Shown: positions 1 to 64,000 of the stretch, piece by piece
Layout of the letters: every line of letters begins with the position of its first letter
Position numbering within the stretch: position 1 is the first letter of the stretch
Origin: Pseudomonas oryzihabitans
Lineage (GTDB): Bacteria > Pseudomonadota > Gammaproteobacteria > Pseudomonadales > Pseudomonadaceae
Direction of reading: 5' to 3'
DNA: 64,000 bases
Assembly: GCF_001518815.1 (NCBI RefSeq)
Contig: NZ_CP013987.1
Coordinates: 4,548,501-4,612,500 of the forward strand
The notes under the pieces: generated by a model
Database searches by the model: none
The model's input: only the letters and a program-made list of their open reading frames with translations
Told to the model about the DNA's origin: nothing
Position numbers and translations under genes: made by a program

Positions 1-279
1 CGCCGGCACCGTCTGCAGATAGACCTGGCGCCCGGCGGTGGCCGCACCGGCCGCGGCCAGCAGTAGCAGGGTGACCCCGTAGATACGGCGGCCTCGCTTG
101 CCAGGCGCCTGGATGCCGGCGATGAGGGCGACCACACCGACCAGGATGAAGAAGATCCGCTGCATGACGCACAGCGGACAGGGCTCCAGCCCAACCACGT
201 GCTCAAGATAGAGACCGACGCCCATGAGCACCGCGCAGGTGGCGGCCATGAACAGGAAGATGAAGCGGGGACTAGTCAC
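1..279 (-). CDS. dsbB: DsbB-family disulfide bond formation protein (partial)
   Basis: Only the N-terminal 93 codons lie in the window; the gene runs off the left edge. DsbB proteins are inner-membrane enzymes that reoxidise DsbA using quinones. Seen here: a first membrane helix, then the first redox motif in LEPCPLCVMQR (CxxC followed by QR), a second helix (FFILVGVVALIAG), a basic loop and a third helix. The start is a GTG at 279, with GGAGA about 10 nt upstream. It follows the hemY terminator in the same direction. A DsbB/DsbH-like gene next to hemY is typical of Pseudomonas. The second Cys pair is outside the window. Confidence 0.85.
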   Translation of the reverse strand, partial: MTSPRFIFLFMAATCAVLMGVGLYLEHVVGLEPCPLCVMQRIFFILVGVVALIAGIQAPGKRGRRIYGVTLLLLAAAGAATAGRQVYLQTVPA

Positions 280-321
280 GGACGCGCCGTCTCCAACAGG
301 GAATTGGGACGTTACGGTAGT

Positions 322-353
322 GAAAGCCCGGGCACCTTTCAAGGACCCGGGCT
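322..353 (-). terminator. Rho-independent terminator of the hem operon
   Basis: A perfect 8-bp inverted repeat (325-332 and 346-353, AGCCCGGG/CCCGGGCT) lies just past the hemY stop. On the minus strand it is followed by a short T-rich stretch. It separates the hemCDXY operon from the DsbB-type gene. Confidence 0.7.
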
Positions 354-367
354 AGCGAGGGAGGTTG

Positions 368-1576
368 TCAGCCCTTCGCCGGGGGTAGCGAACCAGCCGC
401 CGGATCGCGCCATTGGCTTTGCAAGAGCTGCTGACTGCGGCTCACATCGCCCAGCTGCATGGTCACCCGGGCCAGCTCGCCGGCGGTGATCGCCGAGGGA
501 CGCTGCGCCAGGCTGCGCTCCAGGTACTCACGCGCCTTGCCCCACAGCTGGTTGTTCATGCACAGCCGCCCCAGGGCCAGCAACAGCACCGGATCCTGGG
601 GCTTGTCCTTGAGCCAGCCCTCGGCATGGTGCAGTGGCCGGCTGGCGTCGCGAGGACGCAGCTGGCCATAGAGTTCGACCAGGCGCTCGTCCCACTGGCG
701 ATTGAGGGTGATGTGCAAGACCTCTTCGGCCAGATCGTCACGGCCGATGGCGCGCAACTGGCGGGCATAGGCCAGCACCACCGAGGCATCGCCCTTGAGC
801 GCCGTGGGGACCTGCTGCCACTGGGCATCCACCGCCGACTCGGCGCCCTGAGCCGGGACCTCGTCAAGGGTAGCGATCCATACCTTGCGCTCCAGGTCGT
901 CCTGCTCCTGGGGCCGCAAGACCTGCTGCTTGCGCAGCTGCGGCAGCAGGGCGATCAGGGCCGGCCAGTCGCGCAGGGTCACCTGCAGACGCTGCAGCTG
1001 CAGCAGCACCTCGCCATTCTTCGGATACTTGGCCTGCAGCGGTGCCAGGCTGTCACGCGCTTCCAGGTACTGACCCCGGTCGATCTGCAGGCGGGCCTGT
1101 TGCAGGCCGATGGCGAGCTCGGCCTGAGGCTCGCGCTCCCGGGCCTGACGTAGCAGGCGATCGCGCTCTTCCAGGTCGCCAAGTTCGTTGGCGGCGCGGG
1201 CCGCGCCCAGCAGCACGAACAGCGGCTGGTCGGCGTGCTCGGCCGCGCCTTTCAGATGCTTGAGGGCACCGCTCCAGTTCCCCTCGGCAAGTTCCAGCTG
1301 GCCCTTGTGGCGGGCCTGCTCCAGGCGCCGCTGGCGATTGTGCCGCGACCAGGGGTTGAGCACCTTGCCGGTCAGGCCCAGGGCGCCCAACACCAGCTTG
1401 AGGATGTAGAGCGCCAGCCAGATCGCCACCAACAGGGCCAGGAAGGCCCAGAGGCTCGATTCATAACGGAAGTTGCTGTAGGACAGCAGCACATAGCCCG
1501 GCTCCTTGGCCAGCACCACGGCGACGCCCAGACCGACGAGCAGGGCGAACAGGAACAGCAGGTACAGGCGCTTCAT
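368..1576 (-). CDS. hemY: HemY, TPR-containing heme biosynthesis operon protein
   Basis: 402 aa. Inner-membrane protein co-transcribed with tetrapyrrole genes; its biochemical role is not settled. It has two N-terminal hydrophobic helices (about residues 3-23 and 41-68), a basic stretch (SRHNRQRRLEQARHKGQ), then helical TPR-like repeats rich in Ala/Leu across the rest. This is the HemY_N plus TPR layout, at the usual family length. The ATG overlaps the hemX stop by 4 nt (ATGA), indicating translational coupling. It is the last gene of the algZR-hemCDXY block. Confidence 0.92.
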   Translation of the reverse strand: MKRLYLLFLFALLVGLGVAVVLAKEPGYVLLSYSNFRYESSLWAFLALLVAIWLALYILKLVLGALGLTGKVLNPWSRHNRQRRLEQARHKGQLELAEGNWSGALKHLKGAAEHADQPLFVLLGAARAANELGDLEERDRLLRQAREREPQAELAIGLQQARLQIDRGQYLEARDSLAPLQAKYPKNGEVLLQLQRLQVTLRDWPALIALLPQLRKQQVLRPQEQDDLERKVWIATLDEVPAQGAESAVDAQWQQVPTALKGDASVVLAYARQLRAIGRDDLAEEVLHITLNRQWDERLVELYGQLRPRDASRPLHHAEGWLKDKPQDPVLLLALGRLCMNNQLWGKAREYLERSLAQRPSAITAGELARVTMQLGDVSRSQQLLQSQWRDPAAGSLPPAKG

Positions 1577-2736
1577 GGGCGATTCTCCTGAGCCGCGCCG
1601 GCGGCATTGGTCGGCTGGATTTGCTGACGTTGCGCGATATAGGCCTGCAGCGCGGTCAGGGCCGGCGTCAGGTCAGGCGCCTCGAAGGTGACCGGGCGCT
1701 CGGCCAGCTCCTGCAGGCGCAGCTTGACTGCAAGGCTGTCAGGATTCTGGTTGTTGAAATGGGCGGCGAGGACGTCTTGCGCCTGCTCGATGGACAGCCG
1801 ATAGACCTCCTGATTGCCGTTGAGCACGGCCCATTGCGCCTGTTCCAGCGCCAGGCTCATGGCCAGGCGTACCTGGGCCAGGGATTCCTCGGCCAGCAGC
1901 GGGCGGATCGGCTGGTCGGCGGAGAAATCGATGCGGAAATAGCTGGAGATGCGCTGGCGGAAGTCCTGCCACCATTGCTGCAAGGCATTGCTCGGCGGTA
2001 TTGCGGCCTTCTCGACGCCGGGCTGATCGGCCACGGTGGCGGAGAAGCGTGGCGGCAATGGCTCCAGGCTCTGTACCTGATTGCGCAGCGAGGCCAGCTG
2101 GACGAACTGCCCGGTCCGGTCCAGATCGGGCAGCTGTCGCAGCGTCTGCTGGGCATTGGCCACCTGCTGACGTGCGTTGAAGGCCGCCGGATCGTTCTGC
2201 GCCTTGAGGATGTCATCGACACCCTGCAGGAGATTCTGGGCGCTGGGCACGTCCTGCAGGGCAGTCATGCGCAGGGTCGCCATGCGCAGCAGATGCTCGG
2301 CCTCGGTCAGGCGCCAGGCCTGGCGACTCTGGCCGACCACCTCCTTGAACTGTTCGGCGAGGTGCTGTTGATCACCTTGCAGGGCACCGAGCTGACGACG
2401 GCGTTCTTCCAGCTCGTTGGCCGACGGCAGGCGTGCCAGATCGGCGCTCAGCGCCTGGTTGCGTACCTCCAGCTGCCGCAACTGGCTGCGCAGGTCCTCG
2501 GCCTGGGCCGTCTGAGCCTGTTCGTTCTGGTGTATCTGCTGCAGTTGCCAGACACTCCAGCCGCCCACTCCCAGGCCACCAGCGGCTACCAGCAGGGCCA
2601 GCAGCGCGAGACCGGACGCCTTGCCGGAGCCCTTGCGGCGCGCACCTACCGGAGGCGGTGCCGGTGGTGGCGAGGCGGGAGTCACGACAGGATCGGGAGA
2701 GACGTCATCGGCGCGGGGGGCTTGAGTTTCGCTCAC
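1573..2736 (-). CDS. hemX: HemX, uroporphyrinogen-III C-methyltransferase-like membrane protein
   Basis: 387 aa. Inner-membrane protein of the heme operon. Despite old annotations it has no SAM-methyltransferase fold, and its function is unclear. Seen: a Pro-rich cytoplasmic N-terminus (SPDPVVTPASPPPAPPPVG), one transmembrane helix (about residues 40-62), then a long coiled coil (EQAQTAQAEDLRSQLRQLEV) and an Ala/Leu/Gln-rich C-terminal domain. I chose the GTG at 2736 (protein begins VSETQAP). The reading frame stays open upstream to 3021, but that part overlaps hemD and has no HemX character. It lies 17 nt after hemD and overlaps hemY by 4 nt. Confidence 0.88.
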   Translation of the reverse strand: MSETQAPRADDVSPDPVVTPASPPPAPPPVGARRKGSGKASGLALLALLVAAGGLGVGGWSVWQLQQIHQNEQAQTAQAEDLRSQLRQLEVRNQALSADLARLPSANELEERRRQLGALQGDQQHLAEQFKEVVGQSRQAWRLTEAEHLLRMATLRMTALQDVPSAQNLLQGVDDILKAQNDPAAFNARQQVANAQQTLRQLPDLDRTGQFVQLASLRNQVQSLEPLPPRFSATVADQPGVEKAAIPPSNALQQWWQDFRQRISSYFRIDFSADQPIRPLLAEESLAQVRLAMSLALEQAQWAVLNGNQEVYRLSIEQAQDVLAAHFNNQNPDSLAVKLRLQELAERPVTFEAPDLTPALTALQAYIAQRQQIQPTNAAGAAQENRP

Positions 2737-2753
2737 GGGAATTCCTTGTAGGG

Positions 2754-3512
2754 TCAATCCGGATGGTGATGGGCTAGCGTGGCGATCAGAGCGCCGGCGC
2801 TGGCGCCCTGGCACTCGATCACGCGGGGGCAGCCACTGGCGCGCGCCAGTTCGGCCACTCGGGCGCTGGGTACCAGCAGGGGATAACGGCGCACCACGGG
2901 CCAATCCGCACCCGCACAGGCCTGCAGATGCGCGAAACCCTGCCCACTGCTGACCATGATGGCATTCAGGCGTTCCGCTGCCAGGGTCTCTAGGACCTGC
3001 CCTGCAGGGTACTGCGGACACTGGCGGCGATAGAGTTCGAGCACCTCGACACGGACACCACGGGCGCTGAGGGTCTCGACCAGCAGATCGCGCCCCCCTT
3101 CGCCACGCAAGAGCAGCACCTGGGGCTCAGGACGCTGCAAGGCGTCGGCCAGGGCCGGCAGGGCCAGCAGGCCTTCGCTGTCTTCGCGTGGGGGATAGTG
3201 CACATGCAGACCATAGTCTTCGAGCACCGCCGCAGTGGCCGCGCCCACGGCGAACCAGGCCTGCAGCGGCGGTTGCGGCCAGTAGCGGTCCAGGGCGGCG
3301 AGCCCCAGGCGAGCGGCCGGCTTGCTCACCACCAGCACGGCGGCATAGCGGTCCAGATCGAGCCAGAGGGTGCGCTGTTCGGGGGTTTCCGCCAGCGGCT
3401 GGAGCTCCAGCAGCGGCAGACTGGCACTGGCGATGTCCGCCGCGGCCAGGGCAGTGGCCAGCGGTGGATTCTCCTCCGCCGGCCGGGTCAGGAGCAGGCG
3501 CCAGCCGCTCAT
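2754..3512 (-). CDS. hemD: Uroporphyrinogen-III synthase
   Basis: 252 aa. Cytoplasmic enzyme that closes hydroxymethylbilane to uroporphyrinogen III with inversion of ring D, feeding heme and siroheme synthesis. Seen: N-terminal [13 protein letters not shown], a [11 protein letters not shown] segment, [12 protein letters not shown] in the middle and [11 protein letters not shown] near the C-terminus. These are the conserved patches of this poorly conserved family. The start overlaps the hemC stop by 4 nt (ATGA), so the two consecutive pathway enzymes are translationally coupled. Confidence 0.92.
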
Positions 3513-4453
3513 GATTCGCCGGAAATCCCGTAGACGGCGTCAAGGATGCCCTGAGCGCCCTGCGCCAGCAGGTCTTCGGCCACGGCCACGCCAAGACCGG
3601 CCGGATCATTGACGGGACCTCGGGCTTCGGCGCGCAGCAACAGAGCGCCATCAGGCTGACCGACCAGACCACGCAGCCAGAGCAATTCGCCTTCCTGTAC
3701 CGCGTAGCAGGCGATGGGCACCTGGCAGCCACCGTTGAGGCGACGATTCAGGGCGCGCTCCGCAGCGACCCGGCGCTCGGTGTCGAAATGATGCAGGGGT
3801 TCGAGCAGGGCGTGGACCTCGGCATCGTCGGTCCGGCATTCGATGCCCACGGCGCCCTGGCCACCGGCAGGCAGGCTGTTCTCGACGGTCAGGGATTCTC
3901 GGATGCGCTCGGCGAAGCCCAGGCGGATCAGGCCGGCGGCGGCCAGGATGATGGCGTCGTAGTCGCCGGCGTCGAGCTTGGCCAGGCGCGTATTGACGTT
4001 ACCGCGCAGGAAGCGGATCTCCAGGTCCGGTCGCAGGGCCAGCAACTGGGCCTGGCGTCTCAGGCTGGAGGTGCCTACCACGCTGCCGTGGGGCAGATCG
4101 GCGAGGCGCGCATAGCGATTGGAGACGAAGGCGTCGCGCGGGTCTTCCCGCTCGCAGATGGCGTATAGCCCGAGGCCCGCAGGAAATTCCATGGGCACGT
4201 CCTTCATCGAATGCACGGCGATGTCGGCGCTGCCGTCGAGCAGGGCGTTTTCCAGCTCCTTGACGAACAGACCCTTGCCGCCAATCTTGGCCAGCGGTGC
4301 GTCGAGCAGCTTGTCGCCGCGGCTGGTCATGGGCAGCAGGCTCACCCGCAATCCCGGATGCGCCGCTTCGAGGCGGGCTTTCACATAGTCGGCTTGCCAC
4401 AGTGCCAGGGCACTCTGGCGCGTGGCGATACGAATTTCGCGGAGCATGGACAT
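3509..4453 (-). CDS. hemC: Hydroxymethylbilane synthase (porphobilinogen deaminase)
   Basis: 314 aa. Joins four porphobilinogens into hydroxymethylbilane in the cytoplasm. Seen: the family start [16 protein letters not shown], the catalytic-region KDVP, and [13 protein letters not shown] with the Cys that anchors the dipyrromethane cofactor. Length matches the family. Starts at GTG 4462, ATG 4453 and ATG 4447 are all in frame. ATG 4453 (MSMLREIR) gives the expected N-terminus, but no start has a clear ribosome binding site. It follows algR by about 90 nt on the same strand. Confidence 0.93.
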
Positions 4454-4540
4454 TACCGGCACGTCAGATTGCCGGCCATGATAGCAGGTCGACCGGCGCC
4501 CCTCCCCCGCTGCGCGCCGGTCACCGACCCGGAAGCGACG

Positions 4541-5287
4541 TCAGATGCTGTGCATCAGGCGACGCACACCGGCCACATGGCGGCGGCTGACGGTCAGCGC
4601 ATCGCCATTCATGCCCTTGAGGAACAGCTGGAAGTGACCCAGAGGGGTACGCTGCAGGCGCTCGATGCGCTCGCGGGACACCAGGGCATTGCGGTGGATA
4701 CGTACGAAGCGCTCGCCAAACTCGTCTTCCAGGGCCTTGAGCGGTTCGTCCAGCAGGACCTCGCCACCCGAGTGTCTCAGGGTCACGTATTTGTGGTCGG
4801 CGATGAAGTAGACCACGTCGTCCAGCGGAATCAGCTCGATACCCTTGCGGGTCCGGGCGCTGATATGGCTGCGCGGCCCCGGACCACCGCTGGCCGGCGG
4901 CTTGGTCAGGGCGGCAAGCTGCATCCGGTTCGGACGCTGGGCCTTGCCCAAGGCGGCAGCCAGGTCTTCCTGGCGTACCGGCTTGACCAGATAGCCAACG
5001 GCACTCACCTGGAAGGCGTCGAGCGCGTACTCATCGTGAGCGGTCACGAAGATCACCGCGGGCGGCGATTCGCGCTCGCAGAGACGCGCGGCCACCTGCA
5101 AACCGTCCAGACCCGGCATGCGGATGTCGAGCAGGACGATGTCAGGCTTGAGGTTTTCGACCAAAGCGAGGGCTTCCTCACCGTTGGTGGCTGTTGGCTC
5201 CAGGGCGGTATAACCGTCCAGTTGCCCCACCAGACGGGCCAGACGCTCGCGCGCCAAGGGTTCGTCATCGACGATCAGGACATTCAT
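4541..5287 (-). CDS. algR: AlgR, LytTR-family response regulator
   Basis: 248 aa. Transcriptional regulator of alginate, twitching motility and other envelope functions in pseudomonads. Seen: receiver domain (about 1-120) with acidic pocket DDE at 7-9, phospho-acceptor D54 in VLLDIRMPG, and K in LVKPVRQ. A linker follows, then a LytTR DNA-binding domain (about 140-245) ending FLKGMNGDALTVSRRHVAGVRRLM. It starts 4 nt after the stop of the sensor gene algZ. It is a plausible regulator of polysaccharide functions, but no binding-site claim is made here. Confidence 0.93.
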   Translation of the reverse strand: MNVLIVDDEPLARERLARLVGQLDGYTALEPTATNGEEALALVENLKPDIVLLDIRMPGLDGLQVAARLCERESPPAVIFVTAHDEYALDAFQVSAVGYLVKPVRQEDLAAALGKAQRPNRMQLAALTKPPASGGPGPRSHISARTRKGIELIPLDDVVYFIADHKYVTLRHSGGEVLLDEPLKALEDEFGERFVRIHRNALVSRERIERLQRTPLGHFQLFLKGMNGDALTVSRRHVAGVRRLMHSI

Positions 5288-5291
5288 AAGC

Positions 5292-6368
5292 TCAGGCTTC
5301 CCGCATGAGTCGCTCGCATGGATAGCGAAGAGACGTTGTATGCCGCTGGTCGCGGCGTTCGATTTTGAGACTCGCAGCTGGTCCGAAAAGTGCCGTTAAT
5401 CGCGCCTCGATATTGCTCAAAGCTTGACGAGTACCCTTTGGCGGGCGTGGCTGCTGCTCCACCTCGGGATCGTAGGGGTTACTGATCACCAGTTCGAACA
5501 CCCCGTCTCGGTAGGTGGCGAAGATGGTCACCAAACCGCCTTCGATACGCGGCGCGACGCCATAGATCAGGGCGTTTTCCAGCAGCGGCTGCAGGGTCAG
5601 CTGGGGAATCGGCAGATCCGCCGGCACCCCGTCCACGTCCCATTGCAGCTGCAGGCGATCACCCAGGCGCAAGCGCTCGATCTCCAGGTAGCGGCGTGAC
5701 AGCTCCAGCTCCTGGGACCAGCGCACCTTGGTACCGGGCTGGGCCAGACTGGCACGGAACAGGGCCGAGAGGTCCAGCACCGCGCGCTCGGCCTTGTCCG
5801 CATCCAGGGCGATGAGACTGGCGATGCTGTTCAGGCTGTTGAACAGGAAGTGCGGACGGATGCGCGCTTGCAGGGACTCGATACGCGCGTGCAGCTCGGC
5901 CTGCTGCTGGCGGCGCCACTGGCTCTGCAGCCAGAAGTAGCGCAGCAGCAGCATGGACATGATCAGGGCGATCAGTGCATGGCGCATGTAGAGCCGCACC
6001 TCGCCGGTCCGCTGCAGCGGACCGGCCAGTTGCAGCCAGTCGGCTACCAGGGTGCAGAGCAGCGTCAGCGCCACCACGATGGCGCAACAGAAACCGCCGG
6101 CCACCACCGGTCGATGACGTGCGAGCCAGGGCCGCAGGCGACAGAGCAGCGCCGCCGACAGCAGCACGATCCATTGCACGAACAGCGACACCAGCGCCAG
6201 CCGGATCCAGTTGAACTGCAGGGTGAAGGGCTCCGCCAAGACGAGGACCAGCACCAGCAGCTCGGCCAGCACCACCAGCACGAGCAGGGCTTCCGGTTCG
6301 CAGAGCGCCGGGACGAAGAAGTCGTCGACCTTGACCGGTCGAGGGGTTTTGCGGCGTTCGAGTATCAT
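5292..6368 (-). CDS. algZ: AlgZ/FimS, LytS-type sensor histidine kinase
   Basis: 358 aa. Inner-membrane partner of AlgR. Seen: a cytoplasmic N-terminus containing [18 protein letters not shown], several hydrophobic helices (about 30-150) without a large periplasmic domain, then the His_kinase domain with the phospho-His motif [15 protein letters not shown]. The ATPase N-box is [11 protein letters not shown]. The G-box is unusual for histidine kinases, as expected for this LytS-like class. It overlaps nothing upstream; argH is divergent 128 bp away. Confidence 0.92.
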
Positions 6369-6441
6369 GGAGCCAGTGTGGGTCAGATACCACTCGTCGG
6401 CAAGTCGGCTCCGTTGAATCAGGCCGGAACCCGCTCAGGAC

Positions 6442-6450
6442 TGCTATCAT
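6442..6450 (+). promoter_or_regulatory. Candidate extended -10 promoter element for argH
   Basis: TGCTATCAT fits an extended -10 (TGnTATnAT) 46 bp upstream of the argH start, in the algZ/argH divergent region. No convincing -35 is present. Sequence inference only. Confidence 0.3.
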
Positions 6451-6496
6451 CGGCCCCCTCTCACTTCCACCGACAAGCCCAGCAGCAGGCCGATTC

Positions 6497-7891
6497 ATGA
6501 GCAGCGAAAAAACCAACCAGTCCTGGGGCGGACGCTTCAGCGAACCCGTCGACGCCTTCGTCGCCCGCTTCACCGCTTCGGTGGACTTCGACAAGCGCCT
6601 CTACCGCCACGACATCCTCGGCAGCCAGGCCCATGCGCGCATGCTGACCCAGGCCGGGGTGCTCAGCGAAGCCGAGCGCGACGCCATCGTCGCGGGGCTG
6701 GACGAGATCCGCAGCGAGATCGAGGCCGGCACCTTCGAGTGGCGGGTCGACCTGGAAGACGTGCACATGAACATCGAGGCACGCCTGACCGAGCGTCTGG
6801 GCGTGGTCGGCAAGAAGCTGCACACCGGCCGCAGCCGCAATGACCAGGTGGCCACCGACATCCGCCTCTGGCTGCGCGACGAGATCGACGCCATCCTCGC
6901 CGAGCTGAACCGCCTGCAACAGGGCCTGCTGCAATTGGCGGAGGCCGAGGCCGATACCATCATGCCCGGCTTCACCCACCTGCAGACCGCCCAGCCGGTG
7001 ACCTTCGGCCATCACCTGCTGGCCTGGTTCGAGATGCTCTCCCGCGACCACGAGCGCCTGGTCGACTGCCGCAAGCGCGTCAATCGCATGCCCCTGGGCA
7101 GTGCGGCCCTGGCCGGCACCACCTACCCCATCCAGCGCCAGGTCACCTGCGAGCTGCTGGGCTTCGAAGCCATCGGCGGCAACTCCCTGGATGGCGTCTC
7201 GGATCGCGACTTCGCCATCGAATTCTGCGCCGCCGCCTCCCTGGCGATGATGCACCTGTCGCGCTTCTCCGAGGAGCTGGTGCTCTGGACCAGCGCCCAG
7301 TTCCAGTTCATCGACCTGCCCGACCGCTTCTGCACCGGTTCCTCAATCATGCCGCAAAAGAAGAATCCCGACGTTCCCGAACTGGTACGCGGCAAGACCG
7401 GCCGGGTGTTCGGCGCCCTGACCGGCCTGCTGACCCTGATGAAGGGCCAGCCGCTGGCCTACAACAAGGACAACCAGGAAGACAAGGAGCCCCTGTTCGA
7501 CGCCGCCGATACCCTGCGTGACTCCCTGCGTGCCTTCGCCGACATGGTGCCGGCCATCAAGCCCCGGCGCGAGATCATGCGCGAGGCAGCGCGTCGCGGC
7601 TTCTCCACCGCCACCGACCTTGCCGACTACCTGGTGCGCAAGGGCCTGCCGTTCCGCGATTGCCACGAGATCGTCGGCCATGCGGTGAAGTATGGCGTGG
7701 ATAGCGGCAAGGACCTGGCCGAGATGAGCCTGGACGAACTGCGTCGCTTCAGCGATCAGATCGAGCAGGATGTCTTCGCCGTCCTGACCCTGGAAGGCTC
7801 GGTCAATGCCCGTGACCACATCGGCGGCACCGCCCCGGCCCAGGTCCGCGCCGCCGTGAAGCGTGGTCTCGAGCTGCTGGCCAAGCGCTGA
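6497..7891 (+). CDS. argH: Argininosuccinate lyase
   Basis: 464 aa. Cleaves argininosuccinate to arginine and fumarate, the last step of arginine synthesis, as a cytoplasmic homotetramer. Seen: the N-terminal WGGRF motif, [19 protein letters not shown], and the fumarase/ASL signature [12 protein letters not shown] with the catalytic Ser loop. Length is standard. It is transcribed away from algZ. A divergent argH/algZR arrangement is usual in Pseudomonas. Confidence 0.97.
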
Positions 7892-7947
7892 GGTCTGTCC
7901 TGCGCTCCCCTCACCGCCTCTCAGTGGCGGCTGCCCGGGAGCAGGCA

Positions 7948-7966
7948 AGCCGTCCATCGGACGGCT
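7948..7966 (+). terminator. Hairpin downstream of argH
   Basis: A perfect 8-bp stem (AGCCGTCC / GGACGGCT) with a 3-nt loop can extend outward through GGCA/TGCC with a one-base bulge. It lies 57 bp after the argH stop. There is no T-run, so it may be a transcript-stabilising or factor-assisted terminator. The rest of the 279-bp gap to the next gene holds no supported gene. Confidence 0.4.
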
Positions 7967-8140
7967 CTGCCTGACGGAGAGCCAGGCCGTATGGCCTTGG
8001 TGGCACTGTGCCCACCTGCAATCCGTCTACGACAGGGCTCTCTGGCTGAAGGCCCTGGCAGGCCGCTGAGCGGCCGCCGACCAGCCGTCGATAGGGACGA
8101 CCACCCGCACTCAGGACCGTGGCCAGGCGGCCGATACTGA

Positions 8141-8169
8141 AGACTTGACCAGCCGTTCGAGTCAAGTCT
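8141..8169 (+). promoter_or_regulatory. Inverted repeat abutting the start codon of the GH114 gene
   Basis: AGACTTGA (8141-8148) and TCAAGTCT (8162-8169) form a perfect 8-bp inverted repeat ending one base before the ATG at 8171. No Shine-Dalgarno sequence is visible between them. It could be a translation-controlling hairpin or an operator; this is inference. Confidence 0.35.
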
Positions 8170-8170
8170 C

Positions 8171-8935
8171 ATGCGCCTTTCAGCCTGTTCCATCCTGCTT
8201 TGTGGAATGTTCGCCGCTGCCTCCAGCCAGGCCGCCCTGCCCCCGCCGCTGCCCCAGACACTCACCTGGCATGTCCAGCTGAACGGCGTGTTGCAAAAGC
8301 CCAATCGCACCCTCTACGACATCGATCTCTATGACACCAGCAAGGCGGTAATCGCCAACCTGAAAGGCAATGGGAAGACGGTGATCTGCTATTTCAGCGC
8401 CGGTACCTGGGAAGACTGGCGACCCGATGCCGCCCTCTACCCCAAGGCGGCCCTGGGCAAGGCGCTGGACGCCTGGCCGGGCGAGCGCTGGCTGGACATC
8501 CGGCGCACCGACGTCCGCGTGTTGCTGGCCAAGCGTCTGGACCTGGCCGTGCAGAAGGGCTGCCAGGGCGTGGACCCGGACAACGTCGACGGCTTCAGCA
8601 ACCCCAATGGCCTCAAGCTGACCAAGGCCCAGCAGCTGGACTTCCTCAACTGGCTGGCCGACGAGGCGCACAAGCGCAGTCTGCTGGTGGGCCTGAAGAA
8701 CGCCGTTGATCTGGTGCCGAGCCTCTACACCAAGTTCGACTTCGCGCTCAACGAGAGCTGCTACGACTACGCCGAGTGCAACGCCTACAGCTACTTCCGC
8801 ACCCAGAAGAAGCCGGTGATGATCATCGACTACGGCCTCTACAGCACCAAGCGCTGCAGCCAGGCCAAGACCTCGGGCTACAACCTGCAGTTCTACCCGC
8901 TGTCGCTGGCGGCGCTGGGCACCGCCTGCAAGTAG
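8171..8935 (+). CDS. Secreted GH114-family endo-alpha-1,4-polygalactosaminidase-like protein
   Basis: 254 aa. The family has a TIM-barrel fold and hydrolyses galactosamine-rich polysaccharides. Seen: a signal peptide (MRLSACSILLCGMFAAASSQA), TVICYFSAGTWEDWRP, LDIRRTDVRVLLAKRLD, and the GH114 core CQGVDPDNVDGF with acidic active-site residues. A second acidic patch is NESCYDYAECNAYSYF. Several Cys suggest disulfides, in keeping with export. It stands alone between argH and a convergent dehydrogenase gene. The same fold forms the hydrolase domain of PelA, encoded 37 kb away. Substrate is inferred from the family. Confidence 0.82.
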   Translation: MRLSACSILLCGMFAAASSQAALPPPLPQTLTWHVQLNGVLQKPNRTLYDIDLYDTSKAVIANLKGNGKTVICYFSAGTWEDWRPDAALYPKAALGKALDAWPGERWLDIRRTDVRVLLAKRLDLAVQKGCQGVDPDNVDGFSNPNGLKLTKAQQLDFLNWLADEAHKRSLLVGLKNAVDLVPSLYTKFDFALNESCYDYAECNAYSYFRTQKKPVMIIDYGLYSTKRCSQAKTSGYNLQFYPLSLAALGTACK

Positions 8936-8943
8936 GCAGGCTC

Positions 8944-9819
8944 TCAGTCGAGCCCGGCCTTCTTGTGCGACCTCTGTCCCAGCGCGATCCAGTCCAGATC
9001 GCCCTCGCCCTGGGCGACGGCCTCCAGCAGGTTGTCCCTCAGGACGCTGGCGAAGGGTAGCGGCACCGCCTTTTCCTGCCCGGCCGCCAGGGCCAGACCG
9101 ACGTCCTTGAGCCCCAGGCTGAGCTTGAAGGCCGCGGGCGAGAACTTTCGCTCGGTCAGCAGGCGACCGTAGTTCTGGTACACCGGGGCGGCGAACAGGG
9201 TGCTGGTGAGGATTTCCAGCAACGCCGCCGGCTCCACGCCATAGCTGCGCGCCAGGGCGGTACTCTCACCCATGGTTTCGATGGCGCTGGCGATCATGAA
9301 GTTGCCAGCGATCTTCACCACGTTGGCCTGGCGCGGCTCCACGCCCACCGGCCAGGTCTTGCGCCCCAGGACGTCGAGCAGCGGCTGAACGTGCTCGATC
9401 GCCGCTTCAGCACCCGCCACCACGATGTTGAGCTGGCCACTGGCAGCCACGTCGGTGCGACCGAACACCGGCGCCGCCACATAGCCCACGCCCGCTTCGG
9501 CATGACGCGCGACCAGTTCATCGACCAGGGCCACCGACAGGGTGGCCATGCTGACGTGAATCAGTCCGGCCCGCGCCTGCTGCAGGGCGCCGCTGTCGAG
9601 GACCACCTCGCGGGTGGCGGCGTCATTGGCCAGGATGCTGAAGACCACCTCCACATCGAAGGCCTCCGCCGGCGTCGCCGCCGCACGGGCACCCTGGGCG
9701 ACCAGGGCCTCTACCGGCTCGGGGGAGCGATTCCAGACCACTACCTCATGACCGGCCTTGAGCAGATTGGCGGCCATGCCCTGGCCCATGCCACCCAGGC
9801 CGATGAATCCGATACGCAT
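8944..9819 (-). CDS. NAD(P)-dependent beta-hydroxyacid dehydrogenase (3-hydroxyisobutyrate dehydrogenase family)
   Basis: 291 aa. Seen: the N-terminal Rossmann motif GFIGLGGMGQGMAANLL, an all-helical C-terminal domain, and the catalytic-Lys segment VVKIAGNFMIASAIETMGES. The family includes 3-hydroxyisobutyrate, tartronate semialdehyde and succinic/glyoxylic semialdehyde reductases. The actual substrate cannot be read from the sequence. A strong ribosome binding site (GAGGAG) precedes the ATG at 9819. It converges on the GH114 gene with an 8-bp gap. Confidence 0.88.
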   Translation of the reverse strand: MRIGFIGLGGMGQGMAANLLKAGHEVVVWNRSPEPVEALVAQGARAAATPAEAFDVEVVFSILANDAATREVVLDSGALQQARAGLIHVSMATLSVALVDELVARHAEAGVGYVAAPVFGRTDVAASGQLNIVVAGAEAAIEHVQPLLDVLGRKTWPVGVEPRQANVVKIAGNFMIASAIETMGESTALARSYGVEPAALLEILTSTLFAAPVYQNYGRLLTERKFSPAAFKLSLGLKDVGLALAAGQEKAVPLPFASVLRDNLLEAVAQGEGDLDWIALGQRSHKKAGLD

Positions 9820-9855
9820 AGTTTTGTCTCCTCGAGGTGCGATGGATGCCGCCGG

Positions 9856-10839
9856 CTATAGCCAGCGGCGAAACTTGAACCAGGCATAGGGAATCAGCGC
9901 CGAGACCACCATGGCGCCCAGCGCCAGTGGATAGCCGTAGTGCCAGTCCAGCTCCGGCATGACCTTGAAGTTCATGCCATAGACGGTGCCCACCAGCGTT
10001 GGCGGCAGGAACAGCACCGAGGCGATGGTGAACACCTTGACGATGTTGTTCTGCTCCACGCTGATCAACCCCAGGGTGGCGTCGAGCAGAAAGCCGATCT
10101 CGCCATTCATCTTGGTCTGGTAGTCGCTCAGCGAACGCACGTCGCGCTCCAGCGTCTTGAACCAGGTCTTGGCCGTACCGGAGATCCAGGTGGCACCTGC
10201 CCGGCGCAGATAGGAGACGATGCGGTTGATGCCCAACAGGCTTTCGCTGAGCTGGGCCAGCAGCTGGTTGCTGCGACCGAGCTGCTTGACGATGGATTGC
10301 AGGTCGGTCTTCGGCTGCTTTTCCTGATGGGGATCCAGGGGTTCGCGAAACACCGCCTTGGCCAGGCGATTGAGATGCGCCTGCACCGATTCGAGGATGT
10401 CGGCCACCCGATCCACCAGGCTATCCAGCAGCGAGGCGAAGATGACATCGCTGCGACAGTGCTGGCTCGCCTGCTGCTGGGCCTTGCCGAGAAAGGTCTT
10501 GAAAGCGGCCAGTTCGGCGTAACGCACCGTTACCAGCCACTCGGGCGTCAGCACGAAATTGACCACCGAGGCCTGCGGCTGATGCTCGCTGAAGCCGCTG
10601 ACCACGGTGGTGGTCAGGTGCAGGGCCTGGTCGGTCTGATAGAGTCGCGAGGATTCCTCGATCTCGGCGATTTCTTCCCGGGTGGGGATGTCCATCGCCA
10701 GTGCCTGCTCCAGATAGCGCTCTTCCGCCTCACTGGGATCGAGCAGATCGACCCAGAGCAAATCGTCCGGCAGAGCGTCTCCCGGCGACAGCGGCTGGGC
10801 CACCAGCTCGTTGGCGGACAGGCGATAGCAGGTGATCAT
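9856..10839 (-). CDS. corA: CorA-type magnesium transporter
   Basis: 327 aa. Pentameric Mg2+/Co2+ channel of the inner membrane. Seen: a large helical cytoplasmic N-terminal domain (about 1-265), then two C-terminal membrane helices with the signature YGMNF at the end of the first. The acidic loop MPELDWHYGYP lies between the helices and basic residues follow the second. Length is as expected. A GGAG ribosome binding site precedes the ATG at 10839. Confidence 0.94.
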   Translation of the reverse strand: MITCYRLSANELVAQPLSPGDALPDDLLWVDLLDPSEAEERYLEQALAMDIPTREEIAEIEESSRLYQTDQALHLTTTVVSGFSEHQPQASVVNFVLTPEWLVTVRYAELAAFKTFLGKAQQQASQHCRSDVIFASLLDSLVDRVADILESVQAHLNRLAKAVFREPLDPHQEKQPKTDLQSIVKQLGRSNQLLAQLSESLLGINRIVSYLRRAGATWISGTAKTWFKTLERDVRSLSDYQTKMNGEIGFLLDATLGLISVEQNNIVKVFTIASVLFLPPTLVGTVYGMNFKVMPELDWHYGYPLALGAMVVSALIPYAWFKFRRWL

Positions 10840-10894
10840 CTAGAAGACTCCAGGCCAGAATCAGGGGTCGCACTGTAACAAAAGGTATCCAGAC

Positions 10895-11173
10895 ATGATT
10901 GACCACGCCGATGACGAAGAATCCTTCGTGTCCTCCCATCTGATCGAAGCGATGGAGAACCAGCTCGCCGCCGGCGAGCCGGATTATGTCCAGGCCGTGC
11001 TCAACAAGCTGACCCTGGTCGGCTACGAGCGCGAGGAAGCGGTGCTGCTGATGGCCCAGGCGCTGTCCTTCGAGATCGAAGCCATGCTCGACGCCGATCG
11101 CCCCTTCGATGGCGCCCACTACGAGCGCCTGCTAAGGGCCCTGCCGGACCTGCCCGAGGTCGCGGACGACTAG
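10895..11173 (+). CDS. Conserved small acidic protein of unknown function
   Basis: 92 aa. It has no recognised motif. It is rich in acidic residues and Ala/Leu helices and looks like a small soluble cytoplasmic protein; similar-sized unknown genes sit between corA and rnk in pseudomonads. It diverges from corA with a 55-bp gap. Its TAG stop (11171-11173) overlaps the rnk stop on the other strand within one CTAG. Confidence 0.7.
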   Translation: MIDHADDEESFVSSHLIEAMENQLAAGEPDYVQAVLNKLTLVGYEREEAVLLMAQALSFEIEAMLDADRPFDGAHYERLLRALPDLPEVADD

Positions 11174-11553
11174 GCCTCGACCGGCTCCAGCGCCAACAAT
11201 TCCACCTGCTGCTCCTTGCCGCCGGGCACCGGCCAGCTCAGGTGCTCGCCAGGCGTCGCCCCGAGCAGTGCGCTGCCGGCCGGCGCCAGTACCGACACCC
11301 GCCCTTCCACGCCGGCATCCTCGGGATAGACCAGCACCACCTGATACTCCTTGCCGGTATCGGTCTCGCGGCAACGAACGCGGGAATTCATGGTGACCAC
11401 GGCACCGACCTCGCCAGGCGCCACCACCCGGGCCTGGGCCAGCTCCTCGTCCAGGGCCTCGGCCACGGGGCCGAATTCGGGCAGGTCATCGAGCAGCCGT
11501 TCGAGACGGGGCATATCGGCGGCGGAAACGGTGATGGGCGATGCATGGCGCAT
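11170..11553 (-). CDS. rnk: Rnk, regulator of nucleoside diphosphate kinase
   Basis: 127 aa. A GreA-like RNA polymerase-binding protein that influences nucleoside-diphosphate kinase and alginate production in Pseudomonas. Seen: a short N-terminal helical part (ADMPRLERLLDDLPEF), then the GreA/GreB C-terminal-type domain with VVTMNSRVRCRETDTG, YPEDAG and VLAPAGSALLG. The reading frame is open upstream to 11661. The ATG at 11553, preceded by AGGAG, gives the correct family N-terminus. Confidence 0.9.
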   Translation of the reverse strand: MRHASPITVSAADMPRLERLLDDLPEFGPVAEALDEELAQARVVAPGEVGAVVTMNSRVRCRETDTGKEYQVVLVYPEDAGVEGRVSVLAPAGSALLGATPGEHLSWPVPGGKEQQVELLALEPVEA

Positions 11554-11660
11554 GGCGGACTCCTGGAGGACAAGACGACGCGGCCCCTGCCGCGAACAGC
11601 GGCGGACCAACGGGATGACGGGCAACAGACGCCCAGTGGGAAGCCGCGACACGGGCGGCA

Positions 11661-11689
11661 AAAGAAAACGGCGCTCGAAAGGCGCCGTC
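11661..11689 (-). terminator. Rho-independent terminator of cyaY
   Basis: A 7-bp GC-rich stem (ACGGCGC 11668-11674 with GCGCCGT 11682-11688). On the minus strand it is followed by TTTTCTTTT, a classic intrinsic terminator 57 bp beyond the cyaY stop. Confidence 0.85.
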
Positions 11690-11745
11690 AGGTCACGCTA
11701 GCACAGGGCTCAAGGCTTGGGTCAAGCCGCACCGACCGCAGGTCG

Positions 11746-12075
11746 TCATAGCCCGGGTAGAGCCACGCTCTCGCCGGTCTGTTCCAGCGTCACCCGTACC
11801 AGCAGGGCGCCGAGGGTCTCGGACGAGGTGTCGCAGATCCAGCTCTGGCCATCCCAGTCGAAGTGATAGCCACCCGACCGCGCCGCCACCCAGAGCTGCA
11901 CCAGCGGGGGCTGGCGGCTGAGAATGACCTGGCTGCCGTTGTCGAACTTGATCGTCAGCACGCCGCCGGCATTTTCCAGATCCAGGTCCAGACCGCTGTC
12001 GTCATAGGCGTCTTCGACCTGGCGCTGGGTCTGGTCGACGAGGTGATGGAATTGCGCTTCGCTGAGCCGGCTCAT
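11746..12075 (-). CDS. cyaY: CyaY, bacterial frataxin
   Basis: 109 aa. Iron-binding modulator of Fe-S cluster assembly in the cytoplasm. Seen: an acidic first helix (HHLVDQTQRQVEDAYDDSGLDLDLE) forming the metal-binding ridge, then the beta-sheet core GGVLTIKFDNGSQVILSRQ and LWVAARSGGYHFDWDGQSW. The open frame extends upstream to 12270, but ATG 12075 (MSRLSEAQFH), with CGAGGA upstream, gives the family start. It is divergent from lptM-lysA. Confidence 0.93.
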   Translation of the reverse strand: MSRLSEAQFHHLVDQTQRQVEDAYDDSGLDLDLENAGGVLTIKFDNGSQVILSRQPPLVQLWVAARSGGYHFDWDGQSWICDTSSETLGALLVRVTLEQTGESVALPGL

Positions 12076-12203
12076 GACGATCCTCGAAAGAAGGGAAACA
12101 ATCGCCGCACGGTAGCGGGCTGCCCGGATGGCGTCCAGTCGAGGCGTTCGCCAGCGCATGCGCTTCAGCCATCCGGGCGTGTCAAAGAGTCGCTCAACCC
12201 CGT

Positions 12204-12209
12204 TATACT
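12204..12209 (+). promoter_or_regulatory. Candidate -10 promoter element for the lptM-lysA operon
   Basis: TATACT lies 36 bp upstream of the lptM start in the cyaY/lptM divergent region, with a weak -35-like GTCAAA 17 bp upstream. Inference from consensus. Confidence 0.4.
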
Positions 12210-12244
12210 CCGGGCAATATTCGCCTGAATAAAGGTTTAGCGTC

Positions 12245-12370
12245 ATGAAGCGCCTGTCTCTCCTCTTCATCGCCTGCGCCTGCCTGCTGGCCGGCTGCGG
12301 TCAGAAAGGCCCGCTGTACCTGCCCGACGACCAGAAAGCCGCCAAAGAACACCGCCACGACGTGTTCTAA
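12245..12370 (+). CDS. lptM: LptM (YifL/LppL) small lipoprotein
   Basis: 41 aa. A small outer-membrane lipoprotein that in E. coli assists LptDE maturation. Seen: [18 protein letters not shown], a lipoprotein signal with lipobox LAGC, followed by the invariant [11 protein letters not shown] of this family. It ends 9 bp before lysA in the same orientation, the standard lptM-lysA-dapF arrangement of pseudomonads (LppL). Confidence 0.92.
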
Positions 12371-12379
12371 GGAGCCCCC

Positions 12380-13627
12380 ATGGAAGTCTTCGCTGTCCGT
12401 GCAGGTGAACTGCATGCGGAAGGGGTAGCCCTGAGCGCCGTGGCGCAGCAGTTCGGCACCCCCGCCTATGTCTACTCGCGAGCGCATATCGAGAGCCAGT
12501 ACCGCGCCTATACCGATGCGCTGGCCGGTCTGCCGCACCTGGTCTGCTTTGCCGTCAAGGCCAACTCCAACCTCGGCGTGCTCAACGTCCTGGCCCGCCT
12601 CGGCGCCGGCTTCGACATCGTCTCCCGGGGCGAGCTGGAGCGGGTGCTGGCCGCCGGTGGCGATCCGCACCGGGTGGTGTTCTCCGGGGTCGGCAAGACC
12701 CGCGACGACATGCGCCGGGCGCTGGAAGTGGGCGTGCACTGCTTCAACGTCGAATCCACCGACGAACTGGAGCGGCTGCAACAGGTGGCCGCCGAGCTGG
12801 GCGTGGTCGCGCCGATCTCGCTGCGGGTCAATCCCGACGTCGACGCCGGCACCCACCCCTACATTTCCACCGGTCTCAAGGAAAACAAGTTCGGCATCGA
12901 CATCGCTGACGCCGAGGCAGTCTATGCCCGCGCCGCCGAGCTGCCGAACCTGGAAATCCTCGGCGTGGACTGCCACATCGGCTCCCAGCTCACTACGCTG
13001 CCGCCCTTCCTCGATGCCCTCGACCGCCTCCTGGCGCTGATCGACCGCCTCGCCGAGCGCGGCATCCTGATTCGCCACCTGGACCTGGGTGGCGGCCTGG
13101 GCGTGCGCTATCGCGACGAGCAACCGCCACTGGCCGGCGACTACATCCAGGCCATCCGCGAGCGCATCGTCGGGCGCAACCTGACCCTGGTGTTCGAACC
13201 GGGCCGCTTCATCGTGGCCAACGCGGGCGTCCTGCTGACCCGCGTGGAATACCTCAAGCACACCCCCCACAAGGATTTCGCCATCGTCGATGCGGCGATG
13301 AACGACCTCATCCGTCCGGCCCTGTACCAGGCCTGGATGGCGGTGGAACCGGTGGTTGCACGCCAGGGCGAAGCCCGCCGCTACGACCTGGTCGGCCCCA
13401 TCTGCGAGACGGGCGACTTCCTCGCCAAGGATCGCGAGCTGGTGCTGGCCGAGGGCGATCTGCTGACCATCCGCTCCGCCGGAGCCTATGGCTTCACCAT
13501 GAGTTCCAACTACAACACCCGCGGCCGTGCGGCCGAGGTGATGGTGGATGGCGACCAGGCCCACCTGGTGCGCCGGCGCGAGACGGTGGACGAACTCTTC
13601 GCAGGCGAAAGCCGGCTGCCGGCCTGA
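12380..13627 (+). CDS. lysA: Diaminopimelate decarboxylase
   Basis: 415 aa. PLP enzyme converting meso-diaminopimelate to lysine. Seen: the PLP-Lys motif CFAVKANSN in the TIM-barrel domain, HIGSQLTTL, the glycine-rich phosphate-binding [20 protein letters not shown], and the catalytic Cys in [14 protein letters not shown] strong GGAG site lies just before the ATG. It sits between lptM and dapF. Confidence 0.96.
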
Positions 13628-13637
13628 GGGGAGTTCC

Positions 13638-14468
13638 ATGCAACTGCGCTTCACCAAGATGCACGGCCTGGGCAACGACTTCATGGTCCTCGACCTGATC
13701 AGCCAGCACGCGCACATCCAACCCAAGCATGTCCGTCAGTGGGGGGACAGAAACACCGGCGTCGGCTTCGACCAGCTGCTGATCGTCGAGACCCCGACCA
13801 AGCCGGACGTGGACTTTCGCTATCGCATCTTCAATGCCGATGGCTCCGAGGTCGAACAGTGCGGTAATGGTGCCCGCTGCTTCGCCCGCTTCGTCTTCGA
13901 CAAGCGCCTCACGGTCAAGAAGCAGATCCGCGTCGAAACCAAGGGCGGCATCATCGAATTGCACCTCAAGGGCGACGGCCAGGTCCGCGTCGACATGGGC
14001 GCCCCGCGCCTGCAGGCGGCCGAGATCCCCTTCATCGCTGACGCGGAGGCCTTGAGCCACGCCGTGCAGGTGGAAGGCGAATCCGTCGAGCTGGCCGTGG
14101 TTTCCATGGGCAACCCCCATGGCGTGCTGCGGGTCGCCGACGTCGATCAGGCGCCGGTACTCACCCTCGGACCCAAGCTGGAGTGCCATCCGCGCTTTCC
14201 GCAAAAGGCCAACATTGGCTTCCTGCAAATCATCGACGCCCAGCGTGCCCGCCTGCGGGTCTGGGAACGCGGCGTCGGCGAGACCCGCGCCTGCGGCACC
14301 GGCGCCTGCGCCGCCGCGGTGGCCGGGATTCGCCAGGGCTGGCTGACCTCTCCGGTCAGCATCGAATTGCCGGGCGGTCTGCTCAACATCGAGTGGGACG
14401 GCGTCGGCCAACCGGTGCTCATGACCGGTCCGGCCACCCGTGTCTATGAAGGCCAGGTAAGAGTATGA
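13638..14468 (+). CDS. dapF: Diaminopimelate epimerase
   Basis: 276 aa. Interconverts LL- and meso-diaminopimelate without cofactor, supplying lysA and peptidoglycan synthesis. Seen: the family start [11 protein letters not shown], first active-site Cys in [12 protein letters not shown], second in [14 protein letters not shown], and a MGNPHGV motif. The ATG at 13638 lies 10 nt after the lysA stop with GGGGAG upstream. The frame is open further upstream, but only inside lysA. The stop overlaps the next gene by 4 nt. Confidence 0.96.
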
Positions 14469-15151
14469 GCGAGACCCCCGAACTGAATCCGGACCTGGTC
14501 GCCGACTGGCTGCTGGATCACCCGCACTTCTTCGCCGACCGCGAAGAGCTGCTGGCGGAAATGCGCGTCCCCCACCAGCGGGGTACCGCCATTTCCCTGG
14601 TCGAGCGTCAGCTCGGCCTGCTGCGCGATCGCAATGGCGAGATGCGTCAGCGCCTGGCCCACCTCATGGACGTGGCGCGGGACAACGACCGGCTGTTCGA
14701 CAAGACCCGCCGGTTGATCATCGGCCTGCTCGATGCCAACAGCCTCGAAGAGGTGATCAGCACGGTCGAAGACAGCCTGCGCCATGAATTCAAGGTGCCC
14801 TACGTCGGCCTCATCCTGTTCCACGAGCATCCCCTGCCTGTCGGCCGCAGCGTCACGCCCGGCGAGGCGCAAAAGGTCATCGGCGGCCTGCTGGGTGGCG
14901 AGAAAACCACCAGCGGCGTGTTGCGCGCCCATGAGCTGGCCTTTCTCTTCGGCGACTCCGCCAAGGAAGAGGTCGGCTCCGCTGCCGTTGCCGCGCTGTC
15001 CCACCAAGGCCTGCATGGCGTCCTGGCGATCGGCAGCCCGGATCCCCAGCACTATCGCAGCAGCCTGGGCACGCTGTTCCTGAGCCACGTGGCGGAAGTC
15101 CTGGCGCGGGTACTCCCACGCTTTCCCGTCCCCTTGCGTACGGTGCGCTGA
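14465..15151 (+). CDS. DUF484 family protein
   Basis: 228 aa. GAF-like fold of unknown function, conserved between dapF and xerC in gammaproteobacteria. Seen: the family N-terminus [33 protein letters not shown], and a C-terminal GAF-like half ([34 protein letters not shown]). Translationally coupled to dapF (ATGA). No enzymatic residues are recognised. Confidence 0.9.
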
Positions 15152-15166
15152 GCCGGGGAGCGGAGC

Positions 15167-16060
15167 ATGCAGGTCCAGCTCGACGCCTATCTCGATCATC
15201 TGCGCCTGGAACGCCAGGTTTCGCCCCATACCCTCGATGGCTACCGTCGCGACCTGCGCAAGCTGCTGGCCTTCGCCGAGGCGGAAGGCCAGGCGGACTG
15301 GGGCGGTCTGGACAGCCGCCGACTGCGGGCCCTGATCGCCCAGCTGCACCGGGCCGGTGCTTCCAGTCGCAGCCTGGCGCGGCTGCTTTCCGCCTGTCGC
15401 GGCTTTTATCTCTACCTGATCCGCGAAGGCTTCTGCAGTCAGGATCCTGCCCATGGGCTATCGCCGCCCAAGGCGCAGAAGGCCCTGCCCAAGGTGCTCG
15501 ACGTCGACCGCTCCATGCAACTGCTCGACGGCGCCGTGGAGGACGACTTCCTCGCCCTGCGCGATCAGGCCCTGCTGGAGCTCTTCTACAGTTCCGGGCT
15601 GCGCCTGTCCGAACTGGTGGGCCTGGACCTGAACGACCTGGATCTGGCCCAGGGGCTGGTCCAGGTCCGCGGCAAGGGCAACAAGGAGCGGGTGCTACCC
15701 ATCGGCAGCAAGGCCCGCGACGCCCTGGAGACCTGGCTCAAGGTACGCCCCCAGGCCGCGCCGCGTGACGATGCCCTGTTCATTGGCCAGCGCGGCCTGC
15801 GTCTGACACCGCGAGCGGTGCAGCTGCGCGTGCGCGAGGCGGGTGTCCGCGAGCTGGGCCAGCATCTGCATCCGCACATGCTCAGGCACAGCTTCGCCAG
15901 CCACATGCTCAGTGCCTCCGGTGACCTGCGCGCGGTGCAGGAGCTGCTTGGCCATGCCGACATCGCCACCACCCAGATCTACACCCACCTGGACTTCGGT
16001 CAGCTCGCCGAGGTCTATGACAAGGCGCATCCCCGCGCCAAGCGTAAGGCCAGCCGATGA
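15167..16060 (+). CDS. xerC: XerC tyrosine recombinase
   Basis: 297 aa. With XerD it resolves chromosome dimers at dif during division. Seen: the SAM-like N-terminal domain ([19 protein letters not shown]), then the catalytic domain with Arg in SSGLRLSEL, HxxR in [12 protein letters not shown], His in [12 protein letters not shown] and the Tyr nucleophile at the end of that motif. Length and position after DUF484 match the Pseudomonas sss/xerC gene. It is a chromosomal housekeeping recombinase, not evidence of an integrated element. Confidence 0.96.
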
Positions 16061-16767
16061 CGATTCGCCTCGTAACCTTCGACCTCGACGACACCCTCTG
16101 GGAAATCGCGCCCGTCATTCATTCCGCCGAAGCCCTGCTGCGCGACTGGTTCGCCACCTCCGCGCCGCGGCTGGGCGGCGTTCCGGTCGAGCACCTCTGG
16201 GCGATTCGCGATCACCTGCTGCAGCAGGATGCCGGCTTGAAGCATCGCGTCAGTGAACTGCGGCGTCGCGTCATCCACCAGGCGCTGCTCGATGCCGGCT
16301 ACGTCGAACCCGAAGCCGGTCAATTGGGCGAGGCCGGGTTTGCGGTCTATCTTGCGGCGCGCCAGCAGGTCACCCTGTTCGAAGACGTCCACCCCACCCT
16401 GGAGCAGCTCGCCGACCGCTATACCCTCGGCGTGCTGACCAACGGCAATGCAGATGTGCAGACCATCGGTCTGGCCGATTACTTCCGCTTCGCCGTGAAT
16501 GCCGAGCAGCTGGGTATCGGCAAACCCGACCCGGCCCCCTTCCGTGAAGCCCTGCGCCTCACCGGTATTCCGGCAGCCGCCACCGTGCACGTGGGCGACA
16601 ACCCGGTGGACGACGTCGAAGGCGCGCAGCGCGCCGGCATTCGCGCCGTCTGGTTCAATCCCTTGCAAAAGCCCTGGCAAGGCCCCGGCAAACCGGATGC
16701 GGAAATCCGCACCTTGAGCGAGCTACCGGCCGTACTGGCGACCTGGTCGGCGGACATTCAGGATTAA
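16057..16767 (+). CDS. HAD-superfamily hydrolase (YigB-like phosphatase)
   Basis: 236 aa. Seen: HAD motif I FDLDDTLW, a helical cap, motif [10 protein letters not shown], Lys in GKPDP and motif [18 protein letters not shown]. Order and length resemble YigB, an FMN/sugar phosphatase found beside xerC. The substrate is not readable. Coupled to xerC by ATGA overlap. It is the last backbone gene before the accessory region. Confidence 0.9.
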
Positions 16768-16783
16768 GTCGGACCTTAGCCGC

Positions 16784-16807
16784 GAAGGGTGACCGTTCAT
16801 ACCCTTC
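16784..16807 (+). terminator. Candidate hairpin terminator after the xerC-HAD operon
   Basis: A perfect 7-bp stem (GAAGGGT / ACCCTTC) with a 10-nt loop, 17 bp after the HAD-gene stop. No T-run follows, so termination is plausible but not certain. Confidence 0.4.
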
Positions 16808-17230
16808 CAGCCGTCTGCTTGATTCGGCGATTTCGTTAACCAATCGCCAAATTATTCGTCACACTTATTGCCAACAGGGGCCGGCGCTTTGCGATGCCCT
16901 TCACCAAATAAGGCTTGGCCTCGCGAAATTTTGCCAAGCACGCCTCATTTGCCTCTCGATTAGCCCAAGACAAAGGCCGCGATCACCGTCTCGCTGATCA
17001 ATTTCCTTCACCGGCCCTCGCGTTGACAGTCCAAACCCTTTTGACAATCATTGCTCCTGGCTCGAAGTAGCGCTGGGATTGCGCGCTGAGTCTGATGCCG
17101 TAAAGGTCAGGGAAGACAGCATTACCTCCCCTCCTCTGCGCCTCGCCGATGGCTGCTCAAGTTCCTGTTTTCTGCGTTGTCAGGCCTTGATATCGGTAAA
17201 CAAGCCCTCTGTTCATCCCGTCCAGGTGCA

Positions 17231-17249
17231 AACCCGTGCGGTAGCCATG
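17231..17249 (+). promoter_or_regulatory. ops-like element, copy 1
   Basis: AACCCGTGCGGTAGCCATG contains GCGGTAGC, the octamer at the core of the E. coli ops element (GGCGGTAGCnT) that recruits RfaH. It is upstream of a polysaccharide operon that encodes an RfaH homologue. An 18/19 copy follows 53 bp downstream. Confidence 0.6.
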
Positions 17250-17283
17250 TCAAAAAAGGACCGGCTGCCAATGAATACACGGC

Positions 17284-17302
17284 AACCTGTGCGGTAGCCA
17301 TG
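17284..17302 (+). promoter_or_regulatory. ops-like element, copy 2
   Basis: AACCTGTGCGGTAGCCATG differs from copy 1 (17231-17249) by one base. Partial similarity continues downstream (AAAGGAC...GGC). Two copies in tandem in a leader argue against chance and for a functional pause/recruitment site. Confidence 0.6.
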
Positions 17303-17639
17303 CCCAGGCGATGAACAAAGGACGATGGCCGTGCAAGCAATTACCCGCAGGAAAACATGGATGTCATCCGAACGCGTTTCAAACCCCTCAGTAACGCAAC
17401 TTCAGCCGACCCGAAGCAGGCTGACGGGCACTTGCCTGCGCTTTTTCCGGGTCTCGGTAAAACCTTTGATCAGTTGCGGACAATAACTATAGCCGGTACC
17501 GACCGACGTTCATCAGACGGTCATTCAACCAATAAAGGTTGAAACTACCGCTTGCATCTTTTGATTACTGCCGGGCACTGCAAGATCCAGCGTTAACTAC
17601 TTCAACCGCGCCCTGGTCGCGCACACAGAGGAAAGCCCG

Positions 17640-19019
17640 ATGGCAAGGAATGATCTATCGGAATCGACATTAGGATGTCTAATTGGTGGCGCAGGTCCGG
17701 CTGGTCTTGGATTCCTGTTCAACGCCATCAAGCGCGGCGCGATAGAGCAGCTCGCCCGGGCAGGCACCATCATCGTCGATGCCGGAACCGAACTGGGTGC
17801 CGGCAAGCTAGGTGACTACCAGATCATCGCCAACTCGGTGAGCGACGTCTTTCTCGACTGTCTGCGCGATCCCCTGCTGGCCCCCATCCTGGCGCCGCTG
17901 CAGGCCTCACCGACCTTTCGCCATCTCAAGCTGAATGCCCAGGAAGCGCCTGCGCTGCCCATCGTCGGCCAGCTCTTCCAGCAGGCTGCCGGCCTGGTCC
18001 TGCCGTGGCTCGAACGCCAGTACGGCATCCCCACCTGGCGCCAGACCCGCATCACCGAAGTCACCTGCGAAGAATCGGGCTATGTGGTCTGGCTCGAGCA
18101 GGCGGGTGCCATCCGTCGCGTTCGCACCTCCAGCCTGGTGCTGAACCTGGGTGGCGAACAGACGCGGCGCAGCTTCGAGGAAAGCACCCAGGCCCTGGGC
18201 CTGCAACTGCCCCAGAGCGCCTCGATCGACAGCTCCGACAGTCTGCTGCGTCTGCAACCCGAGGCCCTGCGTCAGCGTTACCGCGCGCGTCTCAAGGACG
18301 GCGGCCCCATCTGCGTGGTCGGCGGCTCCCACAGTGCCTTTTCCGCCCTGGACAATCTCGCCAGTGCCCTGCACCACGACGGCCTGCGCGAATTGACCCT
18401 GATCCATCGTTCGCCGATCCGGCTGTTCTACGAGACCGCCGCCGAAGCGGTGGCCGCGGGCTACGACTTCGACCCCCAGCAGGACATCTGCCCCATTTCC
18501 CAGCGAGTCAACCGCTCGGGTGGATTGCGCTACCGGGCCCACGAGATCGGCCGCCAGGTGCTTGCCGGACAGCCCATCGGCGGTACGCCGGTCAAGGTCA
18601 GGGCCCTGCAGCTCGATGGCAGCGCCAAACGCCTGGCCAGCGCCCAGTCGCTGTTCGACAGCGCCGCCCTGCTGGTACAGGGCATGGGCTATCAACCCAT
18701 AGTGCCCGAGCTGCGTAGCCAGGACGGACGTCCCCTGACCCTGCGCACCCTGCGCGGTGGCCTGGATTCCGATGCGGCCGGCTGCCCGCTGGACCAGCAC
18801 GGCCAGCGACTCAAGGGATTGCACCTCTTCGGTCTGGGCTCAGGTCTGGCGGTTGATCCCCGACTGGGTAGCGAGGCGTCCTTTTCCGGACGCATCTACG
18901 GTGTCTGGCAGTTCCACAACGATGCCAGTCGGGAGGCGCTCGACTCGGTACTCAATCGTCTGGACAGGCCTGGCCTCTCGCGCCGGCAACCGGCCGACGC
19001 AGTCGCCGAACACGCTTGA
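17640..19019 (+). CDS. FAD-dependent oxidoreductase, possible N-hydroxylating (class B) monooxygenase
   Basis: 459 aa. Seen: an N-terminal FAD-binding GxGxxG (LIGGAGPAGLGFL, about 15-27), a second nucleotide-binding motif (CVVGGSHSAFSALDNL, about 222-237) resembling the NADPH site of flavoprotein monooxygenases, and LLVQGMGYQP (about 344-353) resembling their ATGY motif. This order fits ornithine/lysine N-monooxygenase-like or related enzymes, but identity is low enough that the reaction is unknown. It is the first gene of the EPS operon, 44 bp before a sugar aminotransferase; the product may act on an amino sugar. A generic FAD oxidoreductase is the alternative. Confidence 0.7.
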   Translation: MARNDLSESTLGCLIGGAGPAGLGFLFNAIKRGAIEQLARAGTIIVDAGTELGAGKLGDYQIIANSVSDVFLDCLRDPLLAPILAPLQASPTFRHLKLNAQEAPALPIVGQLFQQAAGLVLPWLERQYGIPTWRQTRITEVTCEESGYVVWLEQAGAIRRVRTSSLVLNLGGEQTRRSFEESTQALGLQLPQSASIDSSDSLLRLQPEALRQRYRARLKDGGPICVVGGSHSAFSALDNLASALHHDGLRELTLIHRSPIRLFYETAAEAVAAGYDFDPQQDICPISQRVNRSGGLRYRAHEIGRQVLAGQPIGGTPVKVRALQLDGSAKRLASAQSLFDSAALLVQGMGYQPIVPELRSQDGRPLTLRTLRGGLDSDAAGCPLDQHGQRLKGLHLFGLGSGLAVDPRLGSEASFSGRIYGVWQFHNDASREALDSVLNRLDRPGLSRRQPADAVAEHA

Positions 19020-19063
19020 CCGAACCGACACGTATCAAGGACTCGATAAGCAGGTACCGGATC

Positions 19064-20236
19064 ATGATCAATGTGACCAAGCCCTATCTGGGCGACAAGG
19101 AACGCTTCAAGGCGTATATCGACAAGATCTACGCCAACAACTGGATAACCAATCAAGGCCCTCTGCACGCCCAGCTCGAAGAGCGCCTGCGCGATTATCT
19201 AGGGGTCAGAAACATCATCCTGGTCAACAACGGTACCCTGGCCCTGCAGGTCGCCTACCGCGCCCTGGGCCTGTCCGGCAGCGCCATCACCACGCCCTTC
19301 AGCTTCGTCGCCACCACCAGTACCCTGCACTGGGAGGGGATCCGGCCGGTCTTCGCCGACATCCACCCGGAGACCTGGAACCTGGACCCGGCCAACGTCG
19401 AAGCGGCCATCGAGTCCGATACCTCGGCCATCGTCGCCACCCACGTGTTCGGCAACCCCTGCGATGTCCGTGGGCTGCAACAGGTCGCCAATCGCCACGG
19501 CCTGAAGGTCATCTATGACGGTGCCCATGCCTTTGGCACCCTCTACGAAGGCCGCTCCGTGCTGGAGTGGGGCGACATCTCCACCGTCAGCTTCCACGCC
19601 ACCAAGCTGTTCCATACCATTGAAGGCGGGGCGATCATCACCGAAAACGACGAGCTCGCCGAGCGCGTCCGGCGCATGATCAACTTCGGCATCGTCGATG
19701 CCGAGCGCATCGAGGGCGTGGGTATCAACGCCAAGCTCAACGAGGTGTCCGCGGCCATGGGGCTGTGCATCCTGGACGAGCTGGAAGACATCCTGGCCCG
19801 GCGCGCCGTCATCGGCCAGCACTATGAGCGCCGCCTGCAAGGCGCGTTCGACCTGCAGCGCCCCACCTACGGCAGCCAGCTGAACTACAGCTACTTCCCG
19901 GTGGCCCTGCGCGACGAGCCGAGCCTGCTGGACACCAAGAAAGCCCTGAACGCTGTCGGCATCAATCCCCGGCGCTATTTCTATCCGTCCCTGGAAACCC
20001 TGGATTACCTGCAGCCCCAGGCGATCAAGCCGGTCTCGCGCAAGCTGAGCCAGCGCATCCTCTGCGTGCCCATCTATCCGGACCTGCCCCAGACGACTCA
20101 GGACCTGCTGCTCGAGACCCTGCTGTCGGCACAGCAGAAAAAGACCAGCCTGGAATCCCTGCGGGCACTCATCACACCGGCACAGCTGCTGCCGAGCTGG
20201 GATTTTCCCGGCGACTCCTCCCCTGTTCTAACTTGA
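19064..20236 (+). CDS. DegT/DnrJ/EryC1/StrS-family sugar aminotransferase
   Basis: 390 aa. PLP enzyme that transaminates keto-sugar nucleotides to amino sugars. Seen: NNGTLALQVAYRALGL, PFSFVATTSTLHWEG, HVFGNPCD, DGAHAFG, and the PLP-lysine motif SFHATKLFHTIEGG. The last is similar to VioA/FdtB-like enzymes making 4- or 3-amino-dideoxyhexoses. ATG 19064 gives the family N-terminus; an in-frame TTG at 19016 is unlikely. No dTDP- or GDP-sugar precursor genes are in the window, so the nucleotide sugar must come from elsewhere. It probably works with the flavoprotein upstream. Confidence 0.85.
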   Translation: MINVTKPYLGDKERFKAYIDKIYANNWITNQGPLHAQLEERLRDYLGVRNIILVNNGTLALQVAYRALGLSGSAITTPFSFVATTSTLHWEGIRPVFADIHPETWNLDPANVEAAIESDTSAIVATHVFGNPCDVRGLQQVANRHGLKVIYDGAHAFGTLYEGRSVLEWGDISTVSFHATKLFHTIEGGAIITENDELAERVRRMINFGIVDAERIEGVGINAKLNEVSAAMGLCILDELEDILARRAVIGQHYERRLQGAFDLQRPTYGSQLNYSYFPVALRDEPSLLDTKKALNAVGINPRRYFYPSLETLDYLQPQAIKPVSRKLSQRILCVPIYPDLPQTTQDLLLETLLSAQQKKTSLESLRALITPAQLLPSWDFPGDSSPVLT

Positions 20237-20255
20237 CCCTGGCCCGCTATCTCCC

Positions 20256-21791
20256 ATGACCAGTCCCGCGAAAGTGTCGGTGTTGCGTAACACCCTGATC
20301 AACTATGCCGGCCAAGCCTATGCGCTGCTGATCGGTATCTTGATCCAGCCGATGTATCTCGGTCATCTGGGTGCCGAAACCTACGGTCTGATCGGCTTCT
20401 TCGCCGTGCTGCAGACCTGGCTGCAACTGCTCGACGTCGGCATTTCCGCCTCGCTGGTCCGCGACGTCGCCCACGGCCGTGGCCAGACGGGCGCGGCGGG
20501 TACCCGCGGCCAGCTGCTGCGGTCACTGGAATTCATCTTCATTCCCCTGGCGACTCTGGCCTTCGTCGCCATCGAGCTGAATTCCAACTGGATGGCGGCC
20601 CATTGGCTCAACGTCCAGGGCCTACCCACGGAAACCGTGGCCCACTGCATTGGCCTGATGGGGCTGATGATCGCCTTTCGCCTGCTGTCGACGCTGTACA
20701 AGAGCGGCGTCCAGGGTGTCGAGCTGCACGGCTGGCTGAATCTGGTCAACGTGCTGATCGCCACGGTGCGCTACTTCGGCGGCCTGATCCTGGTGATGTG
20801 GATTTCCCAGGAGCCCCTGGACTTCTTTGTGTTCCAGGCCTTCGTCGCCGTCTTCGAGATGCTGGTCTATGCGCTCAAGGCCTATCGCCTGCTGCCCAAC
20901 CCCACCTGGTGGAGCGGTTTCGACTGGCAACGCGTGAAGCCCATCGTGCCCTTCGCGCTAAGCATGTCCTTCACCTCTATTCTGTGGATCGCCCTGACCC
21001 AGCTCGACAAGCTGGTGCTGTCCAAGGCCCTGCCGCTGTCCGAATACGGCTACTTCAGCCTGGTGGCGCTGATCTCCACCGGCATCGTCACCCTGACCAA
21101 CCCGCTGGTGCAGGCGCTGCTGCCACGCATGACGGTACTGGTATCCCAGGAGAAACCGCTCGAACTGGAAAGGCTCTATCGCAACGCGGCACGCTTTGCC
21201 TTCGGCATCCTGCTGCCCCTGGCGGCCATGGTGGCCTTCCACGGCGAGGCGCTGGTCTTTGCCTGGACCGGTGACAAGGTCTCCGCCCACTGGAGCGAGC
21301 CGATCCTGTTCTGGTACGCCTTGGGCTCCGCCCTGCTCGCCCTCAGCCAGTTCCAGTTCTACCTGCAGTACGCCTACGGCAAGTTGCGCCTGCACGTCTG
21401 GTACAGCCTGGTCTCCGCGGCCATCTCCGTGCCCATCGTGATCCTGGTGGTCCTGCATTACGGCGCTTATGGCGCGGCGCTGGCCTGGTTCTTCATGCGC
21501 CTGATCCCCTTCGTGATCTGGCCGATGATCGTGCACGGCCGCTTCGCGCCGAATCTGCAGCGCTACTGGAACCAGGATCTGCTGGTGGCCGTAGTGGTGA
21601 CCGCCATCGGCGTGGGCCTGAGCAAGCTGCTGTACCAACAGATTCAACCGCAGGAGCGATTTTCCATCCTGGCCACCCTTGCCCTGGGCGGCGGACTGAC
21701 CCTGGTGCTGATGGCGCTGAGCTACGTGCTCTGTTCTCCGAAACAGACCCGTACGCGCCTGTTTTCCCAACTCTACAAAGCAGGTATCTGA
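20256..21791 (+). CDS. Wzx-type polysaccharide flippase (first copy)
   Basis: 511 aa. MOP-superfamily membrane protein with about 12-14 hydrophobic segments, which would flip undecaprenyl-linked repeat units. Seen: the family-typical N-terminus NYAGQAYALLIGILIQPMYL and GAETYGLIGFFAVLQ, later LSEYGYFSLVALISTG, and alternating hydrophobic helices to the C-terminus. It lies between the aminotransferase and a glycosyltransferase gene. A second Wzx gene occurs at 41245. Confidence 0.85.
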   Translation: MTSPAKVSVLRNTLINYAGQAYALLIGILIQPMYLGHLGAETYGLIGFFAVLQTWLQLLDVGISASLVRDVAHGRGQTGAAGTRGQLLRSLEFIFIPLATLAFVAIELNSNWMAAHWLNVQGLPTETVAHCIGLMGLMIAFRLLSTLYKSGVQGVELHGWLNLVNVLIATVRYFGGLILVMWISQEPLDFFVFQAFVAVFEMLVYALKAYRLLPNPTWWSGFDWQRVKPIVPFALSMSFTSILWIALTQLDKLVLSKALPLSEYGYFSLVALISTGIVTLTNPLVQALLPRMTVLVSQEKPLELERLYRNAARFAFGILLPLAAMVAFHGEALVFAWTGDKVSAHWSEPILFWYALGSALLALSQFQFYLQYAYGKLRLHVWYSLVSAAISVPIVILVVLHYGAYGAALAWFFMRLIPFVIWPMIVHGRFAPNLQRYWNQDLLVAVVVTAIGVGLSKLLYQQIQPQERFSILATLALGGGLTLVLMALSYVLCSPKQTRTRLFSQLYKAGI

Positions 21792-21792
21792 C

Positions 21793-22728
21793 ATGGACGC
21801 TCGGACCGAAGCAGAGATCATGAAGAACTGGCCTACCGACTCCAGTCGGCCAGTCGTCAGCGTCGTCTGCCTGACCTTCAACCATCGTGACTACATCGCC
21901 CAGGCCATCGATGGCTTCCTGCGGCAACAGACCAATTTCCCCTTCGAGATCATCATCAACGATGACGCCTCGACCGATGGTACCCGGGACGTTCTCAAGG
22001 ACTACGAGAGCCGTTACCCCAAACTGATCCGCCTGATCCTGCAACAGGAAAACCAGTACAGCCTGGGCAAGCCCTATGGCATGCCGGTCTTCCAGCACGC
22101 CCGCGGCGACTACATCGCCTACTGCGAAGGCGACGACTACTGGAACGACCCGCGCAAGCTGCAGCTGCAGGTGGATTTCCTGGAAAACAATCGGGACTAC
22201 GCCCTGACCTTCCATGCCTCCTATGCCTTCAACAGCAAGGGCATCGTCAATCCGCAGCGCTTCGATGGCCAGGATCACTACGACCGCAGCGAGACCGAGC
22301 TGAAGCAGGCCCTGCCGCTGTCCACCCTGACCGCCTGCTTCCGCAATGTCCTGCGGGGACTGCCGCCGGAACTGGAAACCGCCGCGCTCATGGACATCGT
22401 CTGGTGGTCGCTGCTGGGCGCCCATGGCAAGGGCAAGTTCATGGAGGAAATCCGTCCGGCCGCCTACCGCGTGCACGAGGGTGGCATCTTCTCCATGCGC
22501 GCCAGCCAGAAGCGCCTGCAGATGGATCTCCATACCCAGTACTGCCTCGCCAACTACTACTACCGCCTCGGCGACAGAGACCTGCACATCTTCTTCCTGC
22601 GCCAGGTCCTGAGTCTTTCGCTGTCCTCGATTCCGCCGACCCAGAAGGTCAAGGCGCTGCTTCGAGCGGTGTGCAACATCACTGTGAACATCGGGCGACG
22701 CTTCGCCCCCAAACGCGTCACCTACTGA
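21793..22728 (+). CDS. Family 2 glycosyltransferase
   Basis: 311 aa. GT-A fold. Seen: N-terminal VSVVCLTFNHRDYIAQAI, nucleotide-binding INDDASTDGT, the DxD-like EGDDYWNDPRKL, and WWSLLGAHGKGKF in the acceptor half. It starts 1 nt after the flippase stop, so is translationally coupled. The sugar it transfers is not predictable. Confidence 0.87.
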   Translation: MDARTEAEIMKNWPTDSSRPVVSVVCLTFNHRDYIAQAIDGFLRQQTNFPFEIIINDDASTDGTRDVLKDYESRYPKLIRLILQQENQYSLGKPYGMPVFQHARGDYIAYCEGDDYWNDPRKLQLQVDFLENNRDYALTFHASYAFNSKGIVNPQRFDGQDHYDRSETELKQALPLSTLTACFRNVLRGLPPELETAALMDIVWWSLLGAHGKGKFMEEIRPAAYRVHEGGIFSMRASQKRLQMDLHTQYCLANYYYRLGDRDLHIFFLRQVLSLSLSSIPPTQKVKALLRAVCNITVNIGRRFAPKRVTY

Positions 22729-22786
22729 ACTTACCCATAGCAGTTTTCCGGCTGCGACGTATCCAGCTAAGAGGAAGGGATCCCCC

Positions 22787-25000
22787 ATGACCGCCATGCA
22801 GCGCTCTTCGTTCGAACAACACGAAGAACAACATCTGGACCTCAAGACGATGGCCCTCACGCTTCTCGATCACAAGAAGCTGATCGCGGGCATCACCGCG
22901 GGCTTTCTGGCCGTGGGCATCACCTATGCCGTGCTGTCCACCCCGCAGTACATCGCCGGGGCGATGATCCAGATCGAACCCAAGAAGAATGCACTCACGG
23001 CGGTTGCCGAGACCGTGGTGCGCCCCAACTCGGCCTCGCCGGCGGTAGCCGAGATCGAGCTGCTGAAGTCGCGCGCGGTGCTGACCAAGACCGTGGAGAA
23101 CCTGCGCCTGGATATCGAAGCCAAGCCACGCTTCTTCCCGCTGATCGGCCACTACCTGTGGCGGACCTACGAAGCCGACAAGCCGGGTCAACTGGCGGAC
23201 AGCTGGTCGCCGCTGCGCGGTTTCGCCTGGGGCGGCGAGCAGATCGACGTCTTCCAGTTCGACGTTCCGGACGACATGTACGGCGAGACCCTGACGGTCG
23301 TGGCCGGCAACAACGGTCGCTATCGCCTGCTGGACAAGGACAAGCAGCCGCTGCTGGATGGCCAGGTCGGCCAGATGGCCAGCGGTAACGGCTATCGCAT
23401 GCAGATCAAGACGCTGACCGCGCGTCCTGGCACCGAATTCAAGGTGACCCGCAACCGCGTCATCACCACCGCCCAGCTCTATCAGAACCGCATCAAGACC
23501 AGCGAAGCGGGCAAGGAATCGGGCATCATCTACCTGTCCCTGGCGGACGAGAATCCCGACCTGGCCAAGAGCGTCCTGTCCGAGATCAGCCGCCTGTACG
23601 TGCTGCAGAACGTCGAGCGCAGCTCGGCGGAAGCGGCGCAGCGCCTGGACTTCCTGCGCGGCCAGCTGCCGGCGGTACGCAAGGACCTGGAAAGTGCCGA
23701 AGCGGCGCTGAACAGCTATCAGACCAACAGCCGCTCCGTGGACATCAGCCTGGAAACCAAGGCGGTCCTGGACAAGATCGTCACCCTCGACAGCTCCATC
23801 TCCCAGCTCAAGCTCAAGCAGGCTGAATACGATCGCCTCTATACCCGCGATCACCCCAGCTACAAGACCCTGCTGAACCAGCTCGCTCAGCTGGAAGTGG
23901 AAAAACGTAGCTTGTCGCGCAAGGTGGAAGCCCTGCCCAGCACCCAGCAGGAGCTGCTGCGCCTGAACCGCGACATGAAGGTCACCAACCAGACCTATCA
24001 GCTGCTGCTCAACCAGGCTCAGGAACAGGACATCATCCGCGCCGGCACCATCGGCAACGTGCGCCTGGTCGACAACGCCGACGTCAACCTCGACGAACCG
24101 GCCACCAACCGCAAGATCGCGCTGATCCTGTCGCTGCTGCTGGGTCTGGTGACGTCCGTCGTGGTGGTCTTCGTTCGCCAGGCCTTCCAGAAGGGCATCG
24201 AGAATCCCGACACCGTCGAGCAGATCGGCCTGCCGGTCTACTCCACCCTGCCCTTCACCAAGGACCAGGAGCGCCTGAACCGTCGCCTGAAGAAGAAGAC
24301 CCGCACCGGCGAGCCCAATCTGCTGAGCGTGGTGCAACCGGCCAACCTGGCGGTGGAATCCCTGCGCAGCCTGCGTTCGAGCCTGCACTTCGCCATGCTG
24401 GAAGCCAAGAACCGGGTGATCATGATTTCCAGCCCGACCCCGGGCGTCGGCAAATCCTTCGTCTCCAGCAACCTCGCCGTGGTAGTCGCCCAGTCGGGTC
24501 AGCGCGTACTGCTGATCGACGCCGACATGCGCAAGGGCTACCTGCACCGCGTGTTCGGCCTGCAGCCCCAGGCCGGCCTGTCCGAACTGCTGACTGGCCG
24601 CAGCAAGCTGCGCGAAACCATCGTGCCGAGCGGTGTCGCCCAGCTGGATGTCATCGGCTGCGGTCAGGCCGCGCCGAATCCCTCGGAGCTGCTGATGCAC
24701 GCCAACTTCTCCCGTCTGCTGGACGAAGTGGGCAGCCTCTATGACCTGGTGATCGTCGATACCCCGCCGATCCTGGCGGTGACCGATGCCGCCCTGGTGG
24801 GTCGTCTGGCCGGTACCACGCTGCTGGTCACCCGTTTCGGTCAGAGCACCCTCAAGGCCGTGGAGAACTCCCGTCGTCGCTTCGCCCAGAACGGCATCAC
24901 CATCAAGGGCGCCATCCTCAACGGGGTCCAGCGCAAGGCGTCGATGGCCATCGAGGACGATGGCGCCTATGGCTACTACGAATACGGCCCCCGTACCTGA
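22787..25000 (+). CDS. Wzc-type polysaccharide co-polymerase and tyrosine autokinase (first copy)
   Basis: 737 aa. Controls chain length and export of capsule/EPS. Seen: a Wzz domain with a first TM helix (about 27-50), a periplasmic coiled-coil region, a second TM helix (about 443-463), then a BY-kinase domain with Walker A PTPGVGKSF (about 545-555), Walker A' VLLIDADMRKG, Walker B LVIVDTPP and a C-terminal Tyr cluster AYGYYEY for autophosphorylation. A paralogue of the same size lies at 35799, but no phosphatase or Wza is next to this copy. A GGAAGGGA ribosome binding site precedes the ATG. Confidence 0.93.
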   Translation: MTAMQRSSFEQHEEQHLDLKTMALTLLDHKKLIAGITAGFLAVGITYAVLSTPQYIAGAMIQIEPKKNALTAVAETVVRPNSASPAVAEIELLKSRAVLTKTVENLRLDIEAKPRFFPLIGHYLWRTYEADKPGQLADSWSPLRGFAWGGEQIDVFQFDVPDDMYGETLTVVAGNNGRYRLLDKDKQPLLDGQVGQMASGNGYRMQIKTLTARPGTEFKVTRNRVITTAQLYQNRIKTSEAGKESGIIYLSLADENPDLAKSVLSEISRLYVLQNVERSSAEAAQRLDFLRGQLPAVRKDLESAEAALNSYQTNSRSVDISLETKAVLDKIVTLDSSISQLKLKQAEYDRLYTRDHPSYKTLLNQLAQLEVEKRSLSRKVEALPSTQQELLRLNRDMKVTNQTYQLLLNQAQEQDIIRAGTIGNVRLVDNADVNLDEPATNRKIALILSLLLGLVTSVVVVFVRQAFQKGIENPDTVEQIGLPVYSTLPFTKDQERLNRRLKKKTRTGEPNLLSVVQPANLAVESLRSLRSSLHFAMLEAKNRVIMISSPTPGVGKSFVSSNLAVVVAQSGQRVLLIDADMRKGYLHRVFGLQPQAGLSELLTGRSKLRETIVPSGVAQLDVIGCGQAAPNPSELLMHANFSRLLDEVGSLYDLVIVDTPPILAVTDAALVGRLAGTTLLVTRFGQSTLKAVENSRRRFAQNGITIKGAILNGVQRKASMAIEDDGAYGYYEYGPRT

Positions 25001-25049
25001 TCCGCCGCTCCGCCGCGACTGACTGCTTCCCAGAGAAGGAACTCACCCC

Positions 25050-25580
25050 ATGACGCTCGCCCATCCCACCGGTCACTGGTATCTGGTGCAGACCAAGCCC
25101 AACCAGGAAGCCCGGGCTGAAGAAAACCTGAGCAGACAGGGCTATGTCTGCTTCAGGCCCCAGCGCGAGCGCAAGGCGTCGGGTAGAAGTCGCGCGGCAG
25201 GCAGCGAGTCGCTGTTCCCGGGTTATCTGTTCATTCAGCTCAACGACGTGAACGACAACTGGTATCCCATCCGCTCGACTCGCGGCGTCAATCGGATCGT
25301 CAGCTTCGGCACTCAGCCGACGGCCGTGAGCGAAGGCATCATCGACGACATCCGCCAGCGGCTCGCCACGCTGGCGGAGCCTGCTCCTACCCACCAGCCC
25401 GGCGAGACCGTGCGGGTGCAGTACAGCCAGGCGCTGGAAATGGACGCGGTTTTCCTGAGCGCCGACGGTAACGAGCGGGCAATCATCCTGCTCCGCATCC
25501 TGCAGCGCGAACAACGGGTCAGCGTTTCTCTTGATCAATTGTCGGCAGCGACTCCCGTCAACCAACGGTTGCGCGCCTGA
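25050..25580 (+). CDS. RfaH-type specialised NusG paralogue (transcription antiterminator)
   Basis: 176 aa. RfaH proteins bind RNA polymerase paused at ops and prevent termination in long polysaccharide operons. Seen: the NGN domain with WYLVQTKPNQEARAEENL, GYVCFRPQRERK, LFPGYLFIQL and RGVNRIVSFG, then a shorter C-terminal KOW-like part (GETVRVQYSQALEMDAVF, IILLRILQREQRVSV) lacking the classical KOW glycines, as in RfaH. The gene is embedded in the EPS operon rather than unlinked. Two ops-like copies in the operon leader are its likely targets. A good AAGGA site precedes the ATG. Confidence 0.88.
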   Translation: MTLAHPTGHWYLVQTKPNQEARAEENLSRQGYVCFRPQRERKASGRSRAAGSESLFPGYLFIQLNDVNDNWYPIRSTRGVNRIVSFGTQPTAVSEGIIDDIRQRLATLAEPAPTHQPGETVRVQYSQALEMDAVFLSADGNERAIILLRILQREQRVSVSLDQLSAATPVNQRLRA

Positions 25581-25615
25581 CCAAGAACTGTAAGACCCTT
25601 TGGAGGAGTCTCTTC

Positions 25616-26614
25616 ATGCAATGCAAAACCACGGTCGTTACCGTCACCTACGGCAATCGCCTCGGCTATCTGGAGCAGCTGGTCACCCGCGCCCTGGCCG
25701 AACGCACCATTCACCAGGTCGTGGTGGTGAGCAACGCGGCGACGGTGTCCCTGGATAGCCTCGAAGCCCGCTGGCCCGGCCAGGTCAAGGTGATCGCCCT
25801 GAGCGAAAACACCGGGTCCGCCAACGGTTACGCCGTGGCCCTGGAAGCCGCCCTGGCCACCGATACCACCCATATCTGGATGATGGACGACGACAACGCT
25901 CCCCTGGGCGATGCCCTCGAGGTGCTGCATCGCCGTCTGGACGAACTCGGGGCCGTCCATGGCCGCGACAAGGTCGCCGTGCTCGGCTACCGGCCGACCC
26001 AGCAGGCCGACATCGCCCAGTGCATTCCCACCCGGATGATCACCCAGCCACGTTCGAGCTACTTCGGCTTCCACGTGGCCCGTATCCCCTACAAGATCTG
26101 GCGCCGCCTGCCCTGGGGTCGTCCGCGCGGCGGCAAGCCGGAAGCCCTGGTCGAGCTGCCCTTCGCGCCCTATGGCGGCATGCTGGCCCACCGCAGCCTC
26201 TATGAGCGCATCGGCCTGCCGCTGCGCGAGCTGGTGCTCTACTCCGACGACACCGAGTACACCTACCGCATCACCCAGGCCGGCGGAAAGCTGTTCATGG
26301 TCACCGAGGCGGAGCTCGAAGAGCTGGAGCACTCGTGGAACATCAAGGAAGGCACCAGCAACGTCTACCAGAACTACCTGCAGGCCGGCTCGGACTTCCG
26401 CGCCTACTACGCCGCCCGTAACCAGGCCTGGTTCGACAAGAACGTCTGGGCCAGCTCCCGGCCGATGTACAGCCTCAACCGCTACGTCTTCCACACGCTG
26501 CTCAAGTGGTTCGCACGCGACGACAAGAGCCGCCAACGTCTGGCCCTGATCCGGCAGGCGGTCCAGGACGGCGAAACCGGGGCCCTGGGTATAAACCGCA
26601 GCTATCCACTATGA
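25616..26614 (+). CDS. Family 2 glycosyltransferase
   Basis: 332 aa. Seen: VVTVTYGNRLGYLEQLVTRAL, VVVSNAATVS, the acidic metal/donor motif WMMDDDNAP, and LVLYSDDTEYTYRITQAGG, which resembles galactofuranosyl- and rhamnosyl-transferase-type GT2 proteins. The start is the ATG at 25616, with GGAGGAG upstream. It overlaps the next glycosyltransferase by 4 nt (ATGA). Donor and acceptor unknown. Confidence 0.85.
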   Translation: MQCKTTVVTVTYGNRLGYLEQLVTRALAERTIHQVVVVSNAATVSLDSLEARWPGQVKVIALSENTGSANGYAVALEAALATDTTHIWMMDDDNAPLGDALEVLHRRLDELGAVHGRDKVAVLGYRPTQQADIAQCIPTRMITQPRSSYFGFHVARIPYKIWRRLPWGRPRGGKPEALVELPFAPYGGMLAHRSLYERIGLPLRELVLYSDDTEYTYRITQAGGKLFMVTEAELEELEHSWNIKEGTSNVYQNYLQAGSDFRAYYAARNQAWFDKNVWASSRPMYSLNRYVFHTLLKWFARDDKSRQRLALIRQAVQDGETGALGINRSYPL

Positions 26615-27858
26615 AACTGCTCTTTCTCAACAGCTTCTATCCGCCCCATGTGGGCGGAGGCGCAGAGCTCATCCTGCAACGCAGCGTGGAAGGCTTCCAG
26701 CAGCGCGGCCACGAGGTCGCCGTGCTGGTGACCGGCCCCGAGCAGGGTGTGCACCAGGAGACGGTGAACGACGTTCGCGTCTATCGCGCCGGGCTGAAGA
26801 ATTTCTACTGGCCCCTGACCCAGCAGCGCCCCGGTCCGCTGGCGCGCTTCGGCTGGCACTTTCGCGACCAGTACAACAGCGCGATGCGCGCGCCCCTGCG
26901 CGAGGTGCTGCAACGGGAAAAACCGGACCTGGTGGTGTGCCACAACCTGTCCGGCTGGTCGGTAGCGGCCTGGGACGAGATTCGCGACAGCGGTACCCCC
27001 ATCGTCCAGGTGCTGCACGACATGTATCTGCTGTGCCCGAAGAACACCCTGTTCAAGAAGGGCCAGAGCTGCCAGAACCTTTGTGGCAGCTGTGCCGCCC
27101 TGCGTCGGCCCCACGCCGAGCATTCCGCCAAGGTGGATGCCGTCGTCGGTGTCAGCCGCTACCTGCTGGACACCATCCTGAACAAGGGGTACTTCCGCGG
27201 CGTGCCGAGCCAGGTCATCCACAACAGCAGCCTGATCGCCGGCAGCACCGCGGAGATCCCGGCAGCCAGGTCCGACGGCGCCGTCCGCTTCGGCTACATG
27301 GGCACCCTGTCGGAAAACAAGGGCGTGGGCTGGCTGATCGAGCAGTTCCAGCGCCTGTCGCTCAACGCGACCCTGACCATCGCCGGCAAGGGCCAACTGG
27401 ATTACGAAGCCCAGCTCAAAGCCATGGCCGATCCCCAGAAGGTCAGCTTCGTCGGCTATCAGAAGCCCGCGGACTTCTATCGAGAGATCGACGTCTTCGT
27501 GGCGCCTTCGCTATGGGCCGAGCCCTTCGGCATGGTCGCCGTCGAGGCCTGCGCCTTCCAGAAGCCGGTCATCGCCAGCCGCATGGGCGGCCTGCCGGAG
27601 ATCGTCAGGGATGGCGTGAACGGCCTGCTCTGCAATGCCGAGGACCGCGATTCCCTGGGACGTGCCCTGCAACGCCTGCATGACGATGCCGAGCTGCGGC
27701 AGCGACTGAGTCTGCTGAGCCGGACCGCGGTGGCTGACCTGCTCAGCATGGACACCATGCTCGACAGTTACCAGAGCCTCTTCGAGCGCGTCCTGGGCGA
27801 GGCGCAGCATGGCTCGACCGCGGCGCGTCACGTTCCTCATACACAGCTTTCCAACTGA
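26611..27858 (+). CDS. Family 4 glycosyltransferase
   Basis: 415 aa, GT-B fold. Seen: LLFLNSFYPPHVGGGAELIL at the N-terminus, a Cys-rich stretch (LLCPKNTLFKKGQSCQNLC, then CAAL) in the acceptor half, and the GT4 donor motif EPFGMVAVEACAFQKPVIAS with a conserved E(X7)E. The start overlaps the previous gene (ATGA); a longer frame upstream is inside that gene. The CxxxC-like Cys pattern is found in some GT4 enzymes, possibly binding zinc (inference). Confidence 0.87.
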   Translation: MKLLFLNSFYPPHVGGGAELILQRSVEGFQQRGHEVAVLVTGPEQGVHQETVNDVRVYRAGLKNFYWPLTQQRPGPLARFGWHFRDQYNSAMRAPLREVLQREKPDLVVCHNLSGWSVAAWDEIRDSGTPIVQVLHDMYLLCPKNTLFKKGQSCQNLCGSCAALRRPHAEHSAKVDAVVGVSRYLLDTILNKGYFRGVPSQVIHNSSLIAGSTAEIPAARSDGAVRFGYMGTLSENKGVGWLIEQFQRLSLNATLTIAGKGQLDYEAQLKAMADPQKVSFVGYQKPADFYREIDVFVAPSLWAEPFGMVAVEACAFQKPVIASRMGGLPEIVRDGVNGLLCNAEDRDSLGRALQRLHDDAELRQRLSLLSRTAVADLLSMDTMLDSYQSLFERVLGEAQHGSTAARHVPHTQLSN

Positions 27859-27888
27859 TCCACCCAGGTCACGGCAACGGGCAGAATC

Positions 27889-28977
27889 ATGATCATCGTC
27901 AATTCCCGCTTCATCACCCAGGATCTTCGCGGCGTTCAACGCTTCGCGGAATGCATATCGCTGGAGCTGGCGAAGCTGCGATCCGACCTGCGCTTCGTGG
28001 CGCCGCCCGGCGTCGTCAGGCCCGACGTGGCCAAGCGACTGAACATCGAAATCATTGGCACTCGCCAAGGCCAGCGCTGGGAGCAATGGGACTTGCCGAA
28101 CTGGTTGAAAAGCCAGGGCAGCCCCCTGCTGCTGTCGCTGTGCAGCACGGCGCCGCTGCTCTACACCAACCAGATCGCCACGCACCACGACATCAACTAT
28201 GTGCGCTTTCCCGAAAGCTATTCGTGGAAATTCCGCACCTCGTATCGCTGCCTGATCCCCATGCTGCTCAAGCGGGCGAACTCCCTGATCACCGTCAGCG
28301 AATTCTCCCGGGACGAGATCTCGCGCTTCTATCGCTATCCGAGCAGCTCGATCACGGTCGTGCCCAACGCCGTGGCCGACGCCTTCACCCTGGCAGATCG
28401 GGTCGCTGGCGCAGAACGCCCCTATCTGCTGGCGGTGTCCTCGCCCAGCTACCACAAGAATTTCTCGCGGATGCTGGAAGCCTTCGCCGCGCTGCCCCGG
28501 GATCTGAACGTCGAATTGCGCATCGTGGGTGACAGCCACGCCGTGTTCGGCCAGAGCGATCTGGTGACCCTGGCCGCCAGGGATCCTCGGGTGAAGCTGC
28601 TCGGCCGCATCGACGACGCGGAACTGGCTCGCCAGTATTGCCAGGCCACCGCCTTCGTCTTCCCGTCGCTCTACGAGGGTTTCGGCATTCCGCCCCTCGA
28701 AGCCCAGGCGTGCGGCTGCCCGGTGATCTCCGCCAACACCGCCTCCATGCCAGAGGTGCTGCAGGACAGCGTGCTCTACTTCGATCCCCACGAGACCTCC
28801 AGCATCACCACGGCGATGTGGACCATCCTGCAGGACGAGCAACTCAGGAACACGCTGCGCACCAAGGGCCTGGCCAATATCCAGCGCTTCAACTGGCAGA
28901 CCTCCGCGAGCAAGGTCTCCGCGCTGCTGGACAAGGCCCTGGCAACGGCACCCAAGACCACCGACAGGGCTGCCTGA
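27889..28977 (+). CDS. Family 4 glycosyltransferase (mannosyltransferase-like)
   Basis: 362 aa. Seen: VNSRFITQDLRGVQRFAECI, ATHHDINYVRFPESYSWKFR, LITVSEFSRDEISRFYRYP, YLLAVSSPSYHKNFSRMLEAF, and the donor motif YEGFGIPPLEAQACGCPVIS with its E(X7)E. These resemble WbdB/MtfB-type mannosyltransferases, but the sugar is not certain. It is the last gene of the tightly packed run before a 402-bp gap. Confidence 0.85.
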   Translation: MIIVNSRFITQDLRGVQRFAECISLELAKLRSDLRFVAPPGVVRPDVAKRLNIEIIGTRQGQRWEQWDLPNWLKSQGSPLLLSLCSTAPLLYTNQIATHHDINYVRFPESYSWKFRTSYRCLIPMLLKRANSLITVSEFSRDEISRFYRYPSSSITVVPNAVADAFTLADRVAGAERPYLLAVSSPSYHKNFSRMLEAFAALPRDLNVELRIVGDSHAVFGQSDLVTLAARDPRVKLLGRIDDAELARQYCQATAFVFPSLYEGFGIPPLEAQACGCPVISANTASMPEVLQDSVLYFDPHETSSITTAMWTILQDEQLRNTLRTKGLANIQRFNWQTSASKVSALLDKALATAPKTTDRAA

Positions 28978-29379
28978 AAACACATCACGACACTAGATCA
29001 GTGACCAAGAAAACTCATGGAAGAGACATGCAAAGCCTTGGAAGGCCAGAGTCGTTTTTCTGCCTCCCTGACTCTCGAGAACGCCTCATGCGAGTCCAGA
29101 CACGTCGTGCAGGCCGCTGATCGCCACGTCCTGGAAGGTGGCTCGAACAACACTGCGGTCGCGGCCGCGGAGCACCTGGAAAACGCCTACTTTTTCGAAA
29201 AGCCTGCAACCGACGCCGTCTTTGCGAAAAGCCCAAACATCAAGTTGCACGAACTCGAAAGCGCCGTGGAAGGCATCGAGATTACTCGGCTGCCCTGGGG
29301 ATATGCAGTGACCAGAAAAACCAGCACTCCATGAATCAGCACCAGCACTTGATTTCATTTCACGCTTAAGGAAGACGAC
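28978..29379 (+). other. Spacer between two EPS glycosyltransferase genes
   Basis: A 402-bp stretch more AT-rich than its neighbours. It holds one plausible small ORF (29017-29334, entered separately) and no clear terminator. The ribosome binding site of the next gene (AAGGAAG) lies at its right end. Confidence 0.5.
29017..29334 (+). CDS. Hypothetical small protein
   Basis: 105 aa, no recognised domain or signal peptide. Start-proximal AGAAAACTC is a poor ribosome binding site. Third-position GC is moderately high and the frame is open throughout, which is weak support for coding. It has two Cys and many Glu/Ala. It may be a real small gene of the EPS operon, a decayed gene, or chance. Confidence 0.3.
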   Translation: MEETCKALEGQSRFSASLTLENASCESRHVVQAADRHVLEGGSNNTAVAAAEHLENAYFFEKPATDAVFAKSPNIKLHELESAVEGIEITRLPWGYAVTRKTSTP

Positions 29380-30579
29380 ATGAAAATCGCCATCGTTCAC
29401 GACTGGTTGGTAACCTTTGCTGGCGCCGAACGCGTGCTTGCTGAACTGCTCGATATCTGGCCGGAGGCCGACCTGTTCAGCGTGATCGACTTTCTGTCGG
29501 ACGAGGATCGGGCGCTCCTGCAAGGCAAGCAGGCGACCACGACCTTCATCCAGCGTCTGCCCCAGGCCAAGAAGCGCTATCAGACCTATCTGCCGCTCAT
29601 GCCGCACGCCATCGAGCAACTCGACCTGTCCGGCTATGACCTGATCATTTCCAGCAGCCATGCAGTGGCCAAGGGCGTCCTGACCGGCCCGGACCAGCTG
29701 CACATCAGCTACGTCCACTCGCCCATCCGCTACGCCTGGGACCTGCAACACCAGTACCTCAAGGAAGCCGGTCTGGACCGCGGCCTCAAGGGCAAGCTGG
29801 CGCGCGTCATCCTGCACTACATCCGCATTTGGGATCAGCGCACCGCCGCTGGCGTGGACGCCTTCGTGGCCAACTCCTACTTCATCGCCCGTCGCATCAG
29901 CAAGGCCTATCGCCGCGAAGCCAAGGTCATCTACCCGCCGGTCGACATCAGCCGCTTCACCCCGGCTGGCGACAAGGACGACTTCTACCTGACGGCCTCG
30001 CGCATGGTGCCCTACAAGCGCATGCCCATGATCGTCGAAGCCTTCAGCCAGATGCCCGACAAGAAGCTGGTGGTGATCGGCGCCGGCCCCGAGTTCGAAA
30101 AGGCCAAGGAAGTCGCCGGCCCCAACGTCACGCTGCTGGGTTACCAGGACTTCGACTGTCTGCTCGATCACATGCGCCGAGCACGGGCCTTCGTCTTCGC
30201 CGCCGAGGAAGACTTCGGCATCACCCCCATCGAAGCCCAGGCCTGCGGTACGCCCGTCATCGCCTATGGCCGGGGTGGCGTGCTGGAGACCGTGCGGGGC
30301 CTGGAAACTCAGCATCCCACCGGCGTCTTCTATCCGGAGCAGAGCGTAGCCTCACTCTGTGCCGCCGTGCGCCAGTTCGAAGCCCTGGAAACGCCGATCA
30401 GCCAGCAGGCGTGCCGACAGAACGCCGAACGCTTCGCGACCAAGCGTTTCCGTCAGGAAATGCGTGCCTTCGTCGAAGCCCGGGTTGCCGCGCTGCATCT
30501 GCCAACCGACCTGGATCTGGATATCGTGACGCCCTTTCCCAGCAAGGGCCTACAGCCGAGTTCGCTGAACACGGCCTGA
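29380..30579 (+). CDS. Family 4 glycosyltransferase
   Basis: 399 aa. Seen: MKIAIVHDWLVTFAGAERVL (typical of WbaZ-like GDP-mannose transferases), SYVHSPIRYAWDLQHQYL, FVANSYFIARRISKAYRREA, a DFYLTASRMVPYKRMPMIVEAF hinge, and EEDFGITPIEAQACGTPVIAYG with the donor E(X7)E. Its AAGGAAG site is 8 nt before the ATG. It converges with the oxaloacetate decarboxylase gene with only 3 bp between the stops, ending the first EPS half. Confidence 0.87.
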   Translation: MKIAIVHDWLVTFAGAERVLAELLDIWPEADLFSVIDFLSDEDRALLQGKQATTTFIQRLPQAKKRYQTYLPLMPHAIEQLDLSGYDLIISSSHAVAKGVLTGPDQLHISYVHSPIRYAWDLQHQYLKEAGLDRGLKGKLARVILHYIRIWDQRTAAGVDAFVANSYFIARRISKAYRREAKVIYPPVDISRFTPAGDKDDFYLTASRMVPYKRMPMIVEAFSQMPDKKLVVIGAGPEFEKAKEVAGPNVTLLGYQDFDCLLDHMRRARAFVFAAEEDFGITPIEAQACGTPVIAYGRGGVLETVRGLETQHPTGVFYPEQSVASLCAAVRQFEALETPISQQACRQNAERFATKRFRQEMRAFVEARVAALHLPTDLDLDIVTPFPSKGLQPSSLNTA

Positions 30580-30582
30580 TCG

Positions 30583-31446
30583 TTACTCCTTCACGTCCAT
30601 GAATTCCCGCGCCCAGACTCGATATTCCTGCAATGTCGAGTACTTGGTGGACAGCTCGGAAGCGGACAGATCGGACGCCGTGATGTCGCGCTGCTCTCGC
30701 AGGCAATCGTAGGTCGCCTTGATCGCGGCGAAGTAGGCGGCATGACCATTCACCACCACCCGTACCCCGGCCTTGGCCAGGCGTGCGTTGTCGCGCAGCT
30801 GGGGATTGCCGTAGGTCACCAGCATCACCGGGACGGTCAGGTGCTGGGTAATCTCTTCCAGATGATCGAAGTCGCGAATGCCGACCATGCAGATGCCATC
30901 CGCGCCCGCCGCCTCGTAGGCCTTGGTGCGGGAGATGACTTCCGCGGTGCTCAGTTCGGTGGCATTGGTGCGAGCGAAGATGCTCAGGGCTTCGTCGATA
31001 CGGGCTTCCAGCGCACCCTTAATCTTGCCGATGCCCTCTTCGACGCTCACCAGGTCGGTGGATTTGCGACCATAGCCAGCCGGCAGCACGGTGTCCTCGA
31101 TGGTCAGGGCCGCTACCCCGGCCCGTTCGAGCTCGGTGATGGTACGCATGACGTTCAGGGCATTGCCGTAGCCGTGATCGGCGTCGGCGATGATGGGCAG
31201 GCGTGCGACCCGGCCAATGCGCGTGGCCTGTTCGACGAACTCGCTCAGGGTGATCAAGGCGAAGTCCGGTGCCGCCAGGACCTGCAGGGAAGCCACCGAC
31301 CCGCCGAGAATGCCCATTTCGAAACCGAGGTCGTTGGCGATGCGCGCCGACATGGGATCGAAGACGGACGCCGTGTGGTAGCAGCTGTCCGATTTCAGCA
31401 GGGCTCTGAACGCTAAACGCAGCTTGTGCGGGGAGGTTGGCTTCAT
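30583..31446 (-). CDS. Oxaloacetate decarboxylase of the isocitrate lyase/PEP mutase superfamily
   Basis: 287 aa. Very like the characterised Pseudomonas PA4872-type oxaloacetate decarboxylase. Seen: [40 protein letters not shown], the Mg2+ site [16 protein letters not shown], and [17 protein letters not shown], where other family members carry the KKCGH-type catalytic Cys loop. It decarboxylates oxaloacetate to pyruvate in the cytoplasm. It is opposite in strand to all EPS genes and has no obvious link to EPS. Confidence 0.9.
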
Positions 31447-31748
31447 AGGATTTTCCTTCTGGGAGTTACCGAACAGACAATGTTAGCGCGACAAGTAGTG
31501 GTCACACGACCAGATGTCTGGCTTTGAGATAAATCGATTCATCAATCTGACTCATGGTCGACACTCAGCCTCGCGTCCGCGATCGCCAGGAGCTAAGGAC
31601 CCTCGCCGTATCAAGGACCAGGCCGATGGCCACTCCTGTACCGGCGCCGAGAGCCGGAAATTTCGATACCCAAGGCGCCCGGGCGACGTGACAATAGCGG
31701 CCAGGTCCTGTCTCTCTCCTGCCGATTCTGTCATTGCCTACTGCCATC
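31447..31748. other. Divergent intergenic region (oxaloacetate decarboxylase / methyltransferase)
   Basis: 302 bp without a supported gene. Small dyads are present: TGGTC/GACCA with a 4-nt loop, then CCAGAtgTCTGG, around 31499-31521. They could be operator-like. No confident promoter call. Confidence 0.4.
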
Positions 31749-32957
31749 ATGCTCGCCGATGCCTTTCTAGAACGCTTCACCGCCCTGGATCTCTTTCTGA
31801 CCCGGCATCAGCATCTCTGGCGACCCAGACCCTTCGTCGAACGGGCGCTGGACTGGGAGGCGGGCTACCCGGAGCTGGCCAGCTGGTTGCGGGCCCGCAG
31901 TCTGGAAGAGGCCGAAGAGGCCCATAATACGCCGCAACTGCTGGAGGCGCCTGAACCCTTCCGCGGCCTGGCAGCGACGTCGTTGGCCCTCACCCAGGTC
32001 AGCGAACACCCAGACAGCCTGGGCGGCGACCTGCCTGGCAGGCAGGACGTCGACGTGCCGGGGCGCAAATGGCTGCAGATCGAAGCCTTCACCCGCAAGC
32101 TGGATTTCCAGCAGCCCGTGCAGCGCTGGGTCGACTGGTGCGCCGGCAAGGGACACCTGGCCAGGCACCTGACCCATCGAGGGGCACCGGCCATCTGCCT
32201 GGAGGTCGATACGGCGCTGGTCGAGGAGGGAGAAAGGCTCAGCCATCGGGCTCATGCGCCCGTGCACCATTATCAGGCCGATGTGCTCCAACCGCTGGCA
32301 ACGGCTCAACTCGGCACCCGCGACACGCCCGTCGCCTTGCACGCCTGTGGCGACCTGCACGCACAGCTGCTCAAGGTAACGGCGGAACGCGGGTGTCAGC
32401 AGCTGGCCCTGGCGCCCTGCTGCTATGACCGGATCACCGCCGAGGTCTATTGCCCGCTGTCCACGGCAGCCAGGGAGTCGTCGCTTCGCCTGGACCGTGA
32501 AGCCCTGCGACTGGCCCTGTGTGAAACCGTCACCGGCGGACAGCGAGTGCGGCGTGACCGGGATCTGTCCATGGCCCGGCGGTTGGGATTCGATCTCTTG
32601 CAGCGCGAGCTCAGCGGATGCGATGTCTATCTCAACACCCCACCGCTGCCCAGCCATTGGCTACGCCAACCGTTCTCGGCCTTTGGCGCAGAGCTGGCAC
32701 GGCGCAAGGCGCTGACCCTTCCCGCCGGTATCGACTGGTCGCTCTGGGAACGTCGGGGCTTCCAGCGACTGGCGGAAGTTCGTAATCTCGAACTGTTGCG
32801 TGGCCTGTTCCGCCGTCCGCTGGAGCTCTGGCTGGTACTGGATCAGGCGCTGTTCCTACAGGAACAAGGTTACAGCGTGAAGTTGGCGACCTTCTGCCCG
32901 GCCAGCCTGACACCGCGAAATCTGCTGCTGACCGCGGAAAAGCCTGTCTTGGCCTAG
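31749..32957 (+). CDS. SAM-dependent methyltransferase (Methyltransf_32-like)
   Basis: 402 aa. Seen: WVDWCAGKGHLARHL (about 131-145), the SAM-binding glycine-rich loop of this class, CLEVD after the second strand, VALHACGDLHAQLL, and LALAPCCYDRIT with the double Cys typical of Methyltransf_32 proteins. Substrate unknown. ATG 31749 is preferred over an in-frame TTG at 31734. It stands alone between the two EPS halves, oriented like them, and does not look like a polysaccharide gene. Confidence 0.82.
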   Translation: MLADAFLERFTALDLFLTRHQHLWRPRPFVERALDWEAGYPELASWLRARSLEEAEEAHNTPQLLEAPEPFRGLAATSLALTQVSEHPDSLGGDLPGRQDVDVPGRKWLQIEAFTRKLDFQQPVQRWVDWCAGKGHLARHLTHRGAPAICLEVDTALVEEGERLSHRAHAPVHHYQADVLQPLATAQLGTRDTPVALHACGDLHAQLLKVTAERGCQQLALAPCCYDRITAEVYCPLSTAARESSLRLDREALRLALCETVTGGQRVRRDRDLSMARRLGFDLLQRELSGCDVYLNTPPLPSHWLRQPFSAFGAELARRKALTLPAGIDWSLWERRGFQRLAEVRNLELLRGLFRRPLELWLVLDQALFLQEQGYSVKLATFCPASLTPRNLLLTAEKPVLA

Positions 32958-33057
32958 GCCACAGCCGCTCTATCCTGCACGTTTGTCGGAATCTGAGCAG
33001 GGAAATGTAAAAAATACCTTTTGGTGATGGACTTCTCACAAAGTCTGCACAATAGTT

Positions 33058-33069
33058 AGATTGCAATCT
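33058..33069. promoter_or_regulatory. 12-bp perfect palindrome upstream of a small membrane ORF
   Basis: AGATTGCAATCT lies 23 bp before the ATG at 33093, in an AT-rich promoter-like stretch. It could be an operator; inference only. Confidence 0.25.
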
Positions 33070-33092
33070 CGCAAAAAGCAGGAATAACAAAA

Positions 33093-33305
33093 ATGCGCTA
33101 CTACCTGCCCGTTTGGACCGGCGTCGCCGGTTGCCTCGTCTTCGCCCAAGCCCAGCTGCCCTGGCTTGCGGTGGCCTCGCTCCTAGTCAGCTGGTCTTTC
33201 CTGTTGTTCTCTCCGGATAACTCCAGAAGCTCGGCCTGGCACTCCAAGATTTCCACCCTCCCCGTCAATTCCCCCTTGAGCTTTCAGTCCCACCATCGCC
33301 ATTGA
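33093..33305 (+). CDS. Hypothetical small membrane protein
   Basis: 70 aa. The first half is two hydrophobic segments (VWTGVAGCLVFAQ, WLAVASLLVSWSFLLF); the tail is polar and Ser/His-rich. AGGA lies 9 nt before the ATG. No homologue is recognised. It may be real but is short. Confidence 0.4.
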   Translation: MRYYLPVWTGVAGCLVFAQAQLPWLAVASLLVSWSFLLFSPDNSRSSAWHSKISTLPVNSPLSFQSHHRH

Positions 33306-33775
33306 GGCGTTCCGCAGGCCAGGGACTGGCCTACATCCGATCTGAGCATTCAGCCTGTCTCAATGTTTAGTGAACAGGATCACAAATCCTACATCCCGCG
33401 CTCAAGTCCGACGGAACGTTTTCCCCTCTCGTGCTGCCCAGATAAACCACTCATCGCGCCTTGATGCGATAGAAGTGTGCCACCCGTCCGGCCGCGCTGT
33501 GACGCACTCCCCCCTTCTTCACATCCCCTCTCCCGCCGCACCTCGTCTGGCGTGCTATTTGCCCTGATTTGGGCTAGCTCGACAGCGCCTCCCTGCCTTT
33601 CTACCGTGTGAACCTCTTAATCAGTGCCGAGTCCTAACGTCGCTACAGCCATCATGGCATTTAGCGATCGGTGGTCAGTCATCGGTCCTAGAGCGCCATA
33701 GTGAACATTTCATACGCTGGTAGCTGCCCCGCCCAGTTGAAAGTTCGTGCACGGTATACGCACAAGGATGGAACC
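33306..33775 (+). other. Intergenic region upstream of the second EPS operon
   Basis: 470 bp, relatively AT-rich, no supported gene. It contains a CCTGT(N14)ACAGG dyad near 33353-33376 and a JUMPstart-like element at 33717-33726. The operon promoter is probably here, but no clear -35/-10 pair is visible. Confidence 0.5.
33717..33726 (+). promoter_or_regulatory. JUMPstart-like element
   Basis: CTGGTAGCTG equals the upstream conserved block of the JUMPstart sequence found before enterobacterial polysaccharide operons. It lies 49 bp before the initiating sugar-transferase start. The downstream ops half (GGCGGTAGC) is not found after it. Confidence 0.4.
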
Positions 33776-35185
33776 ATGAATTTGAAAGAACGCGGCATTT
33801 TGCATACGAATTCCTCGGCAATCTCGCTCGCACACCGCCTGCTCGACCTCGCCGTGATCACGTTGAGCGCCTATGTGGCAGGTACCTGGGCGTCGGAAAC
33901 CGGCATGCGTCCCGAGCATTGGGTCGTCATCTTCCTGTCCTTGCTGATCTTCCATTTCCTCACCGAGCTGAACCATGTCTATGGTTCCTGGCGCGGTGAG
34001 CGCATCACGGATGAACTGCTCAAGATCGCCACCTACTGGGTGCTGACCTTTGCGACCGTATTCATGGTCGACTACTTCTTCTTCGACCAGTCCTACCTCT
34101 CGCCCGGCGTGATGCAGGGCTGGCTGGGCCTGACGCTGGGTACGCTCTGCGGCTATCGCGTGCTGTTGCGCTCGATCATGCACTCGCTGCGCAAGGCCGG
34201 CATCAATACCCGCCACGTCGCCATCGCCGGCAACGGCATGGTCGCGCAGCGTCTGGCGCACACCATCAGCACGGCGCCCTGGATGGGCCTGCGCATCGCC
34301 GGCTTCTATAGCGACAACCAGGACACCGGCGAAGAAGGCGTGCCCAGCCCAGCCCTGAACGGCGGTCTGGACCAGCTCATGCAGGACGTCCGCTCCGGCC
34401 AGGTCGACAAGGTCTACATCACCCTGGGCATGGCCGACCAGAGCAAGATCAACTGGCTGGTCCAGGAGCTGAGCGACACCACGGCGTCCGTCTACATCAT
34501 TCCGGACATCTTCATGTTCCACCTGCTGCACGCCCGCAGCGAGAGCCTGGATGGCCTGCCCAGCATCAGCATCTTCGATACGCCGATGGATGGCGCCAGC
34601 CACATCGTCAAGCGTATCGAGGACATCGTGCTGTCCTCCATCATCCTGGCCATGATCTCCCTGCCCATGCTGGCCATCGCCATCGGCATCAAGATTACCT
34701 CGCCCGGCCCGATCTTCTTCAAGCAGAAGCGCTACGGTATGGACGGCAAGCCGATCGAGGTGTGGAAATTCCGCAGCATGAAGGTCATGGAAAACGGTGC
34801 CAAGGTTACCCAGGCGACCAAGAATGACACCCGGATCACCCCGTTTGGTGCATTTTTAAGACGTACTTCTCTCGATGAATTGCCTCAATTCATTAATGTA
34901 CTCCGCGGCGAGATGTCCATCGTCGGCCCGCGCCCCCACGCGGTCGCTCACAACGAGCAATACCGCAAGCTGGTGCAGGGCTACATGCTCCGCCACAAGA
35001 TGAAGCCCGGCATTACCGGTTGGGCCCAAGTCAATGGCTGGCGCGGCGAAACCGACACCCTGGACAAGATGCAGAAACGGGTCGAGTTCGATCTGGACTA
35101 TATCCACCACTGGTCTTTCTGGTGGGACGTCAAGATCATCTTCCTCACCCTGTTCAAAGGCTTCATCAATAAGAACGCATACTGA
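33776..35185 (+). CDS. Undecaprenyl-phosphate sugar phosphotransferase (WcaJ/PssY type)
   Basis: 469 aa. Initiates repeat-unit synthesis by moving a sugar-1-phosphate, usually glucose, onto undecaprenyl phosphate at the inner membrane. Seen: four N-terminal TM helices (about 20-135), a CoA-binding-like central domain (HVAIAGNGMVAQRLAHTI), a further TM helix (about 280-303), and the catalytic domain with GMDGKPIEVWKFRSMK, RRTSLDELPQFINVLRGEM and SIVGPRP. ATG 33776 follows AAGGA; an upstream in-frame GTG at 33701 is unlikely. An unusual AT-rich codon patch lies at 34844-34900. Confidence 0.92.
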   Translation: MNLKERGILHTNSSAISLAHRLLDLAVITLSAYVAGTWASETGMRPEHWVVIFLSLLIFHFLTELNHVYGSWRGERITDELLKIATYWVLTFATVFMVDYFFFDQSYLSPGVMQGWLGLTLGTLCGYRVLLRSIMHSLRKAGINTRHVAIAGNGMVAQRLAHTISTAPWMGLRIAGFYSDNQDTGEEGVPSPALNGGLDQLMQDVRSGQVDKVYITLGMADQSKINWLVQELSDTTASVYIIPDIFMFHLLHARSESLDGLPSISIFDTPMDGASHIVKRIEDIVLSSIILAMISLPMLAIAIGIKITSPGPIFFKQKRYGMDGKPIEVWKFRSMKVMENGAKVTQATKNDTRITPFGAFLRRTSLDELPQFINVLRGEMSIVGPRPHAVAHNEQYRKLVQGYMLRHKMKPGITGWAQVNGWRGETDTLDKMQKRVEFDLDYIHHWSFWWDVKIIFLTLFKGFINKNAY

Positions 35186-35193
35186 GATACGGC

Positions 35194-35210
35194 CGGGGCC
35201 ACGGGCCCCG
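35194..35210 (+). terminator. GC-rich hairpin after the sugar-transferase gene
   Basis: CGGGGCC/GGCCCCG with a 3-nt loop, 9 bp after the stop. It lacks a T-run and may only attenuate transcription before wzb. Confidence 0.35.
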
Positions 35211-35345
35211 CTACTCAGCACGACGATCTGGAGCCTGGACTCCTGACTCTAATTACATCGGCAGCGAGCAACGCCTGAAGACAGGCCATTGCTGGGCTAT
35301 CTGCCGTCGATACCTGTTGTCCGGACAACAGGAAGGTTTTGAAGA

Positions 35346-35783
35346 ATGATCAAGTCAATATTGGTTGTATGCGAAGGGAACATCTGCCGCAGCCCGGTCG
35401 CAGAAGCACTACTGGCCAAGGCACTGGAAGGCCGTGACGTCCAGGTCAGCTCCGCTGGTATCAGGGCGCTGGTTGGTCATGGCATTGAGAAGACTGCACA
35501 GGAGGTACTCCGGGAAAACGGTATCGATTCCACTACCCACAAAGCTCGCCAAGCGGATGCGGAAATGCTGCGCAAGGCGGATTTGATTTTGACCATGGAA
35601 GAGTTTCACTCACGCTCCGTCGAAAGTATTGCTCCTGAAGTCAGGGGTAAGGTTTTTCTGATCGGGAAATGGTTGAGCAATCAAGAAGTACCAGACCCTT
35701 ATCGCCTTTCTAAAGAGATGTTTCAAAATGTGCACATACTTTTGACGCGCTGTGTAGACAGTTGGCTTCCATACATCAAATAG
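35346..35783 (+). CDS. Wzb-type low-molecular-weight protein tyrosine phosphatase
   Basis: 145 aa. Dephosphorylates the Tyr cluster of Wzc, a cycle needed for polymer export. Seen: the P-loop VCEGNICRSPVAEALL (C(X)5R-S), and the DPYRLS motif near the C-terminus carrying the general-acid Asp. It lies 15 bp before the second wzc. Base composition is clearly more AT-rich than the adjacent genes, suggesting separate origin. It is the only such phosphatase in the window. Confidence 0.93.
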   Translation: MIKSILVVCEGNICRSPVAEALLAKALEGRDVQVSSAGIRALVGHGIEKTAQEVLRENGIDSTTHKARQADAEMLRKADLILTMEEFHSRSVESIAPEVRGKVFLIGKWLSNQEVPDPYRLSKEMFQNVHILLTRCVDSWLPYIK

Positions 35784-35798
35784 GGAAGAAGGAATTTC

Positions 35799-38015
35799 AT
35801 GACTACGATGCCTCGCTTTACTCCCGAAGTTAAGAACGAGTCGGATATTAACTTTTCCGCACTCTTTGGTATGTTGATCGATTACAAATGGCAACTCCTG
35901 TCGGTAATCGGTATTTTCGCCGCGCTCGGTATTGGCTACGCCATATTGGCCACCCCGATGTATTCATCCAACGCCATGATCCAGATCGAACTGGAAAAGA
36001 AGGGCGTTACCCGACTGACCGATACGTCCACCGGCATGCCGCCGCCCATGCCCGAGGCGGTGACCGAGATCGAGCTGCTCAAGTCGCGCTCGGTGATCGG
36101 CAAGGCGATCGAGAACCTCAAGCTGGATATCGAGGTCAAGCCGCGTTATTTCCCGATGATCGGCAACTTCGTCGCCCGTCGCTTCGAGCCGCAGAATGAC
36201 ACCGACGTCGCCTCCCCCCTGCTCGGCCTGAACAGCTTCGCCTGGGGCGGCGAGAAACTGGTCATCGATCAGCTGGAAGTACCTGACAGCAATCTCGACA
36301 AGCCGATGAAGCTGAAGGTCGAGGACAATCAGAACTTCACCGTCTTCAACGCCGATGACGAAGTGGTGCTGCACGGTGGCGTTGGTCAGCCCGTGAATAA
36401 CGCCGGCTACCAGATCAAGGTCGCTACCCTGCAAGCGCGTCCGGGTACCGAGTTCACCATTACCAAGAAGCGCTTCTCCAAGACCATCCAGGAATACCAG
36501 GGCCGTATCGTGGCCGGTGAACGCGGCAAGATGTCGGGCATCATCGGCGTCGGCCTGCAGGATCCGGATCCGCTGAAGGCCCAGGCCATCGTCCAGGAAG
36601 TGGCGGACATCTATGTTCAGCAGAACATCGATCGCAACGCTGCCGAATCGACCCAGAGCCTGGAGTTCCTGCGCGCCCAGATCCCGGTGGTGAAATCCGA
36701 CCTGGAAAAGGCCCAGTCCGCGCTGAACTACTACCAGACCAACAAGAAGTCGGTCGACATCGACAGCGAGACCAAGGGCGTCCTGGAACAGACCGTTTCC
36801 CTGGATAACCAGATCTCCGAGCTGAACCTCAAGCGCACCGAGATGGACCGCAAGTTCACTCGTCAGCACCCGGCCTACCAGGCGCTGATGAGCCAGTTGG
36901 GTCAGCTGCAAGCTGAGCGTGCCAAGCTGCAGAAGCGCGTCGAAGTGCTGCCGGAAACCCAGCAGGAACTGCTGCGCCTGAACCGCGACATCGAGGTGAC
37001 TGGTCAGACCTACGCCCTGATGCTGAACAAGGCCCAGGAGCTGGAAGTCATTCGCGCCGGTACCGTGGGTAGCGTCCGCATCATCGACAATGCCAACGCC
37101 AACGTCGACGATCCTTCGGCCCCCAACAAGCCGCTGATCATCGCCGTCGCCATCATCCTGGGCGGCATCGTCGGCCTGGCCATCGTCTACACCCGCCACA
37201 CCCTGCGTCGCGGTGTCGAGACCCCGGAAGCCATCGAGCAGATCGGCCTGCCGGTATACGCCTCGATTCCCTACAGCAAGAACCAGGCGGATACCACCAA
37301 GGTACTGGGCACCAAGAAGCCGGGCGAATCCTCGCTGACCGCCCTTACCCATCCGACCGATCTGAGCACCGAGGCGCTGCGTAGCCTGCGTACCAGCCTG
37401 CACTTCGCCATGATCGAGGCCAAGAACAACATCCTGATGATCTCCGGTCCCAGCCCGGGCGTCGGTAAGTCCTTCGTGTCCTCGAACCTGGCTGCGGTAA
37501 TCGCCGAGTCCGGTCAACGCGTGCTGCTGATCGACGGCGACATGCGCAAGGGCTACCTGCACAAGCTGATGAACACCAAGCAGCAGGACGGCCTGTCCGA
37601 TCTGCTCAGTGGCCGTATCGCCCTGAACGATGCCATCAAGAAGACCGAAGTCGGCAGCCTGGATTTCGTCTCTTGCGGCCAGTTCCCGCCGAACCCGTCG
37701 GAACTGCTGATGAGCCTGAGATTCACCACCGTGCTGAAGAAATTCAGCGAGCTGTACGACATCGTGATCATCGACACCCCGCCGATCCTGGCAGTGACCG
37801 AGGCGGGCATCATCGGCAGCCACGCCGGTACCAGCCTGATCGTCGCACGTTTCGGCGTGAACAGTGTCAAGGAGCTGGAAGCGACCAAGCGCCGCTTCGA
37901 CCTCAACGGCATTCCGCTCAAGGGTGTGATCTTCAACGCCGTGGAGCGCAAGGCCAGCAACTATGGCTCCTACGGCAACTACCACTACTCCTATGAGCAG
38001 GGTAGCCAGAGCTGA
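35799..38015 (+). CDS. Wzc-type polysaccharide co-polymerase and tyrosine autokinase (second copy)
   Basis: 738 aa, a close paralogue of the protein at 22787. Seen: Wzz domain with TM helix about 33-53, EIELLKSRSVIGKAIENL, coiled-coil periplasmic region, TM about 447-465, and BY-kinase with PSPGVGKSFVSSNL (about 546-559), VLLIDGDMRKG, IVIIDTPP. The C-terminal tail is Tyr-rich (NYGSYGNYHYSYEQ). It is paired with wzb. The first about 45 codons are AT-richer than the rest, continuing the wzb composition. Confidence 0.93.
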   Translation: MTTMPRFTPEVKNESDINFSALFGMLIDYKWQLLSVIGIFAALGIGYAILATPMYSSNAMIQIELEKKGVTRLTDTSTGMPPPMPEAVTEIELLKSRSVIGKAIENLKLDIEVKPRYFPMIGNFVARRFEPQNDTDVASPLLGLNSFAWGGEKLVIDQLEVPDSNLDKPMKLKVEDNQNFTVFNADDEVVLHGGVGQPVNNAGYQIKVATLQARPGTEFTITKKRFSKTIQEYQGRIVAGERGKMSGIIGVGLQDPDPLKAQAIVQEVADIYVQQNIDRNAAESTQSLEFLRAQIPVVKSDLEKAQSALNYYQTNKKSVDIDSETKGVLEQTVSLDNQISELNLKRTEMDRKFTRQHPAYQALMSQLGQLQAERAKLQKRVEVLPETQQELLRLNRDIEVTGQTYALMLNKAQELEVIRAGTVGSVRIIDNANANVDDPSAPNKPLIIAVAIILGGIVGLAIVYTRHTLRRGVETPEAIEQIGLPVYASIPYSKNQADTTKVLGTKKPGESSLTALTHPTDLSTEALRSLRTSLHFAMIEAKNNILMISGPSPGVGKSFVSSNLAAVIAESGQRVLLIDGDMRKGYLHKLMNTKQQDGLSDLLSGRIALNDAIKKTEVGSLDFVSCGQFPPNPSELLMSLRFTTVLKKFSELYDIVIIDTPPILAVTEAGIIGSHAGTSLIVARFGVNSVKELEATKRRFDLNGIPLKGVIFNAVERKASNYGSYGNYHYSYEQGSQS

Positions 38016-38026
38016 TGCAGTACCCC

Positions 38027-38054
38027 GGCTGGGCGGCCTGACCGCCGTCCAGCC
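38027..38054 (+). terminator. Hairpin after the second wzc
   Basis: GGCTGG...CCAGCC with further CGG/CCG pairing across a small internal loop. No T-run. It may reduce read-through into the following glycosyltransferase genes. Confidence 0.3.
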
Positions 38055-38219
38055 AATCCCTTCAGGGATCGCGGCAGTATTCGTACAGGCGCATCGAACG
38101 ACAAGAAACTACCTAACACAGCGAATTCGAAGGGTTCGATCTGGAACCCGGCCACGCTTGGCAGCCTTGGATCTCGACGCTGTACCGGATTGATGATTCT
38201 GAAGAACAGGAACACGCCA

Positions 38220-39095
38220 ATGAACGTAGTCATGGTGCTTAACTACAAGGCTCCCAACGAAACCATCAGTTGCGTGGAGAGCATCCTCAAGCACTGTCCG
38301 TCCATCGATCATGTGGTGGTAGTGGACAATGATTCCCAGGACGTCTCCATCGACGTCCTGCAGCGCTGGCAGGCCGACCATGGCTTGAGCCAGGTCACCG
38401 TGCTCGCCAGTCCGCGCAACGACGGCTACGCCGGCGGCAACAACTACGGCATGCGCTGGGCGCTGGACAACCTGCCGGTCAAGCATTTCTGGGTCGTCAA
38501 CAACGACGCCTACGTCAAGGACGATGCCTTCGCTCCGCTGCTGGCCGAGCTGCAACGCGCACCCAGGACGATCGTCGGCTCGGTGATCCTGAGCTCCCAG
38601 ACCGGTCGCCTGGAATGCTATGGCGGCGGCATCCTCTATCCGCTGCTGGGCAAGTCCAAGCTGCTGGGCAAGGACATCGCCGTCAGCGACATCTCCACGC
38701 TGGACCGTGAACCCGACTACATCATGGGGTGCAGCATGGCCTTCTGCGCCAGCCTGCTGACCGAGATCGGGTTCATGGACGAGGCGTACTTCATGTACTC
38801 CGAAGAAGTGGACTGGCAGCACCAGGCCAAGCGCAAGGGCGTCGTGCTCAAGGTTTCGCGCACGAGCCATCTTTTCCACTACGGCTCCATGAGCTCGGGC
38901 GGACGCAGCGCCTTCTATCACTATTTCCGCAATCGCGCGGCGACCCGGTTCAATCGCAAATTCCACGGCACCTCCTATGCACTGGTGTCCGCGGTGCTGC
39001 TGTCCGGCATCACCGTGCTCAAGGAATTCAAGCATCCGAAACTGGCCTGGTCCGGAGTCAAGGGCGCCTTCAAGGGAGCGACGATGCATGTCTAG
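38220..39095 (+). CDS. Family 2 glycosyltransferase (rhamnosyltransferase-like)
   Basis: 291 aa. Seen: VVMVLNYKAPNETISCVESI, VVVDNDSQD, NDGYAGGNNYGMRWAL, the DxD-like WVVNNDAYV, and YFMYSEEVDWQHQAKRKG. This pattern is common to WbbL-type rhamnosyltransferases. ATG 38220, with AGGA upstream, is better than an in-frame start at 38190. The stop overlaps the next gene by 8 nt. Confidence 0.87.
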   Translation: MNVVMVLNYKAPNETISCVESILKHCPSIDHVVVVDNDSQDVSIDVLQRWQADHGLSQVTVLASPRNDGYAGGNNYGMRWALDNLPVKHFWVVNNDAYVKDDAFAPLLAELQRAPRTIVGSVILSSQTGRLECYGGGILYPLLGKSKLLGKDIAVSDISTLDREPDYIMGCSMAFCASLLTEIGFMDEAYFMYSEEVDWQHQAKRKGVVLKVSRTSHLFHYGSMSSGGRSAFYHYFRNRAATRFNRKFHGTSYALVSAVLLSGITVLKEFKHPKLAWSGVKGAFKGATMHV

Positions 39096-39828
39096 CCTAA
39101 GCACCCAAGCGTTCGGTATCGAGTTCTTCACCGGTACCAAAGACGAGTTGATGAACGCCATCGACCAGGACATCCACCGGCCCTACAGCTATATCGTCAC
39201 GCCGAACATCGACCATGTCGTGCAGCTGCAGAGCAATGCGGACATGCGCGAGTCCTATCAGCGGGCCGGCAAGCGCATCTGCGACAGCCGCATCCTGATG
39301 CCCATCCTCAAGTCGCTGGGCGTCGCCGTGCCCGAGGTCATCACTGGCAGTGACCTCACCCTGAGCATCCTGCGCAAGGCCAACGACGAGCACCTGTCGG
39401 TGGTGCTGATCGGCTCGAGCGAGAGTGACGTGGGCAAGCTGCGGCGGATGTATCCCCATATACAGCTGGCGCACTACAACCCGCCGATGGGTTTCATCAA
39501 CGACCCGCTGGAAACGCAGAAATGCGTCGATTTCGTGATGCGCAACCCCTCCGAGTTCATCCTCTATGCCGTGGGTGCCCCGCGTCAGGAAAAGCTGGCC
39601 CGCCAGATCGACAGCAGCAAGCGCACCGGTGTCGGCCTGTGCATCGGGGCCTCCATCCTGTTCGCCGTCGGCACCGTCAAACGGGCGCCGCGCTGGATGC
39701 AGAAGGCCAGACTGGAGTGGCTGCATCGGCTGTGTTCGGAGCCCAAGCGTCTGGCCAAGCGTTACGTGCACGATGCCCTGAGCATCCTGCCCATCTATCT
39801 CAAGGAACGCAGCAGTCGACGCACCTGA
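39088..39828 (+). CDS. WecG/TagA/CpsF-family glycosyltransferase (GT26)
   Basis: 246 aa. Family members add ManNAc(A) or related sugars to undecaprenyl-linked acceptors. Seen: IVTPNIDHVVQLQ, ICDSRILMPILKSLG, ITGSDLTLSIL, VVLIGSSESDVGKL, the conserved VGAPRQEKLARQ, and CIGASILFAVGTVKRAPRWMQ, followed by WLHRLCSEPKRLAKRY at the membrane-binding C-terminus. The ATG lies inside the end of the previous gene. Confidence 0.9.
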   Translation: MSSLSTQAFGIEFFTGTKDELMNAIDQDIHRPYSYIVTPNIDHVVQLQSNADMRESYQRAGKRICDSRILMPILKSLGVAVPEVITGSDLTLSILRKANDEHLSVVLIGSSESDVGKLRRMYPHIQLAHYNPPMGFINDPLETQKCVDFVMRNPSEFILYAVGAPRQEKLARQIDSSKRTGVGLCIGASILFAVGTVKRAPRWMQKARLEWLHRLCSEPKRLAKRYVHDALSILPIYLKERSSRRT

Positions 39829-39911
39829 GAGGCTGCTTCGCAGTTTCTTGGCCGCAAGGAAGATGACCACCGGACCAACTGTCCGGTGGTCCCGTCTGGA
39901 TGGGTAGGTCT

Positions 39912-41189
39912 ATGAGCATTCTCCGTAAAAGTACCGTTTCCTTCGTTCTCCTGATCCCGTTGCTGATCCTGCATCTGGACGTGTTCGGCGAAAGCCCGCA
40001 CAACCCGGTCGGCATTCTCTATCTGAACGAGCTGTATCTGGCCATCTGCATGGCCTTCACCTTCTTCTACCTGCTGACCAGCATTGGCACCCAGCAGCGT
40101 GAATTCAAGATCCTGATGACCTACGCCGTCTATTCGTCGGTGGTCTTCATCGGGCTGCCGGCGATCTTTTCCTTCCTGTTCTATGGCCAGCCGTTGTTCT
40201 ACGGCCTGATCGAAGAACGGCGGATCCTGTTCAGCTTCGGCTTCGCCACCCTGATGTTCCTGGGGCGTAACATGAGCGCCTCGCAATTCGAGAAGGCCCT
40301 GCTGATCACGGCACTGCTGGCCGCCGTCATGGCCTGGATGTTCAAGTTCGGCGTCCTGCCCGACCTGCGTGACAAGCAGTCGTCCTTCGACCGTCCGGAT
40401 CGCTCCTCCATCGGGGCACCCGCCCTGTGCCTGGCCTATTTCTATTGCATCCAGACCTGGAACAAGGGCATCTCGCCGATCGATGGCTCGCCGCGCAGCA
40501 AGACCATCCACATCGTGCTGGCCATGGTCTTCCTGCTGACCCTGGTGTTCGGTACCCAGACCCGGCAGCTGATCGTGCTGGCGCTGTGCTTCACGGTGTT
40601 CTGCCTGAAGAGCAAGTCGATCGTCTGGATCTGTGTGTCGGCGTTGCTGCTGTCGCCCTTCTTCATCTTCCCCGACCTGATGAAGGTGCTGGGGCTGAAT
40701 CTGGACTTCTATGCCCAGTCGGTAGAAGACGGCCCCACCGACGGCGTGCGCGAGCAGACCATCGGCTACATCTTCTCCCACCTCAGCCAGAATCACTGGT
40801 TGCCCAGCGGCTCGCTGTCGCTGATGTGGAACAACGGCTTCATCCCCTACTTCGGCGAGTACTTCTTCCTGTCCGACGTGGGCGTGTTCGGTACCCTGTT
40901 CCGCTTCGGCTTCCTGGCCTTCATCATCGTCCCGGTCTCGCTGTTCCTCTACTATCGCTGGGCGAAGATGCTGCACCCCGATACCGGCTTCGTGGTGACC
41001 GCCACCCTGGCCCAGCTGGTGATCTGGCCGCTGGCCGGCTTCTTCGAGTACCTGCAGGCCACCATCTGCTACCTGATGGTGATCCAGGCCCTGCGCGCGC
41101 TGCACCACTACAGCTCCGCTCCCGTCCAGGAGACCTACGTCAGCAGCCCCTACCCGCGCCCGAGCAGCCAGCTGGCCCGCCCGGTCTGA
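39912..41189 (+). CDS. Wzy-like polysaccharide polymerase
   Basis: 425 aa, integral membrane protein with about 10-12 predicted helices and a larger periplasmic loop (about 265-310: DFYAQSVEDGPTDGVREQTIGY). Wzy proteins share little sequence. The call rests on topology and on lying between a GT26 and a Wzx gene. Polymerases join repeat units at the periplasmic face. ATG 39912 is preferred over ATG 39900; neither has a strong ribosome binding site. A ligase or acyl-modification protein is less likely. Confidence 0.72.
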   Translation: MSILRKSTVSFVLLIPLLILHLDVFGESPHNPVGILYLNELYLAICMAFTFFYLLTSIGTQQREFKILMTYAVYSSVVFIGLPAIFSFLFYGQPLFYGLIEERRILFSFGFATLMFLGRNMSASQFEKALLITALLAAVMAWMFKFGVLPDLRDKQSSFDRPDRSSIGAPALCLAYFYCIQTWNKGISPIDGSPRSKTIHIVLAMVFLLTLVFGTQTRQLIVLALCFTVFCLKSKSIVWICVSALLLSPFFIFPDLMKVLGLNLDFYAQSVEDGPTDGVREQTIGYIFSHLSQNHWLPSGSLSLMWNNGFIPYFGEYFFLSDVGVFGTLFRFGFLAFIIVPVSLFLYYRWAKMLHPDTGFVVTATLAQLVIWPLAGFFEYLQATICYLMVIQALRALHHYSSAPVQETYVSSPYPRPSSQLARPV

Positions 41190-41244
41190 TCCCTCGTGCC
41201 GCCCGGCGTCTGCCGGGCGGCCCCAAGGAGTTTTCACCCCCACG

Positions 41245-42516
41245 ATGTCGATGATCAAAAACAGCACCTGGAACATCCTGGGTGTCATCATCCCCAGTGC
41301 CATCGCGCTGCCCACCATGGGCGTGCTGTCGCGCCTGCTGGGCGTCGAGCAGTTCGGTCTCTTCACCCTGGCCTTCGCCATCGTCGGCTATGCGACGCTG
41401 TTCGATGCCGGTCTGTCGCGCGCGGTGATTCGTGCCATCGCCATGCACCATGGCGACAAGCCGCTCAACCGGCTGGTCATGGGCACGGCTACCGGCGCCG
41501 TCATCGGCCTGAGTCTGCTGGCGACCCTGCTGCTGTGGTTCGGCGCAGGCAAGGTGGTGAGTCTGCTGCACGTCTCGCCCGAGCATTTCGACAACGCCGT
41601 CGCCGGCTTTCGCTGGCTGAGCCTGTGCGTGCCGCCCTTCCTGCTGGCCACGGTCTGGTTCGCCTACCTGGAGGGCAACGAGCGCTTCGGCGAATTCAAT
41701 ATCCTGCGGACCTTCTCCAACAGCCTGCTGGCGATCGCGCCGCTGATCGCCGTGCTGATCGAGCCGAGCTTTTCCGCCACGGTGATCGGCCTGGTGCTGG
41801 CGCGGGTGGTGTCCATGGCGCTGGCCTACTGGCCGCTGCACAAGGATTTCCCCGAAGGCATCCGCACCTTCAAGGTCGAGGTATTCAAGGAACTGCTGAG
41901 ATTCGGCAGCTGGATGACGGTGAGCAACATCATCAGTCCGCTGATGGTCTACTTCGACCGCTTCGTGCTCTCGCACATGGTGGGCGCCAGCCGGGTGTCC
42001 TTCTACACCGCTCCCGCCGAGGCGGTCTCGCGGATGCTGATCATCCCCAACGCCGTGGCCCGGGTGGTGTTCCCGCTGCTGAGCAAGAGTGGTAGCGATG
42101 CCGCCCGCCAGGCCAACAAGGCCTTCTGGGGCCTGCTGCTCATCAGCCTGGCGATGGTGCTGCCGATCCTGCTTCTCGCGCCCTGGATCATGACCGTCTG
42201 GATGGGTCCCGAGTATGGCGGCGATGCGGCGCAGATCTTGCGCATCCTCGCGGTGGGCTTCATCTTCAACGCCCTGGCGCAGATTCCCTTCGCCAAGATC
42301 CAGGCCCGGGGTCATTCGCGCACCACGGCGATGATCCACCTGGCCGAACTGCTGCCCTATCTGGGCCTGCTGGTGGTCTGCATCCAGCACTTCTCCATCA
42401 TGGGCGCCGCCATCGCCTGGACGGTGCGGGTGACCGTGGACTACCTGGCCCTGGAATATTTCGCCCGTCGCACCGCGCCCCTGGTGCAGACGCCGGTTTA
42501 TCAACAGACCCCTTGA
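41245..42516 (+). CDS. Wzx-type polysaccharide flippase (second copy)
   Basis: 423 aa, about 12 TM helices. Seen: NILGVIIPSAIALPTMGVLSR at the N-terminus, LLGVEQFGLFTLAFAIVGYA, MTVSNIISPLMVYFDRFVLS, and YTAPAEAVSRMLIIPNAVAR, all typical of oligosaccharide flippases. AAGGAG lies 14 nt upstream. It follows the polymerase gene and is shorter than the first copy at 20256. Confidence 0.88.
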   Translation: MSMIKNSTWNILGVIIPSAIALPTMGVLSRLLGVEQFGLFTLAFAIVGYATLFDAGLSRAVIRAIAMHHGDKPLNRLVMGTATGAVIGLSLLATLLLWFGAGKVVSLLHVSPEHFDNAVAGFRWLSLCVPPFLLATVWFAYLEGNERFGEFNILRTFSNSLLAIAPLIAVLIEPSFSATVIGLVLARVVSMALAYWPLHKDFPEGIRTFKVEVFKELLRFGSWMTVSNIISPLMVYFDRFVLSHMVGASRVSFYTAPAEAVSRMLIIPNAVARVVFPLLSKSGSDAARQANKAFWGLLLISLAMVLPILLLAPWIMTVWMGPEYGGDAAQILRILAVGFIFNALAQIPFAKIQARGHSRTTAMIHLAELLPYLGLLVVCIQHFSIMGAAIAWTVRVTVDYLALEYFARRTAPLVQTPVYQQTP

Positions 42517-43581
42517 ATGGATATAGAGGTGCTGTCCGTGTCACGAGTGAAACGTCGTATCGGTCGTGGCCTGCTGGCCACCGCATTACTGTCCGCGGCG
42601 CTTTATGGCAAGGCTCAGGCAGAGCCAGCGACAGCCAAGGTGGATCTCATCGGCATCAACATGTCGGCCGCCGGCTTCGCTGGTCAGGTTCTACCTGGCG
42701 TGGAAGGTACCAACTACTTCTATCCCACCGAGGATTACTTCCGCCGCTACAGCGCCAAGGGGATCCGCTTCATCCGTTTCCCCTTCCTCTGGGAGCGGGT
42801 GCAGCCCCAACTCGGCGGCGAACTGGATCAGGCACAGGTCGCCCTGCTCAAGCGCACCCTGGATTTCGCCGACAAGTACGGCATCCGGGTGATCCTGGAC
42901 ATGCACAACTATGCGCGCTATCGCGGCCAGCTGATCGGTTCGCCGCAGGTGCCCTATAGCAGCTATGCCGACGCCTGGAAGCGCCTGGCCCAGACCTTCC
43001 AGAAGCATCCGGCGCTGTACGGCTACGACGTCATGAACGAGCCCCATGATACCCAGGGGCTCTGGCCACGGGCCGCGCAGACGGCGGTGGACAGCATTCG
43101 CAGCCTCGACATGCAGACCCCGATCTTCATCGCCGGCGACAGCTGGTCCAGCGCCCAGCGCTGGCCCCAGGTGAACGGCGACCTGCTGATCAAGGATCCG
43201 GCAGACAACCTCATCTATGAGGCCCATATCTATTTCGATGAAGATTCCAGCGGCAACTACGCCTCTGGCACCAAGGGCGTCCATCCCATGATCGGGGTGG
43301 AAAGGACCCGACCCTTCATCGAGTGGCTGAAACAGCACAATTTGCGCGGTTTCATTGGCGAATATGGGATACCTGCACACCCACAATGGCTCGAAGCCAT
43401 GGACAATCTGCTGAGCTATCTGGGCGAACAATGCGTACCCAGTGCCTATTGGGCAGCCGGTCCGGGCTGGGGCGATTACCCCCTGGCCATCGAGCCCAAG
43501 AACGGTACGGAAAAGCCGCAGACCGCGCTGCTGGAAAAGCACCTGCACAAACATGACTGCCAGGTCATCGGACCTCGGTAG
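42517..43581 (+). CDS. Secreted GH5-family glycanase (endoglucanase-like)
   Basis: 354 aa. Seen: a signal region (about 12-35, LLATALLSAALYGKAQA), GINMSAAGFAGQVLPGVEGTN, RFPFLWERVQP, ILDMHNYARYRG, the acid/base Glu in YDVMNEPHD and the nucleophile Glu in GFIGEYGIP. These are the two catalytic glutamates of GH5. Such enzymes hydrolyse beta-glucans. Inside an EPS cluster it may trim or release the polymer or prune misplaced chains. The start follows the wzx stop directly; a slightly downstream GTG is possible. Confidence 0.88.
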   Translation: MDIEVLSVSRVKRRIGRGLLATALLSAALYGKAQAEPATAKVDLIGINMSAAGFAGQVLPGVEGTNYFYPTEDYFRRYSAKGIRFIRFPFLWERVQPQLGGELDQAQVALLKRTLDFADKYGIRVILDMHNYARYRGQLIGSPQVPYSSYADAWKRLAQTFQKHPALYGYDVMNEPHDTQGLWPRAAQTAVDSIRSLDMQTPIFIAGDSWSSAQRWPQVNGDLLIKDPADNLIYEAHIYFDEDSSGNYASGTKGVHPMIGVERTRPFIEWLKQHNLRGFIGEYGIPAHPQWLEAMDNLLSYLGEQCVPSAYWAAGPGWGDYPLAIEPKNGTEKPQTALLEKHLHKHDCQVIGPR

Positions 43582-43786
43582 CGGAGAAGCGACAGATTTC
43601 GAACCGCGTCACCTTTTTCCGCCTCTGACGCGCTGAACTCGATGGCTAAAGGCCAGTCTCAGACCAGCAGACTCAGGTGCTCGTACAACTACAAGCTGGG
43701 ACCCGAGCTCACTCGCACACTGGATAGGCCAGCCGCATGGAACCCGGTCCACTGTCGAAGACCGCCAAGTCTCGCGAAGGAACACC

Positions 43787-43864
43787 ATGAATAACCGGCT
43801 CGTTGCTTCTACCTTCCGATTTATTCCTCTTGCTCACACTCAATCAGCAATCAAGGACGAATGA
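43787..43864 (+). CDS. Possible 25-aa leader peptide upstream of wza
   Basis: ATG preceded by GAAGGAACACC, a much better ribosome binding site than average. It encodes a short peptide (starting MNNRLVAST) that stops one base before the wza ATG. The geometry suggests translational coupling. There is no evidence that the peptide itself is functional. Confidence 0.35.
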   Translation: MNNRLVASTFRFIPLAHTQSAIKDE

Positions 43865-43865
43865 C

Positions 43866-44978
43866 ATGAAAACCAAATTTACCGCTCTGGCCTTGCTGTC
43901 CGGCATCGTCCTGCAGGGTTGTGCCTACTCCCCGGGTCAGTACCTGGACCAGGACGACCTGAAGAGCGATCCAAGCATCCAGGGCACCAAGGTCCAGCTG
44001 ATCCCGATCACTAGCTCGCTGCTGATGAGCCAGGATTCCGCGGCCCTGTCCAAGGCTCCCGACCTCAAGCCCCTGCTGGACTACAAGCCGCAGGCTTACC
44101 GCGTCGGTGCGAGCGACCTGCTCTACATCACCGTCTGGGATCACCCCGAACTGACCGCTCCGTCCGGCGCCCAGCAGCAGCTGGAAGCCAACGGTCGCCT
44201 GGTCCGTCCGGATGGCACCCTGTTCTACCCCTACGTCGGCACCGTGCGCGCCGCCGGCAAGACCCTGGAAGAGATCCGCACCGATATCTCCCGCCGTCTG
44301 GCCACCTTCATCGACAATCCCCAGATCGACGTCAGCGTGCTGAAGTTCGGCAGCCAGAAGGTCACCGTCTCCGGTGCCGTGAACAAGGGCGATGCCATTC
44401 CGCTGACCACCAAGCCCATCACCCTGGTGGAAGCCCTGGGCCAGGTTGGCGTGGCCAACACCGGTGGTGCCGACCTGACCGGCGTGACCCTGGTTCGCGA
44501 CGGCAAGGAATACCGCCTGGATACCGACAGCCTGAACCGCAAGGATTCCAAGCTGTACGGCATCTACTTGAAGGACGGTGACAGCATCCACCTGCCCTAC
44601 AACGATGCCCGCAAGGTCTATGTGGTCGGTGAAGTCCGCACGCCGTCCGCGGTCAGCTACAAGATCACCAACCTGAACCTGATGGAAGCCCTGAGCCAGG
44701 CCGGTGGCATCCAGCAGGAAACCGCCAACGCCGATGCCGTCTACGTCATCCGTGGCCCGGAAGACCTGAAGGCTCCGGGCGCCACTGCCCAGGTCTTCCA
44801 CCTGGCGGCCAAGAACCCCACCGCCTACGTGCTGGCGCAGAATTTCCATCTGCAGCCGCAGGACGTGGTCTTCGTCGGCCCGGCCGGTATCACCCGTTGG
44901 AACCGCTTCGTCAGCCAACTGCTGGGTTCCACCAACGTCCTCTCCTCCAGCGCCAGCCTGAACAGCAGCTTCAAGTAA
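43866..44978 (+). CDS. Wza-type outer-membrane polysaccharide export lipoprotein
   Basis: 370 aa. Octameric channel carrying polymer from Wzc across the outer membrane. Seen: lipoprotein signal with lipobox ALLSGIVLQGC, Poly_export domain with YRVGASDLLYITVWDHPEL, RPDGTLFYPYVGTVRAAGKT, then two SLBB-type repeats (QKVTVSGAVNKGDAIPLT; KVYVVGEVRTPSAVSYKI) and a C-terminal amphipathic end. ATG 43866 has AAGGACG upstream. It is the only Wza in the window and so would serve both Wzc copies. Confidence 0.94.
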   Translation: MKTKFTALALLSGIVLQGCAYSPGQYLDQDDLKSDPSIQGTKVQLIPITSSLLMSQDSAALSKAPDLKPLLDYKPQAYRVGASDLLYITVWDHPELTAPSGAQQQLEANGRLVRPDGTLFYPYVGTVRAAGKTLEEIRTDISRRLATFIDNPQIDVSVLKFGSQKVTVSGAVNKGDAIPLTTKPITLVEALGQVGVANTGGADLTGVTLVRDGKEYRLDTDSLNRKDSKLYGIYLKDGDSIHLPYNDARKVYVVGEVRTPSAVSYKITNLNLMEALSQAGGIQQETANADAVYVIRGPEDLKAPGATAQVFHLAAKNPTAYVLAQNFHLQPQDVVFVGPAGITRWNRFVSQLLGSTNVLSSSASLNSSFK

Positions 44979-44987
44979 TAGTGCCCG

Positions 44988-45025
44988 CTTGCCGTCATGC
45001 CGGTTACCGCCGCGCATGACGGCAA
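44988..45025 (+). terminator. Strong hairpin terminator between the EPS and pel operons
   Basis: A perfect 12-bp stem (TTGCCGTCATGC 44988-44999 and GCATGACGGCAA 45014-45025) with a 14-nt loop, followed by TTTCTC. It begins 10 bp after the wza stop. The remaining 230 bp up to pelA are AT-richer and should hold the pel promoter. No clear FleQ-box match was seen. Confidence 0.75.
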
Positions 45026-45253
45026 TTTCTCTGACTTTTCGCTCCACCCCTCTCTTATCCCCGCCTCATACCCTCTTTATTCTTCCCGCCTGAAAACCTC
45101 TAGCTAGACGATTTTCCAGGCAGGGCATTACTTATCTCGATACCTATTTATCCCGGTTTTACTGCCACTCAGCTTGGCAGCGACAGTTTTTCGTCACGCT
45201 TTTGCGTAATGTAGCTACCCTGATAGCGAAGTCGGCTCGTGTAAGGACTGGGT

Positions 45254-48064
45254 GTGGCGTCAGGCAAGGCAACAAGGGCGGTGCCCCGCTTCGGTGGGTG
45301 GCGCAAGCTGACAATGTGGTTGTTGGGCTATCTGTCCTTCATGGGCACGGCCCTGGCTGCGCCAGCCAGCGTGGCTTTCTGGTACGCGGAAAAACCACCG
45401 ATCTCCGAACTGGCCCAGTTCGACTGGGTAGTCCTAGAACCCGGGCACGCCGGCGCTGACGATGTCCGCACCCTGCGGGAAGCCGGCGCCCAGCCATTCG
45501 CCTACCTGTCCATCGGTGAGTTCGCCGGAGACGCCGCCGCGCTGCAAAAGGCTGGCCTCAGTGCCGGCGCCAGTCCGGTGGCCAACAAGGCCTGGGGGAG
45601 CCAGGTGATGGATCTGGCCTCTCCGGTCTGGCGGAATCATCTGCTCGGGCGGGCCGCCGAGCTGGCCAAGGCCGGCTATACCGGACTCTTTCTGGATACC
45701 CTCGACAGCTTTCAGCTGGTCGCGGAAGACCAGCGGGACGCTCAGCGGCTGGCGTTGAAAAGCCTGCTCGCCGAGCTGCATCGCCGCCAGCCCGCACTCA
45801 AGCTGTTCTTCAATCGCGGCTTCGAGGTGCAACCGGAACTGCCAGGCGTTGCCGCGGCCATGGCGATGGAGTCCATCTATGCAGGCTGGGATGCGGGCAA
45901 GAAGGTCTATCGTCCGGTCAGCGCCCAGGATCGCGAGTGGCTCAAGCCGCGAATCGAGGCGGCCCGCAGTGCTGGTATCCCGGTCATCGCCATTGAATAC
46001 CTGCCGCCGGAGCAGCGCGACGAGGCTCGACAGCTGGCCAAGCGGCTGCGCGACGAAGGGTACGTGCCCTACATCACCACCCCCGATCTCAATACCCTGG
46101 GCATCAGCTCGGTCGCCCTGCAGCCACGGCGCCTGGCGCTGCTCTACGACGGTCGCGAAGGCGCCCTGCGGCAATCGGCGGTGCACCGCTTCCTGGGCAG
46201 CGCTCTGGAATATCAGGGCTATCGACTGGACTATTTCGACGCCTCCAAGCCGCTACCGGCCACCTGGCCCAGTGCCCTCTACGCTGGCGTGGTGGTCTGG
46301 ATGACCAGTGGCCCGCCGACCGACTCGCGGGCCTTCAGCGACTGGATCAGCCAGCGCCTGGACGAAAAGACGCCGCTGCTGATTCTTGGTGGATTGCCGC
46401 TGGACAACGAAGCCCTGCTCAAGCGGCTGGGCCTGGGTGTCAGTCGCAAGCCCCTGCCCGACAACCTGACGCTGAAGGTGGCGGACCCTGCCCTCGCCGG
46501 CAACTTCGAGGCGCCGGTCAAGTTGCGGACCCGTGGCCTGCCCGCCGTGCAGACGCTGCCGGGCGGACCGACCCCGGTCGTCACCCTCGCCGGCCAGGGT
46601 GAGAGCTTCGTGCCCATGGGTGTGGCCAGCTGGGGCGGTTTCGCCTTCACTCCCTACGTGATGGAAGATGGCCCCGAAGCCAGTCGCTGGATCATCGACC
46701 CCTTCGTCTTCACCGCCAAGGCGCTGCAGCTCCCCCCCCTGCCGGTGCCCGACCCGACCACGGAAAACGGCCGCCGGATCGCCACGGTGCATATCGACGG
46801 TGACGCCTTCCCGTCCAAGGCCGAAGTACCCGGCGCGCCCTATGCCGGTCAGATCGTGCTGGAGCGGTTCATCCAGCCGCATCCCTTTCTGACCTCGGCG
46901 TCGATCATCGAGGGCGAGGTCGGCCCCAAGGGCCGCTACCCGGAGCTGACCGCACAGCTGGAGCCCATCGCCCGTCGACTGTTCGCCGATCCCAAGGTGG
47001 AGGTGGCCACCCATACCTTCAGCCACCCGTTCTTCTGGCAACCGGCGGTCTCCGAGCAGAGCGAGAACTTCGAAGCCCAGTACGGCTACATGATGCAGAT
47101 CCCCGGCTACGACAAGATCGATTTCACCCGGGAGATCGTCGGTTCGACGCGCTACATCAACGAACGGCTGACCACGCCGCAGAAGCCGGTGAAGATGGTG
47201 TTCTGGTCCGGTGATGCCCAGCCGGACGCCGCCACCCTCAAGCTCGCCTACGACAATGGCCTGCTCAACGTGAACGGCGGCAACTCGCACATCACCCGCG
47301 CCCAGCCTTCGGTGAGTGGACTCTATCCCTTCATCCGCCCCACACCGGGCGGCTTGCAGTTCTATGCGCCCATCATCAACGAGAACGTCTACACCAACCT
47401 CTGGCGCGGCCCCTATTACGGCTTTCGCGATCTGCTCTATACCTTCGAACGTACCGAACACCCGCGGCGGCTGCGCGGCCTGAACCTCTACTATCACTTC
47501 TACTCGGGTACCAAGCAGGCGTCGCTCAAGGTCATGGAAGAGATCTACCAGGGCATGGCCGCCGAGCGACCGCTGTCCCTTTGGATGAGCGACTACCTGC
47601 GTCGGCTGCATGGCTTCTACACCGCCAGCCTGGCCCGGGAGGCCGACGGCAGCTGGTCGATCAAGGCCCTCGACGGTCTGCGCACCCTGCGCCTGGATCC
47701 GCGCCTGGGCTGGCCGGATCTGCAGCGCTCCCAGGGCATCGCCGGCGTACACGACCTGCCGCAGGGGCGCTATGTCCATCTGAGCGGCGATCAGGCGCGA
47801 CTGGTGTTGCGCGACAGTCGCGACCCCACCCCCGCCCTCGAAGAGGCCAACATCCCGCTGCAGCGCTGGGACTACCTGTCGCCGACCCGGATCCGCTTCG
47901 CCTTCGCCGGGCAGTTCCCGCTGGAGCTGACGCTACGGGCGGCGTCGACCTGCGAGGTCCGCGTCGGTCGCGAGCGCTACAAGGGCCAGCCGGGACAGGC
48001 TGGCCTCTGGACGTTCAAACTTCCGCTAACACGAGTGAGTGACGGTGAGATCGTCTGCGGCTAA
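45254..48064 (+). CDS. pelA: PelA, periplasmic Pel hydrolase/deacetylase
   Basis: 936 aa. Deacetylates and processes the Pel polymer (GalNAc/GalN-rich) in the periplasm. Seen: signal-anchor (LTMWLLGYLSFMGTALAAPAS), an N-terminal GH114-like hydrolase domain (about 40-300; SIGEFAGD, GLFLDTLDSF, MAMESIYAGW), a middle reductase-like domain, and the CE18 deacetylase with metal-site HIDGDAFPS (about 511) and THTFSHPF (about 585). The C-terminal beta domain follows. The start is GTG 45254 behind AAGGA; ATG 45314 is an alternative. It overlaps pelB by 26 nt. Confidence 0.95.
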   Translation: MASGKATRAVPRFGGWRKLTMWLLGYLSFMGTALAAPASVAFWYAEKPPISELAQFDWVVLEPGHAGADDVRTLREAGAQPFAYLSIGEFAGDAAALQKAGLSAGASPVANKAWGSQVMDLASPVWRNHLLGRAAELAKAGYTGLFLDTLDSFQLVAEDQRDAQRLALKSLLAELHRRQPALKLFFNRGFEVQPELPGVAAAMAMESIYAGWDAGKKVYRPVSAQDREWLKPRIEAARSAGIPVIAIEYLPPEQRDEARQLAKRLRDEGYVPYITTPDLNTLGISSVALQPRRLALLYDGREGALRQSAVHRFLGSALEYQGYRLDYFDASKPLPATWPSALYAGVVVWMTSGPPTDSRAFSDWISQRLDEKTPLLILGGLPLDNEALLKRLGLGVSRKPLPDNLTLKVADPALAGNFEAPVKLRTRGLPAVQTLPGGPTPVVTLAGQGESFVPMGVASWGGFAFTPYVMEDGPEASRWIIDPFVFTAKALQLPPLPVPDPTTENGRRIATVHIDGDAFPSKAEVPGAPYAGQIVLERFIQPHPFLTSASIIEGEVGPKGRYPELTAQLEPIARRLFADPKVEVATHTFSHPFFWQPAVSEQSENFEAQYGYMMQIPGYDKIDFTREIVGSTRYINERLTTPQKPVKMVFWSGDAQPDAATLKLAYDNGLLNVNGGNSHITRAQPSVSGLYPFIRPTPGGLQFYAPIINENVYTNLWRGPYYGFRDLLYTFERTEHPRRLRGLNLYYHFYSGTKQASLKVMEEIYQGMAAERPLSLWMSDYLRRLHGFYTASLAREADGSWSIKALDGLRTLRLDPRLGWPDLQRSQGIAGVHDLPQGRYVHLSGDQARLVLRDSRDPTPALEEANIPLQRWDYLSPTRIRFAFAGQFPLELTLRAASTCEVRVGRERYKGQPGQAGLWTFKLPLTRVSDGEIVCG

Positions 48065-51000
48065 GAAAACCCGACTCCTGAGTGGTTGGACACTGCTGGG
48101 GCTCGCGCTCATCACCGCGGTGGTGCTGGTGCTGACCTTTCATGGCAAACAGGTGTTCCTGCCCGGCGAAGAACCGGCGGACCAGGTGTCCATCAGCTAC
48201 GCCCAGGTGCTGCTCAAGGCGACCCCGGAGGACACCGGGCTGCGCATGAAACTGATCGACCAGCTGATCGCCCTGGGTCGCATCGACGAGGCGCGTCGCC
48301 AGCTGCAGCTGTTGCCGCAGCCCCTGGCCTCGACGCCCTTCTATGCGCTGGAACTGGACATTCTCCAGGCGGAATCCCAGCCGCAGGGTCTGGGCGAAGC
48401 CGATCGCGAGCGCCTGGCGCAACGGCTGAGCGCTCTGGATGTGGCGACCCTGAGCATGCCTCAGCTGCAACGGGTGGCCGAACGCGCCTTGCAGCTGGCC
48501 GACCCGGCCACGGCGGCGCAGCGTTACGTCGAACTGGCCCGGCGCGATCCGCCGCGCCGCCAGCAGTGGCTGGAGCAGGCGGCGCGCTGGAGTCTGGCCG
48601 GTGGCCGTCAACAGGAGGCCGCGCGTCTCTATCTGCGCCTGGCCGACCTGGCCACGTCGGCCGAGCAGCGCCAGGGCTATCGGCACCAGGCGTTCGATGC
48701 CTGGCTCGCCGCCGGCCAGGGCGCCGAAGCCGCCGCTCTACTGGAGCAGGAGCTGCCGCGACTGCAACCCGACGCCAGTGGCCTGGCCTGGCTGCAAGCC
48801 GGGGTCGCCGCCGCCCAGGGCAGCGGCCGCCTGGACCTGGCCCAGCGGCTCATCGACCGCTGGCGCGAGTGGCAACCGGACGACCCCGCCGCGCTGGAGG
48901 CCGCCTATCGACTGGCTCTGGCGCGCGGCGAAACCGAGCGCGCCTGGGAAGAAGGTCAGCAGCTGCTGGCGCTGCGTCCCGACGACGAAGAACTGCTCGC
49001 TCAGCTGGCCCAGCTGGGCGAATGGACCGATCATGTGGACGAAGCCCTCGATCTCTGGTTGCGCCTGCTCGCCCGCCAGGACGACCCGGCCCGGCGCGAC
49101 CATGCCTGGAAGCTGGCCGCCCGAGCCTTTCGTTTCGATGCCGTGGTCGAGCTGCTGGACGTAGCCTCGCAGGAGCGCCAGCTGGATAAGACCGAACTGG
49201 ATGCCCTGATCTTCGCCTACGAATCCCTGGGCGATCCCGCGGCCGAGGAAAACTGGCTGCGCGGCTACCTAAAACGTCAGCCGAAACAGCGCCTGGCCTG
49301 GGAGCGCCTGCAGCAGCTGTTGGCCCGTACCGAACAGGGCGAGGCCGAAGTGGCGGCCTGGGCCGCCTTCGGCAAGCGCTTCCCGCTGACCAATGCGGAG
49401 TATCTCGCCTGGGCCGGCACCCTCTGGAAGTTGTTCAAGCCGGAGGAGGCCTGGGCCGTGCTCGAACACCTGCCGGCCAAGCAGCGGCAGGGCGACGACT
49501 ACTGGCGCCTGCGCGCGGAACTGGCCTGGGAACTGGAGCGCGATAGCGAAGCCCAGTTGGCCTTCGAGCGCCTGGCTGCGAGTAGCAAGGGACTTGCAGC
49601 GACCGACGAGGATCGGCTGCTGGAGATCTACCAGCGTACGGCACCGCGCAAGGCGTTGGCGCTGCTGGAAAAGAGCTGGGAGAAGCACAGGAACCAGGAG
49701 CGCCTGACCCAGGCGCTGCAATGGGCCGAGCAACTCAAGGACACCGCGGCGCTGGAGCGCCTGCTGGCCAGTGCGGCGCGCGAGCCGGCTTCTGCCAACA
49801 ATCCCGCGGTCTGGCTGGCGCGGTCAGGTCTCGACTTCCAGCGCGGCCGGATCAGTCAAGCCGAAGAAGGTTATCGGCAGGCGCTGCAACGTTTCCCGGA
49901 CGACGACCGATTCCGCGAACGCCTGCTGTGGCTGCTCATCGACCAGAATCGCCAGACCGAGCTGGCGACGTTCCTACGCGACTGGAAGGGTCGAGCCCGT
50001 GACAGCGACGTACTCTGGCTGCCCTTCGGCAGTGGCCTGGTGCTGCTGGGTGAAGCAGAGGAAGCTCTCAGCTGGTATCGCCGCTATCTGGACGCCCATC
50101 CCCAGGACTGGCTGGTCCAGGCGGCCTATGCCGACGCCCTGGACGCCGCCGGCCACCAGGACGCGGCGCTGCGTCTGCGCAAGGCGGTGACGCCGCATCT
50201 CGCCAACGACGAAGTGCCGCCCACTCCCGAGCGCTATGCCACCTACCTGCGGCTGCTGTCCAGCCTGCGCGGCCCCCAGGCGGCCCTGGCCCAGGCGCGC
50301 GCCTGGCAGGACGGCTCGCCGAGCATGCTGCAGCTGTGGTTCGACCAATGGCTCGACGCCCTCAGCCAGAACAACGACGACGGCCTCAAGGGCGAATGGC
50401 TGGCCTGGGCCAAGAGCCGTGGCCTGAAGGTCCGTCAGTACGAGCAGCTGCAAGAGGTGCTGCGCCGGCAGAATCGTGGCGAGCTGGAAAAATTGCTGGC
50501 GGCGGGTGATCTGGATCCGGCGCAACGCGTCGAGGTGCTGCAGCGTCTCGGCCACGCTGGCGATGCCCAGGCAGCGGCGCTGACGGCCGCCGGTGACGAG
50601 CCGCCTGAGGTCATCCAGCGGCAGCTGCTGCGCCAGGCCACCGAACAGGCCGAGCGCACCCCCAATGGGGTCCAGGCCGGCTGGGAACGGCGCGACTATG
50701 GCGGCCTCGTCGAACAGGGCGCCGAGGTACGCGCAGCCCGCCGCCTCGCCGATGACGTCTATGCCGATGTCCAGCTCAAGCAGAATCGCCTGGAGGGCAA
50801 TGGCCTCAAGTCCGACGCCCTGGGCAACGAGCACCAGATGCTGCTCAAGGTGCTGAAAGACCTGTCCGATGGCGGCCTGGAGACCACCGTGGACGCCAGC
50901 CAGCGTGCCGACAGCAATCGCCTGGGCGTGGGCGTCGCCCGCACCTGGCGTATCGATGGCAACACCGAGATCGAGGCGGCGCTGGACTGGCACCGGCAAC

Positions 51001-51641
51001 CCGACGAGAGCGGCTATCTGCGCGCCCTGGGCCGGCGCGACAGCGTCAGCCTGGCCGGCCGCCACAACCTCACGCCGCGGGACCAGCTGAGCTGGCGGGC
51101 GGCGCACAACCGCTATTCCAGTCGCGATGGCGATGCCCTGGGCAGTGGCTTCGCCTTCAACCTGGAGCTGAGCCATATGATCTTCTTCGAAGGCCCGACC
51201 TGGCAGGTGCGCAGCGGCGTCACCTACCAGCAGAACAAGGCGCGCAGCACCCTGCCCGACAGCGTCACCCGCTACCTGCAGCCCCTGGCCGGCAGCGGCG
51301 AGAACGGCGAGATCACCGTGGCCGACCTGGAGGCGCTGGGCGGCACCCAGCTGCTGCAGGATCGCTATGGTCAGCTCTATGTCGGCAGCAGCTGGCGGCG
51401 CGGTATTCCCGGTTCGCTCAACCGCACCCATCCCCAGTACACCTGGCTGGTGGATACCCTGGTCGGCTGGCAGTGGACCGAGCGCGAATTCAACTACGGT
51501 TTGAATGTCGGCCTGGGCATGGCAGTGCTCGGCGACGACGAACTGGCGTTCACCGCCGGCTACCAGTCCGCACCTCAGGGCAGTGGCGGTCAGGCCGGCA
51601 GCACCCTGGGCATTCAATACAGCAATCGAATCGGCCGCTAG
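48039..51641 (+). CDS. pelB: PelB, TPR scaffold and outer-membrane porin for Pel export
   Basis: 1200 aa. Guides Pel through PelA and across the outer membrane. Seen: one N-terminal TM helix (about 15-36), a long array of TPR-like helices (about 50-800; e.g. LAYARGETERAWEEGQQLLAL-type repeats), and a C-terminal beta-barrel (about 870-1200) with alternating aromatic/polar strands ending in NRIGR. Size equals the P. aeruginosa protein within a few residues. GTG 48039 starts inside the end of pelA. Confidence 0.94.
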   Translation: MTVRSSAAKKTRLLSGWTLLGLALITAVVLVLTFHGKQVFLPGEEPADQVSISYAQVLLKATPEDTGLRMKLIDQLIALGRIDEARRQLQLLPQPLASTPFYALELDILQAESQPQGLGEADRERLAQRLSALDVATLSMPQLQRVAERALQLADPATAAQRYVELARRDPPRRQQWLEQAARWSLAGGRQQEAARLYLRLADLATSAEQRQGYRHQAFDAWLAAGQGAEAAALLEQELPRLQPDASGLAWLQAGVAAAQGSGRLDLAQRLIDRWREWQPDDPAALEAAYRLALARGETERAWEEGQQLLALRPDDEELLAQLAQLGEWTDHVDEALDLWLRLLARQDDPARRDHAWKLAARAFRFDAVVELLDVASQERQLDKTELDALIFAYESLGDPAAEENWLRGYLKRQPKQRLAWERLQQLLARTEQGEAEVAAWAAFGKRFPLTNAEYLAWAGTLWKLFKPEEAWAVLEHLPAKQRQGDDYWRLRAELAWELERDSEAQLAFERLAASSKGLAATDEDRLLEIYQRTAPRKALALLEKSWEKHRNQERLTQALQWAEQLKDTAALERLLASAAREPASANNPAVWLARSGLDFQRGRISQAEEGYRQALQRFPDDDRFRERLLWLLIDQNRQTELATFLRDWKGRARDSDVLWLPFGSGLVLLGEAEEALSWYRRYLDAHPQDWLVQAAYADALDAAGHQDAALRLRKAVTPHLANDEVPPTPERYATYLRLLSSLRGPQAALAQARAWQDGSPSMLQLWFDQWLDALSQNNDDGLKGEWLAWAKSRGLKVRQYEQLQEVLRRQNRGELEKLLAAGDLDPAQRVEVLQRLGHAGDAQAAALTAAGDEPPEVIQRQLLRQATEQAERTPNGVQAGWERRDYGGLVEQGAEVRAARRLADDVYADVQLKQNRLEGNGLKSDALGNEHQMLLKVLKDLSDGGLETTVDASQRADSNRLGVGVARTWRIDGNTEIEAALDWHRQPDESGYLRALGRRDSVSLAGRHNLTPRDQLSWRAAHNRYSSRDGDALGSGFAFNLELSHMIFFEGPTWQVRSGVTYQQNKARSTLPDSVTRYLQPLAGSGENGEITVADLEALGGTQLLQDRYGQLYVGSSWRRGIPGSLNRTHPQYTWLVDTLVGWQWTEREFNYGLNVGLGMAVLGDDELAFTAGYQSAPQGSGGQAGSTLGIQYSNRIGR

Positions 51642-51663
51642 GTCGTTTCAAGGGAGAGACCTC

Positions 51664-52179
51664 ATGAACATCACGCGTCTGCTCGCCGCCAGTGTCGCCA
51701 CCGTGCTACTGGCCGGCTGTTCGAGCTTTACCCGCCCCAGTGGCGAGGCCCTGCCCAAGGATGCGCGCTGGGGCCTGGTGCCGCTGGCCAACTACGCCCA
51801 GGCGCCCATGGCCGGCGATCGCGCGGCACAGATCCTGGTCAGCGTGCTCGGCGAGCGTGGCATCCGCCCGCAGGTCTATGACGATAGCCAGGGTGGCAAT
51901 CCCACCGATGACGAGAAGGCGCGCCAGCGCGCAGCCCTGGACTGGGCGCGCCAGCAGAATCTGCAATACGTGCTCACTGGCAGCGTGGACGAGTGGCAGT
52001 ACAAGAACGGCCTGGACGGCGAACCGGCAGTGGGCGTGACCCTCCAGGTGGTCGAGCCGGCCAGCGGCCGGGTGGTCTGGAGCAACAGCGGCGCGCGCTC
52101 CGGCTGGTCGCGCGAGAGCCTGGCGGCCACCGCGCAGAAGGTCCTGCGCGGCACCGCGCAAGAGCTGCAGCTGCGCTGA
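51664..52179 (+). CDS. pelC: PelC, outer-membrane lipoprotein of the Pel exporter
   Basis: 171 aa. Forms a dodecameric funnel beneath the PelB barrel. Seen: the lipobox in VLLAGCSS, then an acidic alpha/beta domain (WGLVPLANYAQAPMAGDRAAQI, YVLTGSVDEWQYKNGLDGEPAVGV, VWSNSGARSGWSRESLA). AAGGGAGAG lies before the ATG. It starts 22 nt after pelB and ends in TGATG overlapping the pelD start. Confidence 0.94.
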   Translation: MNITRLLAASVATVLLAGCSSFTRPSGEALPKDARWGLVPLANYAQAPMAGDRAAQILVSVLGERGIRPQVYDDSQGGNPTDDEKARQRAALDWARQQNLQYVLTGSVDEWQYKNGLDGEPAVGVTLQVVEPASGRVVWSNSGARSGWSRESLAATAQKVLRGTAQELQLR

Positions 52180-53552
52180 TGGCCCTGCAATCCGTCCACA
52201 AGGACTACACCCTGGCGCCTCGCGCCAGTGGCCGCCTGTCCTGGCTGGAAACCCTGCTGGTCACGGCGGCCGCCCTGGGCCTGGGCTTCTGGCTTGTGCC
52301 GGAAGACCCCTTGATGGTCGGCCTGGCCTTTCCCTGGGTGGTGTTCGCGCCCATCCTCATGGGGGTGCGCTATGGCTTCATGCGCGGCCTGGTAAGCGCC
52401 GCGCTGCTGGTGGTGGCGCTGCTCTACCTGCACCGCCAGGGCTATCCGGCCTACGAAGAGATTCCACCGTCCTTTATCGTCGGCGTGCTGCTCAGTGCCA
52501 TGCTGGTAGGCGAATTCCGCGATCTCTGGGACCGTCGCCTGGAGCGGCTGGACCTGGCCAACGACTATCGCCAGCTGCGCCTGGACGAATTCACCCGCGC
52601 CCACCATCTCTTGCGCATCTCCCATGATCGCCTGGAGCAACGCGTCGCCGGCAACGACCTCAGCCTGCGCAGCTCCCTGCTGGACCTGCGTCGCCAGCTG
52701 CGCGAGGTGCCGCGCGAGCAGGATGCGCTGCAGGCCCTGGCCGAGCCCATCGTCGGCCTGCTGGCCCAGTACGGTTCGTTGCGGGTAGCCGGGCTCTATC
52801 GGGTCGACGGCAACGGCCGAGTGGATCGCCGCGCCCTCGCCAGCCAGGGCGAGATGCCCGGCATCGATCCCGACGACCTGCTGGTGCGCCTGACCCTGGA
52901 GCGCGGCGAGACCCTGAGCATCCGCCAGGCGCTGCTGGAACGCGGCGAGACCCAGCATTCGGCGCTGCAGGCCTGCGTGCCGCTGCTGGATACCGAGGAG
53001 CGGCTGCTGGCGGTGCTAGCCATCGAGCAGATGCCGTTCTTTTCCTTCAATGAGCGCACCCTCAATCTGCTGACCATCCTCGCCGGCCACATCGCCGACC
53101 TGCTGGGCAGCGATCCCCAGGCGCTGGCCCTGGCCGACGATGACGCCCAGCAGTTCTCCCAGCACCTCAAGCGCTCGCTGCGCGATGCCCAGCAGCACGC
53201 GCTGCCCGCCTGCCTGTTCTGCTTCGAGATGACCGAGGCCGACGGTGGCGAACGGGCCTTGGCGCTGCTGGAAGGCAGCCGCCGCGGCCTCGACCTGCAG
53301 CTGCGCCTGACCAATCAGGCTGGCCACCCCTGCCTGCTGGTGCTCCTGCCGCTGACCTCCTCCGATGGCCTGGAAGGCTATCGCCGCCGCCTGCGCCAGC
53401 TGCTGGCCGAGCGCCATGGTCAGGACAGCACCCTGGAAAGCCTGGGCGTGCGCAGCCATGAACACGAGCTGCTGCCCAAGACCCGCGCCCAGGAGTTGCG
53501 CGTCTTCCTGTTCAACGAGTGTGGTCTGCATGAACAGCAAGTGGCTGTTTAG
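52179..53552 (+). CDS. pelD: PelD, c-di-GMP receptor of the Pel synthase
   Basis: 457 aa. Inner-membrane activator of PelF. Seen: four N-terminal TM helices (about 20-115), a coiled coil (LERLDLANDYRQLRLDEFTRAHHLL), a GAF domain (about 170-310), and a degenerate GGDEF domain that has lost the catalytic GG(D/E)EF but keeps the inhibitory-site R369-G-L-D372 (RxxD). The position is almost the same as the R367/D370 that binds c-di-GMP in P. aeruginosa. This implies that Pel production is turned on by c-di-GMP after translation. Confidence 0.95.
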   Translation: MALQSVHKDYTLAPRASGRLSWLETLLVTAAALGLGFWLVPEDPLMVGLAFPWVVFAPILMGVRYGFMRGLVSAALLVVALLYLHRQGYPAYEEIPPSFIVGVLLSAMLVGEFRDLWDRRLERLDLANDYRQLRLDEFTRAHHLLRISHDRLEQRVAGNDLSLRSSLLDLRRQLREVPREQDALQALAEPIVGLLAQYGSLRVAGLYRVDGNGRVDRRALASQGEMPGIDPDDLLVRLTLERGETLSIRQALLERGETQHSALQACVPLLDTEERLLAVLAIEQMPFFSFNERTLNLLTILAGHIADLLGSDPQALALADDDAQQFSQHLKRSLRDAQQHALPACLFCFEMTEADGGERALALLEGSRRGLDLQLRLTNQAGHPCLLVLLPLTSSDGLEGYRRRLRQLLAERHGQDSTLESLGVRSHEHELLPKTRAQELRVFLFNECGLHEQQVAV

Positions 53553-54519
53553 CGGCGCCTTCGCCTTCGAGGCCAGCAGCTGGGCGCTGCTGTTCGCCAA
53601 CCTGCCGGTGGCGGCGGCCGCCCTGGCCTTCGCCACCGCCCATGCCGCCGGCAGCGCCCTGCTGGCAGGCGGTGCCTGGCTGCTGCTGCCCAAGCGCTAC
53701 CAGCGACCGCTGCCCTGGAGTCCGCTTTTTCTTTTCGCCCTGGCCTTCTTCATTCCGCTGCTGGGCGCGGCCGGGGTGATCGCCGCGGTCTTCCCGGCGC
53801 TCTATCTGCCGCGCAAGCATCGCGAGATCGCCTGGGAGGCGCGCAGCATGCCCAATCTGCCGTTCCGCCCGCTGGAGCGACGCGAGGAGATGCTGTTCAG
53901 CGACGGCGGTCTGCAGGACGTCCTGCGTCATGCGCCCAGTACCGACAAACGCCTGACCGCCCTCTTCGCCACTCGCCGCATGCCCGGACGCGATGCCATC
54001 CCCATCCTCAAGCTGGCCCTGCGCGATCCAGCCGACGACGTGCGGCTGCTCGCCTATTCGATGCTCGACCAGCAGGAAAGCCAGATCAACCAGCGCATCG
54101 AGACCCAACTCGGCGAACTGGCCACGACCCCGGCCGAGCGCCAGCCGGCGCTGCACGGCACCCTTGCCCGTGGCTACTGGGAGCTGGCCTATCTGGGCCT
54201 GGCCCAGGGCAGCGTCCTGCGCCACGTGCTGGGTCAGGCGCGCGAGCACATCGAGCTGGCCCTGGCCGGTGAAGAAAACGAAGAACTGCGCATCCTGGCC
54301 GGCCGCATCGCCCTGGAGCAGGGCGAGCCCGAGCGCGCCCTGGAATTCTTCCAGGCGGCCGAGGCGGCTGGGGTACCGACCGCCCAGCTGGCGCCCTTCC
54401 GCGCCGAAATCGCCTTTTTGCGCCGCGACTACGCGGTCATCCCGGCGCTGCTCGACAGCCTGCCGGCAGATCTGAAGAAGCGGCCGCCGTTCGCCGCGCT
54501 GGTGAAGTACTGGTTATGA
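53530..54519 (+). CDS. pelE: PelE, inner-membrane TPR protein
   Basis: 329 aa, the usual family length. Seen: two N-terminal TM helices (about 20-50 and 64-95) and a cytoplasmic TPR-like domain (HIELALAGEENEELRILAGRIALEQGEPERALEFF). Interacts with PelD in the synthase complex. The ATG is inside the end of pelD (23-nt overlap), with only a weak ribosome binding site, so it is probably coupled. It overlaps pelF by ATGA. Confidence 0.93.
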   Translation: MNSKWLFSGAFAFEASSWALLFANLPVAAAALAFATAHAAGSALLAGGAWLLLPKRYQRPLPWSPLFLFALAFFIPLLGAAGVIAAVFPALYLPRKHREIAWEARSMPNLPFRPLERREEMLFSDGGLQDVLRHAPSTDKRLTALFATRRMPGRDAIPILKLALRDPADDVRLLAYSMLDQQESQINQRIETQLGELATTPAERQPALHGTLARGYWELAYLGLAQGSVLRHVLGQAREHIELALAGEENEELRILAGRIALEQGEPERALEFFQAAEAAGVPTAQLAPFRAEIAFLRRDYAVIPALLDSLPADLKKRPPFAALVKYWL

Positions 54520-56039
54520 AAGACGCCCCCGCCGCGACCGTCACGCCCGATGTCTGCCTGCTGCTGGAGGGCACCTGGCCCTATGTCCGCGGCGGGGTGT
54601 CGAGCTGGGTCAACCAGTTGATCCTTGGCCTGCCGGAGCTGACCTTCTCGGTGTTCTTCATCGGCGGCCAGCGCGAGAACTACGAGAAGCGCCACTACGC
54701 CATCCCGCCCAACGTGGTGCACATCGAGGAGCACTTCCTGGCCGGCTCCTGGGTGCCCAAGGGCGCGCCCATCAGCCCGCGGCGCCAGGCGCCGGTGCAA
54801 CTGCTGCGCGATCTGCACGCCTTCCTGCACCACCCCGACGAGCCCAGCGCCGCCCAGGGCGATGCCCTGGTGGACGCCTTCGCCCAGGGCAGCGTGAACC
54901 TGGACGACTTCATGTACAGCCGCGCCAGCTGGGAAGCCATCACCGAGGGCTACGAGCGCTATTGCACCGACCCCTCCTTCGTCGACTACCTCTGGACCCT
55001 GCGCGCCATGCAGGCGCCCCTGCTGATGCTGGCCGAAGCCGCGCGCCGCTTGCCCCGGCCACGGATGATCCACTCCATTTCCACCGGCTATGCCGGCATG
55101 CTCGGCGCCATCCTGCAGCGCCGCTGGGGCTGCAACTTCCTGCTCAGCGAGCACGGCATCTACACCAAGGAACGCAAGATCGACCTGGCCCAGGCCAAGT
55201 GGATCGCCGAAGGGCCGGACGAAGCCCTGCGCACCGGGCTGGACGTGGATGTCAGCTACATCCGCCGACTGTGGATCCGCTTCTTCGAACGTATCGGCCT
55301 GCTCACCTACAAGGCGGCCGATCCGATCATCTCGCTCTACGACGGCAACCGCCGCCGGCAGATCCAGGACGGCGCCGATCCCGCGCGCTGCCGGGTGATC
55401 CCCAACGGCATCAGCCTCACCCAGTGGCAGGACGCCCTGGAGCGCCGCCCGGAAGGCGTACCGCCAGTGGTCGGGCTGCTTGGCCGGGTGGTGCCGATCA
55501 AGGACGTCAAGACCTTCATCCGCGCCATGCGCGGGGTGATCAGTGCCATGCCCGAGGCAGAGGCCTGGGTGGTCGGCCCGGAAGACGAAGACGAGGAATA
55601 CGCCGCCGAATGCCACAGCCTGGTCACCAGCCTGGGCCTGGAGGGCAAGGTGAAATTCCTCGGCTTCCAGAAGATTGGCGACATCCTGCCCAAGCTCGGC
55701 CTCATGGTGCTGACCTCCATCAGCGAGGCCCAGCCACTGGTGATCCTCGAAGGCTGGGCGGCTGGCGTGCCGGTGGTGAGCAGCGACGTGGGTTCCTGCC
55801 GTGAGCTGATCGAAGGCTCGATTCCCGAGGACCGGGCCCTGGGCACCGGTGGCAGCGTGGTCGCCATCGCCGATCCCCAGGCCACCGCCCGTGCCATCCT
55901 CGCCCTGCTGCGCAACCCCGGTCGCTGGCAGGCTGCCCAGCGCACGGGCCTGGCCCGGGTCAATCGCTACTACACCGAGCCGCTGATGCTGGAACGCTAT
56001 CGCGAGCTCTACCAGGACGCCATCGGGAGGAGCCTCTGA
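54516..56039 (+). CDS. pelF: PelF, cytoplasmic GT4 glycosyltransferase (Pel polymerase)
   Basis: 507 aa, identical in length to the P. aeruginosa enzyme. Polymerises Pel from UDP-sugar. Seen: LLLEGTWPYVRGGVSSWVNQLI, ISTGYAGMLGAILQRRWGCNFLLSEHGIYTKERK, CRVIPNGISL, PVVGLLGRVVPIKDVKTFIRA, and the donor motif SISEAQPLVILEGWAAGVPVV with the E(X7)E. Start overlaps pelE (ATGA). Confidence 0.96.
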   Translation: MKDAPAATVTPDVCLLLEGTWPYVRGGVSSWVNQLILGLPELTFSVFFIGGQRENYEKRHYAIPPNVVHIEEHFLAGSWVPKGAPISPRRQAPVQLLRDLHAFLHHPDEPSAAQGDALVDAFAQGSVNLDDFMYSRASWEAITEGYERYCTDPSFVDYLWTLRAMQAPLLMLAEAARRLPRPRMIHSISTGYAGMLGAILQRRWGCNFLLSEHGIYTKERKIDLAQAKWIAEGPDEALRTGLDVDVSYIRRLWIRFFERIGLLTYKAADPIISLYDGNRRRQIQDGADPARCRVIPNGISLTQWQDALERRPEGVPPVVGLLGRVVPIKDVKTFIRAMRGVISAMPEAEAWVVGPEDEDEEYAAECHSLVTSLGLEGKVKFLGFQKIGDILPKLGLMVLTSISEAQPLVILEGWAAGVPVVSSDVGSCRELIEGSIPEDRALGTGGSVVAIADPQATARAILALLRNPGRWQAAQRTGLARVNRYYTEPLMLERYRELYQDAIGRSL

Positions 56040-56040
56040 C

Positions 56041-57411
56041 ATGGCCGGCATCGGCTTCGAACTGCGCAAGATCCTCGCGCGTGACTCCTACACCGCCACC
56101 CTGCGCGCCTATGTCTATGCCGGCCTGATCAGTTCCGGCCCCTGGGTGCTCTCGATCATCAGCGTCATGCTGATCGGCGTGCTGGCCACCGGCATCGTCA
56201 CCCCCAGCGTGCTGATCCGCCAGTTCCTGGTCACCGTGACCTACCTCATGGCCAGCTCGCTGATCCTGACGGGCGGCCTGCAGCTGTATTTCACCCGCTT
56301 CGTCTCGGACCGGCTGTTCGAGGAGAAGCAGACCAGCATCCTGCCCAATCTGGTGGGCATCCTGCTGCTGGTGACCCTGGTCGCTGGCGGCCTGGGCTTC
56401 GTGCTGCTGGCCACCCTGTTCGACCAGCCCTTCGCCTACCGGCTGCTGGTGCTGGCCAACTTCGTCACCCTCTGCGACCTCTGGCTGGTGATCATCTTCC
56501 TGTCCGGGATGAAGGCCTACAACCGCATCCTGGTGGTGATGACCCTGGGTTACGCCATCATGATCGCCGCCGCCTTCGTGCTGCGCTTCCTGGGCATGGA
56601 CGGCCTCTTGATGGCCCTGCTGCTGGGCCACGCCGCCCTGCTGTTCATGTTTCTCTACGACATCATCCGCGAGTACCCGGCCGATCGCCTGGTGGCCTTC
56701 GACTTCCTCGACCGCAAGCAGATCTTCCTCAGCCTGCTGGCGACCGGGCTGTTCTACAACCTGGGCATCTGGGTCGACAAATTCATCTTCTGGTTCAATC
56801 CGCTGACCTCCGATGCCGTCATCGGCCCCCTGCGCGCCTCCATCCTCTACGACCTGCCGATCTTTCTCGCCTACCTCGCCATCATCCCCGGCATGGCGGT
56901 GTTCCTGGTACGCATCGAGACCGATTTCGCCGAATGGTACGAGCGGGTATTCAACGCGGTGCGCGGCGGCGAGACCCTGCAGCACATCAGCCAGCTCAAG
57001 GAGCAGATGATCCTGGCCATCCGCCAGGGCCTCCTGGAGATCTGCAAGGTCCAGGGCCTGACCCTGGTCCTGGTGTTCCTGCTGGCGCCGCAGCTGCTGG
57101 CTTGGCTCGGCATGTCGCACTACTACCTGCCGCTGTTCTACATCGACGTGGTGGGCGTGAGCATCCAGGTGGTGTTCATGGCGCTGCTCAACGTCTTCTT
57201 CTACCTGGACCGGCGCGACACCGTGCTGATGCTCTGCACCCTCTTCCTGGGTTTCAACCTGGCGCTGACCCTGCTCAGCATCGAACTGGGTCCGAGCTTC
57301 TTCGGCTACGGTTTCACCGTCTCCCTGGCCTGCTGCGTGCTGCTCGGCCTGCACCGGCTGGATCGGGTACTGGACGACCTGGAATACGACACCTTCATGC
57401 TGCGGCACTGA
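56041..57411 (+). CDS. pelG: PelG, polytopic Pel translocation protein
   Basis: 456 aa, about 12 TM helices, MOP-like, thought to carry Pel through the inner membrane. Seen: the conserved start MAGIGFELRKILARDSYTAT, SSGPWVLSIISVMLIG, KQIFLSLLATGLFYNLGIWVDK and an RIETDFAEWY segment. It begins 1 nt after pelF and ends the core pel operon. Confidence 0.95.
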   Translation: MAGIGFELRKILARDSYTATLRAYVYAGLISSGPWVLSIISVMLIGVLATGIVTPSVLIRQFLVTVTYLMASSLILTGGLQLYFTRFVSDRLFEEKQTSILPNLVGILLLVTLVAGGLGFVLLATLFDQPFAYRLLVLANFVTLCDLWLVIIFLSGMKAYNRILVVMTLGYAIMIAAAFVLRFLGMDGLLMALLLGHAALLFMFLYDIIREYPADRLVAFDFLDRKQIFLSLLATGLFYNLGIWVDKFIFWFNPLTSDAVIGPLRASILYDLPIFLAYLAIIPGMAVFLVRIETDFAEWYERVFNAVRGGETLQHISQLKEQMILAIRQGLLEICKVQGLTLVLVFLLAPQLLAWLGMSHYYLPLFYIDVVGVSIQVVFMALLNVFFYLDRRDTVLMLCTLFLGFNLALTLLSIELGPSFFGYGFTVSLACCVLLGLHRLDRVLDDLEYDTFMLRH

Positions 57412-57491
57412 TGGCCGCTGGCACCGGACGAACGGTGTGACCCGCTAACCCTGGAGGCGTCCAACACAGCTCACCCCTGCAGGACCCTGCC

Positions 57492-58103
57492 ATGAATACC
57501 GCCGCCTTGCGCCTCGTGATCCAGACCACCCAGGTGCGTGCTCGGGACAGTGGCGAGGCCAGCCGCACCTTCGCCGACCAGGCGGCGCGCACGGCCAGCG
57601 CCGATGCCACCCGCGGCGCGGCCCTGGAGCGCTTCGCCAGTGCCTATGTCGACAAGGTGCCCGACGCCCTCGAAGCCCTGCTGCTGCAGGCGCGGGCAGT
57701 GGCCTTCGAAGCACCGCTGGCCGGGGTCCTCGAACGTGCCCTGGCCGGTTTCGCTCCGGCCGCCCTGGCCCAGGCGCCCTCGGCCAGCCTGGCGCTGCTG
57801 GCCGCGGCCTACCGCGTCCACCGCCTGCTCGAAGGCATCCAGGAGCGCTTCGCCGCCTGGTGGGGCGCTGCCCGCGCGCCGGCCGCCCCCAGCCTGGGCA
57901 ATCTCATCGCCCACCAGGTGCTGGGGCAGCTCACCGTCGCAGCCCTGGAAGATGCCGTCGATGGCTGGCTCGATGACCTGGACGCGACCGTCGAATCGCC
58001 GCTCACTCGCCAGTGCTTCCAGCCGCGGCAGCGCCGTGTCGCCCTGGCGACCGCCCGCCCAGCCTTGACCTTGAGTCGTCAGCGGCAGCGCAGCGTTCGA
58101 TAA
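57492..58103 (+). CDS. Hypothetical Ala-rich protein downstream of pelG
   Basis: 203 aa, no signal peptide or membrane helix. It is almost wholly helical in composition, very rich in Ala/Leu/Arg, with an acidic stretch (ALEDAVDGWLDDLDATVE). AGGA lies upstream of the ATG. The 80-bp gap to pelG has no clear terminator, so it may be co-transcribed with pel. No family recognised. A long open frame also exists on the opposite strand; codon bias favours this one. Confidence 0.6.
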   Translation: MNTAALRLVIQTTQVRARDSGEASRTFADQAARTASADATRGAALERFASAYVDKVPDALEALLLQARAVAFEAPLAGVLERALAGFAPAALAQAPSASLALLAAAYRVHRLLEGIQERFAAWWGAARAPAAPSLGNLIAHQVLGQLTVAALEDAVDGWLDDLDATVESPLTRQCFQPRQRRVALATARPALTLSRQRQRSVR

Positions 58104-58206
58104 AACGCACGTTTCGACGCTCCAGCCGGCCAACTGTCAAATATATTGATAACCCTTCCGGGCCGGTTTAGGGTGGCTGCTCACCGCCATTAGCGAGGAG
58201 TCACCC

Positions 58207-59700
58207 ATGAGCTTGCCCAGCCGCGCCGAGTGGGAGCAGCGCTTCCAAGGTTTCACCCTGGAAGGTCGCGCCTTCATCGACGGCGCCTATGTCGACGCCG
58301 CCTCCGGCGCCATCTTCGATTGCCTGAGCCCGGTGGATGGGCGCTTCCTCGCCAAGGTCGCCAGCTGTGACGCCGCCGACGCCGACCTGGCCGTGGCCGC
58401 CGCCCGCGCCGCCTTCCAGAAAGGCACCTGGGCGCACCTGGCGCCCGCCCAGCGCAAGCGTGTGCTGATCCGCTTCGCCGACCTGCTGCTGGCCAATGCC
58501 GAAGAGCTGGCGCTGCTGGAAACCCTGGACATGGGCAAGCCCATCGCCGACTCCCTGAAGATCGATGTGCCCGCCTCGGCCAACGCCATTCGCTGGAGCG
58601 CCGAGGCCATCGACAAGCTCTACGACGAGGTCGCTCCCACCCCCCACGATCAGCTCGGCCTGGTCACCCGCGAAGCCGTGGGCGTGGTCGCCGCCGTGGT
58701 GCCCTGGAACTTCCCCCTGATGATGGCCTGCTGGAAGCTCGGCCCGGCGCTGGCCACCGGCAACTCGGTGGTGCTCAAGCCCTCGGAGAAATCGCCGCTG
58801 ACCGCCATCCGCGTCGCCCAGCTGGCGCAGCAGGCCGGCATCCCGGCCGGGGTGTTCAACGTGCTTCCGGGCTACGGCCATCAGGTCGGCAAGGCCCTGG
58901 GCCTGCACGCGGACGTCGACACCATCGTCTTCACCGGCTCCACCCGGGTCGCCAAGCAACTGCTGGCCTATTCCGGCGAATCCAACATGAAACGGGTCTG
59001 GCTGGAGGCCGGTGGCAAGAGCCCCAACATCGTCTTCGCCGATGCTCCCGACCTCAAGGACGCCGCCGCGGCCGCCGCCAGCGGCATCGCCTTCAATCAG
59101 GGCGAGGTCTGCACCGCCGGCTCGCGCCTGCTGGTGGAGCGCTCCATCAAGGAAGAGTTCCTGCCGCTGGTGATCGAGGCCCTCAAGGGTTGGAAGCCCG
59201 GCCACGCCCTGGACCCGGACACCAACGTCGGCGCCCTGGTGGACACCACCCAGCTGGAAACCGTGCTGCGCTACATCGAAGCCGGCCATGCCGAAGGCGC
59301 CACCCTGGTGGCCGGTGGCAAGCGCACCCTGGAGGAAACCGGCGGCGTCTATGTCGAGCCGACCATCTTCGATGGCGTGAGCAATGCCATGAAGATCGCC
59401 CGTGAAGAGATCTTCGGCCCGGTACTCTCGGTGATCACCTTCGACACCGCCGAAGAAGCCGTGCAGATCGCCAACGACACCCAATACGGCCTGGCCGCCG
59501 CGGTCTGGACCCGCGACATCTCCAAGGCGCACAAGACCGCCCGCGCCCTGCGCGCCGGCAGTGTCTGGGTCAACCAGTACGACGGCGGTGACATGACCGC
59601 GCCCTTCGGCGGCTTCAAGCAGTCCGGCAACGGCCGCGACAAGTCCCTGCACGCCTTCGACAAGTACACCGAGCTCAAGGCGACCTGGATCAAGCTCTGA
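58207..59700 (+). CDS. Aldehyde dehydrogenase, KauB/PuuC type
   Basis: 497 aa. NAD(P)+-dependent oxidation of aminoaldehydes such as 4-guanidinobutyraldehyde or gamma-glutamyl-aminobutyraldehyde in polyamine/arginine breakdown. Seen: VVPWNFPLMMACWKLGPAL, FTGSTRVAKQLL, general-base Glu in LEAGGKSPN, the nucleophile Cys in FNQGEVCTAGSR, and EEIFGPVLSV. The C-terminus ELKATWIKL and the length equal those of Pseudomonas KauB. GAGGAG precedes the ATG. The 103-bp upstream gap is AT-richer but shows no sure promoter. Confidence 0.9.
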   Translation: MSLPSRAEWEQRFQGFTLEGRAFIDGAYVDAASGAIFDCLSPVDGRFLAKVASCDAADADLAVAAARAAFQKGTWAHLAPAQRKRVLIRFADLLLANAEELALLETLDMGKPIADSLKIDVPASANAIRWSAEAIDKLYDEVAPTPHDQLGLVTREAVGVVAAVVPWNFPLMMACWKLGPALATGNSVVLKPSEKSPLTAIRVAQLAQQAGIPAGVFNVLPGYGHQVGKALGLHADVDTIVFTGSTRVAKQLLAYSGESNMKRVWLEAGGKSPNIVFADAPDLKDAAAAAASGIAFNQGEVCTAGSRLLVERSIKEEFLPLVIEALKGWKPGHALDPDTNVGALVDTTQLETVLRYIEAGHAEGATLVAGGKRTLEETGGVYVEPTIFDGVSNAMKIAREEIFGPVLSVITFDTAEEAVQIANDTQYGLAAAVWTRDISKAHKTARALRAGSVWVNQYDGGDMTAPFGGFKQSGNGRDKSLHAFDKYTELKATWIKL

Positions 59701-59707
59701 TCGCAAA

Positions 59708-59734
59708 CCGACCGGGTCGCAACGACCCGGTCGG
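59708..59734. terminator. Bidirectional hairpin terminator
   Basis: A perfect 11-bp stem (CCGACCGGGTC / GACCCGGTCGG) with 5-nt loop between two convergent genes. On the minus strand it is followed by TTTGC; on the plus strand no T-run. It likely serves both genes. Confidence 0.75.
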
Positions 59735-59747
59735 CACCCTGCCCCGC

Positions 59748-60353
59748 CTAGCGGTAGACGTGGTAGGTGGCGTAACGGCTGACCTCCAGGTTGCCGCTCC
59801 AATTGCCGATCACCCGCTTGGAATCCCACTCGTACCAGTGACGGCCTGCCGGTTGGCCTACACCTACCGAACAGCTGCCATTCTGTACCCAGGCACCGCG
59901 GAACTGGCCGCTCTTCCAACGGCGCTCGATCACCTGAATCGGCTGCACGCGATAACCCGGCTGCACCCTGACACTCCAGGTAAAGGAGGTGCTCATCGAG
60001 CGATCCTGTTTGTAGCTGCCATCGACACCGAGAATGGTGAGGTATTTGCCGACGAAGGGCAGCTTGTCCGGGTTGATCTTGACCCCTACCGACCAGCCAT
60101 AACTGGATGTCTTGGTCTCGCCCCAGGCGTAGGTACAGTCGACGGTGCCTCTGCTCGAACACACGAAGAGCGGTCCGCGCCAGATCCAGTCTTCCCACTT
60201 GTTGCGTGCCTGCTGGGTAGCGAAGGCGCGAGACCCATCGCCTAGCATCGCCGGCTCCGTGTGATCGGTGAAGCATTCGCCAGCCTGGACCAGCCCGGTC
60301 GAAAGCACGAAGCCGAGCGCACCGTCCAGAGTCGATTTCACGAAGGTATTCAT
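59748..60353 (-). CDS. Secreted protein of unknown function (possible beta-rich effector)
   Basis: 201 aa. Seen: a signal peptide (about 1-23, ending LVQA), four Cys (ECFTD, VCSSRGTVDC, NGSC), and a Trp/Tyr-rich beta-strand-like body with a central Ser/Thr strand pair (SYGWSVGVKI; SMSTSFTWSVRVQPG). This pattern recalls aerolysin/ETX-like pore formers but is not proof of that fold. AGGGAG lies before ATG 60353. It is 12 nt downstream of the next gene on the same strand, so the two form an operon. Function unknown. Confidence 0.7.
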   Translation of the reverse strand: MNTFVKSTLDGALGFVLSTGLVQAGECFTDHTEPAMLGDGSRAFATQQARNKWEDWIWRGPLFVCSSRGTVDCTYAWGETKTSSYGWSVGVKINPDKLPFVGKYLTILGVDGSYKQDRSMSTSFTWSVRVQPGYRVQPIQVIERRWKSGQFRGAWVQNGSCSVGVGQPAGRHWYEWDSKRVIGNWSGNLEVSRYATYHVYR

Positions 60354-60365
60354 GGCTTCCACTCC

Positions 60366-60860
60366 CTAGATACCAAAGACATTTTCGATGGTGTTTTCCG
60401 TTTCCTGCTTCTTGTTGCTGGCGACTTTGCTTTCGGACAGCGCATCGGACTGCCGCGGGCGATCGACGGGGGTCATCAGCAGCCCCGTCGCATCCTTGGG
60501 CTTGTGCACCATCAGGGCGTCCGCCTCAACGCTCATGCCGAGTGCCTTGGCCGCGTTCTCGGTGGCGACCTGCTGTCCAGGCTGGTTGTCAAAAAGTACC
60601 CGCTTACCTTGATCGAGGGCGTTGTTGATCTCCCTCTTGATGTTCTCATCGACAACCACGCTAGGGCCAACCACCAGGCAGTCATATTCACTGCCCGAGA
60701 CGATCTTGGTATCTGCCACCCTCAATCTTTTCAGCACGAAGCCTTCATTACCCAACACCTTCAATCGCAAGTAAGGATCGCTATTCCCAGACTCCGCGGC
60801 CTGAACCGTGGACCCCAGTGCGGCGGACAACAGTAGAGCTGCCATAACTTTCAACTTCAT
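60366..60860 (-). CDS. Secreted protein of unknown function
   Basis: 164 aa. Seen: a signal peptide (MKLKVMAALLLSAALGSTVQA), a mixed alpha/beta central part (CLVVGPSVVVDENIKREINN, GKRVLFDNQPGQQVATENAAKALG) and a polar, probably disordered C-terminal tail (RPRQSDALSESKVASNKKQ). Only one Cys in the mature form. ATG 60860 has AGGGAG upstream. It is the first gene of a two-gene operon. More AT-rich than the backbone; no family recognised. Confidence 0.68.
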   Translation of the reverse strand: MKLKVMAALLLSAALGSTVQAAESGNSDPYLRLKVLGNEGFVLKRLRVADTKIVSGSEYDCLVVGPSVVVDENIKREINNALDQGKRVLFDNQPGQQVATENAAKALGMSVEADALMVHKPKDATGLLMTPVDRPRQSDALSESKVASNKKQETENTIENVFGI

Positions 60861-61418
60861 GTCGAAATCTCCCTTTATTGCATTAGCGTGAGAACAGCAC
60901 TTCTTTGGCATGGATACCGAATAGATCCGCCAAACACGCGACTTAGAAGCCTTTACAGAAATGACGGACAGGTGAGTCCCTTATCACAAGGCTGCCCCCG
61001 CGAATCCTGTTCACGCTTTAAAACATCGCATGTCATTCGACCAGACGCCGGCAATATCGAAATGGCTTCATTCATGAAAGCAGTTTCGATGCCGCGCCAC
61101 TAACAAGGCTAGCTGCACTTTTTTAAAACAAATAGAAAAGATTATGACGGGTTAATCGCCATAGTTACGCCGGGCTAACAACCTTCACGCAACAGCGCTT
61201 TATAAAGCTATATAAAACCCTGGGAAATACTTTATAGGCAGCGAAGCTAATCCACTAACGACGGAAAAGCTGCATATAAAATAAGATGAATCAATTGGAT
61301 GCCAAAAAATCGACATGCGCCGATCAGGGTCCAAATCGCCGGACACAGATGTAACAAAATATCTCTAGACCCTTTGCAAAGGGTCCTGCAGACACAGGCG
61401 GGGTAACGGGAAACAAGG
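60861..61418. other. AT-rich intergenic region
   Basis: About 560 bp with no supported gene, visibly more AT-rich than the rest of the window. It must hold the promoter of the minus-strand secreted-protein operon. It contains a perfect 18-bp palindrome at 61368-61385 (entered separately). Confidence 0.6.
61368..61385. repeat. Perfect 18-bp palindrome
   Basis: GACCCTTTGCAAAGGGTC is a perfect inverted repeat without a loop, 34 bp from the gmk terminator. It could be a regulator site or a dimer-binding operator; no T-run, so it is unlikely to be a terminator. Confidence 0.5.
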
Positions 61419-61443
61419 CGACCCGCGTTGATGGCGCGGGTCG
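61411..61443 (-). terminator. Rho-independent terminator of gmk
   Basis: CGACCCGCG/CGCGGGTCG (61419-61427, 61435-61443) with 7-nt loop. On the minus strand it is followed by CCTTGTTT. It lies 11 bp past the gmk stop. Confidence 0.75.
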
Positions 61444-61454
61444 AGGGACGGGCA

Positions 61455-62946
<1,492 letters not shown>

Positions 62947-63077
62947 GGCAGGATCCTCGTCTGGCGATGCGCGGGATCCGGAGCGATCCGGACCTCCCAC
63001 GCACGTAAAACGCACGATTCTAGCGCACCTGATCGGAGCGACCCAACGCATCCGTGTCGCATGAGCCGGACGCTCCC

Positions 63078-63083
63078 TATACT
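63078..63083 (+). promoter_or_regulatory. Candidate -10 element for rph
   Basis: TATACT 37 bp upstream of the rph start in the yicC/rph divergent region; the -35 region (TGTCGC) is weak. Confidence 0.35.
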
Positions 63084-63119
63084 ATGGACCTGATACCCAT
63101 GCCTTACAGGAAGCCCGCA

Positions 63120-63842
63120 ATGAAGCGTCCCAGTGGCCGCGCCGCCGATCAGCTGCGCCCCATCCGCATCACCCGTCAATACACCAAGCACGCCGAGGGT
63201 TCGGTCCTGGTGGAATTCGGCGACACCAAGGTGATCTGCACCGCCAGCGTCGAAGCCGGGGTGCCGCGCTTTCTCAAGGGCAAGGGCCAGGGCTGGCTCA
63301 CCGCCGAATACGGCATGCTGCCCCGCGCCACCGGCGAGCGGAACCAGCGTGAAGCCGCCAAGGGCAAGCAGGGTGGTCGCACCCTGGAAATCCAGCGTCT
63401 GATCGGCCGTTCGCTGCGCGCCGCCGTGGACCTGTCCAAGCTGGGCGAGAACACCATCTACATCGACTGCGACGTGATCCAGGCCGATGGCGGTACCCGC
63501 ACCGCCTCGGTGACCGGTGCCTGCGTCGCCCTGGTCGATGCCCTGGGCGCGCTCAAGCGCCGCGGCAACCTCAAGGGCAATCCGCTCAAGCAGATGGTGG
63601 CCGCCATCTCCGTGGGCATCTACCAGGGCACCCCGGTACTCGACCTGGACTACCTGGAAGACTCCGCCGCCGAGACCGATCTCAACGTGATCATGACCGA
63701 TGCCGGTGGCTTCATCGAAGTCCAGGGCACCGCCGAAGGCGCGCCCTTCCAGCCAGCCGAACTCAACGCCATGCTCGAACTGGCCCAGGGTGGCCTGCGC
63801 GATCTGTTCGAGATCCAGCAAGCCGCCCTGCGCGGCGAGTAA
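63120..63842 (+). CDS. rph: RNase PH
   Basis: 240 aa. Phosphorolytic 3'-5' exonuclease that trims tRNA precursors. Seen: [36 protein letters not shown], the catalytic [28 protein letters not shown] region, [19 protein letters not shown] and a C-terminal [21 protein letters not shown] 63120 follows AGGA. Full length, so not the truncated form of E. coli K-12. Confidence 0.96.
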
Positions 63843-63852
63843 GGAAGTCCTC

Positions 63853-64000
63853 ATGCACGATCTCGTCCCCGCCCCCAGCGCCGAAGCCCGGCGCTGGGCC
63901 ATGCTCTGTCACTACGCCGCCTTCCTGGGCTTCGTCGTGCCCTTCATCGGCAACGTCATAGGCCCGCTGGTGGTCTGGCAGTTCAAGCGCGAGGACGACC
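63853..64000 (+). CDS. DUF4870-type membrane protein (partial)
   Basis: First 49 codons only; the gene runs off the right edge. Seen: ARRWAMLCHYAAFLGFVVPFIGNVIGPLVVWQFKRED, which resembles the DUF4870 opening (short cytoplasmic start, helix, GNVIGPLVVW). AAGGAAG before the ATG. 10 bp after rph. Function unknown. Confidence 0.8.
   Translation, partial: MHDLVPAPSAEARRWAMLCHYAAFLGFVVPFIGNVIGPLVVWQFKREDD

Follow-up and report, generated by a model that had tools for sequence, protein, structure and literature searches.

Tandem ops-like elements in the leader of a Pseudomonas oryzihabitans EPS operon that encodes its own RfaH-type protein

An EPS operon that carries two ops-like sequences in its leader, together with a gene for an RfaH-type NusG paralogue among its own genes, raises the question of whether an antiterminator may act on the very operon that encodes it, and of what two copies of its signal might be for. 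The operon lies in a stretch of 64,000 nucleotides of Pseudomonas oryzihabitans DNA, referred to here as the window, and its leader contains the following features.

16768..17639, + strand: gene-free leader of the EPS operon, in which neither strand has an open reading frame (ORF) of at least 100 aa; aligned across 10 members of the genus
17023..17051, + strand: promoter-like TTGACA-N17-AATCAT of putative function (10/12 matches in a consensus scan; no change in either hexamer among the 10 aligned leaders)
17225..17234, + strand: predicted short hairpin before copy 1, 3 bp, GGT-GCAA-ACC, weak in this clade (stem scan, the 26-mer being identical to that of row L142, and arm-recombination control)
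17231..17249, + strand: ops-like copy 1, core GCGGTAGC at 17238-17245, TG at ops positions 12-13 (repeat, member of the conserved pair)
17279..17290, + strand: predicted short hairpin before copy 2, 4 bp including one G-T, weak (stem scan)
17284..17302, + strand: ops-like copy 2, core GCGGTAGC at 17291-17298, TG at ops positions 12-13 (repeat, member of the conserved pair)

The 19-bp repeats start 53 bp apart and are identical at 18 of 19 bases, as had been stated in the preliminary description of this DNA, which was also correct in calling the leader gene-free. Within the repeats the 14-mer GTGCGGTAGCCATG is found at 17236-17249 and 17289-17302, with no third exact copy in the 4.83-Mb genome, and with regard to the ops core (the C3-G8 pair, G5 and T6) both copies carry an exact GCGGTAGC. 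Considering that GCGGTAGC by itself occurs at chance level in the window (3 seen versus 2.46 expected), the argument depends on the occurrence of two copies together, on the longer match and on conservation.

It is probable, in our judgement, that the two tandem ops-type elements load the RfaH whose gene is the sixth of this operon, and that this RfaH has a second target in trans, a relocated Wzy-like gene. Each tandem element would consist of a predicted RNA hairpin, followed by GCGGTAGC and then by a TG pause dinucleotide. RNA polymerase would pause at each element while the non-template strand folds into a small GCGGTAGC hairpin, to which RfaH would bind before travelling with the polymerase. 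Pausing and Rho termination would thereby be suppressed along the operon, and hence along the rfaH gene itself. Two copies would offer a scarce self-encoded factor two loading chances per transcript, and a single E. coli-form ops located approximately 39 kb away would recruit the same RfaH to the Wzy-like gene. The conserved layout, in which the ops pair lies ahead of an in-operon rfaH, suggests a self-reinforcing switch based on positive feedback.

Both window copies read GCGGTAGC-CA-TG, which places TG one base downstream of its position in E. coli (11-12). The initial designation of the copies as ops-like is therefore justified by the exact E. coli core, but they do not represent the plain E. 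coli ops. A TG at ops positions 11-12 is common to validated E. coli targets, and T11G ranks with the most severe defects in that organism (PMC5995543). Since position 11 is an A in both window copies, RfaH loading may, by analogy with the strongly defective T11G, be weaker here or occur in another register. In 55 of 63 tandem pairs the TG of the proximal copy is shifted by one base downstream (in the window that of both copies is), and the first element shortly downstream of rfaH, where there is one, is always of the E. coli form GGCGGTAGC-N-TG (47/47 distinct). It is possible, though we hold it only tentatively, that the proximal GCGGTAGC-NN-TG is a distinct, register-shifted ops which evolved with the in-operon rfaH and which alone would be poor at pausing and loading. 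The tandem would then constitute a threshold gate, with a bistable operon that fires only if RfaH is already present and a graded response of the Wzy-like gene behind its E. coli-form ops.

Tandem and downstream-single elements both tend to follow a predicted RNA hairpin. In every one of nine overlapping sets, none of 300 arm-recombined controls reached the score observed for the stem before the core; for the window's own clade the stem is just 3-4 bp long and scarcely above its shuffles. An inverted repeat enclosing the core, the first structure considered, misfits the window's copies and was replaced by the upstream hairpin. The covariance model of the JUMPstart RNA (Rfam RF01707) scored 60 and 55.2 bits for the E. 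coli loci L221 and L222; it found no hit in the window, where the leader was scanned at E up to 10, and none in L163 and L157 (E up to 1).

Of the 80 named loci, 62 have a pair of GCGGTAGC copies, separated by 51-147 bp and located 5.1-8.7 kb upstream of rfaH. Repeat loss in relatives that keep rfaH, which had been named beforehand as evidence against a role for the pair, was checked with a mostly favourable outcome, as six of the 80 loci retain one exact copy only, in the same gene order, and one of these (L220) has an extra copy with one mismatch. These six loci are what would be expected if a single copy works and the other is a relic or spare, that is, if an ordinary ops/RfaH operon has undergone a harmless duplication. 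The same reading fits the E. coli K-12 rfb and waaQ leaders, the two examined, which have one full ops and one GCGGTAGC each and which, together with the comparison across genera, support the earlier remark that two copies are unusual. In the 10 aligned genus leaders, however, 18/19 columns of copy 1 and 17/19 of copy 2 are invariant while the spacer keeps 3/43, and the pair persists across genera in which RfaH is about 50% identical, and we therefore regard a single working copy as unlikely.

The gene order is common to nearly all tandem operons, so that the pair may have arisen only once. Two genus genomes without rfaH (G091 and G106) contain one Wzc match in all, at 48% identity; they thus seem to lack this operon and provide no test of whether the repeats disappear once rfaH alone is lost. 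In other gammaproteobacteria, 3 of 40 loci examined (80 class-level matches in all) have one ops a short way upstream of rfaH, and self-control by itself is therefore insufficient to account for the doubling. The copies overlap ORFs of at least 100 aa in 21 and 24 of 63 relatives, an overlap which GC-rich DNA makes uninformative.

The genes downstream of the leader are as follows.

17640..19019, + strand: first EPS gene, 459 aa, which matched no family and occupies an equivalent position in genus members
19064..20236, + strand: DegT/DnrJ aminotransferase (Pfam PF01041)
20256..21791, + strand: Wzx-type flippase (Pfam PF01943)
21793..22728, + strand: family 2 glycosyltransferase (Pfam PF00535)
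22787..25000, + strand: Wzc-type tyrosine autokinase/chain-length protein (NCBIfam, Pfam)
25050..25580, + strand: RfaH-type NusG paralogue P0001, 176 aa, sixth gene, approximately 7.8 kb downstream of the ops pair (TIGR01955)
25616..26614, + strand: family 2 glycosyltransferase (Pfam)
26605..27858, + strand: family 4 glycosyltransferase (Pfam)
27889..28977, + strand: family 4 glycosyltransferase (Pfam)
29017..29334, + strand: small ORF, 105 aa, without Pfam match, which may not be a gene
29380..30579, + strand: family 4 glycosyltransferase (Pfam), the last co-directional gene, followed by a minus-strand gene (ORF list)

The gaps up to rfaH measure 1-58 bp, and gene order, strand and gaps are compatible with a position of rfaH downstream of its signal in one putative transcript, the rank of rfaH as sixth gene depending on the ORFs and starts chosen. 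Within 17600-30700 no sigma-70-like promoter was found (2.1 expected), and terminator-like sites on both strands numbered 8 versus 7.4 expected.

The previously proposed identity of the sixth gene is borne out by the NCBIfam RfaH model TIGR01955, whose cut-off P0001 passes (158.6 versus 144.5 bits). The score is below the cut-off of a second RfaH model, NF006534 (114.1 versus 124 bits), and below those of UpxY (47.4 versus 100 bits) and LoaP (35.7 versus 125 bits). P0001 is one of two NusG-domain proteins encoded in the genome, and the highest-ranking hits of a fold search performed with it were RfaH and NusG/Spt5 relatives. Six of seven ops-contact residues of E. coli RfaH (K10, R16, R23, Q24, T72 and R73, among which R16 and T72 are presumed to have this role) are identical in P0001, and H20 is replaced by N, a position occupied by N in 24 and by H in 14 of 38 related proteins. 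Roles in ops contact have been described for H20, R23, Q24 and R73 (PMC5995543), and the roles of K10 and R73 have also been described elsewhere (PMC7593976).

The capture of monomorphic, operon-linked RfaH homologues has been discussed (PMC13015549), and P0001 might likewise be constitutively active and captured by the polymerase transcribing its gene, acting in cis only and independently of ops, with the repeats serving otherwise. Operon-linked homologues are enriched for prediction of the beta form (PMC13015549), and the AlphaFold2 model of P0001 has its C-terminal domain in this NusG-like form (mean pLDDT 75.6, pTM 0.54). However, the protein of L162, whose gene precedes a single E. coli-form ops, is also modelled as beta (82.9 and 0.61, with the same sequences in the alignment), and the predicted form depends on the alignment supplied; AlphaFold2 does not discriminate here and was dropped as a means of separating monomorphic from metamorphic RfaH. 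The autoinhibition positions E48, I93 and F130 are moreover kept in P0001 (though 7 of the 38 related proteins have E48 to Q and I93 to V), and the conserved ops of a separate gene points to action in trans. Exclusive action in cis, without ops, is thus improbable.

That separate gene provides the best functional clue. In 27 of the 80 named loci a Wzy-like homologue follows rfaH in the same orientation, at a distance of 1.7-2.8 kb, and in the window's group the Wzy-like gene apparently stands alone, 39 kb away and just beyond the window. An E. coli-form ops with invariant GCGGTAGCGTG and TG at ops positions 11-12 precedes it in all 10 aligned genus leaders, and the stand-alone gene is present in 10 of 11 rfaH-bearing genus genomes versus neither of the two that lack rfaH. 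By a stop-to-stop criterion this third site falls inside two long open frames; it precedes the chosen start codon, and the stretch has single-base indels among relatives. The earlier suggestion that RfaH serves its own operon agrees with the conserved layout, but because a conserved E. coli-form ops precedes the relocated gene, the action of RfaH probably extends beyond its own operon to that gene.

LoaP is an antiterminator encoded within its own operon, and the in-operon position of rfaH, which is similar, distinguishes the present system from the ops/JUMPstart system of E. coli. The same arrangement is known for UpxY of Bacteroides, TaA of Myxococcus and the Shewanella CL7 RfaHs, and the recruitment of operon-encoded NusG paralogues has been called unknown (PMC7593976), whereas a candidate recruitment element is visible here. 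In Pseudomonas stutzeri 273 the EPS273 locus similarly comprises flippase, tyrosine-kinase and DegT genes, and the RfaH-domain protein EPS273-M has been proposed as its direct activator; the part of that description used for comparison mentions no ops element (PMC5532660). Single-ops loci of Pseudomonadaceae and other gammaproteobacteria also have rfaH adjoining its likely target, with a predicted hairpin and GCGGTAGC, but their one E. coli-form element follows rfaH, which is therefore not behind that signal. The operon-encoded RfaHs with visible, conserved candidate elements form a natural set in which the sequences of tandem and single elements can be contrasted and which also includes a relocated gene with its own site. 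It can now be tested whether an antiterminator that is encoded in its own operon creates a switch, and whether RfaH loading is tuned by the distance from core to pause dinucleotide.

The E. coli rfb and waaQ systems share with the present one an RfaH-type protein with mostly conserved ops-contact residues and a GCGGTAGC core with a predicted hairpin directly upstream, and differ in having one full element with TG at 11-12 rather than two with TG at 12-13. In the hairpin region of the E. coli leaders there is, in addition, a partial GGTAGC, situated 21 nt upstream. The hairpin-plus-GGTAGC module would be present in RNA too, and the small RNA RirA, which binds RfaH, is annotated in the K-12 waaQ leader, so that the repeats might instead serve RNA-based control, such as a leader RNA titrating RfaH, or an unrelated regulator. 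Against this, both copies and the third site have an exact ops core, and the elements occur together with rfaH, making such a role highly improbable. A chance repeat of no regulatory role, to which the chance-level frequency of the 8-mer might point, is contradicted by conservation of the pair in the window, the 10 genus loci fetched and other genera, and can practically be dismissed.

Across its own genome GCGGTAGCNNTGYC has 5 sites (6 for the reversed-pattern control), of which three fall inside open frames of at least 150 codons and just the two leader copies do not. GGCGGTAGCNTG has 11 sites (control 15), 10 of which, including the Wzy-like leader, are in stop-to-stop frames of at least 150 codons, L279 being the exception. 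A spaced-pair pattern was rejected as diagnostic by itself, since controls match and GCGGTAGC pairs arise elsewhere by chance, and reliance was therefore placed on position and conservation. With cores 35-65 bases apart, its own genome has 1 match and 10 for the backwards pattern, and G106, G036 and G047 each contain one pair elsewhere; with cores 76-106 bases apart, 148 of 298 family genomes match, the leader pairs being mixed with many unclassified others.

The tandem architecture is real and conserved and, among the loci examined, is limited to Pseudomonadaceae operons with an internal rfaH. The repeat pair that the preliminary description had placed in the EPS leader was found, with 1 mismatch in 19 positions, and the leader, described there as gene-free, proved to contain no ORF of at least 100 aa; the RfaH-type gene described as sixth in the operon is indeed gene six after the leader, and its product exceeds the NCBIfam RfaH cut-off. 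The features concerned are:

16768-17639, gene-free leader
17231-17249, copy 1 of the ops-like repeat
17284-17302, copy 2
17640-30579, eleven selected same-strand ORFs of the EPS operon
25050-25580, forward strand, RfaH-type gene (product P0001)
33701-38015, second polysaccharide set

The 14-mer GTGCGGTAGCCATG has two exact occurrences in the 4,834,356-base genome, both in this leader; the 8-mer ops core GCGGTAGC alone occurs about as often as chance predicts (3 copies in the window vs 2.46 expected). The third GCGGTAGC of the window lies inside the wzc-type gene (23042-23049); part of the genus (L044, L048, L049) has it at the same place and the rest does not, and it seems to be a coding coincidence.

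In the proposed alignment, comprising 10 genus leaders including that of the window, 18 of 19 columns were invariant in copy 1 and 17 of 19 in copy 2, as against 3 of 43 in the spacer. Upstream of the EPS leader in L052, L054-L056 and L058 there are two similar stretches with GGTAGC, ≈245 bases apart, which we take to resemble tRNA genes. An RfaH relative is present in 11 of 13 genus genomes. Among 80 loci with organism names (the best 80 of 442 confirmed relatives), in which a pair 4.5-9 kb upstream of rfaH or a copy 0.43-2.2 kb downstream was counted, 62 carry the pair upstream, the copies being 51-120 bp apart (147 bp in one locus); six have a single exact copy upstream (in one of these, L220, there is a second copy with one mismatch), eight have a single copy downstream, and four stop too near rfaH for classification. 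In a family set of 80 stretches among the matches listed (172 of the 298 family genomes searched have a match), some stretches being short and the set overlapping, and not independent of, the named one, a pair was found in 37, one downstream copy in 29, two downstream in three, one upstream in two and none in nine. At class level, where 81 of 369 genomes, own genome included, have an RfaH match, no pair within 30-200 bp was found in the 40 loci examined of 80 non-own ones; 14 of these 40 have one copy downstream, three have one upstream (101-539 bases) and 23 have none, several lying on short contigs. The single E. coli-form ops just upstream of rfaH in other gammaproteobacteria (L262 at -539, L315 at -509 and L321 at -101) indicates that a one-ops self-controlled layout may exist too.

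The operon ORF set, which is our own selection, has gaps of -10 to 58 bases and encodes an aminotransferase, a flippase, a Wzc-type kinase, RfaH and glycosyltransferases, with 2 of the 11 products lacking a family match. No sigma-70-like promoter was found inside the operon by a scan blind to other promoter types, terminator-like sites numbered 8 vs 7.4 expected, and the operon would form one transcript. In the record of L043 (genome G113) the first EPS gene appears frame-shifted: residues 1-228 and 229-459 match as adjoining pieces whose reading frames are offset by one base. The window's second polysaccharide set (sugar transferase, low-molecular-weight phosphatase, second Wzc) is without GCGGTAGC.

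Searching the whole genome for the NusG domain family gave two genes, that of P0001 and a stronger match elsewhere, so that no second rfaH was detected. Among named relatives the most similar proteins are those of Pseudomonas oryzihabitans and near strains (L141-L148), at 80-95% identity, which makes this group the most likely source of the window. P0001 shares K10, R16, R23, Q24, T72 and R73 with E. coli RfaH and has N for H20; E48, I93 and F130, given as autoinhibition positions in PMC7593976, are also identical, and 7 of 38 related proteins carry Q for E48 and V for I93. AlphaFold2 predicts a beta C-terminal domain for P0001, and also for the protein of L162, where rfaH precedes a single ops. 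Judged from sequence, RfaH is very likely recruited at the putative ops elements here, and feedback on its own operon is likely. Earlier reports state that some NusG paralogues are encoded within their own operons, their recruitment being unknown, and that Shewanella CL7 RfaHs are located in putative EPS operons (both PMC7593976), that predicted monomorphic homologues lie preferentially in or adjoining long operons (PMC13015549), that an RfaH-domain protein was proposed as activator of the EPS273 locus (PMC5532660), and that the Vibrio vulnificus brp leader carries ops and rut sites (PMC7819879). No description of tandem or repeated ops in a genome was recognised in the literature searched, which was judged partly by title and includes few subscription papers.

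The position of the TG that follows the core sets tandem elements apart from single ones. Wherever no pair lies upstream of rfaH, the element that comes first on its downstream side has the E. coli form, G-GCGGTAGC-N-TG; this holds for 47 of 47 distinct elements drawn from the family set, the named set and the first 20 class loci; an additional downstream copy in L090, L109 and L120 departs from this form. When the pair of the window is counted with the 62 named ones, 55 of the 63 have GCGGTAGC-NN-TG as copy 1, 7 have the E. coli form there and 1 has another; for copy 2 the E. coli form is seen in 33 pairs, NN-TG in 24 and another in 6. Both copies of the window are NN-TG. Fisher values for this comparison take no account of relatedness and are not relied upon. 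For E. coli, PMC5995543 reports that TG at positions 11-12 is common to all validated targets, that T11G is among the strongest ops defects, that G12C removes the U11 pause without abolishing recruitment in vitro, and that RfaH can also associate with polymerase stopped at C9 or G10. From this behaviour, a TG one base later would be predicted to change the pause register and leave the recognition core as it is.

A hairpin is predicted before the core. When stems ending 0-5 bases before GCGGTAGC were scanned, 93-94% of elements scored above the mean of their own shuffles. The folding z averaged -1.5 for copy 1 and -1.1 for copy 2, at which individual elements are rarely significant. In a stronger control, 5' and 3' halves were recombined between elements: for both copies pooled (40 elements <65% alike) the observed value was 11.57 vs a recombined mean of 9.17 and maximum of 10.24, and in each of nine overlapping sets 0 of 300 controls scored as high as the real elements; the average elsewhere in the leaders is 7.2. 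Single downstream elements behaved likewise (n=31, 13.2 vs 9.4, 0 of 300 controls). Stems in the window's own clade have only 3-4 pairs. In E. coli, the leaders of rfb and waaQ have the same layout with the arms exchanged (CTGG/CCAG and CAGG/CCTG), and JUMPstart elements have a conserved stem-loop, according to PMC2864571.

A third site, the E. coli-form ops GGCGGTAGCGTG, lies at genome position 4612860 (L289:4861-4872), 360 bases beyond the window's end, before an apparently lone gene whose 433-aa product has ≈11 hydrophobic segments in a simple scan and no NCBIfam match; a 470-aa version gave a weak, sub-threshold Wzy_C match (E 6.8e-4, 19.9 bits vs a cut-off of 31.7). The site sits within two long stop-to-stop frames, >100 bases upstream of the chosen ATG (4991 in L289), and aligned relatives show single-base indels between the two, as in non-coding DNA. 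GCGGTAGCGTG is invariant in 10 of 10 aligned genus leaders of this gene. In 27 of the 80 named loci a Wzy-like homologue with 42-46% identity (E up to 1e-3) follows the rfaH start at 1.7-2.8 kb on the same strand; none was found in the other 53, including the genus's own L141-L148, or in the window. Of the 11 genus genomes with rfaH, 10 have the stand-alone gene and one (G083, L178) has the homologue behind rfaH instead; both rfaH-lacking genus genomes are without the stand-alone gene. The simplest account would be that in this group the Wzy-like gene moved out of the operon but kept its RfaH control by way of an ops of its own; such a relocated gene with a conserved ops supports a putative action of RfaH in trans and favours GCGGTAGC as the sequence that RfaH would read here. 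One more GGCGGTAGCCTG of the genome that lies in no long open frame (L279:1501, genome 621537) may be an additional RfaH target.
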